Assembly: GCA_913061075.1 (NCBI GenBank)
Contig: CAJXSK010000002.1
Location: 186,001 to 250,000, forward strand
Reading direction: 5' to 3'
Origin: an uncultured Piscirickettsiaceae bacterium
GTDB lineage: Bacteria; Pseudomonadota; Gammaproteobacteria; Methylococcales; Cycloclasticaceae
DNA length: 64,000 bases
The translations under genes and the position numbers were made by a program. Each line of letters begins with the position of its first letter. The first letter of the stretch is position 1. Below, piece by piece: positions 1-64,000 of the stretch. The notes beneath the pieces are model-generated. The model made no database searches. It was given only the letters and a program-made list of their open reading frames with translations, and had not been told where the DNA came from.

Positions 1-1
1 T

Positions 2-373
2 GAGTTGGTGGTTTTCTGTGGCGCTATTGTCGGCGCAGGCATGGGGTTTTTATGGTTTAACGCTTACCCAGCAATGGTCTTTATGGGTGATGTGGGCGCG
101 CTAGCTTTAGGCGCAGCGCTTGGGTTGCTAGCGGTGTTAGTGAGGCAAGAGCTGGTATTGGTCATTATGGGTGGGGTTTTTGTAATGGAAACGTTGTCAG
201 TGATGATTCAAGTGGTCTCATTTAAGTTGACAGGTAAGCGAATCTTTAGAATGGCGCCTATTCACCACCACTTTGAGTTGAAAGGGTGGCCAGAGCCGCG
301 GATTATTGTTCGTTTTTGGATTATTACCGTTATTTTGGTTTTGATCGGCTTATCAACCTTGAAGATTAGATAA
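2..373 (+). CDS. mraY: MraY, phospho-MurNAc-pentapeptide transferase (3' end only)
   Basis: The C-terminal part of MraY, the inner-membrane enzyme that transfers phospho-MurNAc-pentapeptide from UDP to undecaprenyl phosphate to form lipid I. The reading frame is open to the left edge of the window, so the start is missing. The visible part has the conserved cytoplasmic motifs of the family: FMGDVG near the start, the MAPIHHHFE histidine motif, and the GWPEPRI segment followed by a last membrane helix. It ends 15 bases before murD and heads the dcw run seen here. The call is secure; only the 5' part cannot be judged. Confidence 0.97.
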
Positions 374-388
374 AAGGTGGGCATAGCG

Positions 389-1771
389 ATGAAAAATGTA
401 GCAACTGAACAGCATCAAGGTTTAACCGAATTAGGTTTAACGGATGCGGCTGCACGTGTGTTGATCGTTGGTTTGGGTGTGACGGGACTATCAGTTGCAC
501 GTTTTCTTAATAAACACCAAATTCAGTCGGCAATTGTGGATAGTAGAAAAGCTCCGCCAGGGTTAAAAGAGCTAGAAGAGTCCGTTGAAGAAATGGCTGT
601 GTTTACGGGTGGTTTCGATGAAGAGGCATTTGAAGCGGCAACTCACCTAGTGGTAAGTCCGGGAATTAGTCTTGAGCAAAAAGATATTGTGAAGGCAACT
701 CAACGCGGTGCACATATTTTGGGTGATATAGATATTTTTGCAGCGTGCGCAGATGCGCCGGTTGCTTGTATAACGGGGTCGAATGGTAAAAGCACGGTAA
801 CAACCTTGTTGGGATTGATGGCTGAGGCGTCAAAGCTTGATGTACGAGTTGGCGGCAATCTTGGTACGGCAGCCTTAGATTTAATAACTGAAAAAACGCC
901 TGATTTGTATATTTTGGAACTGTCTAGTTTTCAATTAGAAAGAACAACCCAGCTTAATGCTTCTGTCGCAACCGTATTAAACATCAGTGCGGACCATATG
1001 GATCGTTATGAAGATATGGCTGCATATGCAAAAGTGAAGGCGTCTGTGTTTCGGGGCAATGGTGCAATTGTATTGAATCGTGCAGATGACGTTGTGATGG
1101 CGATGCAAGATGAAACTAGAGCAGGTATTACATTTGGCCTAGATGCGCCTGAGGCAGAGCACTACGGCGTGATGGCTAAAGAGAATGTTGACTATTTGGT
1201 TAAGGGTGATGAATACGTAATGCCAGTGCCAGAATTAAAAATAAAGGGTTCTCATAATATTCAGAATGCACTGGCCGCTATTGCAATGGCAGATGTTTTG
1301 AAAATCCCCGTGACAGGTCAGAAACAAGCATTAAAGGAGTTCGCTGGATTGGCGCATAGAACACAATGGGTGGCAGAAAGTAACGGACGGGTTTGGATAA
1401 ATGATTCAAAAGCCACCAACCCTGGTGCGACCTTAGCAGCAATAGAAGGGTTGAAAGGCTCCATTATATTGATAGCTGGAGGGGATGCAAAAGGCGCTGA
1501 CTTTAGCTTACTCAAAAATGCCATTCAACATCATGTGGTACATGTCGTGTTAATGGGGCGGGATGGGCCTGTGCTCAAAGAGCAGGCAGTAAATGATGTG
1601 AGTTGTACGTTTGTTGATTCAATTGAACAAGCAGTTCAATTGGCAGATAAATTGGCGAAGCAAGGCGATACTATTTTATTGTCACCTGCTTGCGCTTCAT
1701 TAGATCAATTTGCTAATTACCAAGAGCGTGGAGAACGTTTTGTGGCCGCTGTTGAGAGGTTGCACGGATGA
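389..1771 (+). CDS. murD: MurD, UDP-MurNAc-L-alanine:D-glutamate ligase
   Basis: ATP-dependent cytoplasmic ligase adding D-glutamate to UDP-MurNAc-L-Ala. The 460-residue length is normal. An N-terminal nucleotide-sugar-binding segment (VGLGVTG near 27-33) is followed by the Mur ligase ATP-binding loop TGSNGKST near 129-136 and the C-terminal ligase domain with the NDSKATNPGAT motif. I chose the ATG at 389 because the Shine-Dalgarno-like AAGGTGG at 375-381 is well placed for it. A GTG at 377 in the same frame would add four residues but lies inside that ribosome-binding site. Its stop overlaps the ftsW start (ATGA), which suggests translational coupling. Confidence 0.97.
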   Translation: MKNVATEQHQGLTELGLTDAAARVLIVGLGVTGLSVARFLNKHQIQSAIVDSRKAPPGLKELEESVEEMAVFTGGFDEEAFEAATHLVVSPGISLEQKDIVKATQRGAHILGDIDIFAACADAPVACITGSNGKSTVTTLLGLMAEASKLDVRVGGNLGTAALDLITEKTPDLYILELSSFQLERTTQLNASVATVLNISADHMDRYEDMAAYAKVKASVFRGNGAIVLNRADDVVMAMQDETRAGITFGLDAPEAEHYGVMAKENVDYLVKGDEYVMPVPELKIKGSHNIQNALAAIAMADVLKIPVTGQKQALKEFAGLAHRTQWVAESNGRVWINDSKATNPGATLAAIEGLKGSIILIAGGDAKGADFSLLKNAIQHHVVHVVLMGRDGPVLKEQAVNDVSCTFVDSIEQAVQLADKLAKQGDTILLSPACASLDQFANYQERGERFVAAVERLHG

Positions 1772-2964
1772 GTGTAGCGATGGGCAACCAAGAGCATTCG
1801 GCATATTTGACTCGCCGCCAACCTTACTATGTTGATGGCTGGTTTTTGTTTTCGGCCTTAAGTTTATTAGCGCTGGGTTATGTGATGGTGGTGTCTGCAT
1901 CCTTGCACTTAGGCGAAAGAGTATATACCAATATAACGCATTACCCGTTGCGCCAGTTTGTGCACATTGTATTGGGATTAGTGATGGCGTTTGTTTTGGC
2001 TAAAACGCCTTTAAGCGTATGGGAAAAAAGCGGCCCAAGTTTGATTTTGGTGGCATTAGGCTTGTTAGTGCTTGTATTCATACCGGGCCTGGGCGTAAAA
2101 GTGAATGGTAGTTACCGCTGGGTAAACCTAGGTGTTGCGCGAGTTCAGGTGTCAGAGTTAGTTAAATTTATTAGCGTTATTTATATGGCTGGTTTCTTGA
2201 CTCGGCATGTAGATATGGTGCGAAAGTCAATATTAGGTGTGATGAAACCAGTATTACCGTTAGGTTTAGTGTTTGGTTTGCTGATGTTAGAACCTGATTT
2301 TGGTGCCACCTTTGTTATTGCCTTCACTGTTATTTGTATGATGTTTTTGGGTGGCGCAAAGCTTATTGAATTTTTAACCTTGGTGCTGTTTGGGATGGTG
2401 CTAGGTGTGGTAGCTATTGTTTCGTCACCTTATCGTATGGAGCGCGTAATGGCGTTTATTGACCCTTGGGCAGACCCATTAGACTCGGGTTTTCAACTGG
2501 TGCAATCATTAATTGCGATGGGCAGAGGGGAATGGCTTGGCGTGGGTTTGGGCAGCAGTATTCAGAAGTTGTTTTACTTGCCCGAAGCGCATACCGATTT
2601 TATTTTTGCCGTGTTGGGTGAAGAGCTAGGCTTATTGGGGTCATGTTTGGTCATTTTATTATTTGGTTTGTTTGTTTGGCGTGCCTTTCAAATGGGTAAA
2701 GCGGCTGAGCGGTTGAATTTAAGGTTTTATTCTTTAATGGCTTACGGATTGGGTGTTTGGGTTGGCTTACAAGCTTTTGTAAATATAGCGGTCAATATGG
2801 GGGCATTACCAACTAAAGGGTTAACGTTGCCGTTGATGAGTTATGGCGGTAGCAGCATGGTTGTTATGTGTATGGTCGTTGGGCTGTTATGCCGGATAAA
2901 CCACGAAACGAAACTTGACCATGAGAACCAAATAAAAAGGAGTGGGCCATGGCAATACGCGTAA
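1768..2964 (+). CDS. ftsW: FtsW, septal peptidoglycan glycosyltransferase (SEDS family)
   Basis: Polytopic SEDS-family protein that polymerises lipid II at the division septum together with FtsI. The 398-residue protein is almost entirely hydrophobic helices after a short polar N-terminus. It shows the family signature in the C-terminal half: a GVGLGSSIQKLFYLPEAHTD segment followed by FAVLGEELG, then the PTKGLTLPLMSYGGSS motif near the end. It starts four bases inside murD and its last 16 bases overlap murG, so it is translated as part of the tightly packed dcw operon. Confidence 0.97.
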   Translation: MSVAMGNQEHSAYLTRRQPYYVDGWFLFSALSLLALGYVMVVSASLHLGERVYTNITHYPLRQFVHIVLGLVMAFVLAKTPLSVWEKSGPSLILVALGLLVLVFIPGLGVKVNGSYRWVNLGVARVQVSELVKFISVIYMAGFLTRHVDMVRKSILGVMKPVLPLGLVFGLLMLEPDFGATFVIAFTVICMMFLGGAKLIEFLTLVLFGMVLGVVAIVSSPYRMERVMAFIDPWADPLDSGFQLVQSLIAMGRGEWLGVGLGSSIQKLFYLPEAHTDFIFAVLGEELGLLGSCLVILLFGLFVWRAFQMGKAAERLNLRFYSLMAYGLGVWVGLQAFVNIAVNMGALPTKGLTLPLMSYGGSSMVVMCMVVGLLCRINHETKLDHENQIKRSGPWQYA

Positions 2965-4010
2965 TGATTATGGCTGGTGGAACAGGCGGGCATGTGTTCC
3001 CAGGATTAGCAGTAGCAGAGTATTTGCGAAAGGCTGGACACTCAGTGAGTTGGTTAGGTACTAAAAATGGCATTGAAGCTAAGCTAGTTCCTGAAGCTGG
3101 CATAGCAATTGATTGGTTAAATGTTACCGGTTTGAGAGGTAAAGGTGGTTTCAGTATTTTAATGGCCCCATTTATGTTGATGAAGGCTTGTGTGCAGGCG
3201 TCTACTATTATTCGTCAACGCCAACCAGACGTCGTGTTAGGTTTTGGTGGATTTGCATCAGGGCCTGGTGGGTTGATGAGTTGGGTGCACCGGAAACCTT
3301 TGGTTATACATGAACAAAATAGAGTGCCAGGTACGACGAACCGACTATTAAAAAGGCTCGCCACTAGAGTGTTAGAGGCATTCCCTAAGAGTTTTACGCC
3401 TGATGTGGCTGCATTATGTACAGGAAACCCACTCAGAGAAGGGTTGCAAAAAGGACCTAAGAAACAGCAATCGCCAGAACGAAATATCCTTATTTTAGGA
3501 GGAAGCTTGGGCGCCAAGGCATTAAATGAATGTGTGCCAATGTCTTTGTGTGAAGTGCAAAAAGAGGTGGATATAAACGTTATTCACCAAGCGGGGAAAA
3601 AGACGTTAGCTCTCGCTAAACAACAGTATGAAGAAGTATCGGTTAAAGCAGAGGTAACGAGCTTTATTGAGGATATGGAAAGTGCTTATTCTTGGGCAGA
3701 TGTTGTTATTTGTAGAGCGGGAGCAATGACTATCAGTGAAATCGCGGTAATGGGTTTGCCTTCGGTATTAGTGCCGCTTCCAAGTGCTATTGATGACCAT
3801 CAGACCAAAAATGCAGAGTACCTATCTGAATCAGGAGCCGCTATTCACCTCCCTCAAAAGAATTTAACGTCAGATGTCTTGGCACAGCAGTTACTTGAAT
3901 TATTAAGAAACCCTAAGCAATTAACCAACATGAGCGACAAGGCGACTAAATTAGCTATGCCGAAAGCGACAGCAACCGTTGCAAATCAATGTTTAAAGGT
4001 GGTTTTATGA
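2949..4010 (+). CDS. murG: MurG, lipid II-forming GlcNAc transferase
   Basis: Peripheral inner-membrane GT-B enzyme that adds GlcNAc from UDP-GlcNAc to lipid I to give lipid II. At 353 residues it has the normal length. The N-terminal glycine-rich motif [10 protein letters not shown] (near 9-18) and the second motif [11 protein letters not shown] are both present, as is the C-terminal donor-site region [11 protein letters not shown] followed by a DDHQTKNA loop. The ATG lies just after an AAAAAGGAG ribosome-binding site that falls inside the end of ftsW. The stop codon overlaps the start of murC. Confidence 0.97.
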
Positions 4011-5467
4011 TGCCAGATACACATAAGCATTACTCGGCACATTTAGGGTTTGGAAAGCTTAAAAAGGTTCATTTTGTTGGTATTGGTGGCGCAGGAATGA
4101 GTGGTATAGCTGAGGTTTTAATTAACCTTGGTTACGACGTATCGGGTTCGGATATGCGAGAAAATAAAATGACGGCCCATTTAAGCAAGCAAGGCGCCAA
4201 CGTATTTATTGGTCATGATGCTGAGAATGTGAAAGGTTGCGACGTAGTGGTGACATCAACCGCTGTTAGTAAAGAAAATATTGAAGTAAATGCCGCCGCA
4301 GAACAAAAAATTCCCGTGATTCGCCGTGCAGAAATGTTAGCGGAACTTATGCGCTTCAGGTTTGGTATTGCAGTTGCAGGAACGCATGGTAAAACAACAA
4401 CAACCAGTTTGCTGGCAATGTTAATGACCGAAGGTGAGTTGGACCCTACGTTTGTTATTGGCGGCTTACTTAATAGTGCGGGTACCAATGCAAAGTTGGG
4501 CGAAAGCCATTATTTGGTGGCAGAGGCAGATGAGAGTGACGCTTCATTCTTACACTTACAGCCAATGATTGCGATTGTGACCAATATTGATCAAGATCAT
4601 ATGGAAACGTATGGCGGAGAGTTCCAACAAGTTAAAGATGCGTTTAAGCAATTTCTTCACCAGCTACCTTTTTATGGATTAGCTGTTTTATGCACTGATG
4701 ATGAGAATATACGCGAATTAGCGCCATTAATAGGCAAACCTATTATTAGCTACGGCATTGAGCATGATGCTGATTTCCAGGCGTTAGATATTCGCCAAAT
4801 GGGTTTTCATACGCACTTCAAGCTTAAAAGACTGGGTAAAACTGAGCCCTTGTCAATCACCTTGAATATGCCAGGCAAGCATAACGTGTTAAATGCGTTA
4901 GCGGCTATTTCGGTAGCTAGCGAGCTGGGTGTGTCTGACGAAGCGATTAAATTGGGGCTCGAACAGTTTAAAGGCGTTGGTCGTAGGTTCCAGGTTAATG
5001 GAGAGATAGCATTAGAAAATGGGTCGGCATTACTGGTGGATGATTACGGGCATCATCCGCGAGAAGTGATGGCAACGTTGGACGCCGTTAAAGACGGTTG
5101 GCCAGATAAAAGAATTGTATTGGTTTTTCAACCCCACCGTTATTCAAGAACGCACGACCTATTTGAAGATTTCGTTCAAGTACTGAATGAGGCGGATATG
5201 TTGGTTCTGTTAGATGTATTTGCGGCAGGTGAAAAGCCAATAGCAGCATCAGATGGACCAGCGTTAAGCCAGGCTATTCGTCAACGTGGAAAATTAACAC
5301 CAGTGTTCGTCAAAGAAATAGACACATTAGCTGAAACACTTGTTGGTGTTATTAAAGAAAATGACATCGTTTTGACGATGGGTGCAGGCAATATTGGCGC
5401 AGCATCAGCGGTACTGAAACGTGAAATAGATTCCTTACTCTCGACAACGAAAGGAAATGGGAGCTGA
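4007..5467 (+). CDS. murC: MurC, UDP-MurNAc:L-alanine ligase
   Basis: First of the Mur ligases, joining L-alanine to UDP-MurNAc with ATP. The protein has an N-terminal Rossmann-like motif [12 protein letters not shown], the ATP loop [11 protein letters not shown] and the C-terminal motif [11 protein letters not shown] followed by FQPHRYSR, all typical of MurC. Two adjacent ATG codons at 4007 and 4010 follow AAAGGTGG (3995-4002); either gives a 485-486-residue protein. An upstream in-frame ATG at 3989 lies before that ribosome-binding site and is less likely. The start overlaps the murG stop by four bases and the stop overlaps the murB start by one. Confidence 0.96.
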
Positions 5468-6372
5468 TGCTAACTATGGCCAATAATTCAAACATAATGG
5501 AAGGTGTATTGTTAGATAACGAGCCGCTAGCGCGCTATACATCGTGGCGGGTAGGTGGGTTGGCAGACTATATGTATAAACCATCTGGTATTGCAGATTT
5601 GCAGAATTACCTGAGTAGTATAGCGAACAGTGACAATGTGGTTTGGCTTGGTTTGGGCAGCAATGTTTTGGTTAGAGATGGGGGTATAAGAGGGTCAGTT
5701 ATATACACTCGTGGTTGTTTGTCAGAAATTAAATTCACCTCGTCAGATGAAATGTATGTGGAAGCAGGTGTGCCTTGCGCGCATGTGGCTAAACAGTCTG
5801 TAGATAAAGGCCTAGCAGGTGCGGAATTTCTTGCCGGTATTCCTGGCACCATGGGTGGTGCCTTAACCATGAATGCAGGTGCTTTCAGTGGTGAGGTTTG
5901 GGATTTGGTGAGCTCAGTTGTCGTCATAAATAAGAACGGTGACTTAATAACAAAGCGGGCAGAAGAGTTTGAAGTAGCTTACCGAACCGTTAATTTGAAT
6001 GAAGGTGAGTGGTTTGTGTCGGCAACACTAAAAATTCCTAAGGGAGATGATCAGCAAGGTAAAGAAAGAATACGTCAATTATTAGCAAAGCGGTCTGAGA
6101 CTCAACCGACTAATTTACCTAGTGGTGGGTCAGTTTTTAGAAACCCAGAAGGTGACCACGCAGCACGTTTGATTGAAGCGTGTGGTTTAAAGGGGTATCA
6201 AATTGGTGAGGCCGAAGTATCAGAAAAACATGCAAACTTTATTGTTAATAAAGGCGGTGCAACGGCTAGTCAAATTGAAGAGTTAATCACGTACGTGAGG
6301 GGTGTGGTGATAGACAAACAAGACGTGGAGCTTCAAACAGAAGTTCGCATTATTGGTGAGGCGCTAAGTTAA
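5467..6372 (+). CDS. murB: MurB, UDP-N-acetylenolpyruvoylglucosamine reductase (short, type II form)
   Basis: FAD-dependent, NADPH-using enzyme that reduces UDP-GlcNAc-enolpyruvate to UDP-MurNAc. The 301-residue protein has the FAD-binding segment WLGLGSNVLVRDGG, the LAGIPGTMGGALTMNAGA motif and the C-terminal domain with SGGSVFRNP followed by GLKGYQIGEAEVSEKHANF. The length and the SGGSVF form match the short MurB type rather than the longer E. coli type. Two starts are possible: the ATG at 5467 that overlaps the murC stop, or the ATG at 5476; the AAGGA at 5451-5455 fits either loosely. Confidence 0.95.
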   Translation: MLTMANNSNIMEGVLLDNEPLARYTSWRVGGLADYMYKPSGIADLQNYLSSIANSDNVVWLGLGSNVLVRDGGIRGSVIYTRGCLSEIKFTSSDEMYVEAGVPCAHVAKQSVDKGLAGAEFLAGIPGTMGGALTMNAGAFSGEVWDLVSSVVVINKNGDLITKRAEEFEVAYRTVNLNEGEWFVSATLKIPKGDDQQGKERIRQLLAKRSETQPTNLPSGGSVFRNPEGDHAARLIEACGLKGYQIGEAEVSEKHANFIVNKGGATASQIEELITYVRGVVIDKQDVELQTEVRIIGEALS

Positions 6373-7322
6373 TGAGTACGAGCCAAATCACACCATCAAT
6401 GTTCGGCCAAGTAGCAGTTGCCATGGGCGGAGATGCAGCGGAGCGCGACATTTCATTGATAAGCGGAAAGGCAGTGCTTGATGCGTTAGTTTCAAAAGGG
6501 GTTGATGCATTTGGTTTTGACACAAAGAACGAAAGTTTAGAGCAATTAAGGGCGCACGGTGTTGATCGCGTATTCAATATTATTCATGGGCGTGGTGGTG
6601 AGGACGGTTTGTTGCAAGGTGCTTTAGACATGTTGAGCATCCCATATACCGGCAGTGGTGTTTTAGGGTCTGCGTTAGGAATGGATAAATTAAGAACTAA
6701 ATTATGTTGGAGTGGCAGCCAAATTCCAACGCCTGCCTGGTACGTACTTAGAGCTAACAATGATGTGAATGGTTGCGCTAAGACATTGGGCTTTCCCGTT
6801 ATTGTGAAGCCTTCGCTAGAGGGTTCTAGTATAGGAATGGCGAAGGCTAACAATATAGAGGAGTTACATGCGGCGTATGTTAATGCAGCCAGTTTTAATT
6901 GTGATGTTATTGCAGAGAAATGGGTAAACGGTAAAGAGTATACGGTTGCTATTTTAGGTGAAGTAGCGCTGCCGATGATTAAGTTACAGACGCCTCATGA
7001 GTTTTATGACTACGAAGCAAAGTATCAAGCGAATTCAACTCAATATGATTGCCCATGTGGATTATCTGATGAAAAAGAAAAGCAGTTGCAATCATTGGCG
7101 TTGAAAGCCTTTGAAGTATTGGGGGGTTCTGGCTGGGGGAGAGTTGATTTAATGCTGGATGCGGCAAACAACCCTTGGTTTCTTGAGATCAACACAGTGC
7201 CTGGAATGACAAATCACAGCTTAGTGCCAATGGCAGCAAAACAAGCCGGTTATGACTTCGAAACGTTGGTGTGCAAAATTTTAGAGACTAGTTTTACTGA
7301 CGAGGTGTCAAGTCATGGGTAA
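6372..7322 (+). CDS. ddlB: D-alanine--D-alanine ligase
   Basis: ATP-grasp ligase making the D-Ala-D-Ala dipeptide used by MurF. The 316-residue length is that of DdlB. Visible family features are the N-terminal MGGDAAERDISL motif, the FNIIHGRGGEDGLLQG motif, the ATP-grasp KPSLEGSSIGM segment, and the C-terminal WFLEINTVPGMTNHSLVP metal-binding motif. The start overlaps the murB stop by one base and the stop lies eight bases inside ftsQ. The position between murB and ftsQ is the usual place for ddlB in gammaproteobacteria. Confidence 0.96.
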   Translation: MSTSQITPSMFGQVAVAMGGDAAERDISLISGKAVLDALVSKGVDAFGFDTKNESLEQLRAHGVDRVFNIIHGRGGEDGLLQGALDMLSIPYTGSGVLGSALGMDKLRTKLCWSGSQIPTPAWYVLRANNDVNGCAKTLGFPVIVKPSLEGSSIGMAKANNIEELHAAYVNAASFNCDVIAEKWVNGKEYTVAILGEVALPMIKLQTPHEFYDYEAKYQANSTQYDCPCGLSDEKEKQLQSLALKAFEVLGGSGWGRVDLMLDAANNPWFLEINTVPGMTNHSLVPMAAKQAGYDFETLVCKILETSFTDEVSSHG

Positions 7323-8082
7323 GTTTATGTCAGATCCGATGCGTCGACTAGTTAAAGGAACTGCACTTTTGCTTGTGTTATTCGCCTTCTATATCAGTTT
7401 GTCTTCATGGTTGAGCAATGTTGATACGTTTCCAATTAAGTACGTACGTATTGAGGGTGATTTGAAGCATGTGTCGAAAGAGAGTGTTTCTGCCGCATCG
7501 TCAACATTATTAGAAACAGGTTTCTTTGCGCTGAATACGAATGGAATAACAGAAAAACTAGAACATATTGAATGGGTAAAGTCAGCCCGAGTAAGTAGGG
7601 TTTGGCCAGATACAGTTTCTTTGAAGATAATTGAACAACAACCCGTCGCTATCTGGAATAAGCAGTTTTTATTGAATGGAAAGGGTGAAATTTTCAAACC
7701 TAAAATGAAAGAAATACGTGGTGTATTACCCAGTTTGGCAGGTGACGATATGAAAAGTGCTCAACTATATGCATCGTTTAAACAAATTAATAATGGATTA
7801 AGTGAAATGGGTGTTTCTATCAATACATTGTCGGAAACGAATTATGGAAGTTGGTCTGCAGAAACAGTAAGTGGCGTACAAATAGAGGCTGGCAACATAG
7901 ACCCTTTTAAAAAAATAGTGACAGGAATCAAACTATTAACGTTAGCGAAAATGGACGTACTTAGTCGAATTAAAAAGGTAGATATGAGGTACCCAAATGG
8001 TGTATCCGTTATATGGAAAGAAGGTGAAAGTTTGAATAACACGAGCACTAATAATGCAGCTAAGCAATTAATTAAAAGTTGA
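7315..8082 (+). CDS. ftsQ: FtsQ, divisome assembly protein
   Basis: Bitopic inner-membrane protein that links early and late divisome components through FtsB and FtsL. The 255-residue protein has a short cytoplasmic N-terminus, one membrane helix near residues 14-30, then a POTRA domain (YVRIEGDLKHVS, about 36-105) and the FtsQ beta domain with the GVLPSLAG segment. Sequence conservation is low as usual for FtsQ, but the topology, the size and the place between ddlB and ftsA make the call firm. It overlaps ddlB by eight bases and ends four bases before ftsA. Confidence 0.94.
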   Translation: MGKFMSDPMRRLVKGTALLLVLFAFYISLSSWLSNVDTFPIKYVRIEGDLKHVSKESVSAASSTLLETGFFALNTNGITEKLEHIEWVKSARVSRVWPDTVSLKIIEQQPVAIWNKQFLLNGKGEIFKPKMKEIRGVLPSLAGDDMKSAQLYASFKQINNGLSEMGVSINTLSETNYGSWSAETVSGVQIEAGNIDPFKKIVTGIKLLTLAKMDVLSRIKKVDMRYPNGVSVIWKEGESLNNTSTNNAAKQLIKS

Positions 8083-8086
8083 ATGT

Positions 8087-9316
8087 ATGAAAAAGAATAA
8101 CGATAAAAATTTAATTGTTGGACTAGATATTGGCACATCGAAAGTAGCAGCGATTGTTGGGGAAATTACCCCAGATGGTGGAATAGATATTATTGGCATT
8201 GGTTCAAATCGTTCAAGGGGTTTGAAAAAAGGTGTCGTCGTAAATTTAGAATCTACAGTCCATTCAATTCAACGCGCCGTTGAAGAAGCAGAACTTATGG
8301 CGGGCTGCCAAATTAACTCAGTTTACGTTGGAATAGCAGGTAGCCATATCAGTAGCTTGAACTCGAATGGAGTTGTTGCGATTAGAGATAACGAAGTCAT
8401 TTTGTCAGATATAGATCGTGTTATTGACTCAGCACGGGCTGTGGCCATTCCTTCGGACCAAAAAATCCTTCATATCATGCCTCAAGAATTTATTATTGAT
8501 GGGCAAGAGGGAATTAAAGAACCGGTCGGCATGGCAGGTATTCGTCTTGAAGCTAAGGTGCATATAGTTACAGGTGCAGTAAGTGCCGCGCAAAACATTA
8601 TCAAATGCGTACGCCGTTGTGGTCTCGAAGTAGATGACATTATTTTAGAGCAATTGGCTTCTAGCAGCTCTGTGTTAACTGACGATGAAAAAGAGTTAGG
8701 CGTTTGTTTGGTAGATATAGGTGGTGGTACTACTGATATAGCCGTTTTTTGTGATGGGTTTATTCGGCATACCGCAGTTATTCCAATTGCTGGCGATCAA
8801 GTAACAAACGATATAGCCGTTGCTTTAAGAACGCCTACTCAACATGCGGATGAAATAAAGTTGAAGTATGCCTGTGCTTTAACGCAACTGGTTCAAGAAG
8901 ATGAGGTGTTGGATGTGCCAAGTATCGGAGATAGGCCGACCAGAAAAATTTCACGCAGTAATTTGGCGGAAATAATTGAACCGCGATATGAAGAATTAAT
9001 GATGTTGGTACAAGCAGAATTAAGACGAAGTGGATTCGAAAATATTGTACCTGCAGGTATTGTCCTGACAGGTGGTAGCGCAAAAGTAGAAGGTTTGGTT
9101 GAGCTGGCTGAAGAAGTATTTCATATGCCAGTGCGGCTAGGGTGTCCGCAATATGTATCTGGATTAAATGAAGTGGTTAGAAATCCAATTTATGCAACAG
9201 GCGTGGGCTTATTGATTTTTGGACAACAAAATAGAGTGTCGAACAGTAGTGAAGTGAACGGTGGGTTTAAAGCAATGTGGGAAAAAATGAAGAGTTGGTT
9301 TCAGGGTAATTTTTAG
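8087..9316 (+). CDS. ftsA: FtsA, actin-like Z-ring membrane anchor
   Basis: Actin/Hsp70-fold ATPase that tethers FtsZ to the inner membrane and recruits later division proteins. The 409 residues contain the phosphate-1 motif VGLDIGTSKVAA, the phosphate-2 motif CLVDIGGGTTDIA and the adenosine motif IVLTGGSAKVEGL. A C-terminal amphipathic tail (AMWEKMKSWFQGNF) follows a variable linker and would be the membrane-targeting sequence. The ATG follows ftsQ by four bases. A 44-base gap then leads to ftsZ. Confidence 0.97.
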   Translation: MKKNNDKNLIVGLDIGTSKVAAIVGEITPDGGIDIIGIGSNRSRGLKKGVVVNLESTVHSIQRAVEEAELMAGCQINSVYVGIAGSHISSLNSNGVVAIRDNEVILSDIDRVIDSARAVAIPSDQKILHIMPQEFIIDGQEGIKEPVGMAGIRLEAKVHIVTGAVSAAQNIIKCVRRCGLEVDDIILEQLASSSSVLTDDEKELGVCLVDIGGGTTDIAVFCDGFIRHTAVIPIAGDQVTNDIAVALRTPTQHADEIKLKYACALTQLVQEDEVLDVPSIGDRPTRKISRSNLAEIIEPRYEELMMLVQAELRRSGFENIVPAGIVLTGGSAKVEGLVELAEEVFHMPVRLGCPQYVSGLNEVVRNPIYATGVGLLIFGQQNRVSNSSEVNGGFKAMWEKMKSWFQGNF

Positions 9317-9360
9317 GTTACAAAATTTAATTAATTGATTAACGAGAAAGGGGAAATATT

Positions 9361-10524
9361 ATGTTTGAATTAATGGATGCACATACACAAAACGCAGTTA
9401 TAAAAGTTATTGGAGTAGGTGGCGGTGGCGGCAATGCTGTCAATCATATGGTAAATAGTGCGATAGATGGTGTTGAATTTATCTGCGCAAATACAGATGC
9501 ACAGGCGTTAAAGAACACGCCAGTAAGAACTGTATTACAGCTAGGTACTAACAATACAAAGGGGCTTGGCGCGGGTGCAAATCCAGAAGTGGGTCGACAA
9601 TCTGCTTTAGAAGATAGAGAGCGTATCCAAGAAGTGATTGCAGGTTCAGATATGGTGTTTATAACAGCAGGTATGGGTGGTGGCACGGGCACAGGAGCAG
9701 CACCTATCGTGGCTGAAATTGCAAAGGAAATGGGTATTTTAACCGTGGCTGTTGTCACAAAACCGTTCCCATTTGAAGGCAATAAAAGAATGTTAATTGC
9801 AGATAAAGGGATTGAAGAGTTGGGTCACCACGTAGACTCATTGATAACAATACCAAATGAAAAGCTACTGCATGTTCTTGGTAAAGAAATGAGCCTTTTG
9901 AACGCATTCAAAGCTGCAAATGATGTACTCCTTGGTGCTGTGCAAGGTATTGCTGAATTAATAACTCGCCCTGGCTTAATCAATGTCGATTTCGCTGACG
10001 TTAAAACAGTGATGTCAGAGATGGGTGATGCAATGATGGGTACAGGTTCTGCAAGAGGTGAATCACGTGCTCGTGAAGCAGCAGAGTCTGCAATCCATAG
10101 TCCATTGTTAGAAGATATTAATGTGCAAGGCGCTCGAGGCATCTTGGTTAATATCACTGCTGGTTTGGATATGTCTATCGGGGAGTTTGAAGAAGTGGGT
10201 CAAGCTGTTAGAGAGTTTGCATCAGATGACGCAACAGTAGTTGTAGGAACAGTAATTGATCCTGATTTATCTGATGAAATGAGGGTGACTGTTGTAGCAA
10301 CAGGGCTTGGCACAAAACAAACAGTGGTAGATGTAACACCCATTGTTCAAATTCAAAAGCCTACGGTAGAAGCAGTGAATTTAGCTGATACAAATTATGA
10401 TATTCCAACGTTTGTTAGAGGTGATAAACCAGCACCAGTCGTAAAAAAAGCGAGTGGTCTAGAAGATAATTTAGATCCTGCGTATTTAGATATTCCGGCT
10501 TTTTTAAGACGCCAAGCTGACTAG
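9361..10524 (+). CDS. ftsZ: FtsZ, tubulin-like division GTPase
   Basis: GTPase that polymerises into the Z-ring. The 387-residue protein carries the glycine-rich [13 protein letters not shown] motif near 18-30, the tubulin signature [10 protein letters not shown] at 106-115 and the synergy-loop region with [11 protein letters not shown]. After the GTPase and C-terminal globular domains comes a short variable linker and the conserved C-terminal peptide [10 protein letters not shown] that binds FtsA and ZipA. The ribosome-binding site is strong (GAAAGGGGAAA just before the ATG). A perfect 9-base-pair inverted repeat follows about 16 bases downstream. Confidence 0.98.
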
Positions 10525-10540
10525 TTGTTGAACAAAATAG

Positions 10541-10566
10541 GTGAGCAGTTCTGTCGGACTGCTCAC
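10541..10566 (+). terminator. Inverted repeat after ftsZ, possible weak terminator
   Basis: Arms GTGAGCAGT and ACTGCTCAC pair perfectly over nine bases around an eight-base loop. No run of T follows (the next bases are GTTCGGC), so if it terminates transcription it would do so weakly or with Rho. It could instead protect the 3' end of the ftsZ message. lpxC is about 90 bases beyond and has its own candidate promoter. Confidence 0.4.
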
Positions 10567-10577
10567 GTTCGGCTTTG

Positions 10578-10604
10578 TTGAAAATACGAGAGGTGTGTTA
10601 AGAT
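10578..10604 (+). promoter_or_regulatory. Candidate lpxC promoter
   Basis: A TTGAAA box at 10578-10583 is followed 15 bases later by TGTTAAGAT, which reads as an extended -10 element (TG, one base, TAAGAT at 10599-10604). The spacing is shorter than ideal, but an extended -10 tolerates that. It lies between the ftsZ hairpin and the lpxC start, leaving an untranslated leader of about 45 bases. Inferred from sequence alone. Confidence 0.35.
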
Positions 10605-10654
10605 AAAAAAATAAAGAATATTTTATTCAACTATTTATTTGCTTGGAGTTGTAA

Positions 10655-11569
10655 ATGATCAAACAACGAACACTTAAAAATGTGATTCGTGCTACTGGCG
10701 TTGGCTTGCACAGTGGTGAAAAGGTATACCTAACATTAAGGCCAGCAGCAGCAAATGCTGGCATCGTATTTCGCCGCGTTGATTTTGACGAGCCCGTTGT
10801 TATACCGGCAAAAGCTGAAAATGTTGGTGATACGCAATTATCAACCACGTTAATTCAAGATGGCGTTAAAGTTTCTACGGTAGAACACTTGTTAAGTGCA
10901 ATTGCAGGGCTGGGCATAGATAATATTTTAATAGACGTTAGTGCGGCCGAAGTACCTATTATGGATGGCAGCGCTGGTCCGTTTGTATTCTTGTTGCAAT
11001 CTGCCGGTATTGAAGAGCAGAATGCGCCAAAAAAATATATCAAAATTAAGGAAAAAATTAAAGTTGAAGATGGTGATAAATGGGCATCATTTGAACCGTT
11101 TGATGGCTTTAAAGTTGGCTTTAGCATTGATTTTGAACACCCAGCTTTTAGTTCAAGAAAACAGGAAGCATCGATAGATTTTTCTTCTACTTCTTTCGTT
11201 AAAGAAATCAGTAGGGCACGGACATTTGGGTTTATGAAAGATATAGAAACACTTCGTGACCGTAATCTGGCGCTTGGAGGTAGCATGGATAATGCTATTG
11301 TTGTTGATGATTACCGTGTGCTTAATGAAGACGGGCTACGTTATGAAGATGAATTTGTTAAACATAAAATTCTAGATGCGATTGGCGATCTATATTTATT
11401 AGGACACGGCTTGATTGGTGAATTTAAAGGTTATAAATCGGGGCACGAGTTAAATAATAAATTGTTAATAGCACTTTTGGACCAAAAAGATGCTTGGGAA
11501 GAAGTAACATTTGAAGAGGACGAAACATATCCAATTTCGTATAGTGACCCGTTACCGGCTTCTGTTTAA
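10655..11569 (+). CDS. lpxC: LpxC, UDP-3-O-acyl-GlcNAc deacetylase
   Basis: Zinc-dependent deacetylase and committed step of lipid A synthesis, in the cytoplasm. The 304 residues match the family. Zinc ligands are recognisable as H78 in the STVEHLLSA motif and H237/D241 in HKILDAIGD, and the catalytic histidine H264 lies in KSGHELNN. The usual place of lpxC directly after ftsZ supports the call. The 3' end overlaps by 18 bases with the convergent dciA gene. The protein ends soon after the catalytic domain (residue 304), so it lacks any long extension. Confidence 0.97.
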
Positions 11570-12001
11570 TTTACGTTGATTTTGTAGTACGTTTGCTAAT
11601 TTATTCAGAGCGTTGTTCAGCGCATGAGGATTGGCAGGCTTATCGGAAGGATTTAAATTACTGGTATTATCTTGAAAAGGCTTGTTTTGCCTTTTTTTGT
11701 ACGCAAAAATAGAGTTGTCTACTACTCTTATAGTTAAACCTTGAACAGGGTCTCGGAAATGTGAGGCAATGGCATCTATTATTTTTACTCTACTGTAGAG
11801 TAGTTTTGATGCCCAGACGGGGGAGTCAGTAAATAACATTAATTTGTTATTGTTGAAAACGGCATGAAGGCAGTGTTCGGCTAGCTGCTTGGGTAGTTGT
11901 TTCTGAATTGCTTCTAAATGCAGTTGATTTTGTTGAAGTGTCAGCGTTATTCGCTCCATCCCTGTAGGTTTGCGGGAATTACGTAAGGGGTGTTTTAGCA
12001 T
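11552..12001 (-). CDS. dciA: DciA-like replicative helicase loader (DUF721)
   Basis: DUF721-family protein of 149 residues. The N-terminal two thirds hold the family pattern: a hydrophobic [16 protein letters not shown] segment, then [17 protein letters not shown] and a KII..I..HF stretch. The C-terminal part is polar and Asn/Lys-rich, probably disordered. DciA proteins bind and load the replicative helicase DnaB in bacteria that have no DnaC-type loader; this role is known for the family, not shown here. The place between lpxC and secA, on the opposite strand, is common in gammaproteobacteria. It faces lpxC tail to tail and overlaps it by 18 bases. Confidence 0.82.
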
Positions 12002-12045
12002 TGGGCTATTTTAGGTTAAACATATCATTGTTGTAAAAAAATACT

Positions 12046-12963
12046 ATGCAAATAATTTTAATTTCTCAGAAAAATCGAAAGACATTTCAGCTTTCTTTAA
12101 CTAGAAACAAGCTTATGTTAACGCTATTGGCTAGCGGAATGTTATTGGGTTTGGTTTTCTTTACATTAGGGATGTCTAAAGGTGAGGGCTTAAAAAACAT
12201 AGCGTCTACGGCAATGGTTGTCGAAGAACTGACCGAACAACGACAGGAATTAACTCGCTTACAAACCAAGTCTCGTAATACGTTAGATGGTATTGCTTTG
12301 CGCGTTGGTCAAATGCAAGCAGAAATTACACGTTTAAATGCAGTTGGTGAACATCTGGCTAAGAAAGCTAAACTAGACATATCTGAATTTGATTTTAATG
12401 TGCTACCTGCCCAAGGTAGTGCTGAAGTGAATGATTCTGTAGAGTCATTCGGAGAAGGTCAATTATTGACTGATATTACACAGCTTGAAGAGCTTATTTC
12501 TGTTCGCCAACAACAGCTTGAAATGTTGGATATTTTTTCTTCAAATAAAATACTTAGCAAAACGATTCGACCAGCAGGGCTGCCAGTTCAAAAAGGGTGG
12601 CTATCTTCACATTTTGGATATCGGGCAGATCCGTTTTCTGGTAAACGTACATTTCATCATGGCGTAGATATTGCGGGTAAGAATGGTTCAAATGTCGTAG
12701 CGGTTGCATCCGGCATAGTAACTTTTGCTGATGATAAGAACGGGTATGGATACTTGATTGAAATTGATCATGGTGAAGGCTACGTCACCCGATACGGCCA
12801 TAACAAAGAAATTCTTATTAAAACCGGTGATTTGGTTAAGCAAAGTGATGTTATAGCTAAGATGGGTTCTACTGGACGATCAACGGGTCCTCATGTCCAT
12901 TTTGAAGTGTTAAAAAACGGTAAAAAAATTAATCCGCGTAAATTTTTATACGCATCACGTTAA
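12046..12963 (+). CDS. M23 (LytM) family peptidase, membrane-anchored
   Basis: A 305-residue protein with a short basic cytoplasmic start, one membrane helix near 23-41, a coiled-coil-like stretch (about 55-165) and a C-terminal LytM/peptidase M23 domain. The zinc-site residues are present: H205 and D208 in HHGVDIA, and HVH at 283-285 in GPHVHFEV. It is therefore expected to be an active periplasmic endopeptidase cutting peptidoglycan cross-bridges, unlike the degenerate EnvC/NlpD activators. Homologues next to secA are common in this class. Its exact substrate cannot be told. The start has no clear Shine-Dalgarno sequence. Confidence 0.88.
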   Translation: MQIILISQKNRKTFQLSLTRNKLMLTLLASGMLLGLVFFTLGMSKGEGLKNIASTAMVVEELTEQRQELTRLQTKSRNTLDGIALRVGQMQAEITRLNAVGEHLAKKAKLDISEFDFNVLPAQGSAEVNDSVESFGEGQLLTDITQLEELISVRQQQLEMLDIFSSNKILSKTIRPAGLPVQKGWLSSHFGYRADPFSGKRTFHHGVDIAGKNGSNVVAVASGIVTFADDKNGYGYLIEIDHGEGYVTRYGHNKEILIKTGDLVKQSDVIAKMGSTGRSTGPHVHFEVLKNGKKINPRKFLYASR

Positions 12964-12965
12964 TT

Positions 12966-13010
12966 CGCAAAATCCTCTTTATATGTCTGCCTAATGAGTC
13001 GCATTTTGCG
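12966..13010 (+). repeat. Inverted repeat in the secA leader
   Basis: Eight-base arms CGCAAAAT (12966-12973) and ATTTTGCG (13003-13010) flank a 29-base loop in the 88-base gap before secA. It is a modest structure that could form in the secA leader RNA. No reading frame for a SecM-like arrest peptide is visible in the gap: the only ATG in it is followed by two codons and a stop. Function unknown. Confidence 0.35.
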
Positions 13011-13051
13011 GTATCATTCTCTTTTTAGTTTTTAAAGAAACCTTCCCTATT

Positions 13052-15703
13052 ATGGTTGTAAACATTGTAAAAAAGCTTTTTGGTAGCAGAAACGACCGTT
13101 ATGTTAAATCTAAGCAAAAAATCGTCAAACCTATTAATGCTTTTGAAGAGACCATAAAAGCATTATCTGACCTTGAACTTAAAGAAAAGACGGTTGAATT
13201 TAGACAGCGCCTAGAAAAAGGCGACACACTAGAATCACTTTTACCAGAGGCTTTTGCTGTTGTGCGCGAAGCGAGTGTACGTGCCTTAGGTATGCGCCAT
13301 TTTGATGTTCAAATGATTGGCGGAATGGTGCTAAATGATGGCCGTATAGCAGAAATGAAAACGGGTGAAGGTAAAACCTTAGTTGCAACCGTTTCAGCTT
13401 ACCTTAATGCATTGCCTGGGAAGGGTGTTCACTTAGTGACTGTTAATGATTATTTGGCAGAACGTGATGCTGAATGGATGGGGCAGCTGTATGAGTTTCT
13501 TGGGCTTACCACAGGCGTGATTGTTAATATCATGAGCCCTGATCAGCGCCGTGAAGCCTATGCAGCAGACATTACCTATGGAACAAATAATGAATTTGGT
13601 TTTGACTACCTGCGCGATAACATGGCGTTCGGTGTGGAAGACAAAGTGCAACGTGGCTTACATTACGCGATTATTGATGAAGTAGACTCAATCTTAATTG
13701 ATGAAGCACGTACGCCACTGATTATATCTGGCCCTACAGATGATAAAAGTGACCTGTATATGCGTTTAAATACGTTAGTCAAAGATTTGTCCCCAGAAGA
13801 GGAAGTAGGTGCCGGGCATTTTACTATTGATGAAAAAGCCAAACAGGTTTATTTAACCGAAGAAGGTCATGAGACAGTTGAGCAGCTTTTAGTTAAAGCT
13901 GACCTATTGGCAGAGAATGAAAGTTTATATGATGCGTCAAATATTGGACTTATGCACCATGTTTATGCAGCTTTACGTGCAAATTCATTGTACCAAAAAG
14001 ATGTAGATTACATCATTCAAGATAACCAAGTTGTTATTGTCGATGAGTTTACTGGTCGTACTATGCCGGGTCGTCGATGGGGTGAGGGGCTACACCAAGC
14101 AGTAGAAGCAAAAGAAAATGTAAAGATTCAAAGTGAAAACCAGACGATGGCGTCTATTACGTTCCAAAACTATTTCCGAATGTACGAAAAGTTATCTGGT
14201 ATGACAGGTACAGCTGATACAGAAGCGTTTGAGTTTCAACAAATTTACGGGCTTGAGGTAATTGTTATACCAACGCATCGCAATATGGCGCGCATTGATG
14301 ATGGCGATTTGGTTTATTTAACAGCGGAAGAAAAATTCGAAGCAGTTATTGAAGATATTGCTGATTGTCATAAACGACAGCAGCCTGTTTTAGTTGGTAC
14401 AACGTCAATAGAAGTATCTGAGTTTTTGGCTAAAGGATTACAGCAGAAAAAGATCCCACATGAGGTGCTTAATGCAAAGCAACATGAAAGAGAAGCCCAT
14501 ATTATTGAAAACGCAGGTGTATTGGGGGCAGTAACTATTGCTACTAATATGGCTGGTCGTGGTACGGATATTGTTCTAGGCGGTAAACAGCAAGAAGCTG
14601 AAAATGACGATGAATGGAATACAAAACACGAAGCGGTAAAAAATGCTGGTGGCCTAAGGGTTGTTGGGACTGAGCGACATGAATCCAGACGTATCGATAA
14701 CCAGTTACGAGGTCGGTCAGGCCGTCAAGGTGACCCAGGGTCTAGCCGTTTTTATTTATCGCTTGAAGATAGTTTAATGCGTATTTTTGCATCCGACAGA
14801 GTGGCCGGTCTAATGCAGAAGCTAGGTTTAGAGAAAGGCGAATCAATTGAACACCCATGGGTTAGTAAAGCGATTGAAAATGCTCAACGTAAGGTTGAAG
14901 GGCACAACTTTGATATCCGTAAACAATTATTGGCATACGATGATGTGGCCAATGATCAACGCCGTGTTATTTACGAACAGCGTAATGAAATAATGGAATC
15001 TGATGATATATCATCAACCGTTGCTTCAATTCGTGAAGACGTTGTTATTGGTTTGATTGATCAGTACATACCTCCGCAATCCATGGAAGAACAATGGGAT
15101 ATCGGTGCCTTGGAAGTGGCACTTGATGATGAGTTTTCTTGCCGTTTGGGTATCCAGAAATTACTGGATGAAGACGACAGTGTTAATGAAGATAGTTTAC
15201 GTGAGCTAATTCTAAGTAATATTAATGAAGATTATAAAAAGAAGGAAGAGTTAGCTGGCGCTGATGTGCTTCGTCACTTCGAAAAATCGGTGATGATGCA
15301 AACATTAGATAGTTTATGGCGAGATCATTTAGGGGCAATGGACCACTTAAGACAAGGTATTAACTTGCGTGGGTATGCTCAGAAAGACCCTAAGCAAGAA
15401 TATAAACGTGAAGCATTTGAAATGTTTACGGACCTGCTTGAAAGTTTAAAAAGTGAAGTCGTTAAAATTCTAACTAAAGTACAGGTGCGTGCTGAAGAAG
15501 ACGTGGAAGCTATCGATGAGCAACGCCGTGCCCAACAAGAAGTTGAATATAAACATGCAGGTGCGAATGCTTTAGCAGATCCAACGGCCGATGAAAAACA
15601 ACAGGCACAACCATTTAAACGTACAGATAAAAAAGTTGGCCGGAATGATCCTTGCCCATGTGGTTCTGGGAAAAAATTCAAACAATGCCATGGCAAGCTG
15701 TAA
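13052..15703 (+). CDS. secA: SecA, preprotein translocase ATPase
   Basis: Motor ATPase that drives secretory proteins through SecYEG. The 883 residues show the normal domain order: N-terminal LFGSRNDR, Walker A MKTGEGKT at 102-109, a DEAD-like [18 protein letters not shown], the second ATPase half with [14 protein letters not shown] and [13 protein letters not shown], the helical scaffold and wing domains, and a C-terminal zinc site ([13 protein letters not shown]) that binds SecB and phospholipids. The M23 peptidase gene occupies the place where enterobacteria carry secM, so regulation by that arrest peptide is not supported here. argJ follows after 17 bases. Confidence 0.98.
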
Positions 15704-15720
15704 TAATTTGAAGAAGATAA

Positions 15721-16941
15721 ATGCCAGTAGGTAAAGAAGCACCGTTACATTTAAAACCCATTGATGGCGTTCGAATAGGTACAGCTAAAGCTGGAATACG
15801 GCAGCAGGAACGAGACGATGTCACCGTTTTTGAGATTAGTGAGAGTGCCCGTGTAGAAGCTATTTTCACTAAGAATGTGTTTTGTGCAGCGCCAGTGCTA
15901 GTGGCGAAACAACATTTATCAGAAACTGATACGGGCTATTTGCTGGTTAACTCAGGGAATGCAAACGCAGGCCTAGGTGATGAAGGGTTAATAGCAGCAT
16001 TAACTTGTTGCGAATCGTTAGCTAGGGAAACCAATTGCAAAACAAATAAAGTATTGCCTTTTTCCACGGGCGTTATTGGTGAAACACTGCCTGTTGATAA
16101 GCTAGTGGGAAGCCTACCAGAGGCCATAAGCAACCTATCGGAAGATAATTGGCTCGCAGCAGCTAAAGCTATAATGACCACTGATACACGCAGTAAGGGC
16201 TGTTCAAGGTCATTTGAATTGGATGGGGAAACAATCACCATTACGGGTATTGCTAAAGGTTCTGGGATGATTCGGCCAGATATGGCGACTATGCTTGCGT
16301 ATATAGCGACTGACTTGCCCATTTCTCAGAATATTTTAAAACATTGTATTAAGGCCGCCTCAGCTGTTTCGTTTAATGCAATAACAGTGGACGGGGATAC
16401 ATCAACGAATGATGCTGTTGTGCTAATGGCGACAGGTAAAGCGAACGTTAAAGAAATTGAAACAAAAGGTGATGAACGATGTGAGGCTTTTCTAGTTGAG
16501 TTAGTTCATGTGTTTCAACATTTATCCGAGGCAATTGTGCGAGATGGTGAGGGTGCAACAAAAGTAATCACTATTGAAGTTGAACAAGCCATTAGTACCA
16601 AAGATGCCCGAGAAGTGGCTTATACCGTTGCGCAATCACCTTTAGTTAAAACAGCATTTTTTGCTTCAGACCCTAATTGGGGGCGTATTTTAGCGGCGGT
16701 TGGGCGTGCTCCGGTGAAGTGTTTAGATGTGGGAAAAATTGATATATTCTTAGGTAACGTTTGTATCGTTAAAAAAGGGCAGCGTTCTTCAGCTTATACA
16801 GAAGAAGCTGGGACAGCTGTTATGTCATCTGAGGAAATTACTGTTCGGATAGTATTGGCACAAGGGCAATGTTCTGCCAGTGTATTGACGTGTGACTTAT
16901 CATACGACTATGTAAAAATTAATGCGGAATATCGCTCATAA
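15721..16941 (+). CDS. argJ: ArgJ, glutamate N-acetyltransferase / ornithine acetyltransferase
   Basis: Arginine-pathway enzyme that recycles the acetyl group from N-acetylornithine to glutamate and may also use acetyl-CoA. The 406 residues are typical. The self-cleavage site that splits the precursor into alpha and beta chains is visible as PDMATMLAY, with T190 as the new N-terminal nucleophile. Also present are VNSGNANAG and the C-terminal SDPNWGRILAAVGRA. Whether this copy is mono- or bifunctional cannot be read from sequence. It follows secA closely and precedes the Nudix fusion by 24 bases, so the three may be co-transcribed. Confidence 0.95.
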   Translation: MPVGKEAPLHLKPIDGVRIGTAKAGIRQQERDDVTVFEISESARVEAIFTKNVFCAAPVLVAKQHLSETDTGYLLVNSGNANAGLGDEGLIAALTCCESLARETNCKTNKVLPFSTGVIGETLPVDKLVGSLPEAISNLSEDNWLAAAKAIMTTDTRSKGCSRSFELDGETITITGIAKGSGMIRPDMATMLAYIATDLPISQNILKHCIKAASAVSFNAITVDGDTSTNDAVVLMATGKANVKEIETKGDERCEAFLVELVHVFQHLSEAIVRDGEGATKVITIEVEQAISTKDAREVAYTVAQSPLVKTAFFASDPNWGRILAAVGRAPVKCLDVGKIDIFLGNVCIVKKGQRSSAYTEEAGTAVMSSEEITVRIVLAQGQCSASVLTCDLSYDYVKINAEYRS

Positions 16942-16965
16942 ACAATTGAGTGCCGAGCTGCTACG

Positions 16966-17898
16966 ATGTTGAATGTAGCGGTGGGTGTGATTCTAAATAA
17001 TCAAGGAGAGGTCTTAATTAGTCAGCGCTCTAAGAATGCTGAACAAGGCGGATTATGGGAATTCCCCGGAGGTAAGGTAGACGTTGGCGAAAATACCTAT
17101 CAAGCGCTTAAAAGAGAATTACTTGAAGAGCTTGGGATAAAGGTTAAGTCTACCGAGCATCTCATTAAAGTTAATCACCAGTATTCGAATATTGGTGTAT
17201 CGCTGGATGTATTGACAGTTGAATCGTATGAAGGCGAAGCTATTGGCCTTGAGGGGCAACCTATAAAGTGGGTGCAAATAGAAGAGTTGAAAAATTACAG
17301 CTTCCCCGCCGCTAATAGGCCCATTATTACAGCGTTACAGTTGCCAAGCTGTTATCCAATAGTCGATAGCTCAATGGGAACACCCGAGCAAATGCTTGAG
17401 CAACTAGAAAACTTAATTGACCGAGGTTTCTCGGTTATTCAATTTCGTGCGAACGGTCTGTCTAAAATTATTTTTGAAAGATTGGCAAAAAAGGCTATTA
17501 AGTTTAGTGAAGCAAACAATATCCGTTTGTATATAAATTGCAGTGTACAAACAGCTATTGAATTAGGTGCTGCTGGTGTCCATGTCAGTTCGAAACAAGC
17601 TGAAAAATTAGATAAGCATGAGGGAAAAAGCTGTATTTCTATAGCGGCCTCATGTCATACCAAAGAAGATATTATTAATGCAAAGAGGATTGGAGCGGAC
17701 TTTGCAGTTTTGTCGCCAGTGTGCAAAACAGCCACTCATCCCAGTGCAATGCCGATAGGTTGGAAACGTTTTAGAGAACTGGCTGAGGGAGTGGGTATAC
17801 CTGTTTACGCGTTAGGAGGTTTGGGCGAGGCTGATATAAGCATAGCTAAAGAACATGCTGGGCAGGGCGTTTCTGGGATCAGGTGTTTTATAAGTTAA
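16966..17898 (+). CDS. mutT: MutT-type Nudix hydrolase fused to a degenerate ThiE/TenI-like domain
   Basis: A 310-residue two-domain protein. Residues 1-130 form a MutT-like Nudix domain that starts with the usual hydrophobic strand and has an intact Nudix box (G, five residues apart E, REL-EE-GI pattern around 37-59), expected to hydrolyse 8-oxo-dGTP. Residues from about 140 on form a TIM barrel of the ThiE/TenI type. Several ThiE catalytic positions are altered: QFRANGLS replaces the QLREK-type motif, INCSV replaces INDRV, and GVHVSS replaces GVHLGQ. The barrel is thus unlikely to make thiamine phosphate. Such fusions are known in gammaproteobacteria next to secA/argJ. Confidence 0.88.
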
Positions 17899-18074
17899 TA
17901 TTCAGGCTGTTCTTCTGGAAGAATGGCAGGCTCACCTGGTATGGCATGGTTTTCTGATGCCCATTCACCTAAGTCAATTAGTTTGCAACGCTCGCTACAA
18001 AATGGTTTGTAGGTTTCGGTTTTATTCCAGGTGACTTGTTTAAGACACGTGGGACATTTTACAGCGACAGTCAT
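17895..18074 (-). CDS. yacG: YacG, zinc-finger DNA gyrase inhibitor family
   Basis: A 59-residue protein, short enough to be missed by many gene callers. It starts [16 protein letters not shown] and contains the four cysteines of the YacG zinc site, C7 and C10 in CPTC and C26 and C30 in PFCSERC, followed by [11 protein letters not shown], all typical of the family. YacG of E. coli binds GyrB and inhibits gyrase; the role here is inferred from that. It is the last gene of the minus-strand run pilB-pilC-pilD-coaE-zapD-yacG and starts four bases after zapD ends. Its stop codon overlaps the end of the convergent Nudix fusion gene. Confidence 0.9.
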
Positions 18075-18078
18075 AATG

Positions 18079-18846
18079 CTAAAGGTGGCACAGGATTAGG
18101 TTGAAGTTAATATTATCCGATGTTTGAGTCGGCCTATCCGTCTCTCTTAATGACATAAAGCGTACTGTAAAACGGTGTTTTCCGCCGCTTATTTCTGAAA
18201 AATATGGGGATTGTTGGTCTAAAGAAACACGAATTAGTTGAACGGCTTGTTGGTCCCCTAAACTTTGCTGGTAAACACCGCAGGCTGCAACTTTAGGGGT
18301 TGGCATGCCGCTAGAGCGAATATATTCTAGTAATAAATTTACTGACTTTTGTATGGGTATTAAGTTCTCACTCCAATATTGAATTTCTTCACGTCTTTCT
18401 TGAAGGGGCTTGTTAAGCCAATAATGAAAACCCGGCAAGTCAAAGTCACAAGTGCCTCCAGGAATGCTGCTACGCTGATTAAGGCACTTTAATAAATCAA
18501 TTTGATTCGCCTTTTGGTCAATTCTTCCAGGTGTTGCGTGGAGTGCAAGATTTAATTCATTCAGTTTTTCGATGGAAGATCGAAGTTTCTCAGAATCCAC
18601 ATTAGGGCTATTTGAGTAAAAAGCGAGACTTTTTGTATGATGTTCTATTTCTTTAGTTATTTCTGACTTGAGGTCTGCTCGACTAGACAGGGTGAATATG
18701 TCTAAGAGACAACCCAATTCGGCACGAGCTTGCCATTCGTTATCGTGCTGAGAGAAATGACCAACCTGTTTAAAGAGTTTTTCGAGCCTTAAAAAAGTAC
18801 GAATACGTTCATTTAATGGTAGTTCGTATGTTATTGAATTCGCCAC
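18079..18846 (-). CDS. zapD: ZapD, FtsZ-bundling cell division protein
   Basis: A 255-residue soluble protein of the ZapD (YacF/DUF1342) family that cross-links FtsZ filaments and tightens the Z-ring. Family features are the start [16 protein letters not shown], the internal [14 protein letters not shown] segment and the C-terminal beta part ending in FNLILCHL. It lies between coaE and yacG, the standard arrangement coaE-zapD-yacG in gammaproteobacteria. The call rests on these motifs and the neighbourhood. Confidence 0.92.
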
Positions 18847-18873
18847 AGAATCGTTAGTGTCTTTAAATGAGGC

Positions 18874-19494
18874 CTATTTTGAAGGATTCAGTCCCTTTAT
18901 ACCAGTGCTGATGTTTAAAAACTTTTTATGAAGCGTTTGTACTTGTTTGGTAAGCGTTTCTAAAGGGCCATTATTATTAATGATTTCATCTGCATTTTTA
19001 ATACGAAATGATCTCGTACATTGACTAGATATAATGGACTTTATTTCTTCTAAGGAAAGATTGTCACGATGTTTAACGCGTTCGATTTGTGTGGTTTCGT
19101 CGCAGTCAATCACCACCACTTCATCAACACGGTGATGAAAGTTTGTTTCGAACAAAAGAGGAATACTTAGAATGCCGTATGCTGAATTAAGTTTGTTAAG
19201 TTCTCGTTGCATTTCGTCAAAAACTAGCGGGTGCATAATCGATTCTAGTTTTTCTTTATCATCGGCGTGGTTATAAATATGGGACCGAAGTTTGTTTCGA
19301 TTAAGTTCACCATTGGCCAGTAAAAACGTTGACCCAAATTGCTTAACTATAGTTTGTAATGCAGGTTGTCCAGGACGTACTAGTTGATGAGCAATATCGT
19401 CAGCGTCTATAACTGGGGCGCCCAGCTCAATAAAAATATTGCTGACAGTCGTTTTACCGCAACCAATACCGCCTGTTAAACCAATGGTTAGCAT
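18874..19494 (-). CDS. coaE: CoaE, dephospho-CoA kinase
   Basis: Last step of coenzyme A synthesis: ATP-dependent phosphorylation of the 3'-hydroxyl of dephospho-CoA. The 206-residue protein begins with the P-loop GLTGGIGCGKTTVS (K14), followed by GAPVIDADDIAHQLV with the catalytic aspartate region, and the lid segment with R residues near HRDNLSLEE. It follows pilD by six bases on the minus strand, so it is probably transcribed with the pilus genes. Confidence 0.96.
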   Translation of the reverse strand: MLTIGLTGGIGCGKTTVSNIFIELGAPVIDADDIAHQLVRPGQPALQTIVKQFGSTFLLANGELNRNKLRSHIYNHADDKEKLESIMHPLVFDEMQRELNKLNSAYGILSIPLLFETNFHHRVDEVVVIDCDETTQIERVKHRDNLSLEEIKSIISSQCTRSFRIKNADEIINNNGPLETLTKQVQTLHKKFLNISTGIKGLNPSK

Positions 19495-19500
19495 CTTTAG

Positions 19501-20379
19501 CTATAAACCTGCAAACTGTAAGTATGTTCGATTAATAGTGTCACCCCACATTAGGGCAATAAACCCAGCAATTGATAAGAACGGACCAAATGGTATTGGC
19601 GCACTTTTGTCTTTTCCTTTAATAGCTATAAATGATAACCCTATAATGGCACCAACAAAGGCTGATAACATGATGACTAAGGGGAGCATTTCCCACCCTA
19701 ACCAAGCACCAATAGCGGCGAGTAGCTTGAAATCACCATATCCCATCCCTTCTTTTTTGGTTATTATTTTAAAGAGCCAATAAACAGACCATAAACTTAG
19801 GTAGCCTGCTAATGCGCCAATGATGGCCTGATGAGGCGCAACATGAATATGAAATAAACTAAAAAATAAACCGGACCATAGTAATGGAAGTGTTATCGAG
19901 TCTGGCAGCAGCTGGGTGTCAAAATCAATTAATGCCAAGCTAATAAGAGTCCATGTAAATATCAGAGAAGCCAGAGTTTGAAAGGAGACGCCGAACTCAA
20001 TGGCAACTAAGAAAGATAAAATAGCTGTTGTTAGTTCAACGATTGGATAACGAATGGAGATTCGAGTTTTACAACCTTTACAACGGCCTCGTAAAAAAAT
20101 ATAACTGATGAGAGGAATATTCTCTAAAGCAGAGATAGAATGTCTGCATGAAGGGCAGCTGGAGCGAGGTGTGGATAAATTGAAACTTTCAGTTTCTTCA
20201 GGCGTAGGGTCTTTTTGATCCAAAAAGGTTAAACACTCATGTGTCCAACTTCGCTGTAACATAATGGGCAGTCGGTAGATGACAACATTTAAAAAACTTC
20301 CAATTAGTAGCCCTAGCGTGGCAACGGATAGCGAAAAGAACAGCAAGTTTTGCTGAAAATAAAGTACAAACGTGTCCAT
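19501..20379 (-). CDS. pilD: PilD, type IV prepilin peptidase / N-methyltransferase
   Basis: Inner-membrane aspartic peptidase that cuts prepilin leader peptides and methylates the new N-terminus. The 292 residues carry the N-terminal cytoplasmic zinc site with two CxxC pairs (C75/C78 and C100/C103) and multiple membrane helices. Catalytic aspartates are recognisable in ALIDFDTQLLPD (D152 or D154) and in the GMGYGDFK motif (D216). It lies downstream of pilC and upstream of coaE, as in many gammaproteobacteria. Confidence 0.96.
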   Translation of the reverse strand: MDTFVLYFQQNLLFFSLSVATLGLLIGSFLNVVIYRLPIMLQRSWTHECLTFLDQKDPTPEETESFNLSTPRSSCPSCRHSISALENIPLISYIFLRGRCKGCKTRISIRYPIVELTTAILSFLVAIEFGVSFQTLASLIFTWTLISLALIDFDTQLLPDSITLPLLWSGLFFSLFHIHVAPHQAIIGALAGYLSLWSVYWLFKIITKKEGMGYGDFKLLAAIGAWLGWEMLPLVIMLSAFVGAIIGLSFIAIKGKDKSAPIPFGPFLSIAGFIALMWGDTINRTYLQFAGL

Positions 20380-20411
20380 ATTAAGGCTTCAGGTGTGTTT
20401 CGCTAACGTCC

Positions 20412-21632
20412 TTAGAAGACATCACCCATTTTAAAGATGGGCAAGTACATGGCAACAATCAATCCACCCACAAGCACACCTAACACAGCCATGATCATAG
20501 GTTCAATTAGACTGGCCAGAGAGTCAACGGCATTATCAACTTCCTCTTCATAGAAATCGGCGACTTTACCTAGCATGGCTTCAACAGAACCCGCTTCTTC
20601 GCCAATGGCGACCATTTGCACAACCATATGTGGGAATAGTTCAGCATTTTTCATTGCTTGCTGTAGCTGAATACCAGTTGCGACTTCTTCACGAATTTGC
20701 ATCACCGCTTTTGAGTACACAATATTACCCGTAGCACCAGCAACAGAACCAAGCGCTTCTACAAGTGGAACACCAGCAGCTGACATAGTGGCTAATGTTC
20801 TAGCATAACGGGCTATAGCTGCTTTATTCATGATTTCACCTATGATTGGCATTTTTAATACCACTCGGTCAATACCGTGATTGAATGCTAATGAGCGTTT
20901 TTTGACTTCTTTTAGTATAAAAATAATAGCCATTATGGTGCCAAAAATAGCCCACCACCACTCTTGCATAAACCGAGACAATGCAACAACCATTTGTGTG
21001 AACACGGGTAAATCGGCACCGAACCCTGTAAACAAGCTTTCGAATTGCGGAACCACAAAAATTAGAAGAATAGCGGTAACAATAACTGCAATAACAAGTA
21101 CAGAAATTGGGTATGTCAGCGCTTTTTTAATTTTAGCTTTTAGGATTTCAGTTTTTTCTTTGTATTCTGCGATTTTTCCTAATAACTCCTCTAGAATACC
21201 TGCGTGTTCGCCAGCTTCTACAAGGTTACAAAATAGTTCATCGAAGTGGTGAGGGAATTTACTGAGTCCCTCGTTTAAAGTTGAACCGCCTTCGATTTCA
21301 GCCTTAATTGACAACAACATGTCTTGCATGGCTGGTTTTTCATGACCTTTGCCAATGATTTCAAATGCTTGAACCATCGGAATGCCCGCAGCCATCATGG
21401 TGGCTAGTTGGCGACTAAAAACAGCAATATCCTTGGGTACAATTGGCTTCTGCCCGAAACTGCCAAATAAATCTTTAGGCTTCTTTTTAACTTTTATCGG
21501 CCTTATTCCTTGTCGCCTAAGTTCGGCTTTAACCATCGCATCATTTCGAGCTGAAATTTCGCCCTTGCTTCGGTTGCCTTTTGTGTCGGTCCCTTCCCAG
21601 ATAAACGTAATTTTTTCAGGTGTTGCAGCCAT
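20412..21632 (-). CDS. pilC: PilC, type IV pilus inner-membrane platform protein
   Basis: Polytopic protein of the PilC/GspF family that sits under the growing pilus and couples the cytoplasmic ATPases to pilin insertion. The 406 residues hold two T2SSF domains in tandem (roughly 70-195 and 270-395), each with the family pattern (FSRQLATMMAAGIPMVQA and YARTLATMSAAGVPLVEA) and associated membrane helices. The stop lies close to pilD and the start five bases after pilB. Confidence 0.96.
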   Translation of the reverse strand: MAATPEKITFIWEGTDTKGNRSKGEISARNDAMVKAELRRQGIRPIKVKKKPKDLFGSFGQKPIVPKDIAVFSRQLATMMAAGIPMVQAFEIIGKGHEKPAMQDMLLSIKAEIEGGSTLNEGLSKFPHHFDELFCNLVEAGEHAGILEELLGKIAEYKEKTEILKAKIKKALTYPISVLVIAVIVTAILLIFVVPQFESLFTGFGADLPVFTQMVVALSRFMQEWWWAIFGTIMAIIFILKEVKKRSLAFNHGIDRVVLKMPIIGEIMNKAAIARYARTLATMSAAGVPLVEALGSVAGATGNIVYSKAVMQIREEVATGIQLQQAMKNAELFPHMVVQMVAIGEEAGSVEAMLGKVADFYEEEVDNAVDSLASLIEPMIMAVLGVLVGGLIVAMYLPIFKMGDVF

Positions 21633-21637
21633 AAGTA

Positions 21638-23353
21638 TTAGTCTTTTGTAATTCGGTTAATTTCTTCGATACTGGTCACGCCAGTTCTGATTTTATCTAG
21701 ACCTGACTCACGTAATGTTAGTACGCCCTCACTTGCAGATTGGTCTTCAAGGTTTTTGGTGGAGCCACCTTGGATAATAATTTTTTGCATTTCTTCAGAA
21801 ACAGGCATCACTTGGAAAATACCTACGCGGCCCTTATAGCCGTTAACGCATAAGTCGCAACCAACCGCTTTAAATGTTTTGACGGTGGCCGCTTCTTCTT
21901 CAGAAAAACCTTCTTTTAGAAGTAATTCTTTTGGCAATGTTTCTTCTTCCTTACAGCTATCACACAGCTTTCTTGCCAAACGTTGAGCCATAATTAATAA
22001 AACAGCAGAAGCGATATTGTAAGGTGGAATGCCCATTTGACTTAAACGGTTTAATGTTTGTGGGGCATCATTAGTGTGTAATGTAGATAATACAAGGTGA
22101 CCTGTTTGAGCCGCTTTAACTGAAATTTCAGCTGTTTCTAGATCGCGAATCTCACCAACCATTATAATATCTGGGTCTTGCCGTAAGAAAGCACGTAAAC
22201 CTTCCGCAAATGTTAAACCGGTTTTTACATTAACATTAACTTGGTTAATACCTGAAACGGTTATTTCAACGGGATCTTCAGCAGTTGAAATATTAATATC
22301 GGGGTCATTTAAAATATTTAGGGCAGTGTACAAGGTCACTGTTTTACCACTACCCGTTGGGCCGGTAACCAAAATCATTCCATACGGCTTTTTAATGGCC
22401 GTCATAAATTGTTCTCTTTGCACTTCACTAAAGCCGAGTTGCTCAATGCCAACTTGTGCACTGGTTGGGTCTAATATACGTAGAACAATTTTCTCACCGT
22501 ATAGTGTTGGGCAGGTGTTCACACGAAAATCGATGGCTCTTTTTTTGGAAAGAGACATTTTAATACGACCATCTTGAGGGACGCGACGTTCGGATATATT
22601 CATACGTGACATGACCTTAATACGCGAGGTCAATTTATTCGCAATACTAGATGGTGGCGACGCCACTTCTTTTAAAATTCCGTCATGTCTAACTCGAATT
22701 CTAAAGATTTTTTCATATGGCTCAAAATGGATGTCAGAAGCGCCTTTGTTAATGGCATCTAATAGAATTTTGTTAACAAAACGAACGACCGGCGCGTCAT
22801 CAATATCAGCATCGTTATCTTCAGTTGGTGTATCTGAGCCTTCTTCAAAATCAATGTTATCAAGGTCTAAGTCTCCGCCCATGAGATCAGCCATGGAGCT
22901 TTCAGACGCTTCCATGCTCGCATCAATAACTTTTAAGAGCTTGTTTTCTTCGACAAGAATCGCTTCTGTGCTGGTTCTAGTGTGAAACTTAATCTCATCC
23001 AGCGCTTGTAAGTTGGTAGGGTCAGAAACGGCTACAAAAAGTTTGTTTCCTCGCTTGAAGATTGGCAATGCGTGGTGTTTTCTGATGAGCTTTTCGGTAA
23101 CAAGGTCTGATGGAATAGCCTCAAGGTCCAGAGCAGAAATATCAAAAAGCGGGACCCCAAATTCTTGAGAGGCGGCGATAGCAATTGTTTGGCTATCCAA
23201 AATTTTCTTCTCAACTAGATGCGTTACAAAAGGTGTTTTATGTTTAAGGGCTTCATCAAAGTGTTGTCGAGCAGCTTCCTCGGTTAGTAATCCGTCTAAG
23301 ACAAGGCGCCGCGCTAGTCCACCTAAATGCATTTTTTCTTTAGAAACTGCCAT
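21638..23353 (-). CDS. pilB: PilB, type IV pilus assembly ATPase
   Basis: Hexameric cytoplasmic ATPase that powers pilus extension. The 571-residue protein has an N-terminal T2SSE/MshEN-type domain, the Walker A motif GPTGSGKT at 331-338, Asp box and Walker B (IIMVGEIRDLETAEI), a His box (STLHTNDA) and the zinc-binding pairs C464/C467 and C499/C502. Ahead of it on this strand are an AAGGATG ribosome-binding site and a TATACT -10-like box at 23405-23410 with no good -35. No pilin gene is next to it, although pilA often sits there. Confidence 0.96.
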   Translation of the reverse strand: MAVSKEKMHLGGLARRLVLDGLLTEEAARQHFDEALKHKTPFVTHLVEKKILDSQTIAIAASQEFGVPLFDISALDLEAIPSDLVTEKLIRKHHALPIFKRGNKLFVAVSDPTNLQALDEIKFHTRTSTEAILVEENKLLKVIDASMEASESSMADLMGGDLDLDNIDFEEGSDTPTEDNDADIDDAPVVRFVNKILLDAINKGASDIHFEPYEKIFRIRVRHDGILKEVASPPSSIANKLTSRIKVMSRMNISERRVPQDGRIKMSLSKKRAIDFRVNTCPTLYGEKIVLRILDPTSAQVGIEQLGFSEVQREQFMTAIKKPYGMILVTGPTGSGKTVTLYTALNILNDPDINISTAEDPVEITVSGINQVNVNVKTGLTFAEGLRAFLRQDPDIIMVGEIRDLETAEISVKAAQTGHLVLSTLHTNDAPQTLNRLSQMGIPPYNIASAVLLIMAQRLARKLCDSCKEEETLPKELLLKEGFSEEEAATVKTFKAVGCDLCVNGYKGRVGIFQVMPVSEEMQKIIIQGGSTKNLEDQSASEGVLTLRESGLDKIRTGVTSIEEINRITKD

Positions 23354-23473
23354 GTTAAATTATCTACTGCATCCTTAAGTTGAGTTCGGTAATAGCTTAA
23401 TACTAGTATAAAAAGTTAATTTGTCCAGTATTTGAGAAAGTAGATAAGTGTATTTTGTGCTGAACGTCATGCA

Positions 23474-24883
23474 TTACTCTTTTGTTCGACCATAAAGGTC
23501 CTCAAAACGCACAATATCATCTTCCCCAAGGTATGAGCCAGATTGCACCTCAATCATTTCAACGGGTACCTTTCCGGGGTTTTCCAATGAATGCACAGAG
23601 CCAATGGGCACGTACGTTGATTCATTTTCGGACAATAACCGTTCAACATCATCGATAGTGACTTTAGCCGTACCAGAAACGACGATCCAGTGTTCAGCTC
23701 GATGGTGGTGCATTTGTACCGACAGTTTCGCGCCAGGATTTACCGTAATGCGCTTCACCTGGTATCGCTCACCTACATCAATAGAGTCATATTTACCCCA
23801 GGGGCGATAAATTTTTCGATGACTTTCTGATTCGCTGCGGGAGTTTTCTTTAAGCTGGTCAACTAGCGATTTTACATCCTGTACGTGGTCAGGGTGTGCA
23901 ACCATTACAGCATCAGCCGTTTCCACCACAATGGCTTTGTCCATGCCGAGAGTGGTCACGAGCCGGTGTTCTGAATGAATATAACAATTGGTAGAGTTTT
24001 TTTGCAGCACATCACCGCGAATAACATTATTATCAGCATCTTTTTCAGCTGTTTCCCACAGTGATGTCCAAGAACCTAGGTCACTCCAACCAGCATCTAA
24101 CGGAACAACCACACCATGGTCGGTTTTTTCCATTACGGCATAGTCGATGGATTCAGAGGGGCATTGCTCGAAGGATGTGGATTCTAAACGAGTAAAGTCC
24201 ATGTCGTGTGACGATTGTTCGAGCGCTTGTTCGCAAGCATTTAAAATATCAGGCCGAAATTCTCTCATTTCTTCAATCAAAGTGGAGGCTTTAAATAAAA
24301 ACATGCCGCTGTTCCAGAAAAAATTTCCTGCTTCAATATATTGTTGAGCGGTGTCTGCATTGGGTTTCTCAACAAAACGTGAGATAGGATGAGAGTTATT
24401 ACTCGACATATTAGCTTCAATATAACCAAAGCCTGTTTCGGCGTGGGTAGGCACAATGCCAAATGTAACAATTTTCCCAGCTTCCGCTAATGGTTGGGCA
24501 ACGGATAATGCGTCATGAAAGGCTTGTTTGTTGTTAATGACATGATCAGAGGGCAGAATCAGTAACAACGCCTCAGGGTCACTGGTTAAAGCTGCAATGG
24601 TTAAAGCCGGTGCGGTGTTACGCCCTATAGGTTCTAAAATAATAGATTCTGCTGTGATGTCAAGTTCTCTCAACTGTTCAGCCACCATGAATCGGTGGTC
24701 ATCACTGCAAATCACCATGGGTTGGCTAGATATTATTGGTGTATTCAAGCGCAAAAGTGTTTCTTGGAACATCGTCTGTTCAGATGTAATAGCTAGAAAC
24801 TGCTTAGGGCGAGATTTACGAGACAGAGGCCAAAGGCGGGTGCCAGAGCCGCCGGAGAGGATGACGGGGGAAATCATGTTCAT
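23474..24883 (-). CDS. manC: ManC/AlgA-type mannose-1-phosphate guanylyltransferase / mannose-6-phosphate isomerase
   Basis: Makes GDP-mannose from mannose-1-phosphate and GTP. Its second domain interconverts fructose-6-phosphate and mannose-6-phosphate. The 469 residues start with the nucleotidyltransferase signature GGSGTRLWPLSRKSRPKQFL and continue with the FVEKP and DAGWSDLGSW motifs. The C-terminal type II isomerase cupin contains PWGKYDSID and MHHHRAEHWIVVSGTA. The GDP-mannose would feed the GDP-mannose dehydratase at 29.3-30.4 kb. A second in-frame ATG (24877) two codons in would also fit. No phosphomannomutase gene is in this window. Confidence 0.95.
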   Translation of the reverse strand: MNMISPVILSGGSGTRLWPLSRKSRPKQFLAITSEQTMFQETLLRLNTPIISSQPMVICSDDHRFMVAEQLRELDITAESIILEPIGRNTAPALTIAALTSDPEALLLILPSDHVINNKQAFHDALSVAQPLAEAGKIVTFGIVPTHAETGFGYIEANMSSNNSHPISRFVEKPNADTAQQYIEAGNFFWNSGMFLFKASTLIEEMREFRPDILNACEQALEQSSHDMDFTRLESTSFEQCPSESIDYAVMEKTDHGVVVPLDAGWSDLGSWTSLWETAEKDADNNVIRGDVLQKNSTNCYIHSEHRLVTTLGMDKAIVVETADAVMVAHPDHVQDVKSLVDQLKENSRSESESHRKIYRPWGKYDSIDVGERYQVKRITVNPGAKLSVQMHHHRAEHWIVVSGTAKVTIDDVERLLSENESTYVPIGSVHSLENPGKVPVEMIEVQSGSYLGEDDIVRFEDLYGRTKE

Positions 24884-24919
24884 TTTAGAAAGTTAAAATC
24901 CGTTTAATAAAGTGAGGTA

Positions 24920-24951
24920 ATTATAGTTGAAAACACCTAGATAATTAGGTG
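24920..24951 (-). promoter_or_regulatory. Candidate manC promoter with an overlapping palindrome
   Basis: Read on the minus strand, a perfect TATAAT (24920-24925) lies about 37 bases before the manC start. Just upstream is an inverted repeat, CACCTA (24946-24951) and TAGGTG (24934-24939) around six bases, followed on this strand by TTTT. The repeat occupies the spacer of the presumed promoter, so it could be an operator. The T run also makes it a weak intrinsic terminator for the neuA operon that ends at 25033. No convincing -35 box is visible. Confidence 0.4.
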
Positions 24952-25032
24952 CGGTGTTAAAGCTGTTTTATATTTGTGAAGTAAACTCGGAGTAAGTGGG
25001 GTAAAACATGCTTTCTAGGTTGTTTTATATGA

Positions 25033-25719
25033 TTATCGCATGCTGCTTTGAAGAAGGTTTTCCTTCATTAAGGTCTCAGCTATCAAAAGATCTAATTCGG
25101 TATCTATATCTATACTACGTTCCAATGGCATAAAAAATGGATGGCTTTTGTAAGGAATAAGATGTGTTGTGGCTGATTTAAATGCTTCGACTTTAAACCA
25201 ATATATGGCTCCGTTTATGCGAAATCTTTCAGTATAATCCTGACTTCTTTTTACATTTAATGTTGCTAGGAAACTATCGAAGTTATCCTCTTTTTGATAT
25301 GTCCATTCATTTGGTATTTCGCAAGATGTTACTCCTATAACTGAATTATAGTTTCCTTTTTTAAATTTACGATAAGAGGCTAAGATATCCTCTATTGATC
25401 TTAGTGGGGAGGTCGGTTGCAAGTAGCAGATATTACCGGTTGGTATATTCTCTATATGATGTTGAATAACATTTGCGGCTGTCGAATTATCACATGATAA
25501 GTGCAGAGGCCTTAATTCATTTACAAGGACGCCACAGGAATTAGAAAAATGTGCGATATCTTGAGAGTCGGTTGAAACAATTATTTTATCGAATATCTTG
25601 CTTTCTTTTGCTGCTTGTAGGGTGTAGTAAATAAGTGGCCTACCACATAAGGAAGCTAAGTTTTTATTTGGGATTCTTTTACTTCCGCCCCTAGCAGGGA
25701 TAATGCAAATATTTTTCAT
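25033..25719 (-). CDS. NeuA-type acylneuraminate (nonulosonate) cytidylyltransferase
   Basis: Activates a nonulosonic acid with CTP to its CMP-sugar. The 228-residue protein has the family's N-terminal nucleotide-binding motif IPARGGSKRIPNKN at 7-20, the internal YLQPTSPLRS motif, and the C-terminal acidic metal-binding SIDIDTELDL. Homologues use sialic, legionaminic or pseudaminic acid; sequence does not fix the substrate here. It is the last gene of the minus-strand polysaccharide run, and its start overlaps the end of the aminotransferase gene by four bases. About 150 bases separate it from manC, including a weak hairpin. Confidence 0.88.
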   Translation of the reverse strand: MKNICIIPARGGSKRIPNKNLASLCGRPLIYYTLQAAKESKIFDKIIVSTDSQDIAHFSNSCGVLVNELRPLHLSCDNSTAANVIQHHIENIPTGNICYLQPTSPLRSIEDILASYRKFKKGNYNSVIGVTSCEIPNEWTYQKEDNFDSFLATLNVKRSQDYTERFRINGAIYWFKVEAFKSATTHLIPYKSHPFFMPLERSIDIDTELDLLIAETLMKENLLQSSMR

Positions 25720-26807
25720 TCAATCTTCATTGATTGCTTTATATTCCTAGTAACTTTTTTCAAATCGCTCTCACTTAAATTTGGGTGGGCTGGTAACAAC
25801 AATAGTTCTTTATATAAACAAGCTGATAAATCATAATTATTTTGTTTACGACAAGCTTCGAAAGCTGGCTGAATATTCATTGGCTCGAAGCAACGCCTGT
25901 ATTCGATGCTTGAAGCAGCAAAGTTTTTCTCTATACGTTCTCTGATATGGGGTGTTACCCTAATTGCAACAACCCAATTCGAAGAAAAACAATCTGGTTC
26001 TATATGTTGAAAACTAATATCATGATGTTGTAATTCTGACTGGTAGAATTGAAGTGTAATCAATCTTTTCGCCAATAAAATATCTATGATTTCATATTGC
26101 GCTACACCTACTGCGGCTTGCAAGTTGGTCATTCGGTAATTATATCCAACAACCTCATGATGGTATCGCCTTCCTGGCGCCATTCCATGATCTCTGAGAA
26201 CACGTGCTTTGTCCGCTATTTTACTTGAGTTGAAAATAATCCCACCTCCTTCTCCAGTGGTAATGACCTTGTTGCCGAAGTAGCTATAAGTTACCGCATC
26301 TCCCCAGTTCCCAATATCACGATTAAATATTTTTGCGCCCACTGCTTGAGCAGCATCGACGATGCAATAAATTTTTTTTTCTTTTGCCAATTTAGTTACT
26401 GCTTCAATACCTGAAGGATTACCAAAGAGGCAGACTGTAATGATTGCCTTTGTTCGGTCGTTTAATACGGCCTTAACTTTTTCTAGATTTATGTTCCACG
26501 TTTGTTCGTCAACATCAACAATAACTGGTATTGCACCTATATATAATATAGCATTAAGTGTTGCTCCAAAAGTTATGTTAGGTACGATAACTTCGTCGTT
26601 TTTCTTTACCCCTAGAGCTAACAATGCAAGGTGCAATGCCACTGTACCATTTGATGTTGACACCGCATTCCCGAGAGTATTACGTGCCATATGTTTTTCA
26701 AATTGGGCTACAAAGCGCCCTTGAGATGAAATCCAGTTTTCGTCTAAACACTGATTTAGGTACAGGCGGGTATTACCATTTAAATTTGGCTCAAAGATCC
26801 TAATCAT
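25716..26807 (-). CDS. DegT/DnrJ/EryC1-family sugar aminotransferase, perosamine-synthase-like
   Basis: PLP-dependent nucleotide-sugar aminotransferase of 363 residues. The PLP lysine is K180 in SYFGNKVITTGEGG and the cofactor aspartate is in IVDAAQAVGA (D151). The opening EPNLNGNTRLYLNQCLDENWISS and the VGYNYRMTNLQAA segment strongly recall GDP-perosamine synthases (PerA/RfbE), which aminate GDP-4-keto-6-deoxymannose. That fits the GDP-mannose dehydratase in the same operon. Aminotransferases of nonulosonate pathways (LegC, PseC) belong to the same superfamily, so that alternative stays open. Four-base overlaps tie it to both neighbours. Confidence 0.85.
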   Translation of the reverse strand: MIRIFEPNLNGNTRLYLNQCLDENWISSQGRFVAQFEKHMARNTLGNAVSTSNGTVALHLALLALGVKKNDEVIVPNITFGATLNAILYIGAIPVIVDVDEQTWNINLEKVKAVLNDRTKAIITVCLFGNPSGIEAVTKLAKEKKIYCIVDAAQAVGAKIFNRDIGNWGDAVTYSYFGNKVITTGEGGGIIFNSSKIADKARVLRDHGMAPGRRYHHEVVGYNYRMTNLQAAVGVAQYEIIDILLAKRLITLQFYQSELQHHDISFQHIEPDCFSSNWVVAIRVTPHIRERIEKNFAASSIEYRRCFEPMNIQPAFEACRKQNNYDLSACLYKELLLLPAHPNLSESDLKKVTRNIKQSMKIE

Positions 26808-27649
26808 AAGCTGTCTTCACATATGCTAATTAGTTTTTTTAGTATATTTTTTTTGTATGAATATACTTCTATTACGGTGTATGGCATTGTTTCTATGTGA
26901 CCAACAAACCATGAGTTTTTATCAAAGGGATCATTAGTGTCTTCATTGCCGTTATTATCGCTTAAATGCAGACCTCCAATTTTGTCTTTAACTTGTTTGA
27001 GGCCTGAAAGCAGATCAAAACCAAGTGCGTTTGAACTCACTTTAAAATGTGCGACATCTAAAAGCAATTCAACGGGGGCATCGATGTTTGTAAAAAAAAA
27101 CTCAATTTCATCAGGGTCGCTAAGTAATAGAGGGTTTTTTTGGAAGGCATGCAGGTTACTTAGTGAGAGCACGTTGTTTTCAATCAGTAACCTTACGCCT
27201 TGATGCTCAGCATATTCAGATAATAAGATTATTTGTTTTTTAAATTCATCAAGGCTTCTTTTACGGTCTTGAATTTGGCGACCTACTATGGTGCGACCTA
27301 ATTCTTTTGGCTTTGGATCAAAGAGAAAACCTGCATGGACAGCATACTGAGGGATTTCAAACCTACTACATATGTTGATTGACTTTTTTACATGTGCAAT
27401 AGACTGATTGCTAACGTTTTCATCAAAGCTTGCAAGATTTAACACATAGCTATTTTTCGAATAAGGAAGGTAGTTATGGATTGAAATATTGCAATCTAAA
27501 GAAATTAAAGAGCTTAAGTTTTTTTCAAGCTGTTCGTCATACAAGCCTCCTGAAAGTTCTATGTTCTTAAAGCCTAATTGATAGAGGTATAATGCAGCTT
27601 GACAGGCTGTTTGTTTTTTGAAGCCACCTGTGGAAATATATGTATTCAC
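26804..27649 (-). CDS. Sugar-phosphate isomerase/epimerase-like TIM-barrel protein
   Basis: A 281-residue protein with the pattern of the xylose-isomerase-like TIM barrel family (AP endonuclease family 2). Likely metal ligands are seen in strands ending SIHNY, YAVHAGFL, LLIENN, ELLLDVAHFKV and GLHLSDNNG, followed by VIEVYS near the C-terminus. The reaction cannot be named. Its place between a NeuD-type acyltransferase and a sugar aminotransferase, with four-base overlaps on both sides, implies a step in the same sugar pathway. It may substitute for the missing NeuC/LegG hydrolysing epimerase, but that is inference only. Confidence 0.75.
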   Translation of the reverse strand: MNTYISTGGFKKQTACQAALYLYQLGFKNIELSGGLYDEQLEKNLSSLISLDCNISIHNYLPYSKNSYVLNLASFDENVSNQSIAHVKKSINICSRFEIPQYAVHAGFLFDPKPKELGRTIVGRQIQDRKRSLDEFKKQIILLSEYAEHQGVRLLIENNVLSLSNLHAFQKNPLLLSDPDEIEFFFTNIDAPVELLLDVAHFKVSSNALGFDLLSGLKQVKDKIGGLHLSDNNGNEDTNDPFDKNSWFVGHIETMPYTVIEVYSYKKNILKKLISICEDSL

Positions 27650-28251
27650 GTTTTTAACCGTACTGGATTTCCAATATATGTTCCAGGCTGAGCTAGGTCT
27701 TTAGTGACCACTCCACCGCTACCAATAATAATATCTTTGCCCAATGTAATGCCATCATTGACAATCACACCTGCTCCAACGAATACTCGATCATTAATAC
27801 TACATTTCCCACATATAATTGAGCCAGGTGATAAGTTTACAAAATCACCTATGACCGAGTCATGATCAATGATGCAGCCAGTGTTAATGATGCAATGATT
27901 GCCAACCACAACATTTTCTCTAACTATTGCACCTGGCATCACGACTACACCTGTACCTATGCTTGCAGTTGGGGCGATGGTGGCAGTTGGTGAAATTAAT
28001 GTTATTGCAGAAATCTCTTTTAATTGTTTAAGGCTTGCTATATGTTCCCTGATGGAAATATCGCCGATAGCAATGAAATAGCCAGAGCTATCATCTGTTT
28101 CGAAGTGTTCTAATTTTAAAGGTTTTTTTTGAGATATGTTTGATATGTGTAATGTAATATTTTTAATTTTAAAATCATGTAAGGATCCGATCACTTCTTT
28201 CACGGAGCGTGCATGACCACCTGTTCCTATTAAAATGATTTTTTGATGCAT
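27646..28251 (-). CDS. NeuD/PglD-family sugar N- or O-acyltransferase
   Basis: A 201-residue acyltransferase with an N-terminal Rossmann-like half ([18 protein letters not shown]) and a C-terminal left-handed beta-helix of hexapeptide repeats (ISPTATIAPTASIGTGVVVM onward, ending TYIGNPVRLK). The family includes the sialic acid O-acetyltransferase NeuD, the bacillosamine N-acetyltransferase PglD and perosamine N-acetyltransferase PerB. With the perosamine-synthase-like enzyme nearby, a 4-amino sugar is a plausible acceptor. I chose the ATG at 28251; a TTG at 28272 in frame would add seven residues with a GGTGA ahead of it. The gene overlaps the NeuB gene by 22 bases. Confidence 0.83.
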   Translation of the reverse strand: MHQKIILIGTGGHARSVKEVIGSLHDFKIKNITLHISNISQKKPLKLEHFETDDSSGYFIAIGDISIREHIASLKQLKEISAITLISPTATIAPTASIGTGVVVMPGAIVRENVVVGNHCIINTGCIIDHDSVIGDFVNLSPGSIICGKCSINDRVFVGAGVIVNDGITLGKDIIIGSGGVVTKDLAQPGTYIGNPVRLKT

Positions 28252-29282
28252 AAAATATCTGAGAGTGAACAATGATCACCGCGCATTCGGGCAGTTGAAA
28301 TAACGTTGCCTATAAAACCATCTATCGCCTGCCAAGGCAACCCAGTACCTGGTCTAATCATCATAAAATCAGTTTTGTGAAGTGTTTCACCGACTAGAAT
28401 ATCTCTAGAATATGCTAACGACTTTCTGGATATTTGTGCCATCTCCTTTTCTTCATTCTGCATTGTTTTGACTCGATTTCCTAGTTGGGCTTCCGAGCGC
28501 CTTATATTTTTAACTAAATTTGAAAACTCATTTGGCGTACTTGATGCCTTATGGTCCGGCCCCTCTAAGGCTTTATTTGAAGTAAAGTGTTTTTCAATGA
28601 TTGATGCTCCTAACCCAACGGATAAAATTGCCCCAACGGAACCTATACTGTGATCTGAAAGCCCAACGGAATAGGGGAAGTTTTGTTTTAGTGTGTTTAT
28701 CACGTTGAGATTCAAACTTGTATCAGAACAAGGGTAGTTGGACACGCAATGTAGTAAGGCTAAATCAGAGGGTTTGTAGGTTGAAAATTTTCTTAGAGCA
28801 AATTCGATTTCAGCTAAACTTGCCATTCCTAATGATATAATTGAAGGTTTTCTTGTTGCAGCAATTGCTTCTAGTAAGGGGATATCTACTAAATCAGCTG
28901 ATGCGATTTTGTATTCTGATACCCCTAAATCTTCAAGCATTTCAACTGCATTTATACTATATGGTGTTGATATAAAGTTGATAGACTTTTGTTGGCAGTA
29001 CGAAATAATTTCTTGGTGTTGACTTTTACTTAACTCCAGTTTTTTCAACATTTCATAATGAGTTTCACCAGAGCATGTATTAGTAATTTGATATTGCACT
29101 TTAGGAGTGTCAATGCGCGATAAGTCTTCGGCTCTGAAAGATTGAAATTTAACTGCATCAGCTCCCGCAGAGCTAGCTAGGTCGACAAGCTCTATTGCAT
29201 GTTCAACTGAACCATTATGGTTTACACCTATTTCAGCAATTATATAGGTGTGAAGGCGATTCTTATACTTTATGCAATTCAT
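28230..29282 (-). CDS. NeuB-family nonulosonic acid synthase
   Basis: Condenses phosphoenolpyruvate with a free hexose derivative to give a nine-carbon 2-keto acid. The 350 residues comprise a TIM barrel with [56 protein letters not shown] and EKHFT, then a C-terminal SAF (antifreeze-like) domain that closes the active site. All are NeuB hallmarks. Whether the product is sialic, legionaminic or another acid cannot be read. No NeuC/LegG-type epimerase that would supply the usual ManNAc-like substrate is in the window. The gene overlaps gmd upstream by 20 bases. Confidence 0.9.
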
Positions 29283-30357
29283 GATTGATATCTGCCTCGA
29301 CCATTTCGTATATCATTTCTTCTAAAGATATTGTAGGGGTCCAGCCGAGTTTTTCTTGGGCCTTTGTAGCATCACCTAATAAAGAGCTAACTTCGGTGGG
29401 TCTATAATAGTAGGAGTCTATGGCTATAATTTTTTTACCGATTAAATTTTTCAAATCACCTGCTTTGTATGCTGGAACTGATGGAGTGCAAATACCTGCA
29501 ATACGACCAATCTCGTTAACTCCGCAGCCCTCCCACTCTATTTCTAAGCCAATTATTTTCGCTGCTGTTTCAATAAAATATCTAACACTACGTTTCTCTC
29601 CTGTTGCAATCACAAAATCCTCGGGGCTTTCTTGTTGTAACATCAGCCACTGCGCATAAACATAATCCTTTGCGTGCCCCCAGTCGCGTTCGGCATCTAA
29701 GTTACCCATATAAAGGCACTTTTGTGTGCGGGTAACTATACGAGCAAGACCACTTGTGATTTTACGAGTTACAAACGTTTCGCCTCGCCTTTCGGATTCA
29801 TGATTGAAAAGTATTCCATTACAAGCGAACATATTATATGCTTCACGATAATTCACTGTTATCCAGTAAGCATATAGTTTAGCGACAGCATATGGCGAGC
29901 GAGGGTAGAAGGGGGTTGTTTCTGACTGAACTGGTTCTTGAACTAGTCCATATAACTCTGAGGTAGAGGCTTGATAAAATCTTGTAGTACTACATAAGCC
30001 CATCATTCGAATCGCCTCAAGAAGGCGGAGTGTTCCTAAAGCATCTGAGTTTGCCGTATATTCTGGGGTATCGAATGAAACATGAACGTGACTCTGTGCT
30101 GCCAAATTATATATTTCATCTGGTTGAACTTTACTAATGACACGAGATATACTGGTGGAGTCAGTTAGGTCACCATAATGTAAATGTAACTGATTTTTTA
30201 AGTCGTGTTCGTCAGCTATTAAATGTCTAAGCCGTTGTATGTTATCAGATGAACTGCGGCGTCTCAAACCGTGTACTTCGTAACCTTTTTCCAGTAGTAA
30301 TTCGGCTAAATATGAGCCGTCTTGGCCAGTTATACCGGTGATAAGTGCAGTCTTCAC
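29263..30357 (-). CDS. gmd: GDP-mannose 4,6-dehydratase
   Basis: NADP-dependent short-chain dehydratase converting GDP-mannose to GDP-4-keto-6-deoxymannose, precursor of fucose, rhamnose, colitose and perosamine. The 364 residues start with the coenzyme motif [20 protein letters not shown] and carry the catalytic set T132, E134, Y156 and K160 in STSELYG and SPYAVAK. The [18 protein letters not shown] motif is also typical. It begins with GTG after a strong AAAGGAAT site. No fucose or rhamnose reductase follows it; the perosamine-synthase-like aminotransferase is the only visible enzyme that could use its product. Confidence 0.95.
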
Positions 30358-30394
30358 AATATTCCTTTGTAGTTTAAATGTACTTTATTCATAA

Positions 30395-30907
30395 TTAATG
30401 AAATTTATTTTGAGCTTTTAACCTTATGTAATGTTCAATACTTCTCTGTTTGAAAACTTCTGCTGGGTGCCCTCCTGCAACAGAATATTTGGGAATATCA
30501 CGTACTACACAACTGCCTGCTTGAATGATTGCTCCCTCACCTATTTTAACACCCCCCAAAACTATTACCCGGCTTCCTAACCAAACATTGTCTCCAATTT
30601 CAATATCTTTGATTAGATAAGTATTGTCGTAGGGCAATGCTTCGCCATTAAAGTTATGATATTGAGTTATCAAAAGGCAGTCTGGCCCAGAGTGAAAATT
30701 ATTTCCTATAGTGACTTTCCCTTTGCCATTAATAACTAAACCGTTAAAGTGAATATTTGTCCCTAGATATGTGTTTTTTGTTAATCGCGTCGGTCCATTT
30801 ACCTTTATGAGTTCCCCATAGTCACCACACTTACTAAGAACATAAGTGGTACGAATCATCCTTTTTAGATTACGAAACATTTCCGATATCAACTTTAAAA
30901 CGTACAT
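30395..30907 (-). CDS. Hexapeptide-repeat (left-handed beta-helix) acyltransferase
   Basis: A 170-residue protein of the maltose/galactoside O-acetyltransferase superfamily. From about residue 38 it is built of hexapeptide repeats, with the acceptor-side histidine segment TQYHNFNG, DIEIGDNVWLGSRVIVLGGVKIGEGAIIQAGSCVVRD in the repeats (written here only as pattern: GDNVWLG, GVKIGEGAIIQAGS), and the closing SVAGGHPAEVF. It probably O-acetylates a sugar of the surface polysaccharide. It lies between the flippase and gmd in the minus-strand operon. Acceptor unknown. Confidence 0.8.
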   Translation of the reverse strand: MYVLKLISEMFRNLKRMIRTTYVLSKCGDYGELIKVNGPTRLTKNTYLGTNIHFNGLVINGKGKVTIGNNFHSGPDCLLITQYHNFNGEALPYDNTYLIKDIEIGDNVWLGSRVIVLGGVKIGEGAIIQAGSCVVRDIPKYSVAGGHPAEVFKQRSIEHYIRLKAQNKFH

Positions 30908-30913
30908 GATATT

Positions 30914-32188
30914 TTACCTTAGACGCCATGGCATTTGTACAAGGCGACTTGCTGTTACCCATGTTAATATCCATTGGACAAACATTCCTAAACACATAGC
31001 CCATGCAGCACCGAGAATCCCGTATTTCTCTAACAGAATAAACAGTAAAACTAAGTTTATAGCACCACTAACTAAAGTTATTTTTGAAATCAAAAGAGTC
31101 TCCTTCTTGTAAAAAATATAGCCGCAGGACATGAAGTACATCCCATGAAAAGCTTTGGCAAGTACTAACCAACCAATGATCGAGACCGATTTTGAGTATT
31201 GTTCGCCGGCAATAAAGATTAAAACCTTGTCGCCAATTGCAAAGGTTAATGCTACGCATACGCTAAGGAAAAATGCAAAGTAATAAGTTAACTTAACGAT
31301 TTTTACTTTTTCAGAATAATTGTCTTTGGCAAGTGTGTCATAAAGCCAAGGGGTATATGCTTTGTTAATACCTTCTAACAATATTCCCAGCACCATTGCT
31401 AATTGAGCTGCGACCATATAGTAACCAGCATATTCTAGTCCTAATTGATGACTGATTACTACCTTATCAATACTTAATAGTAAAAAACTGCCCAGAACAT
31501 GTGGAAGAAGAGGGATACCAAACTTCAACGCTTCTATTATTAGGTCTTTTCTCCATACGAATAAAAGAAGACCGTCAAGTCGTAGTAATATTAAGGAGAT
31601 TATACTGAACAAACAGGCGGTTGCCGAAATACCCATTACTCTTCCTTCTGTACCTTGGGAAAGAATAACAACTAAGAAGACAGACAAGAGCATATTTACA
31701 ATACTCATCGTTACTTGAAGAGTGCCAAAGTTAATCGGCTGATTTCTTACTTGCCATTGCCCCAATCTTAGTTGTATTACAAAGCCTGCACTTGCAGTAA
31801 GCACCCCTAAAAGCAACCACTGAGAATTGATACCTATAAGGGTGTAGATTGTGCCTCCAATCAGGGAAACAATGCCAATAACAATTATGCTGCTTATGAT
31901 TAGCAAAAATATACATGAAGAAATAAATTCTGCCATTTCTCCTTTTGTATCATCATAATACTTCCTTAATGCTGCCCCATGAACACTAAATCCACAAACT
32001 GAGGCAATCATTGCAATCCATACTTGATAGACAGCAACTTCTCCATATTCCGAGGGGCTGAGATATCTAGTTAATACGGGAAGTAATGCAAAAGGAATCA
32101 ATGAATTGATTATGTTTGCAGCTACGTAAATTCCGGAGGCCGAAACTAAATTGGTTTTTCGGCTATTAATCTTCATTTGTTGTCCCAT
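30914..32188 (-). CDS. Wzx-type polysaccharide flippase (MOP superfamily)
   Basis: A polytopic inner-membrane protein of about 424 residues with roughly a dozen hydrophobic helices. The N-terminal pattern IPFALLPVLTRYLSPSEYGEVAVYQ is typical of oligosaccharide flippases. It would move lipid-linked sugar repeats to the periplasm. It is the first gene of the minus-strand polysaccharide operon. Start choice is uncertain: ATG at 32188 (MGQQM), ATG at 32176 (MKINSRK) or GTG at 32200; none has a clear ribosome-binding site. No Wzy polymerase or Wzz chain-length regulator is recognised in the window. Confidence 0.88.
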   Translation of the reverse strand: MGQQMKINSRKTNLVSASGIYVAANIINSLIPFALLPVLTRYLSPSEYGEVAVYQVWIAMIASVCGFSVHGAALRKYYDDTKGEMAEFISSCIFLLIISSIIVIGIVSLIGGTIYTLIGINSQWLLLGVLTASAGFVIQLRLGQWQVRNQPINFGTLQVTMSIVNMLLSVFLVVILSQGTEGRVMGISATACLFSIISLILLRLDGLLLFVWRKDLIIEALKFGIPLLPHVLGSFLLLSIDKVVISHQLGLEYAGYYMVAAQLAMVLGILLEGINKAYTPWLYDTLAKDNYSEKVKIVKLTYYFAFFLSVCVALTFAIGDKVLIFIAGEQYSKSVSIIGWLVLAKAFHGMYFMSCGYIFYKKETLLISKITLVSGAINLVLLFILLEKYGILGAAWAMCLGMFVQWILTWVTASRLVQMPWRLR

Positions 32189-32317
32189 AGTCAAATACAC
32201 TCTGTAGTGTATGTTTAGTTAAACTAATTGGCCTCGTTAGTTTTATCTTTGTAATTAAACAAACTTTTGGTAAGGTTTTAGTTGTTATTAAATCTGTTTC
32301 ATAGACGTATGATGTGA

Positions 32318-32343
32318 CGATGAATTTAGATATTTATTCATCG
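32318..32343. repeat. Inverted repeat in the divergent polysaccharide promoter region
   Basis: Eight-base arms CGATGAAT (32318-32325) and ATTCATCG (32336-32343) around a ten-base AT-rich centre. It lies midway between the divergently transcribed flippase gene and the glycosyltransferase gene at 32419, so it could be a regulator binding site for either direction. No homologous regulator gene is adjacent. Confidence 0.4.
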
Positions 32344-32353
32344 TTTAATTCAC

Positions 32354-32379
32354 CTATTGAGAGTTATTCAATAGTTTTT
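32354..32379 (+). terminator. Hairpin followed by T run before the 32419 gene, possible attenuator
   Basis: Arms CTATTGA (32354-32360) and TCAATAG (32368-32374) pair over seven bases and are followed directly by TTTTT. This resembles a weak intrinsic terminator reading towards the glycosyltransferase gene at 32419, with no gene upstream on this strand to terminate. A leader attenuator is one possibility; the stem is A+T-rich and may not be stable. Confidence 0.3.
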
Positions 32380-32418
32380 CAGCTTGTTGACACGATTATA
32401 TTTAAGTGAGAAAAAAAG

Positions 32419-33747
32419 ATGTTAGATTTGAGTTTAGCAGGTTTTCGTAAAAAACTATGGGGACTGGAAAGAAGGGAAAATTTATTTAACTATGAGTCTA
32501 GTGGAGTCTTTCTATGGCAAGCGTTTCGTTTTGTAATTTTTATTAGGATTGCTAAAAAATTAAAAATTATTGAAACACCGCATAGAATGAAAAAAAATGA
32601 GTCAATATATTCAAAGCTTTTAACAAGCTTGAAAAGATTGAGATTTTTTTTTAGAGACCCTTTGTTTATTTCTCAACCAATTAGTCAGAAAGAGACTGCT
32701 TGCATTCTGGAACATTCTAGATCGGTACCGTATGAGGGTAAGAATGTTGATATATATTCTCACAAACTTTCTCAATCATTTTATGAAAACAATACCCCTT
32801 TTATAAGACTGGACACTGGGGAAAGTGGGTATGATGAAAAGACCAATTGCGCTAATCGGTTTTATATTGATTTGATGTCAAACCTTGTAGAAGGCTTGGC
32901 GTTACTTTTGTATTTTTGGCCTTCAAAAGACGATAAGGCTATTTTTCAAATAAGTCAGATACTGATTAATGATTTTGGTGATGCGGGAAATGTTGGCATT
33001 CTTCTAAAAAAGAATTTAATAAAGTTCAAGTTGGAAAAACGATTTTATAGAAAAATTTTTTTACGATTTAATATAAATAAACTCTATGTTGTTGTCTCCT
33101 ATGGGCGCGCCTCTTCTATTGATGCAGCTAGAAGTTTAGGTATAGAGGTGGTCGAGTTACAGCACGGCATTATTTCCCCACATCACCCAGGTTATGGCGT
33201 GTCTAGTAAGGGTTTAGAGCTAACATACTTTCCAGATAAATTTTATGCATGGAGTGACTTCTGGAAGAGTGTATATGATGAGCTATGTTTACCAGTAGAG
33301 GTTGTTAACCATGGGTTTCCATTTTTATATGATGGGATAGACAAATATTTAAATATGCCAAAAGACCCAAATAAAATTGTTGTGATATCTCAGGGAACTA
33401 TAGGGAAGGATCTTGCCAGTTTTATTTTTCAGAATCAGTTTGCTTTAAAAAATTATCAAATTAAGTATAAATTACATCCAGGAGAATATGCAGTCTGGAA
33501 AGAATATTCTGATTTGCTTAAATTGAACGAATTAAAAAATGTGGAAGTTATCAAAGCTTGCGATTTGTATGCTCTTCTATCTGATTCTAAGTACGTGATT
33601 GGTGTTTATTCAACTGCAATATACGAAGCTATTGAGCTAGGAGTGAAACCTATACTTGTTAACTTGTCAGGAATAGAATATATGGAAGACTTACTGACGT
33701 CAGGAAAAGCAGTAACATTTGAAGGTTTTATGTGTAATGTTGAATAA
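32419..33747 (+). CDS. Putative GT-B-like transferase of surface polysaccharide synthesis
   Basis: A 442-residue protein I cannot assign to a named family with certainty. Residues 1-230 are poorly conserved and rich in Lys, Phe and Ile. The C-terminal half has features seen in GT-B capsule and glycerophosphate/Kdo transferases: a histidine loop VELQHGIISPHHPG, a strand-turn VVISQGTIGKDLA, then KLHPGEYAVW and GVYSTAIYEAIELGVKPILV. In a locus with NeuB and NeuA it is a candidate for the nonulosonate transferase, by context only. It is transcribed away from the minus-strand operon and is followed by a decayed gene remnant that it overlaps by 11 bases. Confidence 0.6.
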   Translation: MLDLSLAGFRKKLWGLERRENLFNYESSGVFLWQAFRFVIFIRIAKKLKIIETPHRMKKNESIYSKLLTSLKRLRFFFRDPLFISQPISQKETACILEHSRSVPYEGKNVDIYSHKLSQSFYENNTPFIRLDTGESGYDEKTNCANRFYIDLMSNLVEGLALLLYFWPSKDDKAIFQISQILINDFGDAGNVGILLKKNLIKFKLEKRFYRKIFLRFNINKLYVVVSYGRASSIDAARSLGIEVVELQHGIISPHHPGYGVSSKGLELTYFPDKFYAWSDFWKSVYDELCLPVEVVNHGFPFLYDGIDKYLNMPKDPNKIVVISQGTIGKDLASFIFQNQFALKNYQIKYKLHPGEYAVWKEYSDLLKLNELKNVEVIKACDLYALLSDSKYVIGVYSTAIYEAIELGVKPILVNLSGIEYMEDLLTSGKAVTFEGFMCNVE

Positions 33748-34264
33748 ATCAATGTATATATATATTGATAAAAACCTTATTTATCGCTGGTTACTTAGTT
33801 TGATTGAAAATGCAATTGTTGGTACGTTGTTTCGGCAATTTGTAGAGGTCAAAAAGAGCAGCGAGTATATAGAGTTTTGGTTAGAATAAGGTAAGCATGT
33901 CTTTGTTACGCTTCATGGGCATTTGAGTATAGGTGGCCGTATCATTTTTTTTGAAAATTGTTAATCTATGGTTATGGATATCAAATATTATGTCTGTTAT
34001 TTCTCTTGCTCACCTTAGAGCTAAAAAACATCTTTAGCATGTGCAGCTATATAGAAGTTATAGAAAAAATAATTCAAATGAGGAAGCCACTGTTATATAT
34101 TGAAGCAGTCTTTAATGACTGCTGAAATTGCGGGTAACTGGATATTGTTTAAAAATAAGATAGAAACAATTCAAGAAGACGTTTATTTGAGAAACATGAA
34201 TAATATTCAATTGTGGGGTGGGTTAATATCAAAAAAATGTTGGCCATTCTTAAGTGACCTTTAA
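33737..34264 (+). pseudogene. Decayed gene remnant between two glycosyltransferase genes
   Basis: This 0.5-kb gap has no intact gene but holds protein-like segments in two frames. From the ATG at 33737, 50 codons run to a TAA at 33887-33889; the same frame then continues with GKHVFVTLHGHLSIGGRIIFFENC to 33963. A shift at an eight-T tract (33945-33952) opens the next frame with WISNIMSVISLAHLRAKKHL, a TAG, and HVQLYRSYRKNNSN. From about 34082 the first frame is open again: LKQSLMTAEIAGNWILFKN to QLWGGLISKKCWPFLSDL, ending at 34264. This fits one former gene of roughly 170 codons with two stops and two frameshifts. Its family is not recognised. Its end overlaps the following gene's -10 to -1 region. 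Confidence 0.45.
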
Positions 34265-34265
34265 G

Positions 34266-35456
34266 ATGATGCGTAGAGTATTGTTTATTGCATATCATTT
34301 CCCGCCATGTATTGAAATCGCGGGGAGTATTAGATCCAAAAAATTTGCAGATTTTTTGGATCTATTTGGCTGGCATCCATCAATCGTTGCGTTAGGTTCA
34401 GAAATTGATAGAAAGGATGCTGAAATTGTTAGTAATATTACAAGGTTAAAATCATTTTTACCTTTTTCAAAACCATATGAACTTTACCCGTACGGTTGGG
34501 CTATAAATTTGTGGAACAAACTCAGGGTTAGAAAAGATTTTGATGTGATATATGTTTCTTGCCCGCCTTTTCCTCAAGCTATTTCAGGTGTGCTGCTGAA
34601 GAAAAATGCTGGGATTCCTTTGGTGCTTGACCTAAGAGATGCATGGTCTTTGGATCCGTATCAAGAAGGAAGTCGTTTGAAAAAGGTTGTTTATAAATAC
34701 GTGTTTCCTAAAGTGGAAAGGTGGGCATTTTTGAATGCTGATAGAATTATTATGAATACGCCATCTATGTTGAATGCTTATCAAAAAATGTATCCAGAAT
34801 TTGCCTCGCGTCTAGTGTTTATACCAAATGGTTATGATGAACGAGATTTCGTGGGAAAAAATGATGTTATTAGTGGCAAAAAAAAAGATTTTATGGAAAT
34901 TCTTTATTGCGGAAGGTTTGGAGTAGGGGGTCGAGATCCAGAGTTGATTTTTGGAGCTATAAAGTTATTAGAAGACACCTTGAAAATAAAGTGTATCATT
35001 TATGGAGAGCAACCTGAAAGAGTTTCAAAGTGTATAAAATTAATGGGCTTAGAATCAAAAGTAATTCTTAGAAACCAGCTCGCACACTCTGAAATGATTA
35101 AAAAAATGCTTAAGGCAGATGTGCTGTTGGCTTATCAAGAGAACTCACTTAAAGAGGTTCAGGCGGTTTCTGGTAAGACGTATGAGTATCTTAGGTCTGG
35201 GAGGCCGATATTATCAATTGCACCGCAAGGGGATAATCAAGAACTAATTCAAAAATATTCTGCCCGTTATGAAATAGTTACAACGTATGAAGTAAACGTA
35301 GTAGTTGATGCTATCAAATCACTATATAAAGACTGGCTTGATGGAAAGTTACATAGTTATAGTGCTGAGACTTCAGGTTTTCATGATAAGTACGAGCGTA
35401 AAGTATTAACTAACCAGTTATCGAAAGTATTGAATAAAGTTGTAGGTGTTATATAA
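34266..35456 (+). CDS. GT4-family glycosyltransferase
   Basis: A 396-residue GT-B enzyme of the GT4 (WcaI/WbuB-like) type. The N-terminus RRVLFIAYHFPPC is characteristic, followed by LVLDLRDAWSLDP, FIPNGYD and LYCGRFGVGGRDP. The donor-site end has an E-rich GKTYEYLRSGRPIL motif. ATG codons at 34266 and 34269 are both plausible; an in-frame GTG at 34254 lies upstream and adds MTFK. Donor and acceptor are unknown. It is followed almost directly by another GT4 gene, so the pair is probably one transcript. Confidence 0.88.
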   Translation: MMRRVLFIAYHFPPCIEIAGSIRSKKFADFLDLFGWHPSIVALGSEIDRKDAEIVSNITRLKSFLPFSKPYELYPYGWAINLWNKLRVRKDFDVIYVSCPPFPQAISGVLLKKNAGIPLVLDLRDAWSLDPYQEGSRLKKVVYKYVFPKVERWAFLNADRIIMNTPSMLNAYQKMYPEFASRLVFIPNGYDERDFVGKNDVISGKKKDFMEILYCGRFGVGGRDPELIFGAIKLLEDTLKIKCIIYGEQPERVSKCIKLMGLESKVILRNQLAHSEMIKKMLKADVLLAYQENSLKEVQAVSGKTYEYLRSGRPILSIAPQGDNQELIQKYSARYEIVTTYEVNVVVDAIKSLYKDWLDGKLHSYSAETSGFHDKYERKVLTNQLSKVLNKVVGVI

Positions 35457-35457
35457 G

Positions 35458-36450
35458 GTGATAAGTAGCCCAATCGCGAGAGGTAATGGTGCATATATTG
35501 TTCATAAAAATATAGAGCAGGCGATAAAAGACTATCAAGTGAAGTCTTATCATTCTTACCGCACATTATTCCCGCCTAGTTTGTGGCCGTTAGTGGGTAA
35601 AATACAGCCCGACATTATCCATACTACGCCTGACTATGCAAGTTTTCATAATCGAAAAAACGTGCCTTTGGTTTTGACTTTTCACGGGTATGTTTTGGAT
35701 GCGGCTTTCCATAAGCATTGTTCTACATTGCAAAAGATTCATTATAAAACAGATTTGAGATGGTTTACTAAAAAAGCCGTAAAGGCAGCAAATGTAGTAA
35801 CTGCGGTTAGCCAATTTACTGCGAATTTAGTTCAGTCAGATTTGGGGACTAAACAGTCGATAGAGGTTATTTATAATGGCATTGACGAGCAAAAGTTCAA
35901 ACCAATTAGGAAATCCAAAAAGGCTGAATTTCGTGTGTTATACAGCGGAAATTTATCAAAGTTAAAGGGGGTGAACTTGCTCCCAATGATTGCAGATAAG
36001 TTAAATAGCAATATAAAGATCTTGTATACGTCGGGCTTAAGAAGAAGAATGTCGTTAGCCTATCATCCACGAATGGAAAATATTGGCCATATAGCACATA
36101 AAGATATGGCGGAAGTGTATCAGTCAGTTGATTTGTTGGTATCCCCTACAATTAGAGAGGGCTTTGGACTTGGGATTGTAGAAGCGATGGCTTGTGGTTT
36201 GCCAATTGTCGCGACTGACAGCTCATCGATACCAGAATTAGTAAGTCACAATGAAGGTGGGTATTTATGTGATTTAGGTAAAATAGAACAATTTGCCGAT
36301 AGGATAAATGAACTTGCTGAGAGCCCAGTGTTATGTGAAAGTATGGGTGAATACAATCGCAACAAGGTGGAAAAACAATTTACTTCAGATAGGATGATAA
36401 ATGAATACAAAGCCCTATTTGAAAGGGTTTTGACAACTTGGAGTCGCTAA
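35458..36450 (+). CDS. GT4-family glycosyltransferase
   Basis: A 330-residue GT-B glycosyltransferase. It has GNGAYIVHKNI near the start, LVLTFHGYV, a TAVSQFTANL helix, VIYNGIDEQKF, and the donor-binding REGFGLGIVEAMACGLPIVATD (here the EX7E motif). I chose the GTG at 35458, one base after the previous stop, because AGGTG at 35444-35448 is well placed for it; a GTG at 35446 would add four residues. Its stop codon overlaps the stop of the convergent fusion gene. It probably adds one sugar of the repeat unit. Confidence 0.87.
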   Translation: MISSPIARGNGAYIVHKNIEQAIKDYQVKSYHSYRTLFPPSLWPLVGKIQPDIIHTTPDYASFHNRKNVPLVLTFHGYVLDAAFHKHCSTLQKIHYKTDLRWFTKKAVKAANVVTAVSQFTANLVQSDLGTKQSIEVIYNGIDEQKFKPIRKSKKAEFRVLYSGNLSKLKGVNLLPMIADKLNSNIKILYTSGLRRRMSLAYHPRMENIGHIAHKDMAEVYQSVDLLVSPTIREGFGLGIVEAMACGLPIVATDSSSIPELVSHNEGGYLCDLGKIEQFADRINELAESPVLCESMGEYNRNKVEKQFTSDRMINEYKALFERVLTTWSR

Positions 36451-38207
36451 TTGCTTTTGTATAAGAAGATGAAAGTAGGGTGTATAAAGGTGGCTTTTTC
36501 TAGCAAACTAATTGGTATTTTATTCAGGTATCCTTCGATCCATATGGGTGTGTTCATTAAATAGGATGATGGGTTTTTTATAATTTTCCCACTAAAACTT
36601 ATTAGTCTACCGTTGTTTAATAACGTTTTTATATTGCCCAAACTTAATAAATCGATATCTTCTTTATAGCGCCCTGTTTTTTTTAGGATTTTAATAAATA
36701 ATTTATGTGGAAGGTAGTGAAGAAAGTAAAGCCTATAGTGCACTTCAAAAGGCCATAAACGATTTGGAGTTGCTAAGTAGAGACCCCCCCCTTTTCTAAG
36801 GACGCGTTTAATTTCTTTGATATGTAATTCTTGATCTTGGACATGTTCGATGACATGGTTTGAAATAACAAAATCAAAGCTATTATCTTGAAAAGGTAGT
36901 GCTTCGTTACAAAGTGAGAAATTAAAATTACTTTTGGACTGCCGTGTGTCAGCAATATCGACGCTGAAAACTGTATTTGTTTCGCCAATATAAGATGATA
37001 TTTCGCCGTTACCTGTTCCTATATCTAAAATAGTTTGATTCTGAACTGGTGATTCAATGTATTCTTGTAAGACGTTGAGAATTTTTTGTGCTTTGTTCTT
37101 GCGATTAGTAGTTGGTGAAAAGCCTGTGCGATGCGTTTTGTCTGGGTTCAAGTTCTTTAAGGTGTCTATATAGTGTTTTGTTATTTTTGGCCATTCGAAA
37201 TTTGTTAGGCAGTATTCTTGTGTATGTTCTTTAATGTTTTTTGATGATGTTTTTAAAAGAGTCTCTTTTTCCAGTATCGTGTTTACATAGTTATTGAAAT
37301 TTAAAGGTTCAATTAACCAACCATTTTTGTTTTCTTGTATTGCATCTTTGATGCCTTCTAAGTCAGAAGAGATGGAAGGCAGGCCACAGATTCCTGCTTC
37401 TAATTGGGTGATTCCAAATCCTTCAATATCGCCTTTGATTGGTATATTTGGTTGTATGAACAAGTCACTATGCATAAATAAACTGTTTTTGAATTGCTCA
37501 TTAACTTCACCTAGTAATGCTACGTTTTTTTGTAAATTAAGCTCGTCGATAAGTAATTGAATTTTTTCTTTATTTGGCCCATCACCGGCAATTAAATAAA
37601 CCATGTTTTTTGGTAGTTTCGTAACAACGTTTGCGACAAACCAGTAAACGCCCTTTCTGTCTATAAGCCGGCCCAAAGATAGCAAGACGAATTTGTTCTT
37701 AATGTTAATAGGTAAGATTTTTAGAAATTCTGTTTTTGATAATGGTTCTAAGCTTGATGGCTCGACACCATTTGGGATGATAGTGATTATTGATGCAGGT
37801 ATTCCTGCCGCTATTGCAATTTCTTGCGTTGAGTGGCTAACCGCGATGAAATGATCAATTCGTTTAAAGAAAAAACGGACCCATAGGTTCTGGTAAACAG
37901 GGTTACCCCAAGTAATATCTAAACCGTGCAAAACACATGTAACTGGTTTGTTAGAAAATAGTTTTATGAACCAGCCAATGATTGCGGTAACTCCATCTCC
38001 AAGTAGAATTTGGTCCGAAGACTTTAATTTAAAAAGCCCTAAAATTATCGCCCAAGGGATAAACAACGGAAGTGCTTTTTTACCATGTTTGTTGATGATT
38101 TTATTGCAAGTTACCAACGTAGACAGGTGGCGCACTAATGCTTCATTCTGGTTTTCGATGCCACCAATTATTGGTGGGTGTGCTCTTGAGATAAAGAGAA
38201 GGTTCAT
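36447..38207 (-). CDS. Glycosyltransferase-methyltransferase fusion
   Basis: A 586-residue two-domain protein. Residues 1-350 are a GT4-type glycosyltransferase: ISRAHPPIIGGIENQNE at the start, VLHGLDITW, IPNGVEP, LSLGRLIDRKG, and EGFGITQLEAGICGLP (262-277). Residues from about 385 form a class I SAM-dependent methyltransferase with motif I ILDIGTGNGE at 393-402, an acidic loop FSVDIAD, and the FDFVISNHVIEHV and VLRKGGGLYLATPN motifs. The protein may add a sugar and then methylate it, or one domain may act on a neighbour's product, for example capping a chain. There is no break in the frame, so the fusion looks real. Confidence 0.87.
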   Translation of the reverse strand: MNLLFISRAHPPIIGGIENQNEALVRHLSTLVTCNKIINKHGKKALPLFIPWAIILGLFKLKSSDQILLGDGVTAIIGWFIKLFSNKPVTCVLHGLDITWGNPVYQNLWVRFFFKRIDHFIAVSHSTQEIAIAAGIPASIITIIPNGVEPSSLEPLSKTEFLKILPINIKNKFVLLSLGRLIDRKGVYWFVANVVTKLPKNMVYLIAGDGPNKEKIQLLIDELNLQKNVALLGEVNEQFKNSLFMHSDLFIQPNIPIKGDIEGFGITQLEAGICGLPSISSDLEGIKDAIQENKNGWLIEPLNFNNYVNTILEKETLLKTSSKNIKEHTQEYCLTNFEWPKITKHYIDTLKNLNPDKTHRTGFSPTTNRKNKAQKILNVLQEYIESPVQNQTILDIGTGNGEISSYIGETNTVFSVDIADTRQSKSNFNFSLCNEALPFQDNSFDFVISNHVIEHVQDQELHIKEIKRVLRKGGGLYLATPNRLWPFEVHYRLYFLHYLPHKLFIKILKKTGRYKEDIDLLSLGNIKTLLNNGRLISFSGKIIKNPSSYLMNTPIWIEGYLNKIPISLLEKATFIHPTFIFLYKSN

Positions 38208-38226
38208 TTGTTGGATAGAAATATTG

Positions 38227-39105
38227 TTACGTATTGTCGTTCTCTGAATTTCGATAATGTAACGATGAAATTTGCTCCGACAATATCCCCATTAAAAAAA
38301 TGAAGATTGAAGATACGTACATTAATAAGCTGCCCTTGCTCAAACCGCCCCATGAAAAATAAGTATGTAAATGGTTTAAAAAGCCGATAAAAAAGAAGAT
38401 TAAACTAACAGGTAAGAATAGGCGCATAGGAGAAAATAAAGCGCCAATTTTTAAGATAATAACAAAAAAACGCAGGCCGTCTTTGGCGAGTTTTATTTTG
38501 CTTTTTCCTTCCCGTTTACCAGCGTGTATGGGGATATAGGCAACAGGTAAAGCCGAGCGAAAAAATGCCATAGTGGAGGTGGTGGGGTATGAAAAACCGT
38601 TGGGCAATAGATAGAGGAATTTTTTAAAGTGTTTTGCTCGAACTGCTCTAAATCCTGACGTTAAGTCTTCAATTTTTTGGCCAGTCATAAATGAGGCTAG
38701 TTTGTTGAAAACGGTGTTTCCAAGAAGTCTTTTTTTAGATGCGTGAGTAGAAGGTTGCCTGGCGCCAACCACCATGTCATACCCTTCATCAAGTTTATCT
38801 AGTAATCGTTGAATATCTTCAGGCCGGTGTTGGCCATCTGCATCCATAAAAACGATGATGTCACCAGTTGCATTACGCGCACCTGTTTTAATGGCTGCTC
38901 CATTGCCTAATGGCTTTGGGTGAGATACAACATTCACCTTGAACTGATGACATATTTCTGCTGACAGATCGGTTGAGCCATCATTAACAACGAGTATTTC
39001 TGCTGTTGGTTGAGCTTCTTTGATAAAAGGGAGTAATTGAATAAGGTTGTCTTCTTCATTTAAGCAAGGCAATACGATGCTTAGAGAAGGTTTTGCAGTT
39101 GCCAT
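38227..39105 (-). CDS. GT2-family polyprenyl-phosphate glycosyltransferase-like protein
   Basis: A 292-residue GT-A enzyme similar to dolichol-/undecaprenyl-phosphate sugar transferases. The N-terminal VLPCLNEEDNL, VVNDGSTD, GNGAAIKTGA and FMDADGQHRPED motifs are typical, with DXD-like DADGQ. Then comes DLTSGFRA and the KREGKSKI motif, followed by two C-terminal membrane helices. It may load a sugar on undecaprenyl phosphate for modification of the surface glycan. It lies 19 bases upstream of the fusion gene and probably shares its transcript. Confidence 0.88.
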   Translation of the reverse strand: MATAKPSLSIVLPCLNEEDNLIQLLPFIKEAQPTAEILVVNDGSTDLSAEICHQFKVNVVSHPKPLGNGAAIKTGARNATGDIIVFMDADGQHRPEDIQRLLDKLDEGYDMVVGARQPSTHASKKRLLGNTVFNKLASFMTGQKIEDLTSGFRAVRAKHFKKFLYLLPNGFSYPTTSTMAFFRSALPVAYIPIHAGKREGKSKIKLAKDGLRFFVIILKIGALFSPMRLFLPVSLIFFFIGFLNHLHTYFSWGGLSKGSLLMYVSSIFIFLMGILSEQISSLHYRNSENDNT

Positions 39106-39121
39106 AGAGTTCTTGTAACGT

Positions 39122-39913
39122 TTAGCTAATTAATTGTTTGATTAATTGTCTCACATTTTCGGGTTCGAAAGGTTTGTCGCATATAGCAGATACGCCAGCT
39201 TGTTGTACAGCCGCTAGTCGGCTATCGTTGTGCTCACTAGTAACCATAATGATAGGAATAGACTGTTGCGAACTTTGTTCCCGTATATAGGCAGACAATT
39301 CTCGGCCATCCATTTCTGGCATGTTGTAATCAGTAACAACAAGATCAAATAGGTTGTTACTTAGAAGCTCTACTGCTTCTAACCCATTTACGGCCTCATC
39401 AATGTTGTCTAACCCCATAGAAGCAAGGGTTCTTTTGATATGTTTTCGTGCTAGAGAGCTGTCATCAACTAATAGAATTTTGATATCATCCACATCGCTT
39501 TCATCCAGTTCCAGCTCTTCCGGGTTTAAATGATGCAGAGTTGTTCTCAATGCTAACGCTAAATCTTTTGCAGAAAATGGCTTGGGCAATATGGCCACCA
39601 CACCTGCTTGGCGTACTGCATCCAGTTGCCTAATGTCTGTCACACTTGATACGAGTAGAAAGCAAATATTGTGCGTAGACTCGTTCTCTCTTATTGTGTG
39701 AAGTAATTCACTGCCAGTCATGTCGCTTAGATAGTAGGCGCTTAAAATTAAGTCTGGAGCGCCTTCATTTATATAACTCAGGGCTTCTTTACCCGTTTTG
39801 CAGGTATCAATTTTATTAATGCCCAAGCTATTAAGCTCTTTTGTTATGATTTTTTGTTGGGTCTGTGATGGCTCAACAATCAGTATATTTAAATCGTTTA
39901 AGTATAAATCCAT
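39122..39913 (-). CDS. Stand-alone protein with two receiver (REC) domains, the first degenerate
   Basis: A 263-residue response-regulator protein with two CheY-like domains and no output domain. Domain 2 (from about 143) is intact: D150 and D151 in the acidic pocket, phospho-acceptor D195 in VVTDYNMPEMDG and K247 in CDKPF. Domain 1 has LIVEPS in place of the acidic pair and A59 where the acceptor Asp should be (ILSAYYLSDMTG), though K111 is kept. Domain 1 thus probably cannot be phosphorylated and may serve in binding. No histidine kinase is adjacent. Partners are unknown; such proteins occur in phosphorelays and twitching control. Confidence 0.88.
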   Translation of the reverse strand: MDLYLNDLNILIVEPSQTQQKIITKELNSLGINKIDTCKTGKEALSYINEGAPDLILSAYYLSDMTGSELLHTIRENESTHNICFLLVSSVTDIRQLDAVRQAGVVAILPKPFSAKDLALALRTTLHHLNPEELELDESDVDDIKILLVDDSSLARKHIKRTLASMGLDNIDEAVNGLEAVELLSNNLFDLVVTDYNMPEMDGRELSAYIREQSSQQSIPIIMVTSEHNDSRLAAVQQAGVSAICDKPFEPENVRQLIKQLIS

Positions 39914-40018
39914 GGTTTCTTCATAGCGATTACATTGCTAGAAGTTTAGTTGAAATCTAATTATTTATTGATAGTTGCCATGATAAAATGTGACCCAACA
40001 TTTTGGGAGCTATAGCGT

Positions 40019-40237
40019 ATGGAAGAAGAGTCGAACGACGGGAAATTATTACCCCCTACCTTTTGGCAAATGGTTGGAAGTACAATGCTGTCTTTTTTAG
40101 GTGTATCTAAAGAGTCTCGCCGGCAACGCGACTTTCAACACGGTAACCCGAGAGTGTTTATTGCCACAGGGTTTATATTGGCTTTTTTATTTATAATGAT
40201 AGTTGTGGGTGTCGTGCAATTGGTATTGCCGGGCTGA
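40019..40237 (+). CDS. DUF2970 family small membrane protein
   Basis: A 72-residue protein with the DUF2970 pattern: MVGSTMLSFLGV near the start, then a charged RRQRDFQHGNP and one membrane helix (FIATGFILAFLFIMIVVGVV) at the end. The function of the family is unknown. It is divergent from the receiver protein and convergent with the flavodoxin-like gene, whose stop codon directly abuts its own. The gene is short but the family match and clean frame make it real. Confidence 0.75.
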   Translation: MEEESNDGKLLPPTFWQMVGSTMLSFLGVSKESRRQRDFQHGNPRVFIATGFILAFLFIMIVVGVVQLVLPG

Positions 40238-40708
40238 TTAAATAATACCGGCATCCAAGCTAGCGGCTAGGGTCATGCCTAACTCTTCACATTGCGTAAT
40301 GAATTCATTTTGGAACTCACCACGACAAGTTAGTGGTTCTTGAACAATTCGCCATTTTAAGCCGGTTAAAATAGTTTTTAGGGCGCGTTTTGTCCCTGTT
40401 CCATCTTGTCCTGCACGGATAATAATTGCGCACGGTAAACCCCGTTTTTCTTCTAAACAGCGGTAATAAATGCGATCAAAGAAATCCTTCATTGCACCGC
40501 TCATATAACCTAAGTTCTCAGGTGTTAGAAGGATAATGGCATCAGCAGATAAAACATCTTCTGGCTCAGTATTTAAAGGAGCGATAACCCGTACGTTTAC
40601 GGAGTCGATATCAGGGTGCCGAGCACCTTTTAATACAGCATCGGCTAACGCCTTTAAATTAGGCGATGGCGTATGTGCGACCAACAATAATGTCTTCTCA
40701 TTAGGCAT
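40238..40708 (-). CDS. Flavodoxin-like / NADPH-dependent FMN reductase family protein
   Basis: A 156-residue flavodoxin-fold protein. The N-terminal LLVAHTPSPN fits the phosphate-binding loop, and IILLTPENLGYMSGAMKDFFDRIYYR is the usual isoalloxazine-side loop plus helix. It is expected to bind FMN and may act as a quinone or flavin reductase; the physiological partner is unknown. It follows valS's end by about 44 bases on the minus strand with no terminator seen, so transcription from valS into it cannot be excluded. Confidence 0.78.
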   Translation of the reverse strand: MPNEKTLLLVAHTPSPNLKALADAVLKGARHPDIDSVNVRVIAPLNTEPEDVLSADAIILLTPENLGYMSGAMKDFFDRIYYRCLEEKRGLPCAIIIRAGQDGTGTKRALKTILTGLKWRIVQEPLTCRGEFQNEFITQCEELGMTLAASLDAGII

Positions 40709-40752
40709 GCTGTTCTCCAGAGTTAAGAGAGTAATTAGCTTACCCCAAAGCG

Positions 40753-43518
40753 TTAGAGAGAAGCTATTTTTTCTTTTTGCTCATTTAAGTTATTTAACTT
40801 TGAAAAAATATCGTTTAGTTTCTCTCTTTCTTTATCTACCACTGCAGCAGGTGCTTTATCTACAAACGAAGCATTAGATAATTTGCCATTGATGCGAGCA
40901 TTTTCTTTATTCAGCCTTTCTATTTCCTTATTAAGGCGCTCTAGTTCAGCTTTTTTATCGATTAAGCCTGCCATAGGAATAAGTACTTGCATGTCGCCAA
41001 CCAAAGCAATGGCCGATTGTGGTGCTTCGTCAGCTGATGCCAACGTTGTTATGGATTCTAAGCGAGCAAGTTTTTCGAGTAATAGTTGGTTGTCACTCAA
41101 CCGGCGTAGGTCTTCATCATCACAATTTTTTAACAGAACAGGTAAGGGCTTGCTCGGGGCAATATCCATTTCCCCACGGATTTTTCGAATACCCATTACA
41201 AAGTCCATAACCCACGCCATTTCATTTTCTGCGTGGTCTGATATTTTGCTTTCATCAGCTGCAGGATAGGGTTGCAACATGATGGTATCACCCGACTTGC
41301 CAGCCATTGGCGCTATTTGTTGCCAAATTTCTTCTGTTATAAATGGCATTATTGGGTGCAATAAACGCAAGACGGTTTCTAAGACACGAACCAGGGTTTG
41401 CCGTGTTCCACGCTTTTGCTCGTTAGTGCTGTGTTCGTTTAACAAAATGGGCTTTGATAATTCTAAATACCAGTCACAGTATTCATTCCATACAAACTCA
41501 TATAATGATTGAGCGGCCATATCAAAACGGTATTTTTCAATCGAATCCTTCACGCTGGTTTCGGTTTTTTGAAGGCGTGAAATAATCCAGAGATCTGGCA
41601 AGCTATAGTCGCAAGCTTCGTTGTTAATGCCAGTGTCTTCGCCTTCAGTATTCATTAGTACGTAGCGTGTTGCGTTCCAAAGCTTATTACAAAAATTTCG
41701 GTTGCCTTCAATTCTGTTTAAGTCAAAGCGAATATCGCGGCCTGTTGAGGCGAGAGATGCAAAGGTAAAGCGTAAAGCGTCTGTGCCAAAAGAAGGGATG
41801 CCATCTGGAAAATGTTTACGCGTGTCCTTTTCAATCTTTGTGGCCATTTTTGGCTGCATTAGCCCTTTGGTGCGCTTGTCGATAAGTGCGTCGAGGGTAA
41901 TGCCATCAATTAAATCGATAGGGTCGAGTACATTGCCTTTTGATTTAGACATCTTCTGGCCTTCTGCGTCACGCACTAAACCATGAATGTAGATTTCTTT
42001 GAACGGTACGTCATCCATGAATTTAAGCCCCATCATGATCATGCGAGCGACCCAGAAGAAGATAATGTCGAAACCGGTAACGAGTACGCTAGTGGGGTAG
42101 AAGGTATCTAATTCAGGCGTTTTATCAGGCCATCCTAGCGTTGAAAAAGGCCAGAGTGCAGAAGAGAACCATGTGTCTAATACGTCTTCATCCTGTTTGA
42201 GGGTTAGGGATTCATCGAGGTTGTTTTTTTCACGAACTTCAGCTTCATTTCTGCCAACATATATGTTGCCTTCTTCGTCATACCAAGCGGGGATTCTATG
42301 CCCCCACCAGATCTGGCGTGAAATGCACCAATCTTGGATATCATTCATCCAGTTGTAATACGTTTTGTCCCAATTTTCTGGTACAAACTTAATTTTGCCA
42401 CTTTTAACAGCTTCAATAGCAGGTTCTGCCAATGGCTTGGCTTTTACAAACCATTGATCAGTGAGTAATGGTTCAATAATAACGCCAGAACGATCGCCGC
42501 GTGGCACCATTAAGGTGTGGTCGTCGACTTTTTCTAATAGACCGAGTTCATTAAGGTCTTTGACGATTTGTTTGCGCGCATCTATACGGTCCATGCCGCG
42601 ATACTTTTCGGGTACGTCATCATTCATGCTGGCATCAACAGTGAAGATATTAATTAACGGCATTTGATGGCGTTGACCAACGTCGTAGTCGTTAAAGTCA
42701 TGCGCGGGTGTGATTTTTACACAACCGGTGCCGAATTCAGGGTCTACGTAGTCGTCGGCAATAATGGGTATTTCACGATCACATAAGGGTAAATTAATGG
42801 TTTTTCCAATCAGGTGTTGATAGCGCTCATCGTTTGGGTGAACAGCAACACAAGCATCGCCTAGCATGGTTTCAGGGCGAGTAGTCGCCACAATCATGTT
42901 GCCACTTCCGTCGCTAAGCGGGTAGCGCATATGCCACATATGGCCTTGTTCTTCTTGGGATATAACTTCAAGATCAGAAACGGCGGTGTGAAGTTTTGGG
43001 TCCCAGTTGACGAGGCGTTTACCACGGTAAATTAAACCTTCTTCGTGTAGTTTAACGAATACTTCGTTAACAGCCTTTGATAAGCCTTCGTCCATGGTAA
43101 AACGCTCGCGAGACCAATCTAGCGATGATCCCATGCGACGTAGTTGTTTTGTGATGGTATTGCCAGATAGTTCTTTCCAGTCCCAAATACGTTCTACAAA
43201 GGCATCGCGACCTAGGTCATGGCGTGTTTTTCCTTCGGCGTTTAATTGGCGCTCTACTACCATTTGGGTGGCGATACCTGCGTGGTCACTACCGGCTTGC
43301 CAAAGCGTGTTATTACCTTGCATACGGTGATAACGCGTTAAAGAGTCCATAATGGTGTCTTGAAACGCGTGCCCCATATGTAAACTACCCGTGACATTTG
43401 GTGGGGGGATCATTATGCAATACGCTGAGTCGCCGCCTTTGGGTTCAAAGTAACCTTGATCTTCCCATTGTTGATACCAACGAGATTCTATGTCGTGCGG
43501 GGCGTATGTCTTTTCCAT
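40753..43518 (-). CDS. valS: ValS, valyl-tRNA synthetase
   Basis: Class I aminoacyl-tRNA synthetase charging tRNA-Val, 921 residues. HIGH-type motif HMGH at 47-50 within [15 protein letters not shown], the editing domain with [11 protein letters not shown] and the tryptophan-rich [12 protein letters not shown] stretch, and the KMSKS motif at 522-526 are all present. The C-terminal end is a coiled-coil arm, typical of ValS. It follows holC on the minus strand, the order pepA-holC-valS being conserved in gammaproteobacteria. A TATAAT box within a palindrome lies about 30 bases before the start. Confidence 0.98.
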
Positions 43519-43544
43519 CGTGTTTTAAGTATTAAATTTTAAAG

Positions 43545-43559
43545 GCGCTATTATAGCGC
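43545..43559 (-). promoter_or_regulatory. Palindromic -10-like element upstream of valS
   Basis: The 15-base inverted repeat GCGCTA-TTA-TAGCGC contains, on the minus strand, a perfect TATAAT (43550-43555). It lies 27-41 bases before the valS start. Either it is a valS promoter whose -10 is buried in an operator-like palindrome, or a small RNA hairpin in the holC-valS message. No convincing -35 hexamer is seen at 16-18 bases. Confidence 0.35.
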
Positions 43560-43596
43560 TGTAAAAACTGTTGCAGATAATGCGGAGCATGATTTT

Positions 43597-44019
43597 TTAC
43601 AGTTTATGAGTGTGTAACGGGTATCCACGGCTTTTATAGAATGTATAACGCTCACGTCCGGCTTGTTTTATGCCCTCATCTTGGTTAACCAGTTCTGCAA
43701 ACCGTTCAAAACGGCTAAAGCAGTCTGGGGTATGATGTGCGAGGTTAATAAGCACATCATGGATATCCAACGGGTCACCACTGTGATTGATGTACACAGA
43801 ATTGTTGGCGCACTCAGATGCATTCGCGGTGTGCGGTACGAAGCTGGTTGGGGAAAAAGACCATAACAAATCATCAAGCTGCTTTGTATGTTGCGCAGAT
43901 TCGGTGTGAATGTAGACCCTATGGCCTTGCTTGTTAGCTTTTTGTGCCAAACGGCAGGCATAAACGAATTGCTTATCTAAGCTGGTATCCGGTAAAACGT
44001 AAAAATCAATGCGTGTCAC
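43597..44019 (-). CDS. holC: HolC, DNA polymerase III chi subunit
   Basis: Clamp-loader accessory subunit that links the polymerase III holoenzyme to single-strand-binding protein. The 140-residue protein starts TRIDFYVLPDTS, has the LACRLAQKANKQGHRVYIH-type helix (here CRLAQKANKQGHRVYIH) and the LDDLLWSFSPTSFVPH motif, as well as the closing RERYTFYKSRGYPLHTHKL segment. It lies between pepA and valS as expected. The proteins HolC binds (psi, SSB) are not in this window. Confidence 0.94.
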   Translation of the reverse strand: MTRIDFYVLPDTSLDKQFVYACRLAQKANKQGHRVYIHTESAQHTKQLDDLLWSFSPTSFVPHTANASECANNSVYINHSGDPLDIHDVLINLAHHTPDCFSRFERFAELVNQDEGIKQAGRERYTFYKSRGYPLHTHKL

Positions 44020-44035
44020 GGCAAACGTCTCTTTG

Positions 44036-45523
44036 TTAACAACGGTCCAAAATAAACTGACTTAACATGTGGACAGGCCTGCCTGTGGCGCCTTTTTCGG
44101 CACCTGATTTCCACGCTGTTCCAGCAATATCCAAGTGAGCCCATTTGTAATCTTCAGTGAAACGAGAAAGGAAACAAGCCGCAGTGATGGTTCCAGCAGC
44201 GGGGCCGCCGATATTTGCTAGGTCTGCAAAGTTACTTTTAAGTTGAGGCCGGTATTCATCCCAGAGTGGAAGTTGCCATGCCTTATCATCGGCATTAATA
44301 CCTGCGATCAGAAGTTCGTTGGCCAAGTCCTCATTATTGCCTAATAACCCAGTGGCATGTTTGCCAAGTGCAACAACGCATGCGCCTGTTAGGGTGGCAA
44401 TATCAATGACCACGTCAGGCTTAAATTTTTCAACGTAGGTTAATGCGTCACATAAAATTAAACGCCCCTCAGCATCCGTATTTAAGATTTCAATGGTCAG
44501 ACCTTTCATGCTGGTAACAATGTCGCCGGGTTTGTTGGCATCGCCATCAGGTAGGTTTTCTGAAGAGGGAACAACGCCCACAACATTGATGGGTAAATTG
44601 AGTTCTGCACACATTTTCATTACGCCAAAAACGCTGGCACCACCGCACATATCGTATTTCATTTCGTCCATACCTGACGATGGCTTAATGGAAATGCCAC
44701 CGGCATCAAACGTTAGTCCTTTGCCAACAATAACAATGGGTTTTTGAGATTTAGGGCCGCCTTTATGTTCCATGGTAATGAGTTTTGCGGGCTGACGTGA
44801 GCCACGAGAAACGGACAATAAAGATCCCATGCCGAGTTTTTCCATTTTGGCTTCGTCTAATATGGTGACCTTTAATGATGCATGAGTTTTACCTAGTTTT
44901 TTTGCAGTATCGGCCAAGTAAGTGGGTGTGCAAATATTGCCTGGTAAGTTAGACAATGTTTTTGCCTCGTCTATGCCGTTTGCAATACTGTTTGCAGTTG
45001 AAATTTGATTGGTGATGTTCTTAGCGGATATTGTTTCTGGCGCTAGTAATTGGCACTTTTCTAATACGTTAGCGTCTGGCGCTGACGTGGTTAATGTTTC
45101 ATTGTATTGGTATAAAACTTCGCGTGATGTTAGAACAAGTTGTCGTACCTTCCATGCATCATCTTTACCTGCAACATCAGCGGTTAATAATGCGGAGCAA
45201 ATAGATTTAATGGGTAATGCTTTAATGGCATTAATTGTAGCGCGTGAGGCCTTTTTGAATTGTTCGGGCTGCGTTTTACCTTGTTCACCCAGTCCGACTA
45301 ACAAAACGCGTTTCGTTTTATGGTCTGAAGTCATTTGTAAGAGGAGCGTATTACCGGCTTTTCCAGACGCATCGCCTTGTTTTAAAACAGCGGTTATTTG
45401 TTTACTAATGGTCTTGTCAAACTGGTTGACGATATCAAGTTGTTTACCTTTGCTGTACACCGGTAGGATAAGGCAAGGTGTTGAGAGTTTATCGATTTGA
45501 CCTGTTTTTGAAACGAATTCCAT
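44036..45523 (-). CDS. pepA: PepA, leucyl (cytosol) aminopeptidase
   Basis: M17-family dimetal aminopeptidase, 495 residues. The catalytic C-terminal domain has IVGKGLTFDAGGISIKPSS (metal-binding Asp and Lys), MKYDMCGGASVFG and the family signature NTDAEGRLILCDAL. In E. coli PepA also binds DNA (Xer recombination and carAB regulation); whether it does so here is unknown. The gene starts the minus-strand run pepA-holC-valS and is divergent from lptF with a short shared gap of about 100 bases. Confidence 0.97.
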   Translation of the reverse strand: MEFVSKTGQIDKLSTPCLILPVYSKGKQLDIVNQFDKTISKQITAVLKQGDASGKAGNTLLLQMTSDHKTKRVLLVGLGEQGKTQPEQFKKASRATINAIKALPIKSICSALLTADVAGKDDAWKVRQLVLTSREVLYQYNETLTTSAPDANVLEKCQLLAPETISAKNITNQISTANSIANGIDEAKTLSNLPGNICTPTYLADTAKKLGKTHASLKVTILDEAKMEKLGMGSLLSVSRGSRQPAKLITMEHKGGPKSQKPIVIVGKGLTFDAGGISIKPSSGMDEMKYDMCGGASVFGVMKMCAELNLPINVVGVVPSSENLPDGDANKPGDIVTSMKGLTIEILNTDAEGRLILCDALTYVEKFKPDVVIDIATLTGACVVALGKHATGLLGNNEDLANELLIAGINADDKAWQLPLWDEYRPQLKSNFADLANIGGPAAGTITAACFLSRFTEDYKWAHLDIAGTAWKSGAEKGATGRPVHMLSQFILDRC

Positions 45524-45631
45524 GATGTGACCTCGGTGATTAGTAATGTTTTTGTTTGTTATTTCCGTTAGGATACGAGCTTATATACACAACGAATTTT
45601 AGTGTCTAACTATAAGCGAAATAGCTCCTTG

Positions 45632-46738
45632 ATGTCTGCGTTTAAATTAAAAATTATTGATCGTTTGTTTGTTTTTGAATTATCAAAGATGCTAGCAAGC
45701 GTTATGCTTGTTTTATCCGTTATTTTGATAAGCCAACGCCTTGTCCGTTATTTGTCCAAAGTTTCCTCTGGTGAATTATCGGCCGATGCTGTGTTGTCCT
45801 TGGTTGGTTTCAATATGGTGTTGTTGCTAATTAAGCTGTTACCCGCGGCATTGCTAGTGTCTATTTTATTGGTGCTGGGAAAAATGTATCGAGATAATGA
45901 AATGGCGGCACTTTTTTCTGCAGGTGTTGGCTTGTCACGCGTTTATCGCTCAGTCTTCTTGTTTGTAACGCCCCTTTTTGTTGTTTCCATCTATTTGTCT
46001 TTGGTGACAATGCCTTGGGGTTTACAGCAGATCGAGATGATTAAATCGAATGACCAAAGTAGCCTGGATATAAGAGGTATCACTGATGGCCGTTTCAACG
46101 AATACAGTCAAGGTGACTTGGTTTTTTACGTTGAAGAAATAACAGACGACGACAAAATGTTGAATGTATTTATTCAAAACAGGCAGCATGGAAAATTAGG
46201 CATCACTGCGTCAAAATCTGGCGAGATTAAAATTGATGAAAAAACGGGTGACCGTTTCATTATTTTAAATGATGGTAACCGTTATGAAGGGGTGCCTGGA
46301 CAAGCTGATTATAAGGTGACGAAATTTAAAGAATATGGCGTTGTTGTCGCTGAAAAAAGTGATGTGAAGGTGGCGTTTGACACGAAAGAGCTGTCATCGG
46401 GTGATCTTATGAAGCTTTCTAGCCCTCGTGCAGTTAGCGAGCTACAGAAACGGTTGTCCATCCCCATAGCACTTATTACGTTCGCGCTGTTGGCTGTGCC
46501 TATCAGCCGTGTTTCGCCTCGTGCGGGGATGTATGGAAACTTACTGACCACGCTGATGATTTATATTGTTTACGAAAATTTAATGAGCTTGTCACACTCA
46601 TGGATTGTGAAAGGGCAAATTTCTTCTTGGGTAGGTGTTTGGTGGGTGCATTTACTTGTGCTGATAGTCGCGTTGGTTATGCTGGTGCGCATGTTGGGCG
46701 TTAAATACGTTAAATCAATGCTGGTAGCACGTTCATGA
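45632..46738 (+). CDS. lptF: LptF, LPS export ABC transporter permease
   Basis: One of the two membrane subunits of the LptB2FGC complex that extracts LPS from the inner membrane. The 368 residues show six membrane helices with a large periplasmic beta-jellyroll between the third and fourth. The family pattern is seen in LISQRLVRYLSKVSSGEL, ALFSAGVGLSRVY and the C-terminal PISRVSPRAGMYGNL. I chose ATG 45632, which gives the family length; an in-frame GTG at 45602 would add ten residues and also lacks a ribosome-binding site. It overlaps lptG by four bases. Confidence 0.93.
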   Translation: MSAFKLKIIDRLFVFELSKMLASVMLVLSVILISQRLVRYLSKVSSGELSADAVLSLVGFNMVLLLIKLLPAALLVSILLVLGKMYRDNEMAALFSAGVGLSRVYRSVFLFVTPLFVVSIYLSLVTMPWGLQQIEMIKSNDQSSLDIRGITDGRFNEYSQGDLVFYVEEITDDDKMLNVFIQNRQHGKLGITASKSGEIKIDEKTGDRFIILNDGNRYEGVPGQADYKVTKFKEYGVVVAEKSDVKVAFDTKELSSGDLMKLSSPRAVSELQKRLSIPIALITFALLAVPISRVSPRAGMYGNLLTTLMIYIVYENLMSLSHSWIVKGQISSWVGVWWVHLLVLIVALVMLVRMLGVKYVKSMLVARS

Positions 46739-47799
46739 GGGTTTTAAATCGGTACATTGCTAGCGAGGTGTTAAAAAGCACATCGATCGCATTATTGTTT
46801 TTGTTGTCTTTAGTGTTGATTATTACGTTTGCGGATGAATTGGATGATTTAGGTAAGGGGCAATATGGACTTGGTGCTATTTTTAAATACCTTGCGTTAA
46901 TAGCACCACGTAATATTTACGAATTATTGCCGTCTGCTGCTCTTTTAGGTGCGCTTATTACCTTAGGTAGCATGTCTAATCATTATGAATTAACAGCAAT
47001 GCGTGCTGCGGGCGTTAGCCGCTGGCAAATAATTTTTTCTGTGTTGCGTGTGGGCGCAGCGTTAATGGTGCTTTCGCTGGTTGTCAGTGAATTTATTGCA
47101 CCACCAGCGGAACAAGCTGCGCAAATGTTAAAGTTCACAGCTAAAAACGAACAGGTCGCATTAAAAACCAAGTATGGATTTTGGGCGCGCGATGGTAATA
47201 CTTACTTTAATATCAGGGAAATAAAAAACTCGTCGGAATTAGAAGATGTGAGCATCTACGAAATGGGTGAAAACAATAGCCTTAAGCATGCAACGCATGC
47301 TGCAAAAGCCCGTTTTGAAGAAAATAAGTGGCAACTTGAAGGTATTCATCAAACGACAATATCTGATGGCAGAGTTGATGTGAAAGAGCTAAAGACAGCG
47401 AAACTTGAGTCATTATTAGACCCAGATATTTTGGATGTTATTGTCGTGAAGCCGGATAGATTGTCGATAATAGGTTTGGCACGTTACATCCAATTTTTGG
47501 AAACCAATGGCCAAGATGCAGATAAATATAAAGTGGCGATTACCAGTAAGATTATCCGCCCGTTTGTGATTCTTGTTATGTTACTGATTGCTGTGCCCTT
47601 TGTATTAGGTGTGCAAAGAGCGGGTAGTACAGGCGGCCGAATTTTGGCAGGGGTGATGATTGGTGTGGGGTTTAGTTTGATAGATAGGTTGTTCGGTAAT
47701 ATAGGCGTTGTGTATGGCCTAAATCCTTATGTGGCGGCGTCCATTCCTTTCTTGTTAGCGCTGACAGTATCTGTTATTGCTATTCGGAAAGTCACTTAA
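46735..47799 (+). CDS. lptG: LptG, LPS export ABC transporter permease
   Basis: Partner of LptF in LPS export. The 354 residues have the same six-helix plus periplasmic-domain layout. Conserved LptG stretches are LNRYIASEVLKST, ELLPSAALLGALITLGSM, LTAMRAAGVSRWQI and the ending with RAGSTGGRILAGVMIGVGF. The ATG overlaps the lptF stop in ATGA, so the two are translationally coupled. Its stop overlaps the convergent RDD gene by four bases. Confidence 0.95.
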   Translation: MRVLNRYIASEVLKSTSIALLFLLSLVLIITFADELDDLGKGQYGLGAIFKYLALIAPRNIYELLPSAALLGALITLGSMSNHYELTAMRAAGVSRWQIIFSVLRVGAALMVLSLVVSEFIAPPAEQAAQMLKFTAKNEQVALKTKYGFWARDGNTYFNIREIKNSSELEDVSIYEMGENNSLKHATHAAKARFEENKWQLEGIHQTTISDGRVDVKELKTAKLESLLDPDILDVIVVKPDRLSIIGLARYIQFLETNGQDADKYKVAITSKIIRPFVILVMLLIAVPFVLGVQRAGSTGGRILAGVMIGVGFSLIDRLFGNIGVVYGLNPYVAASIPFLLALTVSVIAIRKVT

Positions 47800-48221
47800 G
47801 TTTTTATTTTCCACACTACATGGGTTTTGGATGCTAAGTCATGCCAAGTTAAACGTTCAGTATTAAAAAGCATCCATAAAATGCCAATGCCCCCAAGCCC
47901 CCAAGAAAACATGGCGACAACAAAGCGAACGAGTGACTGCTTCCAGGTTAATGGTTGACCATTATCGCTAACCACTCGCATTTTCCAGGCCATTAAGCCT
48001 AATGTTTGGCCGCCATGTGTCCAAAACCAGCCATAAAAAACAAAACCAACAAAGAATAGATACAGTGAGAATGCAATGGAGTCTGGTTGAAATGCTTCGC
48101 CTTGGTTGAAGGGTAGTAAAGAGAGCGTGGCCAGAAAAAGCACGGCGATAACAAGTAGCAAGTCGTAGATTATGACAAGGAGCCGTTTTAAAAGCCCAGG
48201 CGGCGTATCAGTATGGATCAT
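47796..48221 (-). CDS. RDD family integral membrane protein
   Basis: A 141-residue protein with three or so membrane helices and the RDD-domain pattern: LLKRLLVIIYDLLLV near the start, GQTLGLMAWKMRVVSDNGQPLTW in the middle and WMLFNTERLTWHDLASKT at the end. RDD proteins are small membrane proteins of mostly unknown role, some linked to ion transport. It lies downstream of the BepA-like protease with a 21-base gap and may be co-transcribed. Confidence 0.85.
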   Translation of the reverse strand: MIHTDTPPGLLKRLLVIIYDLLLVIAVLFLATLSLLPFNQGEAFQPDSIAFSLYLFFVGFVFYGWFWTHGGQTLGLMAWKMRVVSDNGQPLTWKQSLVRFVVAMFSWGLGGIGILWMLFNTERLTWHDLASKTHVVWKIKT

Positions 48222-48242
48222 GTTTTGTGGGGTTTTAGAGGG

Positions 48243-49715
48243 TTAAAGTAGAGAAGGGGCTTTGAGCTCTTCCCGTAATATTGCAATTTTGTTTTCGATT
48301 TGGCTACTTAAATAAAAGTTATTTTCAGCGGCTTTATACGCTTGTTCCAATTGAATGATGGCGTCTTTAGTTTGCCCCAAAGAATATAAAAATTCAGCTC
48401 GGTATTGAAAGCCTCTTACAGGATTGTTCACTTGGCCGTAGGCAATGGATAATAAGTCATATAGCTGCGGGGTGGGGCTATGGTTAACTAGGTCTTTATT
48501 TAAAAACACCAGTGCTTCTTTGGGTTGCCCTGCGTGCAGCAACGCCCGAGCATTTAACAAGTTAACGGCTCGATTTTTTGGAAATAAGAGTTGTCCTTTT
48601 TTTAATAAGGCGAGTGATAGAGTTGTGTTTTTATCTAAATATTCATTGAGTGCCTGAGCAGTTAAATAATGTGACTGTTCAGGGTGTTTGTCGACTAGTT
48701 TGTTTAATATATCCCGGGCTTTATCGTGCTGATGATCATCCATTAATGTGATGGCTAATCCATAACTAGCAGCTGCTCTAAGAGGTTCAGTTCCTTGATT
48801 TGCTTCATTGGTTAAGGCGTCTATTAGCTCATTGGCAGGGACTTGTTTTGTTTTAACGCGCAACTTCATGCGAATTAGGCGGAAGTCTTGAGAGTCTTCG
48901 ACCTGTTTGAACGCAAATTTATCAGCCCTGGCTTGAGTGTCAGAAATTCGTGACGTAGGCGCTGGGTGAGTGCGTAATATTTCTGGTACCTTTTGGCCAT
49001 AAGACCGAGTGGCTTTTTGAAGACGGCCGAAAAAGACTGGCATGCTTCTAGGGTCAAAACCTGCATCGGCTAGGTTTTGTACGCCTACTCTGTCGGCTTC
49101 GGCTTCGTGGCTTCGCGTGAAGTTTATTTGTTTTTGTACTTGCCCAGCTTGAACAGCAAGAATAGCCGCAGGTCCAACGCCCGGCACTGTAAGCCCTAAA
49201 ACAACAGCGGCTAATGTGGCGGCGGCACTGGGTAGTGACATTTGGCTGGCAGCTTCAATGGCGCGTTGTAAATGTTGCTGAGTGACATGAGCAATTTCAT
49301 GGGCAACAACAGAGGCTAATTCACTTTCTGATTCGGTATTTAAAATAAGGCCAGCATTTAAACCGATATGCCCATTGGGGCCAGCAAAGGCGTTAATACG
49401 CCGATCTTGTACGACAAAAAAATTGAAATGACGATTGGGTTGCTCGCTGTATTTAGCTATTCTATTGCCAAGGTTCTGGGCATAGTCAGATACTTCTTGG
49501 TCGCTACTTATTGGGACGCTACGGCGGATACTGCGTATAAATGCTTTGCCGAGTTTTTTCTCTATTTCGCCAGATATAATAATATTTGAGGTGTTGCCTA
49601 TATCTGGGAGTTTGATTCGGTTATTTGCAATGCTTACGTCAGACCATGACAATAAACTGCTGACAAAAAGGAAGCTAAATAAGGCGCTGCAAAATATTTG
49701 AAAAAGAGGTCGCAT
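48243..49715 (-). CDS. BepA/YfgC-like M48 metalloprotease with TPR repeats
   Basis: A 490-residue periplasmic protein. It opens with a signal peptide (about residues 1-30) and has an M48 zinc protease domain with the HEIAH motif at 139-143 and a downstream EAEADRVGVQNLADAGFDP motif giving the third ligand. The C-terminal half is alpha-helical TPR repeats. This is the layout of BepA, which helps LptD/BAM assembly and degrades misassembled outer-membrane protein. Its position beside lptFG fits that role in envelope assembly. The assignment to BepA rather than another M48/TPR paralogue such as LoiP is by domain order only. Confidence 0.87.
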   Translation of the reverse strand: MRPLFQIFCSALFSFLFVSSLLSWSDVSIANNRIKLPDIGNTSNIIISGEIEKKLGKAFIRSIRRSVPISSDQEVSDYAQNLGNRIAKYSEQPNRHFNFFVVQDRRINAFAGPNGHIGLNAGLILNTESESELASVVAHEIAHVTQQHLQRAIEAASQMSLPSAAATLAAVVLGLTVPGVGPAAILAVQAGQVQKQINFTRSHEAEADRVGVQNLADAGFDPRSMPVFFGRLQKATRSYGQKVPEILRTHPAPTSRISDTQARADKFAFKQVEDSQDFRLIRMKLRVKTKQVPANELIDALTNEANQGTEPLRAAASYGLAITLMDDHQHDKARDILNKLVDKHPEQSHYLTAQALNEYLDKNTTLSLALLKKGQLLFPKNRAVNLLNARALLHAGQPKEALVFLNKDLVNHSPTPQLYDLLSIAYGQVNNPVRGFQYRAEFLYSLGQTKDAIIQLEQAYKAAENNFYLSSQIENKIAILREELKAPSLL

Positions 49716-49777
49716 GGTATTATGACAAAAATAAATTATTTAGATTCATTAATAAAAATACGTTGGTGTCGTTAAAA

Positions 49778-50170
49778 GTGAAGTTTGCCATACAAGTTAA
49801 CGCAAGTCCTTATCAGTATCAAGCGTCAGATAGTGCTTGGCATTTTGTGATGTCTGCTCTATCAAGCGGGCATGAAGTCTATCGCGTATTTTTTTATAAC
49901 GATGGCATATACAACGCCTTTAGAGATGCTCGCCCCCCAGGCGATGAACGACATATTGTGGAACGGTGGGCAACATTGAATGCAGTTCACGATATAGATT
50001 TGGTTGTTTGTGTTTCTTCTGCGCAACGTAGAGGCTTGTTGGATGCCTCTGTTGCTGAAAAAGTAAGTGGCTACCAACACGCATTAGCAGATGGGTTTCG
50101 GATTGCTGGGTTAGGCTTGTGGATGGAAGGTGTGATTGAGTCTGATCGACATATTGTTTTTGGTGCTTAG
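49778..50170 (+). CDS. tusD: TusD, sulfur relay protein
   Basis: Sulfur-carrier subunit of the TusBCD complex, which passes persulfide from TusA to TusE for 2-thiouridine at tRNA wobble position 34. The 130-residue protein starts KFAIQVNASPYQ and ends as expected for DsrE-like proteins. The active cysteine is C78 in LVVCVSSAQRRG, the same position as in the E. coli protein. I chose GTG 49778, with GGTG at 49765-49768; a TTG at 49763 would add five residues. The operon is tusDCB-tusE. Confidence 0.9.
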   Translation: MKFAIQVNASPYQYQASDSAWHFVMSALSSGHEVYRVFFYNDGIYNAFRDARPPGDERHIVERWATLNAVHDIDLVVCVSSAQRRGLLDASVAEKVSGYQHALADGFRIAGLGLWMEGVIESDRHIVFGA

Positions 50171-50172
50171 TG

Positions 50173-50532
50173 ATGAGTAAGCACCTTGTTTTTATTATTG
50201 ATAAGCCATTACATGGGAATGTTAAAGCACAAGAGTTTTTAGATAGTATATTGATGGCTGCTGCATTTGATCAACGAGTGGACGTGGTGCTTGTAGGCGA
50301 TGGGGTTTTTGCAATGCTTGATAATCAACAACCTGAGAAGCTGGATATGAAGAACATATTGCCAGTGTTTGGAACGTTGTCGTTATACGGTATTAATGGT
50401 GTCACTGTTGAAGAGGAAGCATTGAGAGAAAGAGGGCTTGTAATATCTCAGCTACATGAAATTTCAAATGTGATGCCAAGAGAGAAGGTAAAACAAACTA
50501 TGTTAACTGCACACCATATCTTCAGCTTTTAG
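50173..50532 (+). CDS. tusC: TusC, sulfur relay protein
   Basis: DsrF-like subunit of the TusBCD heterohexamer. The 119 residues start KHLVFIIDKPLHGNVKAQEFLD and include VDVVLVGDGVFAMLDNQ, typical of the family. The ATG at 50173 is preferred over the GTG three bases earlier; the tusD stop lies at 50168-50170. No catalytic cysteine is expected in this subunit and none is seen. It lies between tusD and tusB, one base before the latter's ATG region. Confidence 0.9.
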   Translation: MSKHLVFIIDKPLHGNVKAQEFLDSILMAAAFDQRVDVVLVGDGVFAMLDNQQPEKLDMKNILPVFGTLSLYGINGVTVEEEALRERGLVISQLHEISNVMPREKVKQTMLTAHHIFSF

Positions 50533-50533
50533 T

Positions 50534-50833
50534 ATGCTGCATATAATTAATAAAAATGACGGAAACGGCGCTTTGCTTCATGATTGTATGCAAATTGTGA
50601 GCAAAGGCAGTTCAATTTTACTCATTGAAAATGGTGTGTATTGTGGGGTCAAAAATCAACTGATGCTAATGGAACAGCGCGTATTTGATGAGGTTAATTT
50701 GTATGTCTTAACGCCTGATCTAGAGGCAAGAGGGTTACTATTGACGTCGTGCTATGGTTTTGTAAAACCCATAGATTATGATGGTTTTGTACAGTTGGTG
50801 GCGGACAATAGCCCAATTCGTTCTTGGTTCTAA
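50534..50833 (+). CDS. tusB: TusB, sulfur relay protein
   Basis: DsrH-like subunit of TusBCD, 99 residues. It starts MLHIINKNDGNGALLHDC and has the ILLIENGVYCGV and LYVLTPDLEARGL segments, as in TusB proteins. It follows tusC after a single base and its stop overlaps the tusE ATG. The family shows low conservation, so the assignment rests on size, order and these segments. Confidence 0.86.
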   Translation: MLHIINKNDGNGALLHDCMQIVSKGSSILLIENGVYCGVKNQLMLMEQRVFDEVNLYVLTPDLEARGLLLTSCYGFVKPIDYDGFVQLVADNSPIRSWF

Positions 50834-51156
50834 TGGACAGCCTTGAGCATTTAACGTTAGATGAATTTGGGTTTATGAAAGACCGAACGCAATGGAGTGA
50901 ACGTGTTGCAACAACTTTTGCCGAAAAAGACGGTTTGATATTGTCGCCCGCACATTGGGAAATTATTCTATTCATGCAATCGTATTACGATCAATACAAT
51001 CACCAGCCAAATGCTCGTCTATTTGGTCAAGCAATAAAAAAACAGTTAGGAGCTGATAAAGGCTCTTCAATTTATTTGTACACGTTGTTTCCTGATGGAC
51101 CTTTAAAATACGCTAATAAGTATGCGGGTTTACCGATTCCGCCTTCTTGTATTTAG
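50833..51156 (+). CDS. tusE: TusE, DsrC-family sulfur relay acceptor
   Basis: TusE accepts persulfide from TusD and hands it to MnmA for tRNA thiolation. The 107-residue protein has the DsrC/TusE fold pattern (LTLDEFGFMKDRTQWSE, LSPAHWEIILFMQSYY, GLPIPPSCI). Only the penultimate cysteine of the family is present; the second DsrC cysteine, ten residues earlier, is replaced by Asn in KYANKYAGL. This argues for a tRNA-thiolation TusE, not a sulfur-oxidation DsrC. ATG 50833 overlaps the tusB stop. tusA and mnmA are not in this window. Confidence 0.9.
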   Translation: MDSLEHLTLDEFGFMKDRTQWSERVATTFAEKDGLILSPAHWEIILFMQSYYDQYNHQPNARLFGQAIKKQLGADKGSSIYLYTLFPDGPLKYANKYAGLPIPPSCI

Positions 51157-51557
51157 CTATAATCAGCCTTTTTGAAACGGTGAATCTGGCGCCGTTGTTT
51201 TTTATTTGGGCGTTCTGCTCTAGGTGTTGATGCATAGGTGTCTTTGTTAAGTGCGACTAAGGCTTGGCGACGATTTAAGCTTTCTTCGGCCTCTTTATAT
51301 AATAGGGCAGCTTCGCTAGCCGGTCGCCGTTGTGCACTTAATCCTTCAATGACAATATCCCATTGATAACCGTTTTTGTTTATTTGAAGTTCGTCATTGA
51401 GCTTAATTTCTTTGCTGGGTTTTGTTCGTTGGCCATTGATATGAACTTTGCCGCCAGATATGGCATCAGACGCTAATCGGCGCGTTTTGAAAAAGCGAGC
51501 AGCCCACAGCCATTTATCGATGCGCAGCGTTAACAAAGGTGATTTTTCTTTGCTCAA
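51153..51557 (-). CDS. hslR: HslR / Hsp15, S4-domain ribosome-rescue protein
   Basis: RNA-binding heat-shock protein that recycles 50S subunits carrying nascent chains. The 134-residue protein opens with an S4 domain (LRIDKWLWAARFFKTRRLASDAI, then GGKVHINGQRTKPSKEIK) and a basic C-terminal tail rich in Arg and Lys. Both are typical of Hsp15. It converges on tusE with a four-base overlap and starts five bases after grxC ends on the minus strand. Confidence 0.92.
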   Translation of the reverse strand: MSKEKSPLLTLRIDKWLWAARFFKTRRLASDAISGGKVHINGQRTKPSKEIKLNDELQINKNGYQWDIVIEGLSAQRRPASEAALLYKEAEESLNRRQALVALNKDTYASTPRAERPNKKQRRQIHRFKKADYS

Positions 51558-51562
51558 AACAG

Positions 51563-51814
51563 TTAAGAGAGTAATGCATCCAATGAACCTTCGCTTTCAA
51601 AAGCATATAGTTCGGTACAGTCACCAATGTGTTTTTCACCGTTAAAAATTTGCGGCACAGTACGGCGTTGGCTTTTTTGCATCATTTCTGATCTTTTTTC
51701 AGGGTCATTGTCCACCGATACTTCCGTGTAACTAACGCCTTTGCTATCTAGTAAACGTTTAGCATGAACGCAATAAGGGCAATAAGCAGTGGTGTAAATT
51801 GTGATAGATGGCAT
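51563..51814 (-). CDS. grxC: Glutaredoxin 3 family protein
   Basis: Small dithiol glutaredoxin, 83 residues, with the active site CPYC (C12 and C15) in TTAYCPYCVHAK and the conserved TVPQIFNG cis-proline and GDCTEL segments. It would reduce disulfides and glutathione adducts in the cytoplasm with glutathione. It precedes hslR on the minus strand by five bases and is divergent from the cytochrome gene at 51957. Confidence 0.95.
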   Translation of the reverse strand: MPSITIYTTAYCPYCVHAKRLLDSKGVSYTEVSVDNDPEKRSEMMQKSQRRTVPQIFNGEKHIGDCTELYAFESEGSLDALLS

Positions 51815-51956
51815 ACGTAATTTATAGAGTCAAAATTGACATGTTATCAGACTGAAACTATTAAATAATAGGTATTAACGGGTTTGTACTGGCACAAATG
51901 TTATGTATTAAGTAGAATTACCCATCAATTTTTTTAGTTAATTCGAGAGATAAATA

Positions 51957-52274
51957 ATGAAACGAATTTTTGTACTGTTATTAGTTGTTGGAATGTTAGT
52001 GTCTTTAGGTGCACAAGCCGCTGGGAATGCTGATGCAGGAATGATTAAAGGGCAAACATGCTTAGGTTGTCATGGTGTTCCGAATTACAACAATGTTTAC
52101 CCTACATACCACGTGCCTAAATTAGGCGGGCAACATGCTGGCTACTTGGTGGCAGCAATGAAAGCGTATAAAGACGGCTTACGTGCACACCCTAGTATGC
52201 TTGCAAATGTGGCTGATTTATCTCAGCAAGACATGGAAGATATTGCGACGTATTTTGAACAAGATGGCAAATAA
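51957..52274 (+). CDS. Monohaem cytochrome c (class I), first of a tandem pair
   Basis: A 105-residue periplasmic cytochrome c. A signal peptide (about 1-21, ending AQA) precedes one haem site CLGCH at 35-39. The downstream HPSMLANVADLS supplies the likely methionine ligand. It probably carries electrons to a terminal oxidase or from an oxidoreductase. The closest relative in the window is the next gene, with the same layout and a comparable helix pattern (YLVAAMKAYKDG against YLVHALKSYKNK). It starts at an ATG after a GAGAG ribosome-binding site. Confidence 0.9.
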   Translation: MKRIFVLLLVVGMLVSLGAQAAGNADAGMIKGQTCLGCHGVPNYNNVYPTYHVPKLGGQHAGYLVAAMKAYKDGLRAHPSMLANVADLSQQDMEDIATYFEQDGK

Positions 52275-52304
52275 TTGCTAATCACAGATTTATTGAGGAA
52301 GAAA

Positions 52305-52631
52305 ATGAAACAGTTAATTAAATTAGTTATTGCGTTGGGTTTGTTGATATCTATCAGTGCATTTGCCGGTGGAAACATTGAAGCAGGTAAAGAAAAGTCA
52401 ACAGCTTGTGCTGCGTGTCATGGGGCCGAAGGTGTCAGTGCTAGCCCAATGTTTCCGACTATAGCTGGCCAGCATGCTGATTACCTCGTTCATGCACTTA
52501 AAAGTTATAAAAACAAAACACGTAACAACCCTATTATGCAAGGTTCCGTTGCGGCATTAAGTGATGAAGATATTGCTGATTTAGCAGCTTATTTCGCTAG
52601 CCAAGCAGGCTTGAAAACGTTAAAAAAATAA
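52305..52631 (+). CDS. Monohaem cytochrome c (class I), second of a tandem pair
   Basis: A 108-residue periplasmic cytochrome c. A signal peptide (1-21, ending AFA) is followed by the haem site CAACH at 35-39, and the sixth ligand is probably the methionine in NPIMQGSVAAL. I chose ATG 52305, with AGGAAG directly upstream; the frame is open further back, but TTG 52275 would leave an unlikely leader. The two cytochromes look like a tandem duplication. A strong terminator follows. Confidence 0.9.
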   Translation: MKQLIKLVIALGLLISISAFAGGNIEAGKEKSTACAACHGAEGVSASPMFPTIAGQHADYLVHALKSYKNKTRNNPIMQGSVAALSDEDIADLAAYFASQAGLKTLKK

Positions 52632-52677
52632 ACAAATGGTTTGTTAGTTATCAGTGAAATTCATGCTGATTTATTTA

Positions 52678-52703
52678 AAACGCGCAACTATGCGCGTTTT
52701 TTT
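52678..52703 (+). terminator. Rho-independent terminator after the cytochrome pair
   Basis: Arms AAACGCGCA (52678-52686) and TGCGCGTTT (52691-52699) pair over nine bases around a four-base loop. Seven T residues in a row follow from 52697. It lies 47 bases after the second cytochrome stop and ends that transcript. Confidence 0.85.
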
Positions 52704-52727
52704 ATGGTGTTAATTAAGAGGTGAAAT

Positions 52728-53096
52728 ATGTCTGAAAACATAACCATTAAAATTAAGAAAGATGACGAAGGTAATCTTTTAGAAGAGTGTGAGTACCTTG
52801 GGGAGAACATTCACGGCACGCGGACAATTTGGCACCCAACCGGCGTAAAGATTTCTGAAACGAGTTTTGAATACGGTGTTATGCAGGGCAAACATACATC
52901 TTGGTACTTAAGTGGCCAAGCTGCGTTATATGCAGAGGTTGTTAGTGGTAATTATCATGGGTTGTTTATTGCGTATTGGCCCAACGGTAAAAAAAGGGAA
53001 CAGGGCTATTTTGAAAAAGGGGAACGTATTGGCGTGTTTGAATCTTGGTCAGATGCGGGTGAATTAATGGCAGAAAGGAATTATGACGATAAGTAG
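52728..53096 (+). CDS. MORN-like repeat protein (YwqK family)
   Basis: A 122-residue protein built of MORN-variant repeats, each like G-x-x-x-G-x-W-x-x-x-G-x (for example GTRTIWHPTGVKISETSFEYGVMQG and GLFIAYWPNGKKREQGYFEKGE). Such repeats form a flat beta sheet and are found in YwqK-type antitoxins and in other proteins; no toxin gene is adjacent here. There is no signal peptide, so it is probably cytoplasmic. The role is unknown. It stands alone between two terminators/promoters: a terminator before it and the phaC promoter after it. Confidence 0.75.
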   Translation: MSENITIKIKKDDEGNLLEECEYLGENIHGTRTIWHPTGVKISETSFEYGVMQGKHTSWYLSGQAALYAEVVSGNYHGLFIAYWPNGKKREQGYFEKGERIGVFESWSDAGELMAERNYDDK

Positions 53097-53113
53097 GGCT
53101 ATTTTAATGAAGG

Positions 53114-53142
53114 TAGATATATAGGGAAAAAACACCTATAAT
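53114..53142 (+). promoter_or_regulatory. Candidate phaC promoter
   Basis: A perfect TATAAT (53137-53142) is preceded by TAGATA (53114-53119) at a 17-base spacing; the -35 matches four of six consensus positions. The leader to the phaC ATG is about 33 bases long and contains AGGT as a Shine-Dalgarno sequence at 53172-53175. Confidence 0.5.
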
Positions 53143-53181
53143 GATGCGCTGCAATAAATAAAATAATATCGAGGTAATAAA

Positions 53182-54903
53182 ATGAACGATAAAACCCCAC
53201 AAGAACTTTTTGAAAGAATGGCTAGCAAAGGCCAAGGTATGTTCAAAGATTTCTCAAAAAATGAGTCACACGAAATGATGTCTCAGCTAGGCAACTCGTG
53301 GAATACCATCATGTCACGCGCAATGGAAAGCCCTGAAGAATGGGTTAAAACCATGTCTGGGTTTTATCAAGACCAGTTTAACCTTTGGGTGAATATGTTT
53401 AACCCTGCTAGCGAATCAGCTGTAAAACCTGCACGCGGTGACCGTCGTTTTTCTGGCGACGAGTGGGAAGAAAGCCCCGTTCATAATTATTTGAAACAGT
53501 CTTACTTATTATCTAGCCGTTGGATGACTGGCATGATTAGTGACTCAACATTGGATGATGCGAGCAAAGCTAAATGTGATTTTTACACACGCCAATTTAT
53601 TGATGCAATGTCTCCATCTAACTTTGCGTTAACAAATCCTGAAGTACTCAAAGAAACCGTAGAAACTAAAGGCCAAAATTTGATGAATGGCCTTGAGAAT
53701 TTGATGAAAGACATGGATAAAGGCAGTATCACCATGACGGATGAATCTGCGTTTACGTTAGGTGAAAATATTGCGACAACACCGGGTTCAGTTGTATTTG
53801 AAAATAAGATGATCCAATTGGTTCATTTTAAGCCTATGACTAAAAAGGTTAATGAACGCCCTATTATTATTGTCCCTCCTTGTATTAATAAATATTATAT
53901 TCTTGATTTATCAGAACATAATTCATACGTTCGTTATTGCTTAGAACAGGGTAATGATGTGTACATTATTTCTTGGAGAAACCCAGACGAAACACTAGGT
54001 GATGTGACTTGGGATGAATATATCTCTGAAGGTACAATTCCTGCGATTGAAGCAGTTCAAAACATTTCAGGTGCAAAAAAAATCAATGCAGTTGCTTGGT
54101 GTATTGGCGGCACAATGTTGGCAACAACGATGTCTGTATTGGCGTCAAAACGTAAAAAACCAATTGCTTGCGCAACGTTCTTTACAACCTTATTAGATTT
54201 CTCCGATCCAGGTGAGTTGGGTGTGTTTATTGATGAATCTCAAGTTAAACAACATGAGCATAAATTAAAAGAAGGCGGCGTGATGCCAGGCAAACAGCTA
54301 GCTTCAACGTTTGCAATGCTACGTGCGAATGATTTGATTTGGAGCTATGTTGTTAATAACTACCTTAAAGGTAAAACACCACCTCCATTCGATATCCTTT
54401 ATTGGAATGGTGATTCAACAAACATGACATCTGCCATGTACACATGGTATTTGCGTAATATGTATTTAGAAAACAACCTAGCAAAACCAGGCGGCGTTGA
54501 GTTATGTGGCGTTAAAGTTGATTTAGGTAAAATTGATTGCCCTGTGTACTTCTTATCAGCGATTGAAGATCACATTGCACCGTGGAAAACCACATTTATT
54601 GGTACAGAGCTTGTTAAAGGTCCGGTTGAATTTGTTCTGGCTGCTAGTGGCCATGTTGCGGGTGTTATTAACCCTGCGAATAAAAACAAACGTCACTTCT
54701 GGGTTGAAGGCGAATTAGGCAAGGGCGATGAAAAATGGTTGGAAACTGCAACTGAGGTACCAGGTAGCTGGTGGCCACACTGGGATAAATGGTTAAAAGC
54801 ACAAGGCGGAAAAATGATTGATGCGCCTAAAGAGCTTGGCAACAAAGACTATGCTGAACTTGAACCAGCGCCAGGTTCATTTGTAATGGCAAAAGCTTCT
54901 TAA
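53182..54903 (+). CDS. phaC: PhaC, class I polyhydroxyalkanoate synthase
   Basis: Polymerises 3-hydroxyacyl-CoA into polyhydroxyalkanoate granules. The 573 residues contain the alpha/beta-hydrolase core with the lipase-like box WCIGGT and nucleophile C307, the aspartate D463 in IEDHIAPW, and H491 in SGHVAGVINP. Class I length and lack of a phaE partner fit a short-chain enzyme. No phaB reductase or phaP phasin is adjacent; a thiolase is found at 58.3 kb. It has its own promoter and a strong terminator follows. Confidence 0.95.
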   Translation: MNDKTPQELFERMASKGQGMFKDFSKNESHEMMSQLGNSWNTIMSRAMESPEEWVKTMSGFYQDQFNLWVNMFNPASESAVKPARGDRRFSGDEWEESPVHNYLKQSYLLSSRWMTGMISDSTLDDASKAKCDFYTRQFIDAMSPSNFALTNPEVLKETVETKGQNLMNGLENLMKDMDKGSITMTDESAFTLGENIATTPGSVVFENKMIQLVHFKPMTKKVNERPIIIVPPCINKYYILDLSEHNSYVRYCLEQGNDVYIISWRNPDETLGDVTWDEYISEGTIPAIEAVQNISGAKKINAVAWCIGGTMLATTMSVLASKRKKPIACATFFTTLLDFSDPGELGVFIDESQVKQHEHKLKEGGVMPGKQLASTFAMLRANDLIWSYVVNNYLKGKTPPPFDILYWNGDSTNMTSAMYTWYLRNMYLENNLAKPGGVELCGVKVDLGKIDCPVYFLSAIEDHIAPWKTTFIGTELVKGPVEFVLAASGHVAGVINPANKNKRHFWVEGELGKGDEKWLETATEVPGSWWPHWDKWLKAQGGKMIDAPKELGNKDYAELEPAPGSFVMAKAS

Positions 54904-54920
54904 AACGTTTAGTTAGTTTA

Positions 54921-54949
54921 AAAAGGCCTGTTTATCAGGCCTTTTTTTT
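54921..54949 (+). terminator. Rho-independent terminator after phaC
   Basis: Arms AAAAGGCCTG (54921-54930) and CAGGCCTTTT (54936-54945) pair over ten bases around a five-base loop, followed by more T. It lies 17 bases after the phaC stop. Confidence 0.88.
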
Positions 54950-54991
54950 GCAATAAAGAAATGACTCCGCAGCAAATAAATATTTTAAAAT

Positions 54992-55192
54992 ATGGCTATG
55001 AAATCGCCTTGTATAAGAATGTGCACCCTTAATGAAAATGATGTTTGTTTGGGGTGTGGGCGGCTGTTAAACGAAATTACGTCGTGGACATCGTATTCTG
55101 ATCAGAAACGACAAGCCTTACTGTTGTTATGCAACGAAAGAAAACGTTCGTTAGGGTGCCATTCAATAGAGGTTGGCAAGAATAGTAAATAA
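54992..55192 (+). CDS. DUF1289 family small cysteine-rich protein
   Basis: A 66-residue protein with the DUF1289 pattern: KSPCIRMCTLNENDVCLGCGR, four cysteines spaced as C7, C11, C19 and C22 (from ATG 54992). These suggest a zinc or Fe-S site. A second in-frame ATG at 54998 could be used and would start MKSPC. The function of the family is unknown. It follows the phaC terminator and precedes the DUF6394 gene by about 80 bases. Confidence 0.7.
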   Translation: MAMKSPCIRMCTLNENDVCLGCGRLLNEITSWTSYSDQKRQALLLLCNERKRSLGCHSIEVGKNSK

Positions 55193-55273
55193 GAAACAGG
55201 CATATTAACTGTTGCTAACGAGAGAGAGAACGGTACACTTCTACAAAAGAATTAATTCAATAAGGGGTTGGAT

Positions 55274-55657
55274 ATGAATGCCGAAAAAGTCGTCTTTAGT
55301 TTTGTTATCGTGCTGGCGTTAACGTTAAATTTTGGTTTTTTTATGGGGGAAATGGAAGACCCAACTCACCATAATGTTTATGAATTGTTTGCGACAATTT
55401 TCGTGAATTTTCTTGCAACAGCGCTTAAACTCGGCGATAGAACCCAAGTTGGTGCTGTTTTATTATCAACTAGTCTGGTCGCTAATCTACAGCTTGTAGC
55501 TGCAGCATCAGTTTGGGGCTATGTTGAGCATGTGTCTGGCACAGGACTTACGCCAGAAAACACATCTATGATGGTGTCATTAACGGGCGGAGCGTTAATC
55601 GCAAACGTTGTGTCTGTAGTGATGTTGGTATCTGATACATTAATGTCGAGAAGGTAA
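55274..55657 (+). CDS. DUF6394-like membrane protein paired with a K+ channel
   Basis: A 127-residue membrane protein with three or four hydrophobic helices and a conserved-looking GFFMGEMEDPTHHNVYELF opening, then NFLATALKLGDRTQVGA. This matches my recollection of the DUF6394 family. I chose ATG 55274, seven bases after AAGGGG; a TTG at 55268 adds two residues. It lies 15 bases before the potassium channel gene, so the two are likely co-transcribed and may form a complex. No direct function is known. Confidence 0.7.
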   Translation: MNAEKVVFSFVIVLALTLNFGFFMGEMEDPTHHNVYELFATIFVNFLATALKLGDRTQVGAVLLSTSLVANLQLVAAASVWGYVEHVSGTGLTPENTSMMVSLTGGALIANVVSVVMLVSDTLMSRR

Positions 55658-55672
55658 TAGGCAGCTATAGCT

Positions 55673-57406
55673 ATGCCTGCCCATCAACTAGATAGAGTTT
55701 CTTTTATCGTTTTACGCCATATGCGTATACCGATTATTGTGTTGGTGTGTGTTTATGCTGTCTGTATTTTAGGTATGGTCTTGGTGCAGGGATTACCCGA
55801 TGCGCAAGGTAACGTAACCCATATGTCGTTTTTCCATGCGTATTATTTCTTGGCCTATACGGCTACGACGACGGGGTTCGGTGAATTACCAGGTGAATTT
55901 AGTAATGCACAAAGAATGTGGGCAGTTGTTTGCTTATATATTAGTGTTGTTACTTGGTTGTACGCAGTGGGCAAAATTATCGGCCTAATAAAAAACCCAC
56001 ACTTACAATCTGCTATTAGTGAGGCACGTTTTGCTCGTGCAGTAGCTAAAAAGAAACAGGATTATTATATTGTTTGTGGCTTTGGAGATACGGGCAGTCT
56101 TTTATTGCGCGGGTTGGACGATGCAGGCTTATCAACGGTTGTGCTTGAGTCAAACGATGAACGTATTAAAGCGCTGGACCTAAGAGATTATAAATCTAAA
56201 GTATTAGGGCTATGTGCTGATGCAACAAACCCCCGTTTTTTGTTAGATGCAGGCATCGAAAATGAAAAGTGTATTGGCGTTTTAATCCTTTCAAATGATG
56301 AGCACGCCAACCTTAAGGTGGCGATTTCAGCAAGGGTGTTAAGGCCGGGTCTGAAAATCATTTGCCGTTCATCGTCTTCGGAAAATGAAAGCGAAATTCT
56401 TGCCATTGGTGGTGATATCCATGTCGTAGACCCGTTTCGTGTATTCGCTAGCTATTTAAGTATGATGATTTATAACCCAACCATTCAGACTATAAATGAA
56501 TGGGTGTCGGGCTCTCCGGGCGCGGTGTTAGATCATAATATTTGCCCATTAAAAGGGGGGAAGTGGATTTTGTGCGGACACGGTCGAATGGGGCGTATTG
56601 TTTATAAGAAACTAACTGAAAAAAACATTGATGTTACCGTTGTAGAACCATTGGTAGAGAACATTGAAGATATTGCGGAGCATGCAATATTAGGTAGGGG
56701 CAATCTAGAAAATTTAAAAAAAGCAGGCTTAAGAGACTGCGTAGGCTTAATCGCTGGCACAGGAGATGACACGTTCAACTTAAGCATGATTCACCAAGCG
56801 AACAGGGTGAATCCATCGCTATTCTCTTTGGTTAGGCAAAATCAACATACAAATGAAGTGTTGTTTAAAAGAGCGAATGTTGATTACACCATGCAGCCAA
56901 GTTTAGTTATTGCACGAATGGTGCTCTTTTCGTTAACAGCGCCATTGCTAAAGCCATTTTTTAGTCATTTACGTCTTTTATATGAAAACGAACCCTCGAA
57001 GTTAGCGGATATTACTAACCGACTAGCCTCAGAAGTGGGTGGTGAGTGTCCGGTTGTTAAAACATATAAAATCACACAGACAAGTGCTCGGGCTGTATAC
57101 CAAAAGCTATTTCAACAAACAGCAGTGAAACTGGGGGATATTTGTCGGGATCCTGCCATACAAATAGAACATTTAAACCTTGTTGTCATAGTGCATAAAA
57201 GGGGTAAAACAATAAAAGTAATGCCGCCGCATGCTGTAGAGCTAATGGCTGAAGATGAATTGCTTGTTTGTATGCGGTCAGACCAAAAGGCCTTATTTGA
57301 AGCAAACATCAACAATCACCATGTGTTGGATTATTTGCTAACCGGCGTTGAGCCGGCTAGAGGTGCTTTTTTTAGGTGGTTAGAACAAAAGGAATGGGTA
57401 CGGTGA
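55673..57406 (+). CDS. Two-helix potassium channel with two RCK (TrkA-N/TrkA-C) modules
   Basis: A 577-residue channel protein. Residues 20-105 form two membrane helices flanking a pore loop with the filter TTTGFG (65-70), the typical K+ filter in a TVGFG/TTGFG variant. The cytoplasmic part has two RCK units, the first with GFGDTG at 136-141, the second with GHGRMG at 302-307, both NAD-binding-type motifs, and C-terminal TrkA-C segments ending in MAEDELLVCMRS. Such channels are gated by nucleotides or ions bound to RCK rings. One polypeptide thus holds both the RCK copies that form the usual heterodimer. It follows the DUF6394 gene closely. Confidence 0.86.
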   Translation: MPAHQLDRVSFIVLRHMRIPIIVLVCVYAVCILGMVLVQGLPDAQGNVTHMSFFHAYYFLAYTATTTGFGELPGEFSNAQRMWAVVCLYISVVTWLYAVGKIIGLIKNPHLQSAISEARFARAVAKKKQDYYIVCGFGDTGSLLLRGLDDAGLSTVVLESNDERIKALDLRDYKSKVLGLCADATNPRFLLDAGIENEKCIGVLILSNDEHANLKVAISARVLRPGLKIICRSSSSENESEILAIGGDIHVVDPFRVFASYLSMMIYNPTIQTINEWVSGSPGAVLDHNICPLKGGKWILCGHGRMGRIVYKKLTEKNIDVTVVEPLVENIEDIAEHAILGRGNLENLKKAGLRDCVGLIAGTGDDTFNLSMIHQANRVNPSLFSLVRQNQHTNEVLFKRANVDYTMQPSLVIARMVLFSLTAPLLKPFFSHLRLLYENEPSKLADITNRLASEVGGECPVVKTYKITQTSARAVYQKLFQQTAVKLGDICRDPAIQIEHLNLVVIVHKRGKTIKVMPPHAVELMAEDELLVCMRSDQKALFEANINNHHVLDYLLTGVEPARGAFFRWLEQKEWVR

Positions 57407-57412
57407 GCACGT

Positions 57413-58261
57413 TTACTGGTTTTGTTGTAACCAATGTTTAACTAGTTGTATATCATTTTCATTCATTAGCGCGGGTGCGTGAGCAGTATTAGGAATGGTA
57501 ATTAATTGTGCTTTAGGGCCAGTGGTTAACATTTTGGTTGCTATATCCGGCATTAGAAGGTCAGAGTTTTCTCCTTTTATAACTAAAGTGGGTTGAGTTA
57601 TTACGTCCCAAACAGGCCATAAGTTGATGTCCTCTAATGGCTTATCCATAAATACTTTGGATATATCTGGGTCATAATTGAGGGTGAATTGGCCATCTTC
57701 TAACGTACGTTGCCCATATGTCAGCATATTGCTCCATTGTTGTTCAGTTAATTCGCCAAAGCCAGCATAAACAGTGCGTATGTATGCGCCGAGTTCTTCG
57801 GAGGTATCGAAAGAAGGCTGTTGCCCAACGTATTCCGCGATACGCCTTAATGCTTCTTTTGGTAAGTAGGGTCCAACATCGTTAATGATAAGTTTTTTGA
57901 TGGGTGAATTTGGCATAGCGGCTAACGCCATGCCCAATAAACCGCCCATTGATGTGCCAAGCCAATCGACTTTTTCAACGCCAGCTCTAGCGATAACCAT
58001 TAACGCATCAACGGTATATTGGTTGTAATCGTAGGCTATTTTATTGGCCAACCAATCACTTTCGCCACGGCCAGGTAGGTCAAAACAAATAATCCGGTAG
58101 GTGTCAGAAAGCTTTTCTGCCAGAAGATCAAAGTCATGCTTGTTGCGGGTTAAGCCATGCGAGCATATCAACACATTGGGGTTATTCTCATCACCCCATT
58201 CGAGGTACGCCAATTTATGTAACCCGCCGATAGAACAGCTTGTGATGTATTTGGTTTCCAT
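57413..58261 (-). CDS. Alpha/beta-hydrolase family protein
   Basis: A 282-residue hydrolase. The fold is clear from LICSHGLTRNKHDF, FDLPGRGESDW and the nucleophile elbow GTSMGG (S104). Candidate acid and histidine are D234 in ENSDLL and H261 in PNTAHAP. No membrane segment is seen, so it is cytoplasmic. Substrate unknown; a role in PHA or ester metabolism is only suggested by phaC and the thiolase nearby. I chose ATG 58261 with CTGGAAAC ahead; an ATG at 58321 would add 20 residues. It is divergent from the thiolase gene, the 80-base gap holding a candidate promoter. Confidence 0.85.
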   Translation of the reverse strand: METKYITSCSIGGLHKLAYLEWGDENNPNVLICSHGLTRNKHDFDLLAEKLSDTYRIICFDLPGRGESDWLANKIAYDYNQYTVDALMVIARAGVEKVDWLGTSMGGLLGMALAAMPNSPIKKLIINDVGPYLPKEALRRIAEYVGQQPSFDTSEELGAYIRTVYAGFGELTEQQWSNMLTYGQRTLEDGQFTLNYDPDISKVFMDKPLEDINLWPVWDVITQPTLVIKGENSDLLMPDIATKMLTTGPKAQLITIPNTAHAPALMNENDIQLVKHWLQQNQ

Positions 58262-58271
58262 GATGTTTCCA

Positions 58272-58300
58272 GTGACTTTTTGTTGCAACGCAACTATAAT
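58272..58300 (+). promoter_or_regulatory. Candidate thiolase promoter
   Basis: GTGACT (58272-58277) and a perfect TATAAT (58295-58300) are 17 bases apart, and the leader runs about 45 bases to the ATG at 58345 with a CGGAGAG ribosome-binding site. A GTTGCAAC palindrome lies between the boxes at 58282-58289. Confidence 0.45.
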
Positions 58301-58344
58301 AATTTGGTTGTACTCAAGCATAACCTAATTTAACGGAGAGAAAC

Positions 58345-59532
58345 ATGAGTGGAGTAAGAGAAGTTGTTGCACTAAGCGCTGTTAGAACTGCTATTGGTGA
58401 TTTTGGTGGAAGTTTAAAGTCTGTTGCACCTAGTGCATTGGCAGCTATTACACTAAAAGAAAGTGTTGCTAGAGCAGGCATTGAGCCAGCTGAAGTTGGC
58501 ATGGTTGTTATGGGTACAGTAATACCTGAAGAAGAAAGAGCGCCTTATACATCTCGTGTGGCTCAAATTGAAGCTGGTATTCCGTGCGAAACATCAAACG
58601 TAGCGGTTAACCGTTTATGCGGTAGTGGTATGCAAGCAATTGTTGATGCGGCTCAAGGCATTATGCTAGGCGATTATGACGTGGCGATAGGTGCTGGTGT
58701 TGAATCTATGAGTAACGCACTTTATGCATTACCTGGCGCGCGTTGGGGTCAAAAAATGGGTGCAGGCCAAATGATTGATCTTATGATTTCTGCGCTAACA
58801 GATCCGTTCGGCACAGGTCATATGGGTATGACTGCTGAAAATTTAGCGGATAAATACAATGTATCTCGTGAAGACCAAGATGCATTAGCAGTAACAAGTC
58901 ACCAAAATGCAGCACGTGCACAAGCAGAAGGTCGTTTTGATACGCAAATTGTTCCTGTTGAAATGAAAACACGTAAAGGCGTTGTTGTGTTTGATAAAGA
59001 CGAACATGTTCGTGGCGATATCAGCGTTGAAAAACTTGGCGGTATGCGTCCAGCGTTCAAAAAAGACGGTTCCATTACGGCGGGTAACGCATCAGGTATT
59101 AACGATGCATCATCATCAGTGGTTTTGATGGCGAAAGATGTGGCTGAAGCACGCGGTTTAAAGCCAATGGCTAAATTGGTTGCTTATTCTCACGCAGGTG
59201 TTGCACCAGAAATTATGGGCATTGGTCCTGTTCCTGCTGTACATAAAATTCTTGCGGATACTGGCTTAAGCATTGCTGATATCGATGTATGGGAAGTAAA
59301 CGAAGCGTTTGCTGCTCAAGCATTAAGTGTGTGTCGTGAGCTTGGCCTTCCTATGGATAAAGTAAATGTTAATGGTAGTGGTATTTCTTTAGGCCACCCT
59401 ATTGGCGCTTCTGCAAACATCATCGTTGTTAAAGCATTGCACGAGTTAGAACGTGTACAAGGTAAATATGCGTTAGCTACTTTATGTATTGGTGGTGGGC
59501 AAGGTATTGCTACTTTATGGGAACGACTGTAA
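58345..59532 (+). CDS. phaA: Acetyl-CoA C-acetyltransferase (thiolase)
   Basis: Condenses two acetyl-CoA to acetoacetyl-CoA, or cleaves the latter. The 395 residues have the three catalytic motifs: acyl-accepting C92 in NRLCGSGMQ, H351 in GHPIGAS and C381 in CIGGGQG. The numbering is nearly that of the biosynthetic PhaA/ThlA thiolases. It is likely to supply acetoacetyl-CoA to the PHA pathway of the phaC gene, but fatty-acid or ketone use is also possible. No acetoacetyl-CoA reductase is in the window. It is followed by a bidirectional terminator. Confidence 0.94.
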   Translation: MSGVREVVALSAVRTAIGDFGGSLKSVAPSALAAITLKESVARAGIEPAEVGMVVMGTVIPEEERAPYTSRVAQIEAGIPCETSNVAVNRLCGSGMQAIVDAAQGIMLGDYDVAIGAGVESMSNALYALPGARWGQKMGAGQMIDLMISALTDPFGTGHMGMTAENLADKYNVSREDQDALAVTSHQNAARAQAEGRFDTQIVPVEMKTRKGVVVFDKDEHVRGDISVEKLGGMRPAFKKDGSITAGNASGINDASSSVVLMAKDVAEARGLKPMAKLVAYSHAGVAPEIMGIGPVPAVHKILADTGLSIADIDVWEVNEAFAAQALSVCRELGLPMDKVNVNGSGISLGHPIGASANIIVVKALHELERVQGKYALATLCIGGGQGIATLWERL

Positions 59533-59552
59533 TTTTACGTTTCAGATAGCAC

Positions 59553-59589
59553 AAAAAACGGGCCCTTATTATTAAGGGCCCGTTTTTTT
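59553..59589. terminator. Bidirectional terminator between the thiolase and ispH
   Basis: Arms AAAAAACGGGCCCTTA (59553-59568) and TAAGGGCCCGTTTTTT (59573-59588) pair perfectly over 16 bases around a four-base loop. The A run on one side and T run on the other make it work in both directions. It separates the thiolase (+) from ispH (-). Confidence 0.92.
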
Positions 59590-59604
59590 ATTCGCGAAAG
59601 AAAA

Positions 59605-60543
59605 TTATTTTTGCAGTGCTTTAGGTAAAGAGAAGGTCACTTTTTCTTGGATACCTTTGTTTTCAATGGCCGTTTTCCCACCCCATGCTTTAAGTTGATT
59701 GACGACGCTTTGAACTAACTCTTCAGGGGCTGATGCACCGGCCGTTACGCCAATATTGTTAATGCCTTTTAGCCAGGATTTATCAATATCTTCTGGGCCA
59801 TCAATTAAGTAGGATGCCTTTCCCATTTTTTCAGCAATTTCACTTAGCCTGTTTGAGTTTGAGCTATTGGGTGAGCCAACCACTAAAACAAGGTCGGACT
59901 TATTAGTTAAGTCTTTAACGGCATCTTGCCTGTTTTGTGTGGCGTAACAAATGTCACTTTTTTTAGGACCTGAAATATGTGGGAATTTTTCGCGTAACGC
60001 ATCAATGATAGAACTGGTGTCATCCATGGATAAGGTGGTCTGGGTGACATAAGAAAGGCCTAAATCGCTTGATATTTCTAGTTGGGATACATCGTCTGGT
60101 GATTCTACTAACTCAATGGAAACAGTAGAATTCTGTTGTTCATATCGGCCCATAGTGCCTTCTACTTCAGGGTGCCCTTTATGGCCAATAAGGACAACAC
60201 AGCGTCCTTTTTTTGCGTTGCTGATCACTTCCATATGAACCTTGGTTACAAGGGGGCAGGTAGCATCAAATACATTAAGTTGTCGGCGCTTTGCTTCATC
60301 TTCAACAGCTTTGGATACGCCATGTGCGCTAAATATCACCGTAGAATCATCAGGCACTTCATGTAATTCATCAACAAACACGGCCCCTCTTTTTTTGAGG
60401 TTTTCAACGACGAATCGGTTATGTACTACTTCATGACGAACATAAATAGGCGCGCCTAATAATTCGAGCGCTCGTTCAACAATGTCAATTGCACGGTCAA
60501 CACCGGCACAAAAACCTCGAGGGTTGGCTAATAAAATTTGCAT
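59605..60543 (-). CDS. ispH: IspH, 4-hydroxy-3-methylbut-2-enyl diphosphate reductase
   Basis: Last enzyme of the MEP isoprenoid pathway, making IPP and DMAPP, with a [4Fe-4S] centre. The 312 residues have the three iron-sulfur cysteines C12 ([12 protein letters not shown]), C96 (DATCPLV) and C199 ([10 protein letters not shown]). Histidines of the substrate site are in RHEVVHN and AHGVSKAV. The ATG lies directly after the adenosyltransferase stop, so they share a transcript. Confidence 0.97.
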
Positions 60544-61113
60544 TTATGGTTTATTGTCTGATGGTTGCCGACGGTTTTTATCCCAAAGAATCTCATTTTG
60601 CCCGTCTTGACGAGCCAGTACTCGGCAAAGAACAAACAATAAGTCGGATAAACGATTTAGGTATTTAATAACAGGTGGGTTAATGTTTTCTTGTCGCGAT
60701 AAGCTGACTGTGTTGCGTTCAGCGCGCCGGCAGACAGTACGTGCAACGTGGCAGGTTGCCGCAGCAATATTACCACCGGGTAGGATGAACTCTTTTAAAG
60801 GTGGGAGGTCGGCATTATGTTTATCGAGTATGTTTTCTAGTAAATCAACATGGGTATTGTTAATAGCGCTATAGCCAGGAACACAAAGTTCGCTGCCTAA
60901 ATCGAATAAATCATGTTGGATATCAAGCAGCTGGTTAGCGATAAGGTCGTTATTAGTGGAAGCTATCACAAGGCCAATTTGGCTGTTTAACTCATCTACA
61001 GTACCGTAGGCTTCAACGCGTAGGGAATCTTTATCAACACGGCTACCATCGCCTAGCCCGGTTGTGCCTGAGTCACCAGTGCGGGTATATATTTTAGAAA
61101 GTCTGTGTCCCAT
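60544..61113 (-). CDS. PduO-type cobalamin adenosyltransferase
   Basis: ATP:cob(I)alamin adenosyltransferase forming coenzyme B12, PduO/CobO-type fold. The 189-residue protein opens KIYTRTGDSGTTGLGDGSRVDK, the nucleotide-binding signature of PduO-type enzymes, and then AYGTVDELNSQIG. The C-terminal CRRAERNTVSL and YLNRLSDLLFVLCR are also typical. No other cobalamin genes are close. It directly abuts ispH and follows rraA by four bases on the minus strand. Confidence 0.92.
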   Translation of the reverse strand: MGHRLSKIYTRTGDSGTTGLGDGSRVDKDSLRVEAYGTVDELNSQIGLVIASTNNDLIANQLLDIQHDLFDLGSELCVPGYSAINNTHVDLLENILDKHNADLPPLKEFILPGGNIAAATCHVARTVCRRAERNTVSLSRQENINPPVIKYLNRLSDLLFVLCRVLARQDGQNEILWDKNRRQPSDNKP

Positions 61114-61117
61114 GGGG

Positions 61118-61594
61118 TTAGATTAAACTCTCTTTTGAAAGAACGATGCCGTCTTCATCAGCGTATAAATATTCGCCAGGGTTAAATGTTGCACCGGCGA
61201 AAGTCACGGGTATGTTTTTATCTCCCCAACCTTTCTTAATGCTTTTTAATGGGTGGGTTTGTATTGCTCGAACACCAATTGGCATGTTGTTGATGTCGAC
61301 AGAGTCTCTTATGCAGCCATATACTATGACGCCAGCCCACTCATTTTTATAGCCCATTTCAGCAAGCATATCGCCGAGTAATGCACAACGTAAAGACCCA
61401 CCACCGTCGACGACTAGTACGTCTCCTGAGGATTTTTGAGATAGCATTTCACGCACCAACACATTATCTTCAAAAATTTTAACAGTCTGGATAATACCGC
61501 TAAACTGTTTGTTACCCCCGAATGATTGAAACAAAGGTGACACAACTTGAAGTGTGTCAGAAAAATCATCACAAAGATCTGCTGTTTTAAACAT
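61118..61594 (-). CDS. rraA: RraA, ribonuclease E activity regulator
   Basis: RraA binds RNase E and damps degradosome activity. The 158-residue protein has the family sequence FKTADLCDDF at the start, SSGDVLVVDGGGSLRCALLGD, VYGCIRDSVDI, GVRAIQTHPLKS and the ending GEYLYADEDGIVL. Related proteins are aldolases of the same fold, but the length and these motifs favour RraA. It heads a minus-strand run rraA-adenosyltransferase-ispH. Confidence 0.92.
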   Translation of the reverse strand: MFKTADLCDDFSDTLQVVSPLFQSFGGNKQFSGIIQTVKIFEDNVLVREMLSQKSSGDVLVVDGGGSLRCALLGDMLAEMGYKNEWAGVIVYGCIRDSVDINNMPIGVRAIQTHPLKSIKKGWGDKNIPVTFAGATFNPGEYLYADEDGIVLSKESLI

Positions 61595-61663
61595 AGTGTT
61601 TATTTTAAAGGGTGAAGTAAGCTTATTATAAACCAGTTTATTTGTATTAAAAGATAGTTTGTC

Positions 61664-61692
61664 TTGATTGGTTAGCCGGCTAACGGTATTGT
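61664..61692 (+). promoter_or_regulatory. Candidate promoter with a 14-base palindrome in its spacer
   Basis: TTGATT (61664-61669) and TATTGT (61687-61692) are 17 bases apart, each matching four of six consensus positions. The spacer holds the perfect palindrome GTTAGCCGGCTAAC (61671-61684), which a dimeric regulator could bind. It would control the lipoprotein gene at 61723. No regulator gene is adjacent. Confidence 0.45.
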
Positions 61693-61722
61693 AATTTTAT
61701 TGATTAATGTGGAGTTTGTTTA

Positions 61723-62538
61723 ATGTTTTATAAATTAAGTGTCGTGTTATTAATGGTGTTTATGTCTGGCTGTGTTTTAACTGAAAATACACGCAAGGCT
61801 GCGTTTGAATTGCCTGCCTTAGAATTGCAAGGTGAAAGTTCTGATGCCATTGTCGTAGGAATACTGGATGAGCGGCCATATGTCGTGTCCGGCGATAAAC
61901 CAGCAAAATACATTGGTCAGTTTCAACTGTCTATGGGTGACCCATATGATGCATTTACACAATCAAAACAACCAATGGTTACGGAGTTTTCTAACCGGTT
62001 ACCCTCGTTATTGACTAAAAAATTCCCTAACATCCAAACAGTGTTACTTGATGTGGGTTTGTCGAAGCAAGATGCAGTCAAAACACTGTTAGAAGCGGGA
62101 GCACCTAAAGTTGCGTTAATCACCTTAAAAGAATGGAAAAGCTTAACAGCGGTAGACACATCGTTATGGTTTGATGCACAACTTGAGGTGTTTAATACGG
62201 AAAAACAATTGTTGTCTTATAAGCGTACGCAAGGGCATGATACGTTTGGTGGTGCGGTGATTGCTGGCCCAATAACGAATGCAAAGAGAACGCTGCCACA
62301 TGCGTTCAGGCAGAAAATGCAGGCTTTGTTTAGCGACCCTTTAGTGGCAGCATCATTAACGTCTCAAAAAGCTGAGCCGATTGCGGTCCGAGCTATAGAT
62401 GATACAAGAGAACCAGAGGTGATTACTTTAGACCCTGAAAAGCCTAGAGTTTGCACAGTTGAATTGATTTTGTATTGGAAAAATGCAGGGATGCCTGATC
62501 AAGAAATTTTATCAAAATGTAGTTCTGTGAAGCAGTAA
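61723..62538 (+). CDS. Lipoprotein of unknown function
   Basis: A 271-residue protein with a lipoprotein signal sequence: hydrophobic residues then MSGC, the cleavage and lipidation site, followed by V (no Asp at +2, so outer membrane is likely). The mature part is mixed alpha/beta with VVGILDERPYVVSG near the start and LFDAQ-type strands, but no family I can name. A conserved CTVELILYW near the C-terminus may form a disulfide with the terminal ILSKC. It has its own candidate promoter and is convergent with the next gene, stops three bases apart. Confidence 0.65.
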   Translation: MFYKLSVVLLMVFMSGCVLTENTRKAAFELPALELQGESSDAIVVGILDERPYVVSGDKPAKYIGQFQLSMGDPYDAFTQSKQPMVTEFSNRLPSLLTKKFPNIQTVLLDVGLSKQDAVKTLLEAGAPKVALITLKEWKSLTAVDTSLWFDAQLEVFNTEKQLLSYKRTQGHDTFGGAVIAGPITNAKRTLPHAFRQKMQALFSDPLVAASLTSQKAEPIAVRAIDDTREPEVITLDPEKPRVCTVELILYWKNAGMPDQEILSKCSSVKQ

Positions 62539-62541
62539 AGA

Positions 62542-62973
62542 CTATTCGTCGTGATGTACCCATATTCCAGACCGTCGTTCTGAACCAGATCGGCGGTCAT
62601 TGTCATCTTCAAAACGGATTTCATCTCGCCTATCTTGATGCTCTCTTCTTGTTTTATCTCGTTTTTCAGGCAGGCTGACATAGTGACATCGACATAACGA
62701 ACGGTCACAACCTTTGAGAGGTAATGAGGGAGCTGTTTTTTTTGAAAAGTGTTTTTTCTCAAAGTTTAGAACATTCTTGCAGCAAAGTTGCTCATTGTCG
62801 TAATCAATATAAATCCCCCAGACTTTGTCCGAGTCTTGTATATCCATTAAATTATTGGCATTTTTCTCTATAAGTTCTTCTTGGCGACTTTTTGGTTTCG
62901 CTAAAGTTGCTTTTTTTCTATAGAGAATATAACCAATTATGACAACAATAATTGTTGCTAAAGCTTCTACCAT
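62542..62973 (-). CDS. Membrane-anchored Cys/Arg-rich protein of unknown function
   Basis: A 143-residue protein. One N-terminal membrane helix (about 3-19) is followed by a region with a cysteine group, CCKNVLNFEKKHF and PLKGCDRSLCRCHYV, which could form a metal site. The tail is highly charged with Arg-rich DRRSGSERRSG, a motif seen in other small membrane proteins of proteobacteria. I cannot assign it to a named family. It faces away from the metalloprotease gene and towards the lipoprotein gene. Confidence 0.6.
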   Translation of the reverse strand: MVEALATIIVVIIGYILYRKKATLAKPKSRQEELIEKNANNLMDIQDSDKVWGIYIDYDNEQLCCKNVLNFEKKHFSKKTAPSLPLKGCDRSLCRCHYVSLPEKRDKTRREHQDRRDEIRFEDDNDRRSGSERRSGIWVHHDE

Positions 62974-63085
62974 TGCTTTTCCGTTATGTTTCTTGTAGGT
63001 ATTATAGTCGAATTTTGATTGAAAACTAAATGCTTATGAACCCTTTATACTATGGATCTATAAGTCAAATGTTATTGATGTGTAT

Positions 63086-63847
63086 ATGTTTAAACTAATT
63101 AGAATTTTATTATTGATCATATTGTTGATAGGCGTTGCTTTTTATAGCAAATTACAAAGCCTAGAAAGCACATCGTGGACACGTCCATTACACGTCTCAA
63201 TATATCCTATTAATGGAGATAGTAGTGCGGTTGTGGGTGAATACATTGCGGCATTAACGAAGGGTGACTTTGCCGAGATAGGCGTTTTTTTGCATGATGA
63301 GCACAAGCATTACGATGACATTGTGTTAAGTACAGTAGACATAGAGTTGCAGAATATTGTTACTGACTTGCCGCCAGTTCCGCCCAGTAAACAAACCACG
63401 TTAAAGGTGATGCTTTGGAGTTTGCAGATGCGTTGGTGGTCATATCAGCATGCTGTTCCTTCCGAGAAGGCTCATGTTAATATTTATGTGATATATCATC
63501 AACCGAAAGAGGGGGTTAAGTTGGCCCACTCATTAGGTTTACAAAAAGGGCTGATAGGTGTCGTTAATGGTTATTCATCGGCTGACTATATGAAGCAAAA
63601 CAATATTGTGATTGCTCACGAGTTGTTGCATACGGTGGGAGCGTCCGATAAATATGATGCGTTCACTGGGCAGCCGGTATTTCCAGCAGGTTATGCAAAG
63701 CCAGATCAAAAATTTCAACAAACAAAAGCTGAAATAATGGCAGGGAAAATACCAATTGATATTTCTACGTCTGAAATGCCCTATTCTTTACGTTCTTGTG
63801 TCGTTGGTAAATTAACAGCAAGGGAGATTGGCTGGATAAAAAATTGA
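63086..63847 (+). CDS. Putative membrane-anchored zinc metalloprotease of unknown family
   Basis: A 253-residue protein with one N-terminal membrane helix (about 2-20) and a soluble domain that would lie in the periplasm. A HELLH zinc motif sits at 178-182 and is followed by TVGASDKYD, where the aspartate could be the third ligand; further down is the FPAGYAKPD segment and an AEIMAGKIP motif. This suggests an active metallopeptidase, but I know no named family for it. ATG 63086 was chosen; a GTG at 63080 would add two residues. No strong ribosome-binding site is seen. Confidence 0.62.
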   Translation: MFKLIRILLLIILLIGVAFYSKLQSLESTSWTRPLHVSIYPINGDSSAVVGEYIAALTKGDFAEIGVFLHDEHKHYDDIVLSTVDIELQNIVTDLPPVPPSKQTTLKVMLWSLQMRWWSYQHAVPSEKAHVNIYVIYHQPKEGVKLAHSLGLQKGLIGVVNGYSSADYMKQNNIVIAHELLHTVGASDKYDAFTGQPVFPAGYAKPDQKFQQTKAEIMAGKIPIDISTSEMPYSLRSCVVGKLTAREIGWIKN

Positions 63848-63917
63848 TTTAGGTCAGGGTGTTTTTTAGCGAATCAGTTAGAATATATAAATAATTATTA
63901 ACTATAAGGAGTTATGT

Positions 63918-64000
63918 ATGTTTTTTCAGGAGTTAAATAACGAACAATGCAAAACGTATTTAATTGCAGACCTTGAATCTGGCGTAGCTGCAATCGTAGA
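63918..64000 (+). CDS. MBL-fold metallohydrolase, N-terminal fragment
   Basis: The frame starts at ATG 63918 after AAGGAG (63907-63911) and is open to the right edge. The 27 residues MFFQELNNEQCKTYL, then IADLESGVAAIVD, match the first strands of metallo-beta-lactamase-fold enzymes such as the persulfide dioxygenase/ETHE1-like group. The zinc motifs are beyond the window, so only the fold is suggested. Confidence 0.5.
   Translation, partial: MFFQELNNEQCKTYLIADLESGVAAIV

Follow-up and report, generated by a model that had tools for sequence, protein, structure and literature searches.

Few transferases for pseudaminic or legionaminic acid have been identified, although the genes for the biosynthesis of these sugars are widespread, and a passage of a 2019 review states that no predictions existed for Leg transferases (PMC6388019). 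In the polysialyltransferase (PST) SiaD of Mannheimia haemolytica, according to the accessible part of its description, H291, S339 and T340 bind the phosphate, E323 binds the ribose, and the base is E153, part of the D/E-D/E-G motif (PMC5517516). KrkA binds the CMP phosphate through Ser271, Ser272 and His227 of the (K/R)XHP motif and a ribose hydroxyl through Glu276, and retaining Kdo enzymes use a QxxxD nucleophile, as reported in the available portion of PMC12887879. For Tannerella forsythia, excerpts of two papers (PMC6388019, PMC6120980) describe GtfS (TFUB4_00887) as a GT-B enzyme of 445/442 residues with a reported HP motif, list its gene next to pseI and state that knock-outs lose the nonulosonate. 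Here we analysed P0001, a protein encoded in a window of 64,000 nucleotides (the whole stretch of DNA under study), which most likely decorates a surface glycan with a bacterial sialic-acid-like sugar and most likely belongs to an unnamed family that travels with nonulosonate synthesis genes.

The reading frame of P0001 starts with ATG and is unbroken in the ORF listing of the window (Table 1), the one frame read on the opposite strand is full of stops, and the GC fraction of the gene is 0.331 versus 0.404 for the window. In the 500-base gap 3' of the gene no ORF longer than 56 aa is listed, and no remnant of the tested relatives was found there except the tail of P0001 itself. The HisGly loop (Q248-H249-G250) and the KLHPGE segment (351-356) that the initial annotation had seen in this 442-residue protein are both present, and its statement that the protein has no clear family is borne out: a Pfam search at E<=10, in which HMMER filters discard most matches above about E 0.1, listed only DUF6716 (E 0.3) and reached no family cut-off. 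This listing holds no match of P0001 to GT38 (PF07388), to GT52 (PF07922, which one of the 17 members of profile A3 described below matches at E 0.023), to PF06002 and PF11477 (which we take to be GT42 and GT80), to the Capsule_synth family of KpsC/KpsS (PF05159), to the CDP-glycerol/ribitol transferases (PF04464), to PF02350 or to PF01973 (MptE-like in the Pfam copy used and presumably the Maf family). NCBIfam, searched under the same filters, gave a C-terminal match (residues 344-431) to the BFO_1060 family glycosyltransferase (NF046086) at E 1.6e-6 and 27.5 bits, far below the 200-bit cut-off, together with weak C-terminal matches to LA_1612 and surf_polysacc and two chance-like rows, none of which reaches an NCBIfam cut-off. 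P0001 falls outside every curated family tested, and a strong match to a non-CMP-sugar transferase family, which the initial annotation had named as counting against its guess, was found in Pfam and NCBIfam neither for P0001 nor for its aligned relatives.

Table 1. Features of P0001 and of the surrounding glycan locus, in window coordinates.
Feature	Position	Strand	Remark
CMP-nonulosonate cytidylyltransferase, PseF-like	25033..25719	-	173 bits, under cut-off 205.7
LegC/PseC-like DegT aminotransferase	25716..26807	-	under both cut-offs
Xylose-isomerase-like TIM barrel (AP_endonuc_2)	26804..27649	-	no role assigned
NeuD-type sugar acetyltransferase	27646..28272	-	
NeuB-family nonulosonate synthase	28230..29282	-	
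GDP-mannose 4,6-dehydratase	29263..30357	-	558 bits
Wzx-type polysaccharide flippase	30914..32200	-	
P0001, GT-B protein, 442 aa, predicted CMP-nonulosonate transferase	32419..33747	+	ORF, fold model, profile match
E246-x-Q248-H249-G250 loop after predicted N-domain strand	33154..33168	+	aligned with [DE][DE]G of KpsS/KpsC
Q325-G-T-I-G329	33391..33405	+	at the place of the QxxxD nucleophile of retaining Kdo transferases
K351-L-H353-P354	33469..33480	+	(K/R)xHP, CMP-phosphate-binding in known enzymes
D382	33562..33564	+	16 before S398; D or E in 13/17
S398-T399...E403	33610..33627	+	spacing as S271-S272...E276 (CMP site) of KrkA
Two GT4-type transferases 3' of P0001	34254..36450	+	likely to build the acceptor glycan

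With P0001 as query, relatives were found in 3 of 229 genomes from the class and 2 of 201 from the order, and profile A1 had matches in 7 of 398 phylum genomes, the window's own genome being counted each time; profile A2 (13 members) matched in 22 of 370 class genomes, own genome included and most of them weakly, and among 78 genomes from another class its single match was G451 itself. Genome contigs scanned with a pattern yielded four relatives, three of them in Brachybacterium or Xylanimonas (presumably Actinomycetota), and the plasmids and viral contigs searched held none. Since the alignments span most of their length (4e-67 for the genome contigs, 7.7e-57 for the class and 2e-63 for the order), the match of P0001 to these relatives is more than chance; identity in the alignments is 15-37%, and the relatives include other classes and Actinomycetota. 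Judged by these searches, the family is rare, patchy and so far unnamed, and no description of it was recognised in the literature searched around this family and its kind, where an unnamed family is not searchable by name and subscription journals lay mostly outside our scope.

Members of A2 have no Pfam match at 0.01 and match five NCBIfam families at that threshold (best E 1.6e-6, the bits of member 1 far under the cut-offs). Profile A3 comprises 17 of the 19 family places known when it was built (16 weaker places are not counted) and leaves out the G785 gene (26 bits) and L005 (close to L003/L004), both of which were kept for the neighbourhood counts, G785 as a miss. One of its 17 members, in G218, reaches 19 bits (E 0.001) on PF05159, narrowly short of the cut-off of 20, and in the genome search the G218 gene has 20.0 bits and was counted above the cut-off. 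Among seven weaker-scoring relatives, Pfam returned Capsule_synth for L056 and L059, A-2_8-polyST for L057 and Epimerase_2 for L056 and L058 (these latter two families below cut-off) and nothing for L060 and L062, and L061 is of the CDP-glycerol type. In sequence terms, the P0001 family sits near a wider CMP/CDP-binding GT-B group. In the three actinobacterial loci L003, L004 and L005 (about 7331-10807) the domain is C-terminal in a protein of 1,118 to 1,146 aa, the N-terminal half of which looks GT4-like by eye.

A single-sequence AlphaFold2 model was unusable (pLDDT 36.7), and a model from a 13-row alignment was used instead, which has a GT-B fold with pLDDT 83.6 and pTM 0.84. VIA-align returned GT-B rows, with two Rossmann-like domains, at Z up to 14.8 over residues ~90-442, and MurG, the M. 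haemolytica polysialyltransferase with CDP (5wcn, 14.8) and NeuC (14.7) tie at Z 14.7-14.8. Among the 50 best Foldseek rows, UDP-sugar 2-epimerases and GT1 enzymes rank highest and no sialyltransferase occurs, and a viral structure library gave generic matches only; VIA-align is blind to folds that Foldseek missed, and the absence of a family from these lists is no evidence against it. As far as the model goes, the fold alone does not choose the donor and the rankings do not single out CMP enzymes.

The motifs of CMP-ulosonate transferases, (K/R)xHP and S-(S/T), are both found in P0001, and across the 17 aligned members HP and S398 are kept in all, K or R at 351 and S or T at 399 in 13 each, and E403 in 15. 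In the loop after the predicted N-domain strand, Q248 and an E or D at 246 occur in 17/17 members and H249 in 15/17, with Tyr in the two actinobacterial members, where the loop reads QYA; the [DE][DE]G base motif of the bacterial sialyltransferases of GT38, GT52 and GT80 is absent, with QHG (15/17) at the aligned place. P0001 might be a retaining CMP-ulosonate transferase whose reaction passes through a covalent adduct, as with KpsC, WbbB, KrkA and perhaps KpsS1 (which we take to be a GT-B enzyme), and the distant sequence relation of its family to KpsC/KpsS speaks for this; the column of the QxxxD nucleophile, however, has no Asp in any of the 17 members (the alignment being loose there), and we consider such a mechanism very improbable.

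CDP-glycerol-type enzymes also share part of the motif set, TagF-type enzymes having a His-Gly loop and an HP motif, and P0001 could be a CDP-polyol (TagF/TarL-like) phosphotransferase that decorates the same glycan. In keeping with this, one A3 member matches PF04464 at E 0.063, and L061:1-10960 in G466, a weak match to the family, combines Pse genes with a PF04464 transferase (52 bits) and, at the margin of the sequence examined, a TagD-like ORF. Neither PF04464 for P0001 at E<=10 nor TagF/TarL in the PDB profile searches with A2, A3 and A4 was listed, however, and a TagD-like signature (in the pattern that we presume to define it) occurs in neither the window nor 18 family loci and, among the window and 19 loci, only in L061. 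Because P0001 has no PF04464 match and the loci have no TagD-like genes, the CDP-glycerol reading is lowered, and we hold it to be distinctly improbable.

A search of 177,635 PDB sequences with A3 at E<=10 returned four rows, two SiaD constructs (5e-8) and KpsC (0.11 and 0.19, weak), all of which are CMP-ulosonate transferases. The SiaD match depends on profile depth and shallower profiles find less: P0001 alone gave one chance match, A1 none and A2 only KpsC at E 0.62, while with A4 SiaD came up at 1.8e-5 and four rows of plasmepsin X (0.38-0.57) appeared as well, and two added members searched singly gave nothing relevant. Against single sequences, hhalign assigned Prob 7.1 to KpsS, 72.2 to KpsC and 13.3 to a GT4 control from the window; against a 3-row profile of that KpsS and two KpsC halves it gave Prob 90.8 over 228 columns, with QHG aligned on EEG and KLHP on KHHP.

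In ten genomes with matches from the class, order and phylum searches, we located NeuB (PF03102) and control GT4 genes (PF00534) and found 9 of 11 family places versus 8 of 97 GT4 places within 13 kb of NeuB (Fisher one-sided p 2.9e-7), a limit chosen after the distances were known, with 3 of the 97 GT4 places under the Pfam cut-off and the family places not fully independent (two lie in one genome, G222). At 5, 10 and 20 kb from NeuB the counts are 5, 7 and 9 of 11 versus 1, 6 and 11 of 97. Since GT4 genes are spread over several glycan loci, this proximity links the family to nonulosonate loci without establishing its role, and on its own it cannot tell whether a gene encodes the nonulosonate transferase or some other transferase acting on that glycan. 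The two places beyond the limit are the G116 gene, which adjoins a PseF-PseG fusion on a 6.3-kb contig, and the 26-bit match in G785, a genome without NeuB. A NeuB/PseI frame lies at 1.8-3.6 kb in all four relatives from genome contigs, and of the four new places that scored more than 80 bits in the later A2 class search, three are no further than 4.2 kb from NeuB; the remaining one, in G966, extends to the contig end with a DegT aminotransferase and NeuD beside it, the NeuBs being on other contigs. Among the weaker places (<45 bits), 6 of 16 are within 8 kb of NeuB, one of the six being of the CDP-glycerol type. That relatives lie in nonulosonate clusters and that the A3 matches in the PDB are all CMP-ulosonate transferases both support the initial guess of a CMP-nonulosonate transferase. 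It is improbable that P0001 transfers an ordinary NDP-sugar in the same glycan, the nonulosonate transferase being a GT4 enzyme or encoded elsewhere: other transferases do occur in nonulosonate clusters and the fold is common to MurG, UDP-sugar epimerases and GT1 enzymes, but the tie to NeuB is stronger for the P0001 family than for GT4 genes of the same genomes, and A3 found CMP-ulosonate enzymes only.

The relative in G286, a genome of the same genus, lies directly 3' of a complete pseBCFGHI set (each of the six exceeding its NCBIfam cut-off), the L002 locus has LegB (516 bits), a DegT aminotransferase, NeuD and NeuB, and NeuC stands beside the family gene in L020 (441 bits) and L063 (420 bits); from these gene sets, the family accompanies pseudaminate as well as legionaminate/neuraminate-type loci. 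As a separate observation, NeuB and NeuA flank a GMD-like dehydratase (246 bits) in the G098 locus (L055:2134-8138), with a family member adjoining. NeuC among the tied fold matches, UDP-sugar epimerases at the head of the Foldseek list and the lack of a NeuC/PseG match among the operon genes scanned in the window would fit a GT-B-fold NDP-sugar hydrolase/2-epimerase that takes the NeuC/PseG/LegG role and fills the missing step of the operon. Other family loci, however, already have NeuC (L020, L063) or PseG (327 bits in L026 of G286; 108 bits, below the cut-off of 153.55, in the G116 fusion of L023) beside the family gene, which lowers this reading, and PF02350 is not listed for P0001; we regard it as extremely improbable.

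In the window, the minus-strand frames for GDP-mannose 4,6-dehydratase, NeuB, NeuD, the TIM barrel, the aminotransferase and the cytidylyltransferase overlap in an operon-like manner, and a hexapeptide acetyltransferase and Wzx adjoin them. The nonulosonate genes noted beside P0001 are thus present (NeuB, NeuD and the PseF-like and LegC/PseC-like frames), and the other transferases of the locus are indeed of GT4 or GT2 type: three GT4-type genes (34254, 35446 and 36447, the last fused to a methyltransferase) and one GT2 (38227). The whole genome has one NeuB match, no second match to P0001 at E<=0.001 and no PF01973 or Capsule_synth match, and GT52 searches returned 0 in it, 0 in all 13 genomes and 0 in the control genomes too. 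The argument that P0001 is the best candidate by elimination stands in its own genome as far as PF01973 and Capsule_synth go but does not hold everywhere, as other candidate CMP-ulosonate transferases are present in G218, G966 and G116: among the 13 genomes PF01973 occurs at two places in G218 (on a contig with NeuB 4.5 kb away, which is not the contig of the family gene) and at one in G966, and in G116 contigs other than that of the family gene encode proteins like KpsS and KpsC.

Several further features of the window bear on the glycan itself. A sub-cutoff LegB match (94 bits) falls on the same protein as GDP-mannose 4,6-dehydratase, ManC lies at 23474 near the nonulosonate operon (23474-30357, minus strand), and from its gene content the operon perhaps makes a 5-hydroxy-7-acetamido nonulosonate starting from GDP-mannose. 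Immediately outside the glycan cluster are frames (19501-23353, minus strand) that on visual inspection resemble PilD, PilC and PilB, and the glycan might be destined for pilin. By eye, none of the frames of >=120 aa in 23474-39105 resembles a Wzy polymerase, which a short glycan or a polymerase gene elsewhere may explain.

The reading frame, the GT-B fold, the motifs with their spacing, the neighbourhood and the distant sequence relation to CMP-ulosonate transferases are computed results, and on this basis we think it likely, with good though not full confidence, that P0001 is a GT-B transferase that uses the CMP-nonulosonate made by the adjacent operon, holds CMP in its C-terminal domain, employs H249 as base, inverts the anomeric configuration and acts on a surface-glycan acceptor. 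In the proposed mechanism, H353 of KLHP and S398/T399 of the C-terminal Rossmann domain would hold the CMP phosphate and D382 and/or E403 would contact the ribose, while H249 of the N-domain QHG loop, the probable catalytic base by its place in the alignment, would most likely deprotonate the acceptor hydroxyl. Inversion would then proceed by single displacement, the route taken by bacterial sialyltransferases, and the Asp that serves retaining Kdo enzymes as nucleophile is absent. The acceptor of the nonulosonate would be a surface glycan under construction, probably a lipid-linked oligosaccharide that the neighbouring GT4 enzymes would build and Wzx would flip. A bolder reading, which we offer tentatively and consider unlikely as a whole, is that the family forms a separate CAZy-level group of inverting CMP-nonulosonate transferases that serves pseudaminic as well as legionaminic/neuraminic-type loci with the His of QHG as base instead of an acid, the donor here being an unusual GDP-mannose-derived nonulosonate (5-hydroxy, 7-acetamido).

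Compared with known systems, P0001 shares with SiaD of M. haemolytica (GT38, 5wc6/5wcn) the GT-B fold, KxHP and an S-T pair, and the ribose-binding E323 precedes S339-T340 by 16 residues, as D382 precedes S398; the base motif, however, is EEG in SiaD and QHG in P0001. KpsC and KpsS (PF05159; KpsC is GT107) resemble the family in the loop after the N-domain strand, in (K/R)xHP and in an S(S/T/Q)xxxE-like segment, and the likeness to KrkA (GT140) lies in the spacing of the CMP site as taken from its published description, but KpsC and KrkA are retaining enzymes with a QxxxD nucleophile that the P0001 family lacks. The pseudaminyltransferase KpsS1 (GT118) is alike in the predicted donor class and differs from P0001 in being retaining and KpsS-like, a distinction drawn from the available portion of its published description only (PMC12887879). 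T. forsythia GtfS is, by analogy, the nearest experimentally supported counterpart in gene order and size; compared by the accessible description only, it differs in its reported D/E-D/E-G and DXD motifs. P0001 may be a relative of GtfS, and if it proves to be one its novelty is reduced. Its motif signature, GT-B model and consistent neighbourhood make the family a source of concrete candidates in several bacterial groups. By analogy, P0001 is predicted to work like a bacterial sialyltransferase or polysialyltransferase, and its family is a test case for whether a His-based QHG site can take the place of the acid that these enzymes use as base.
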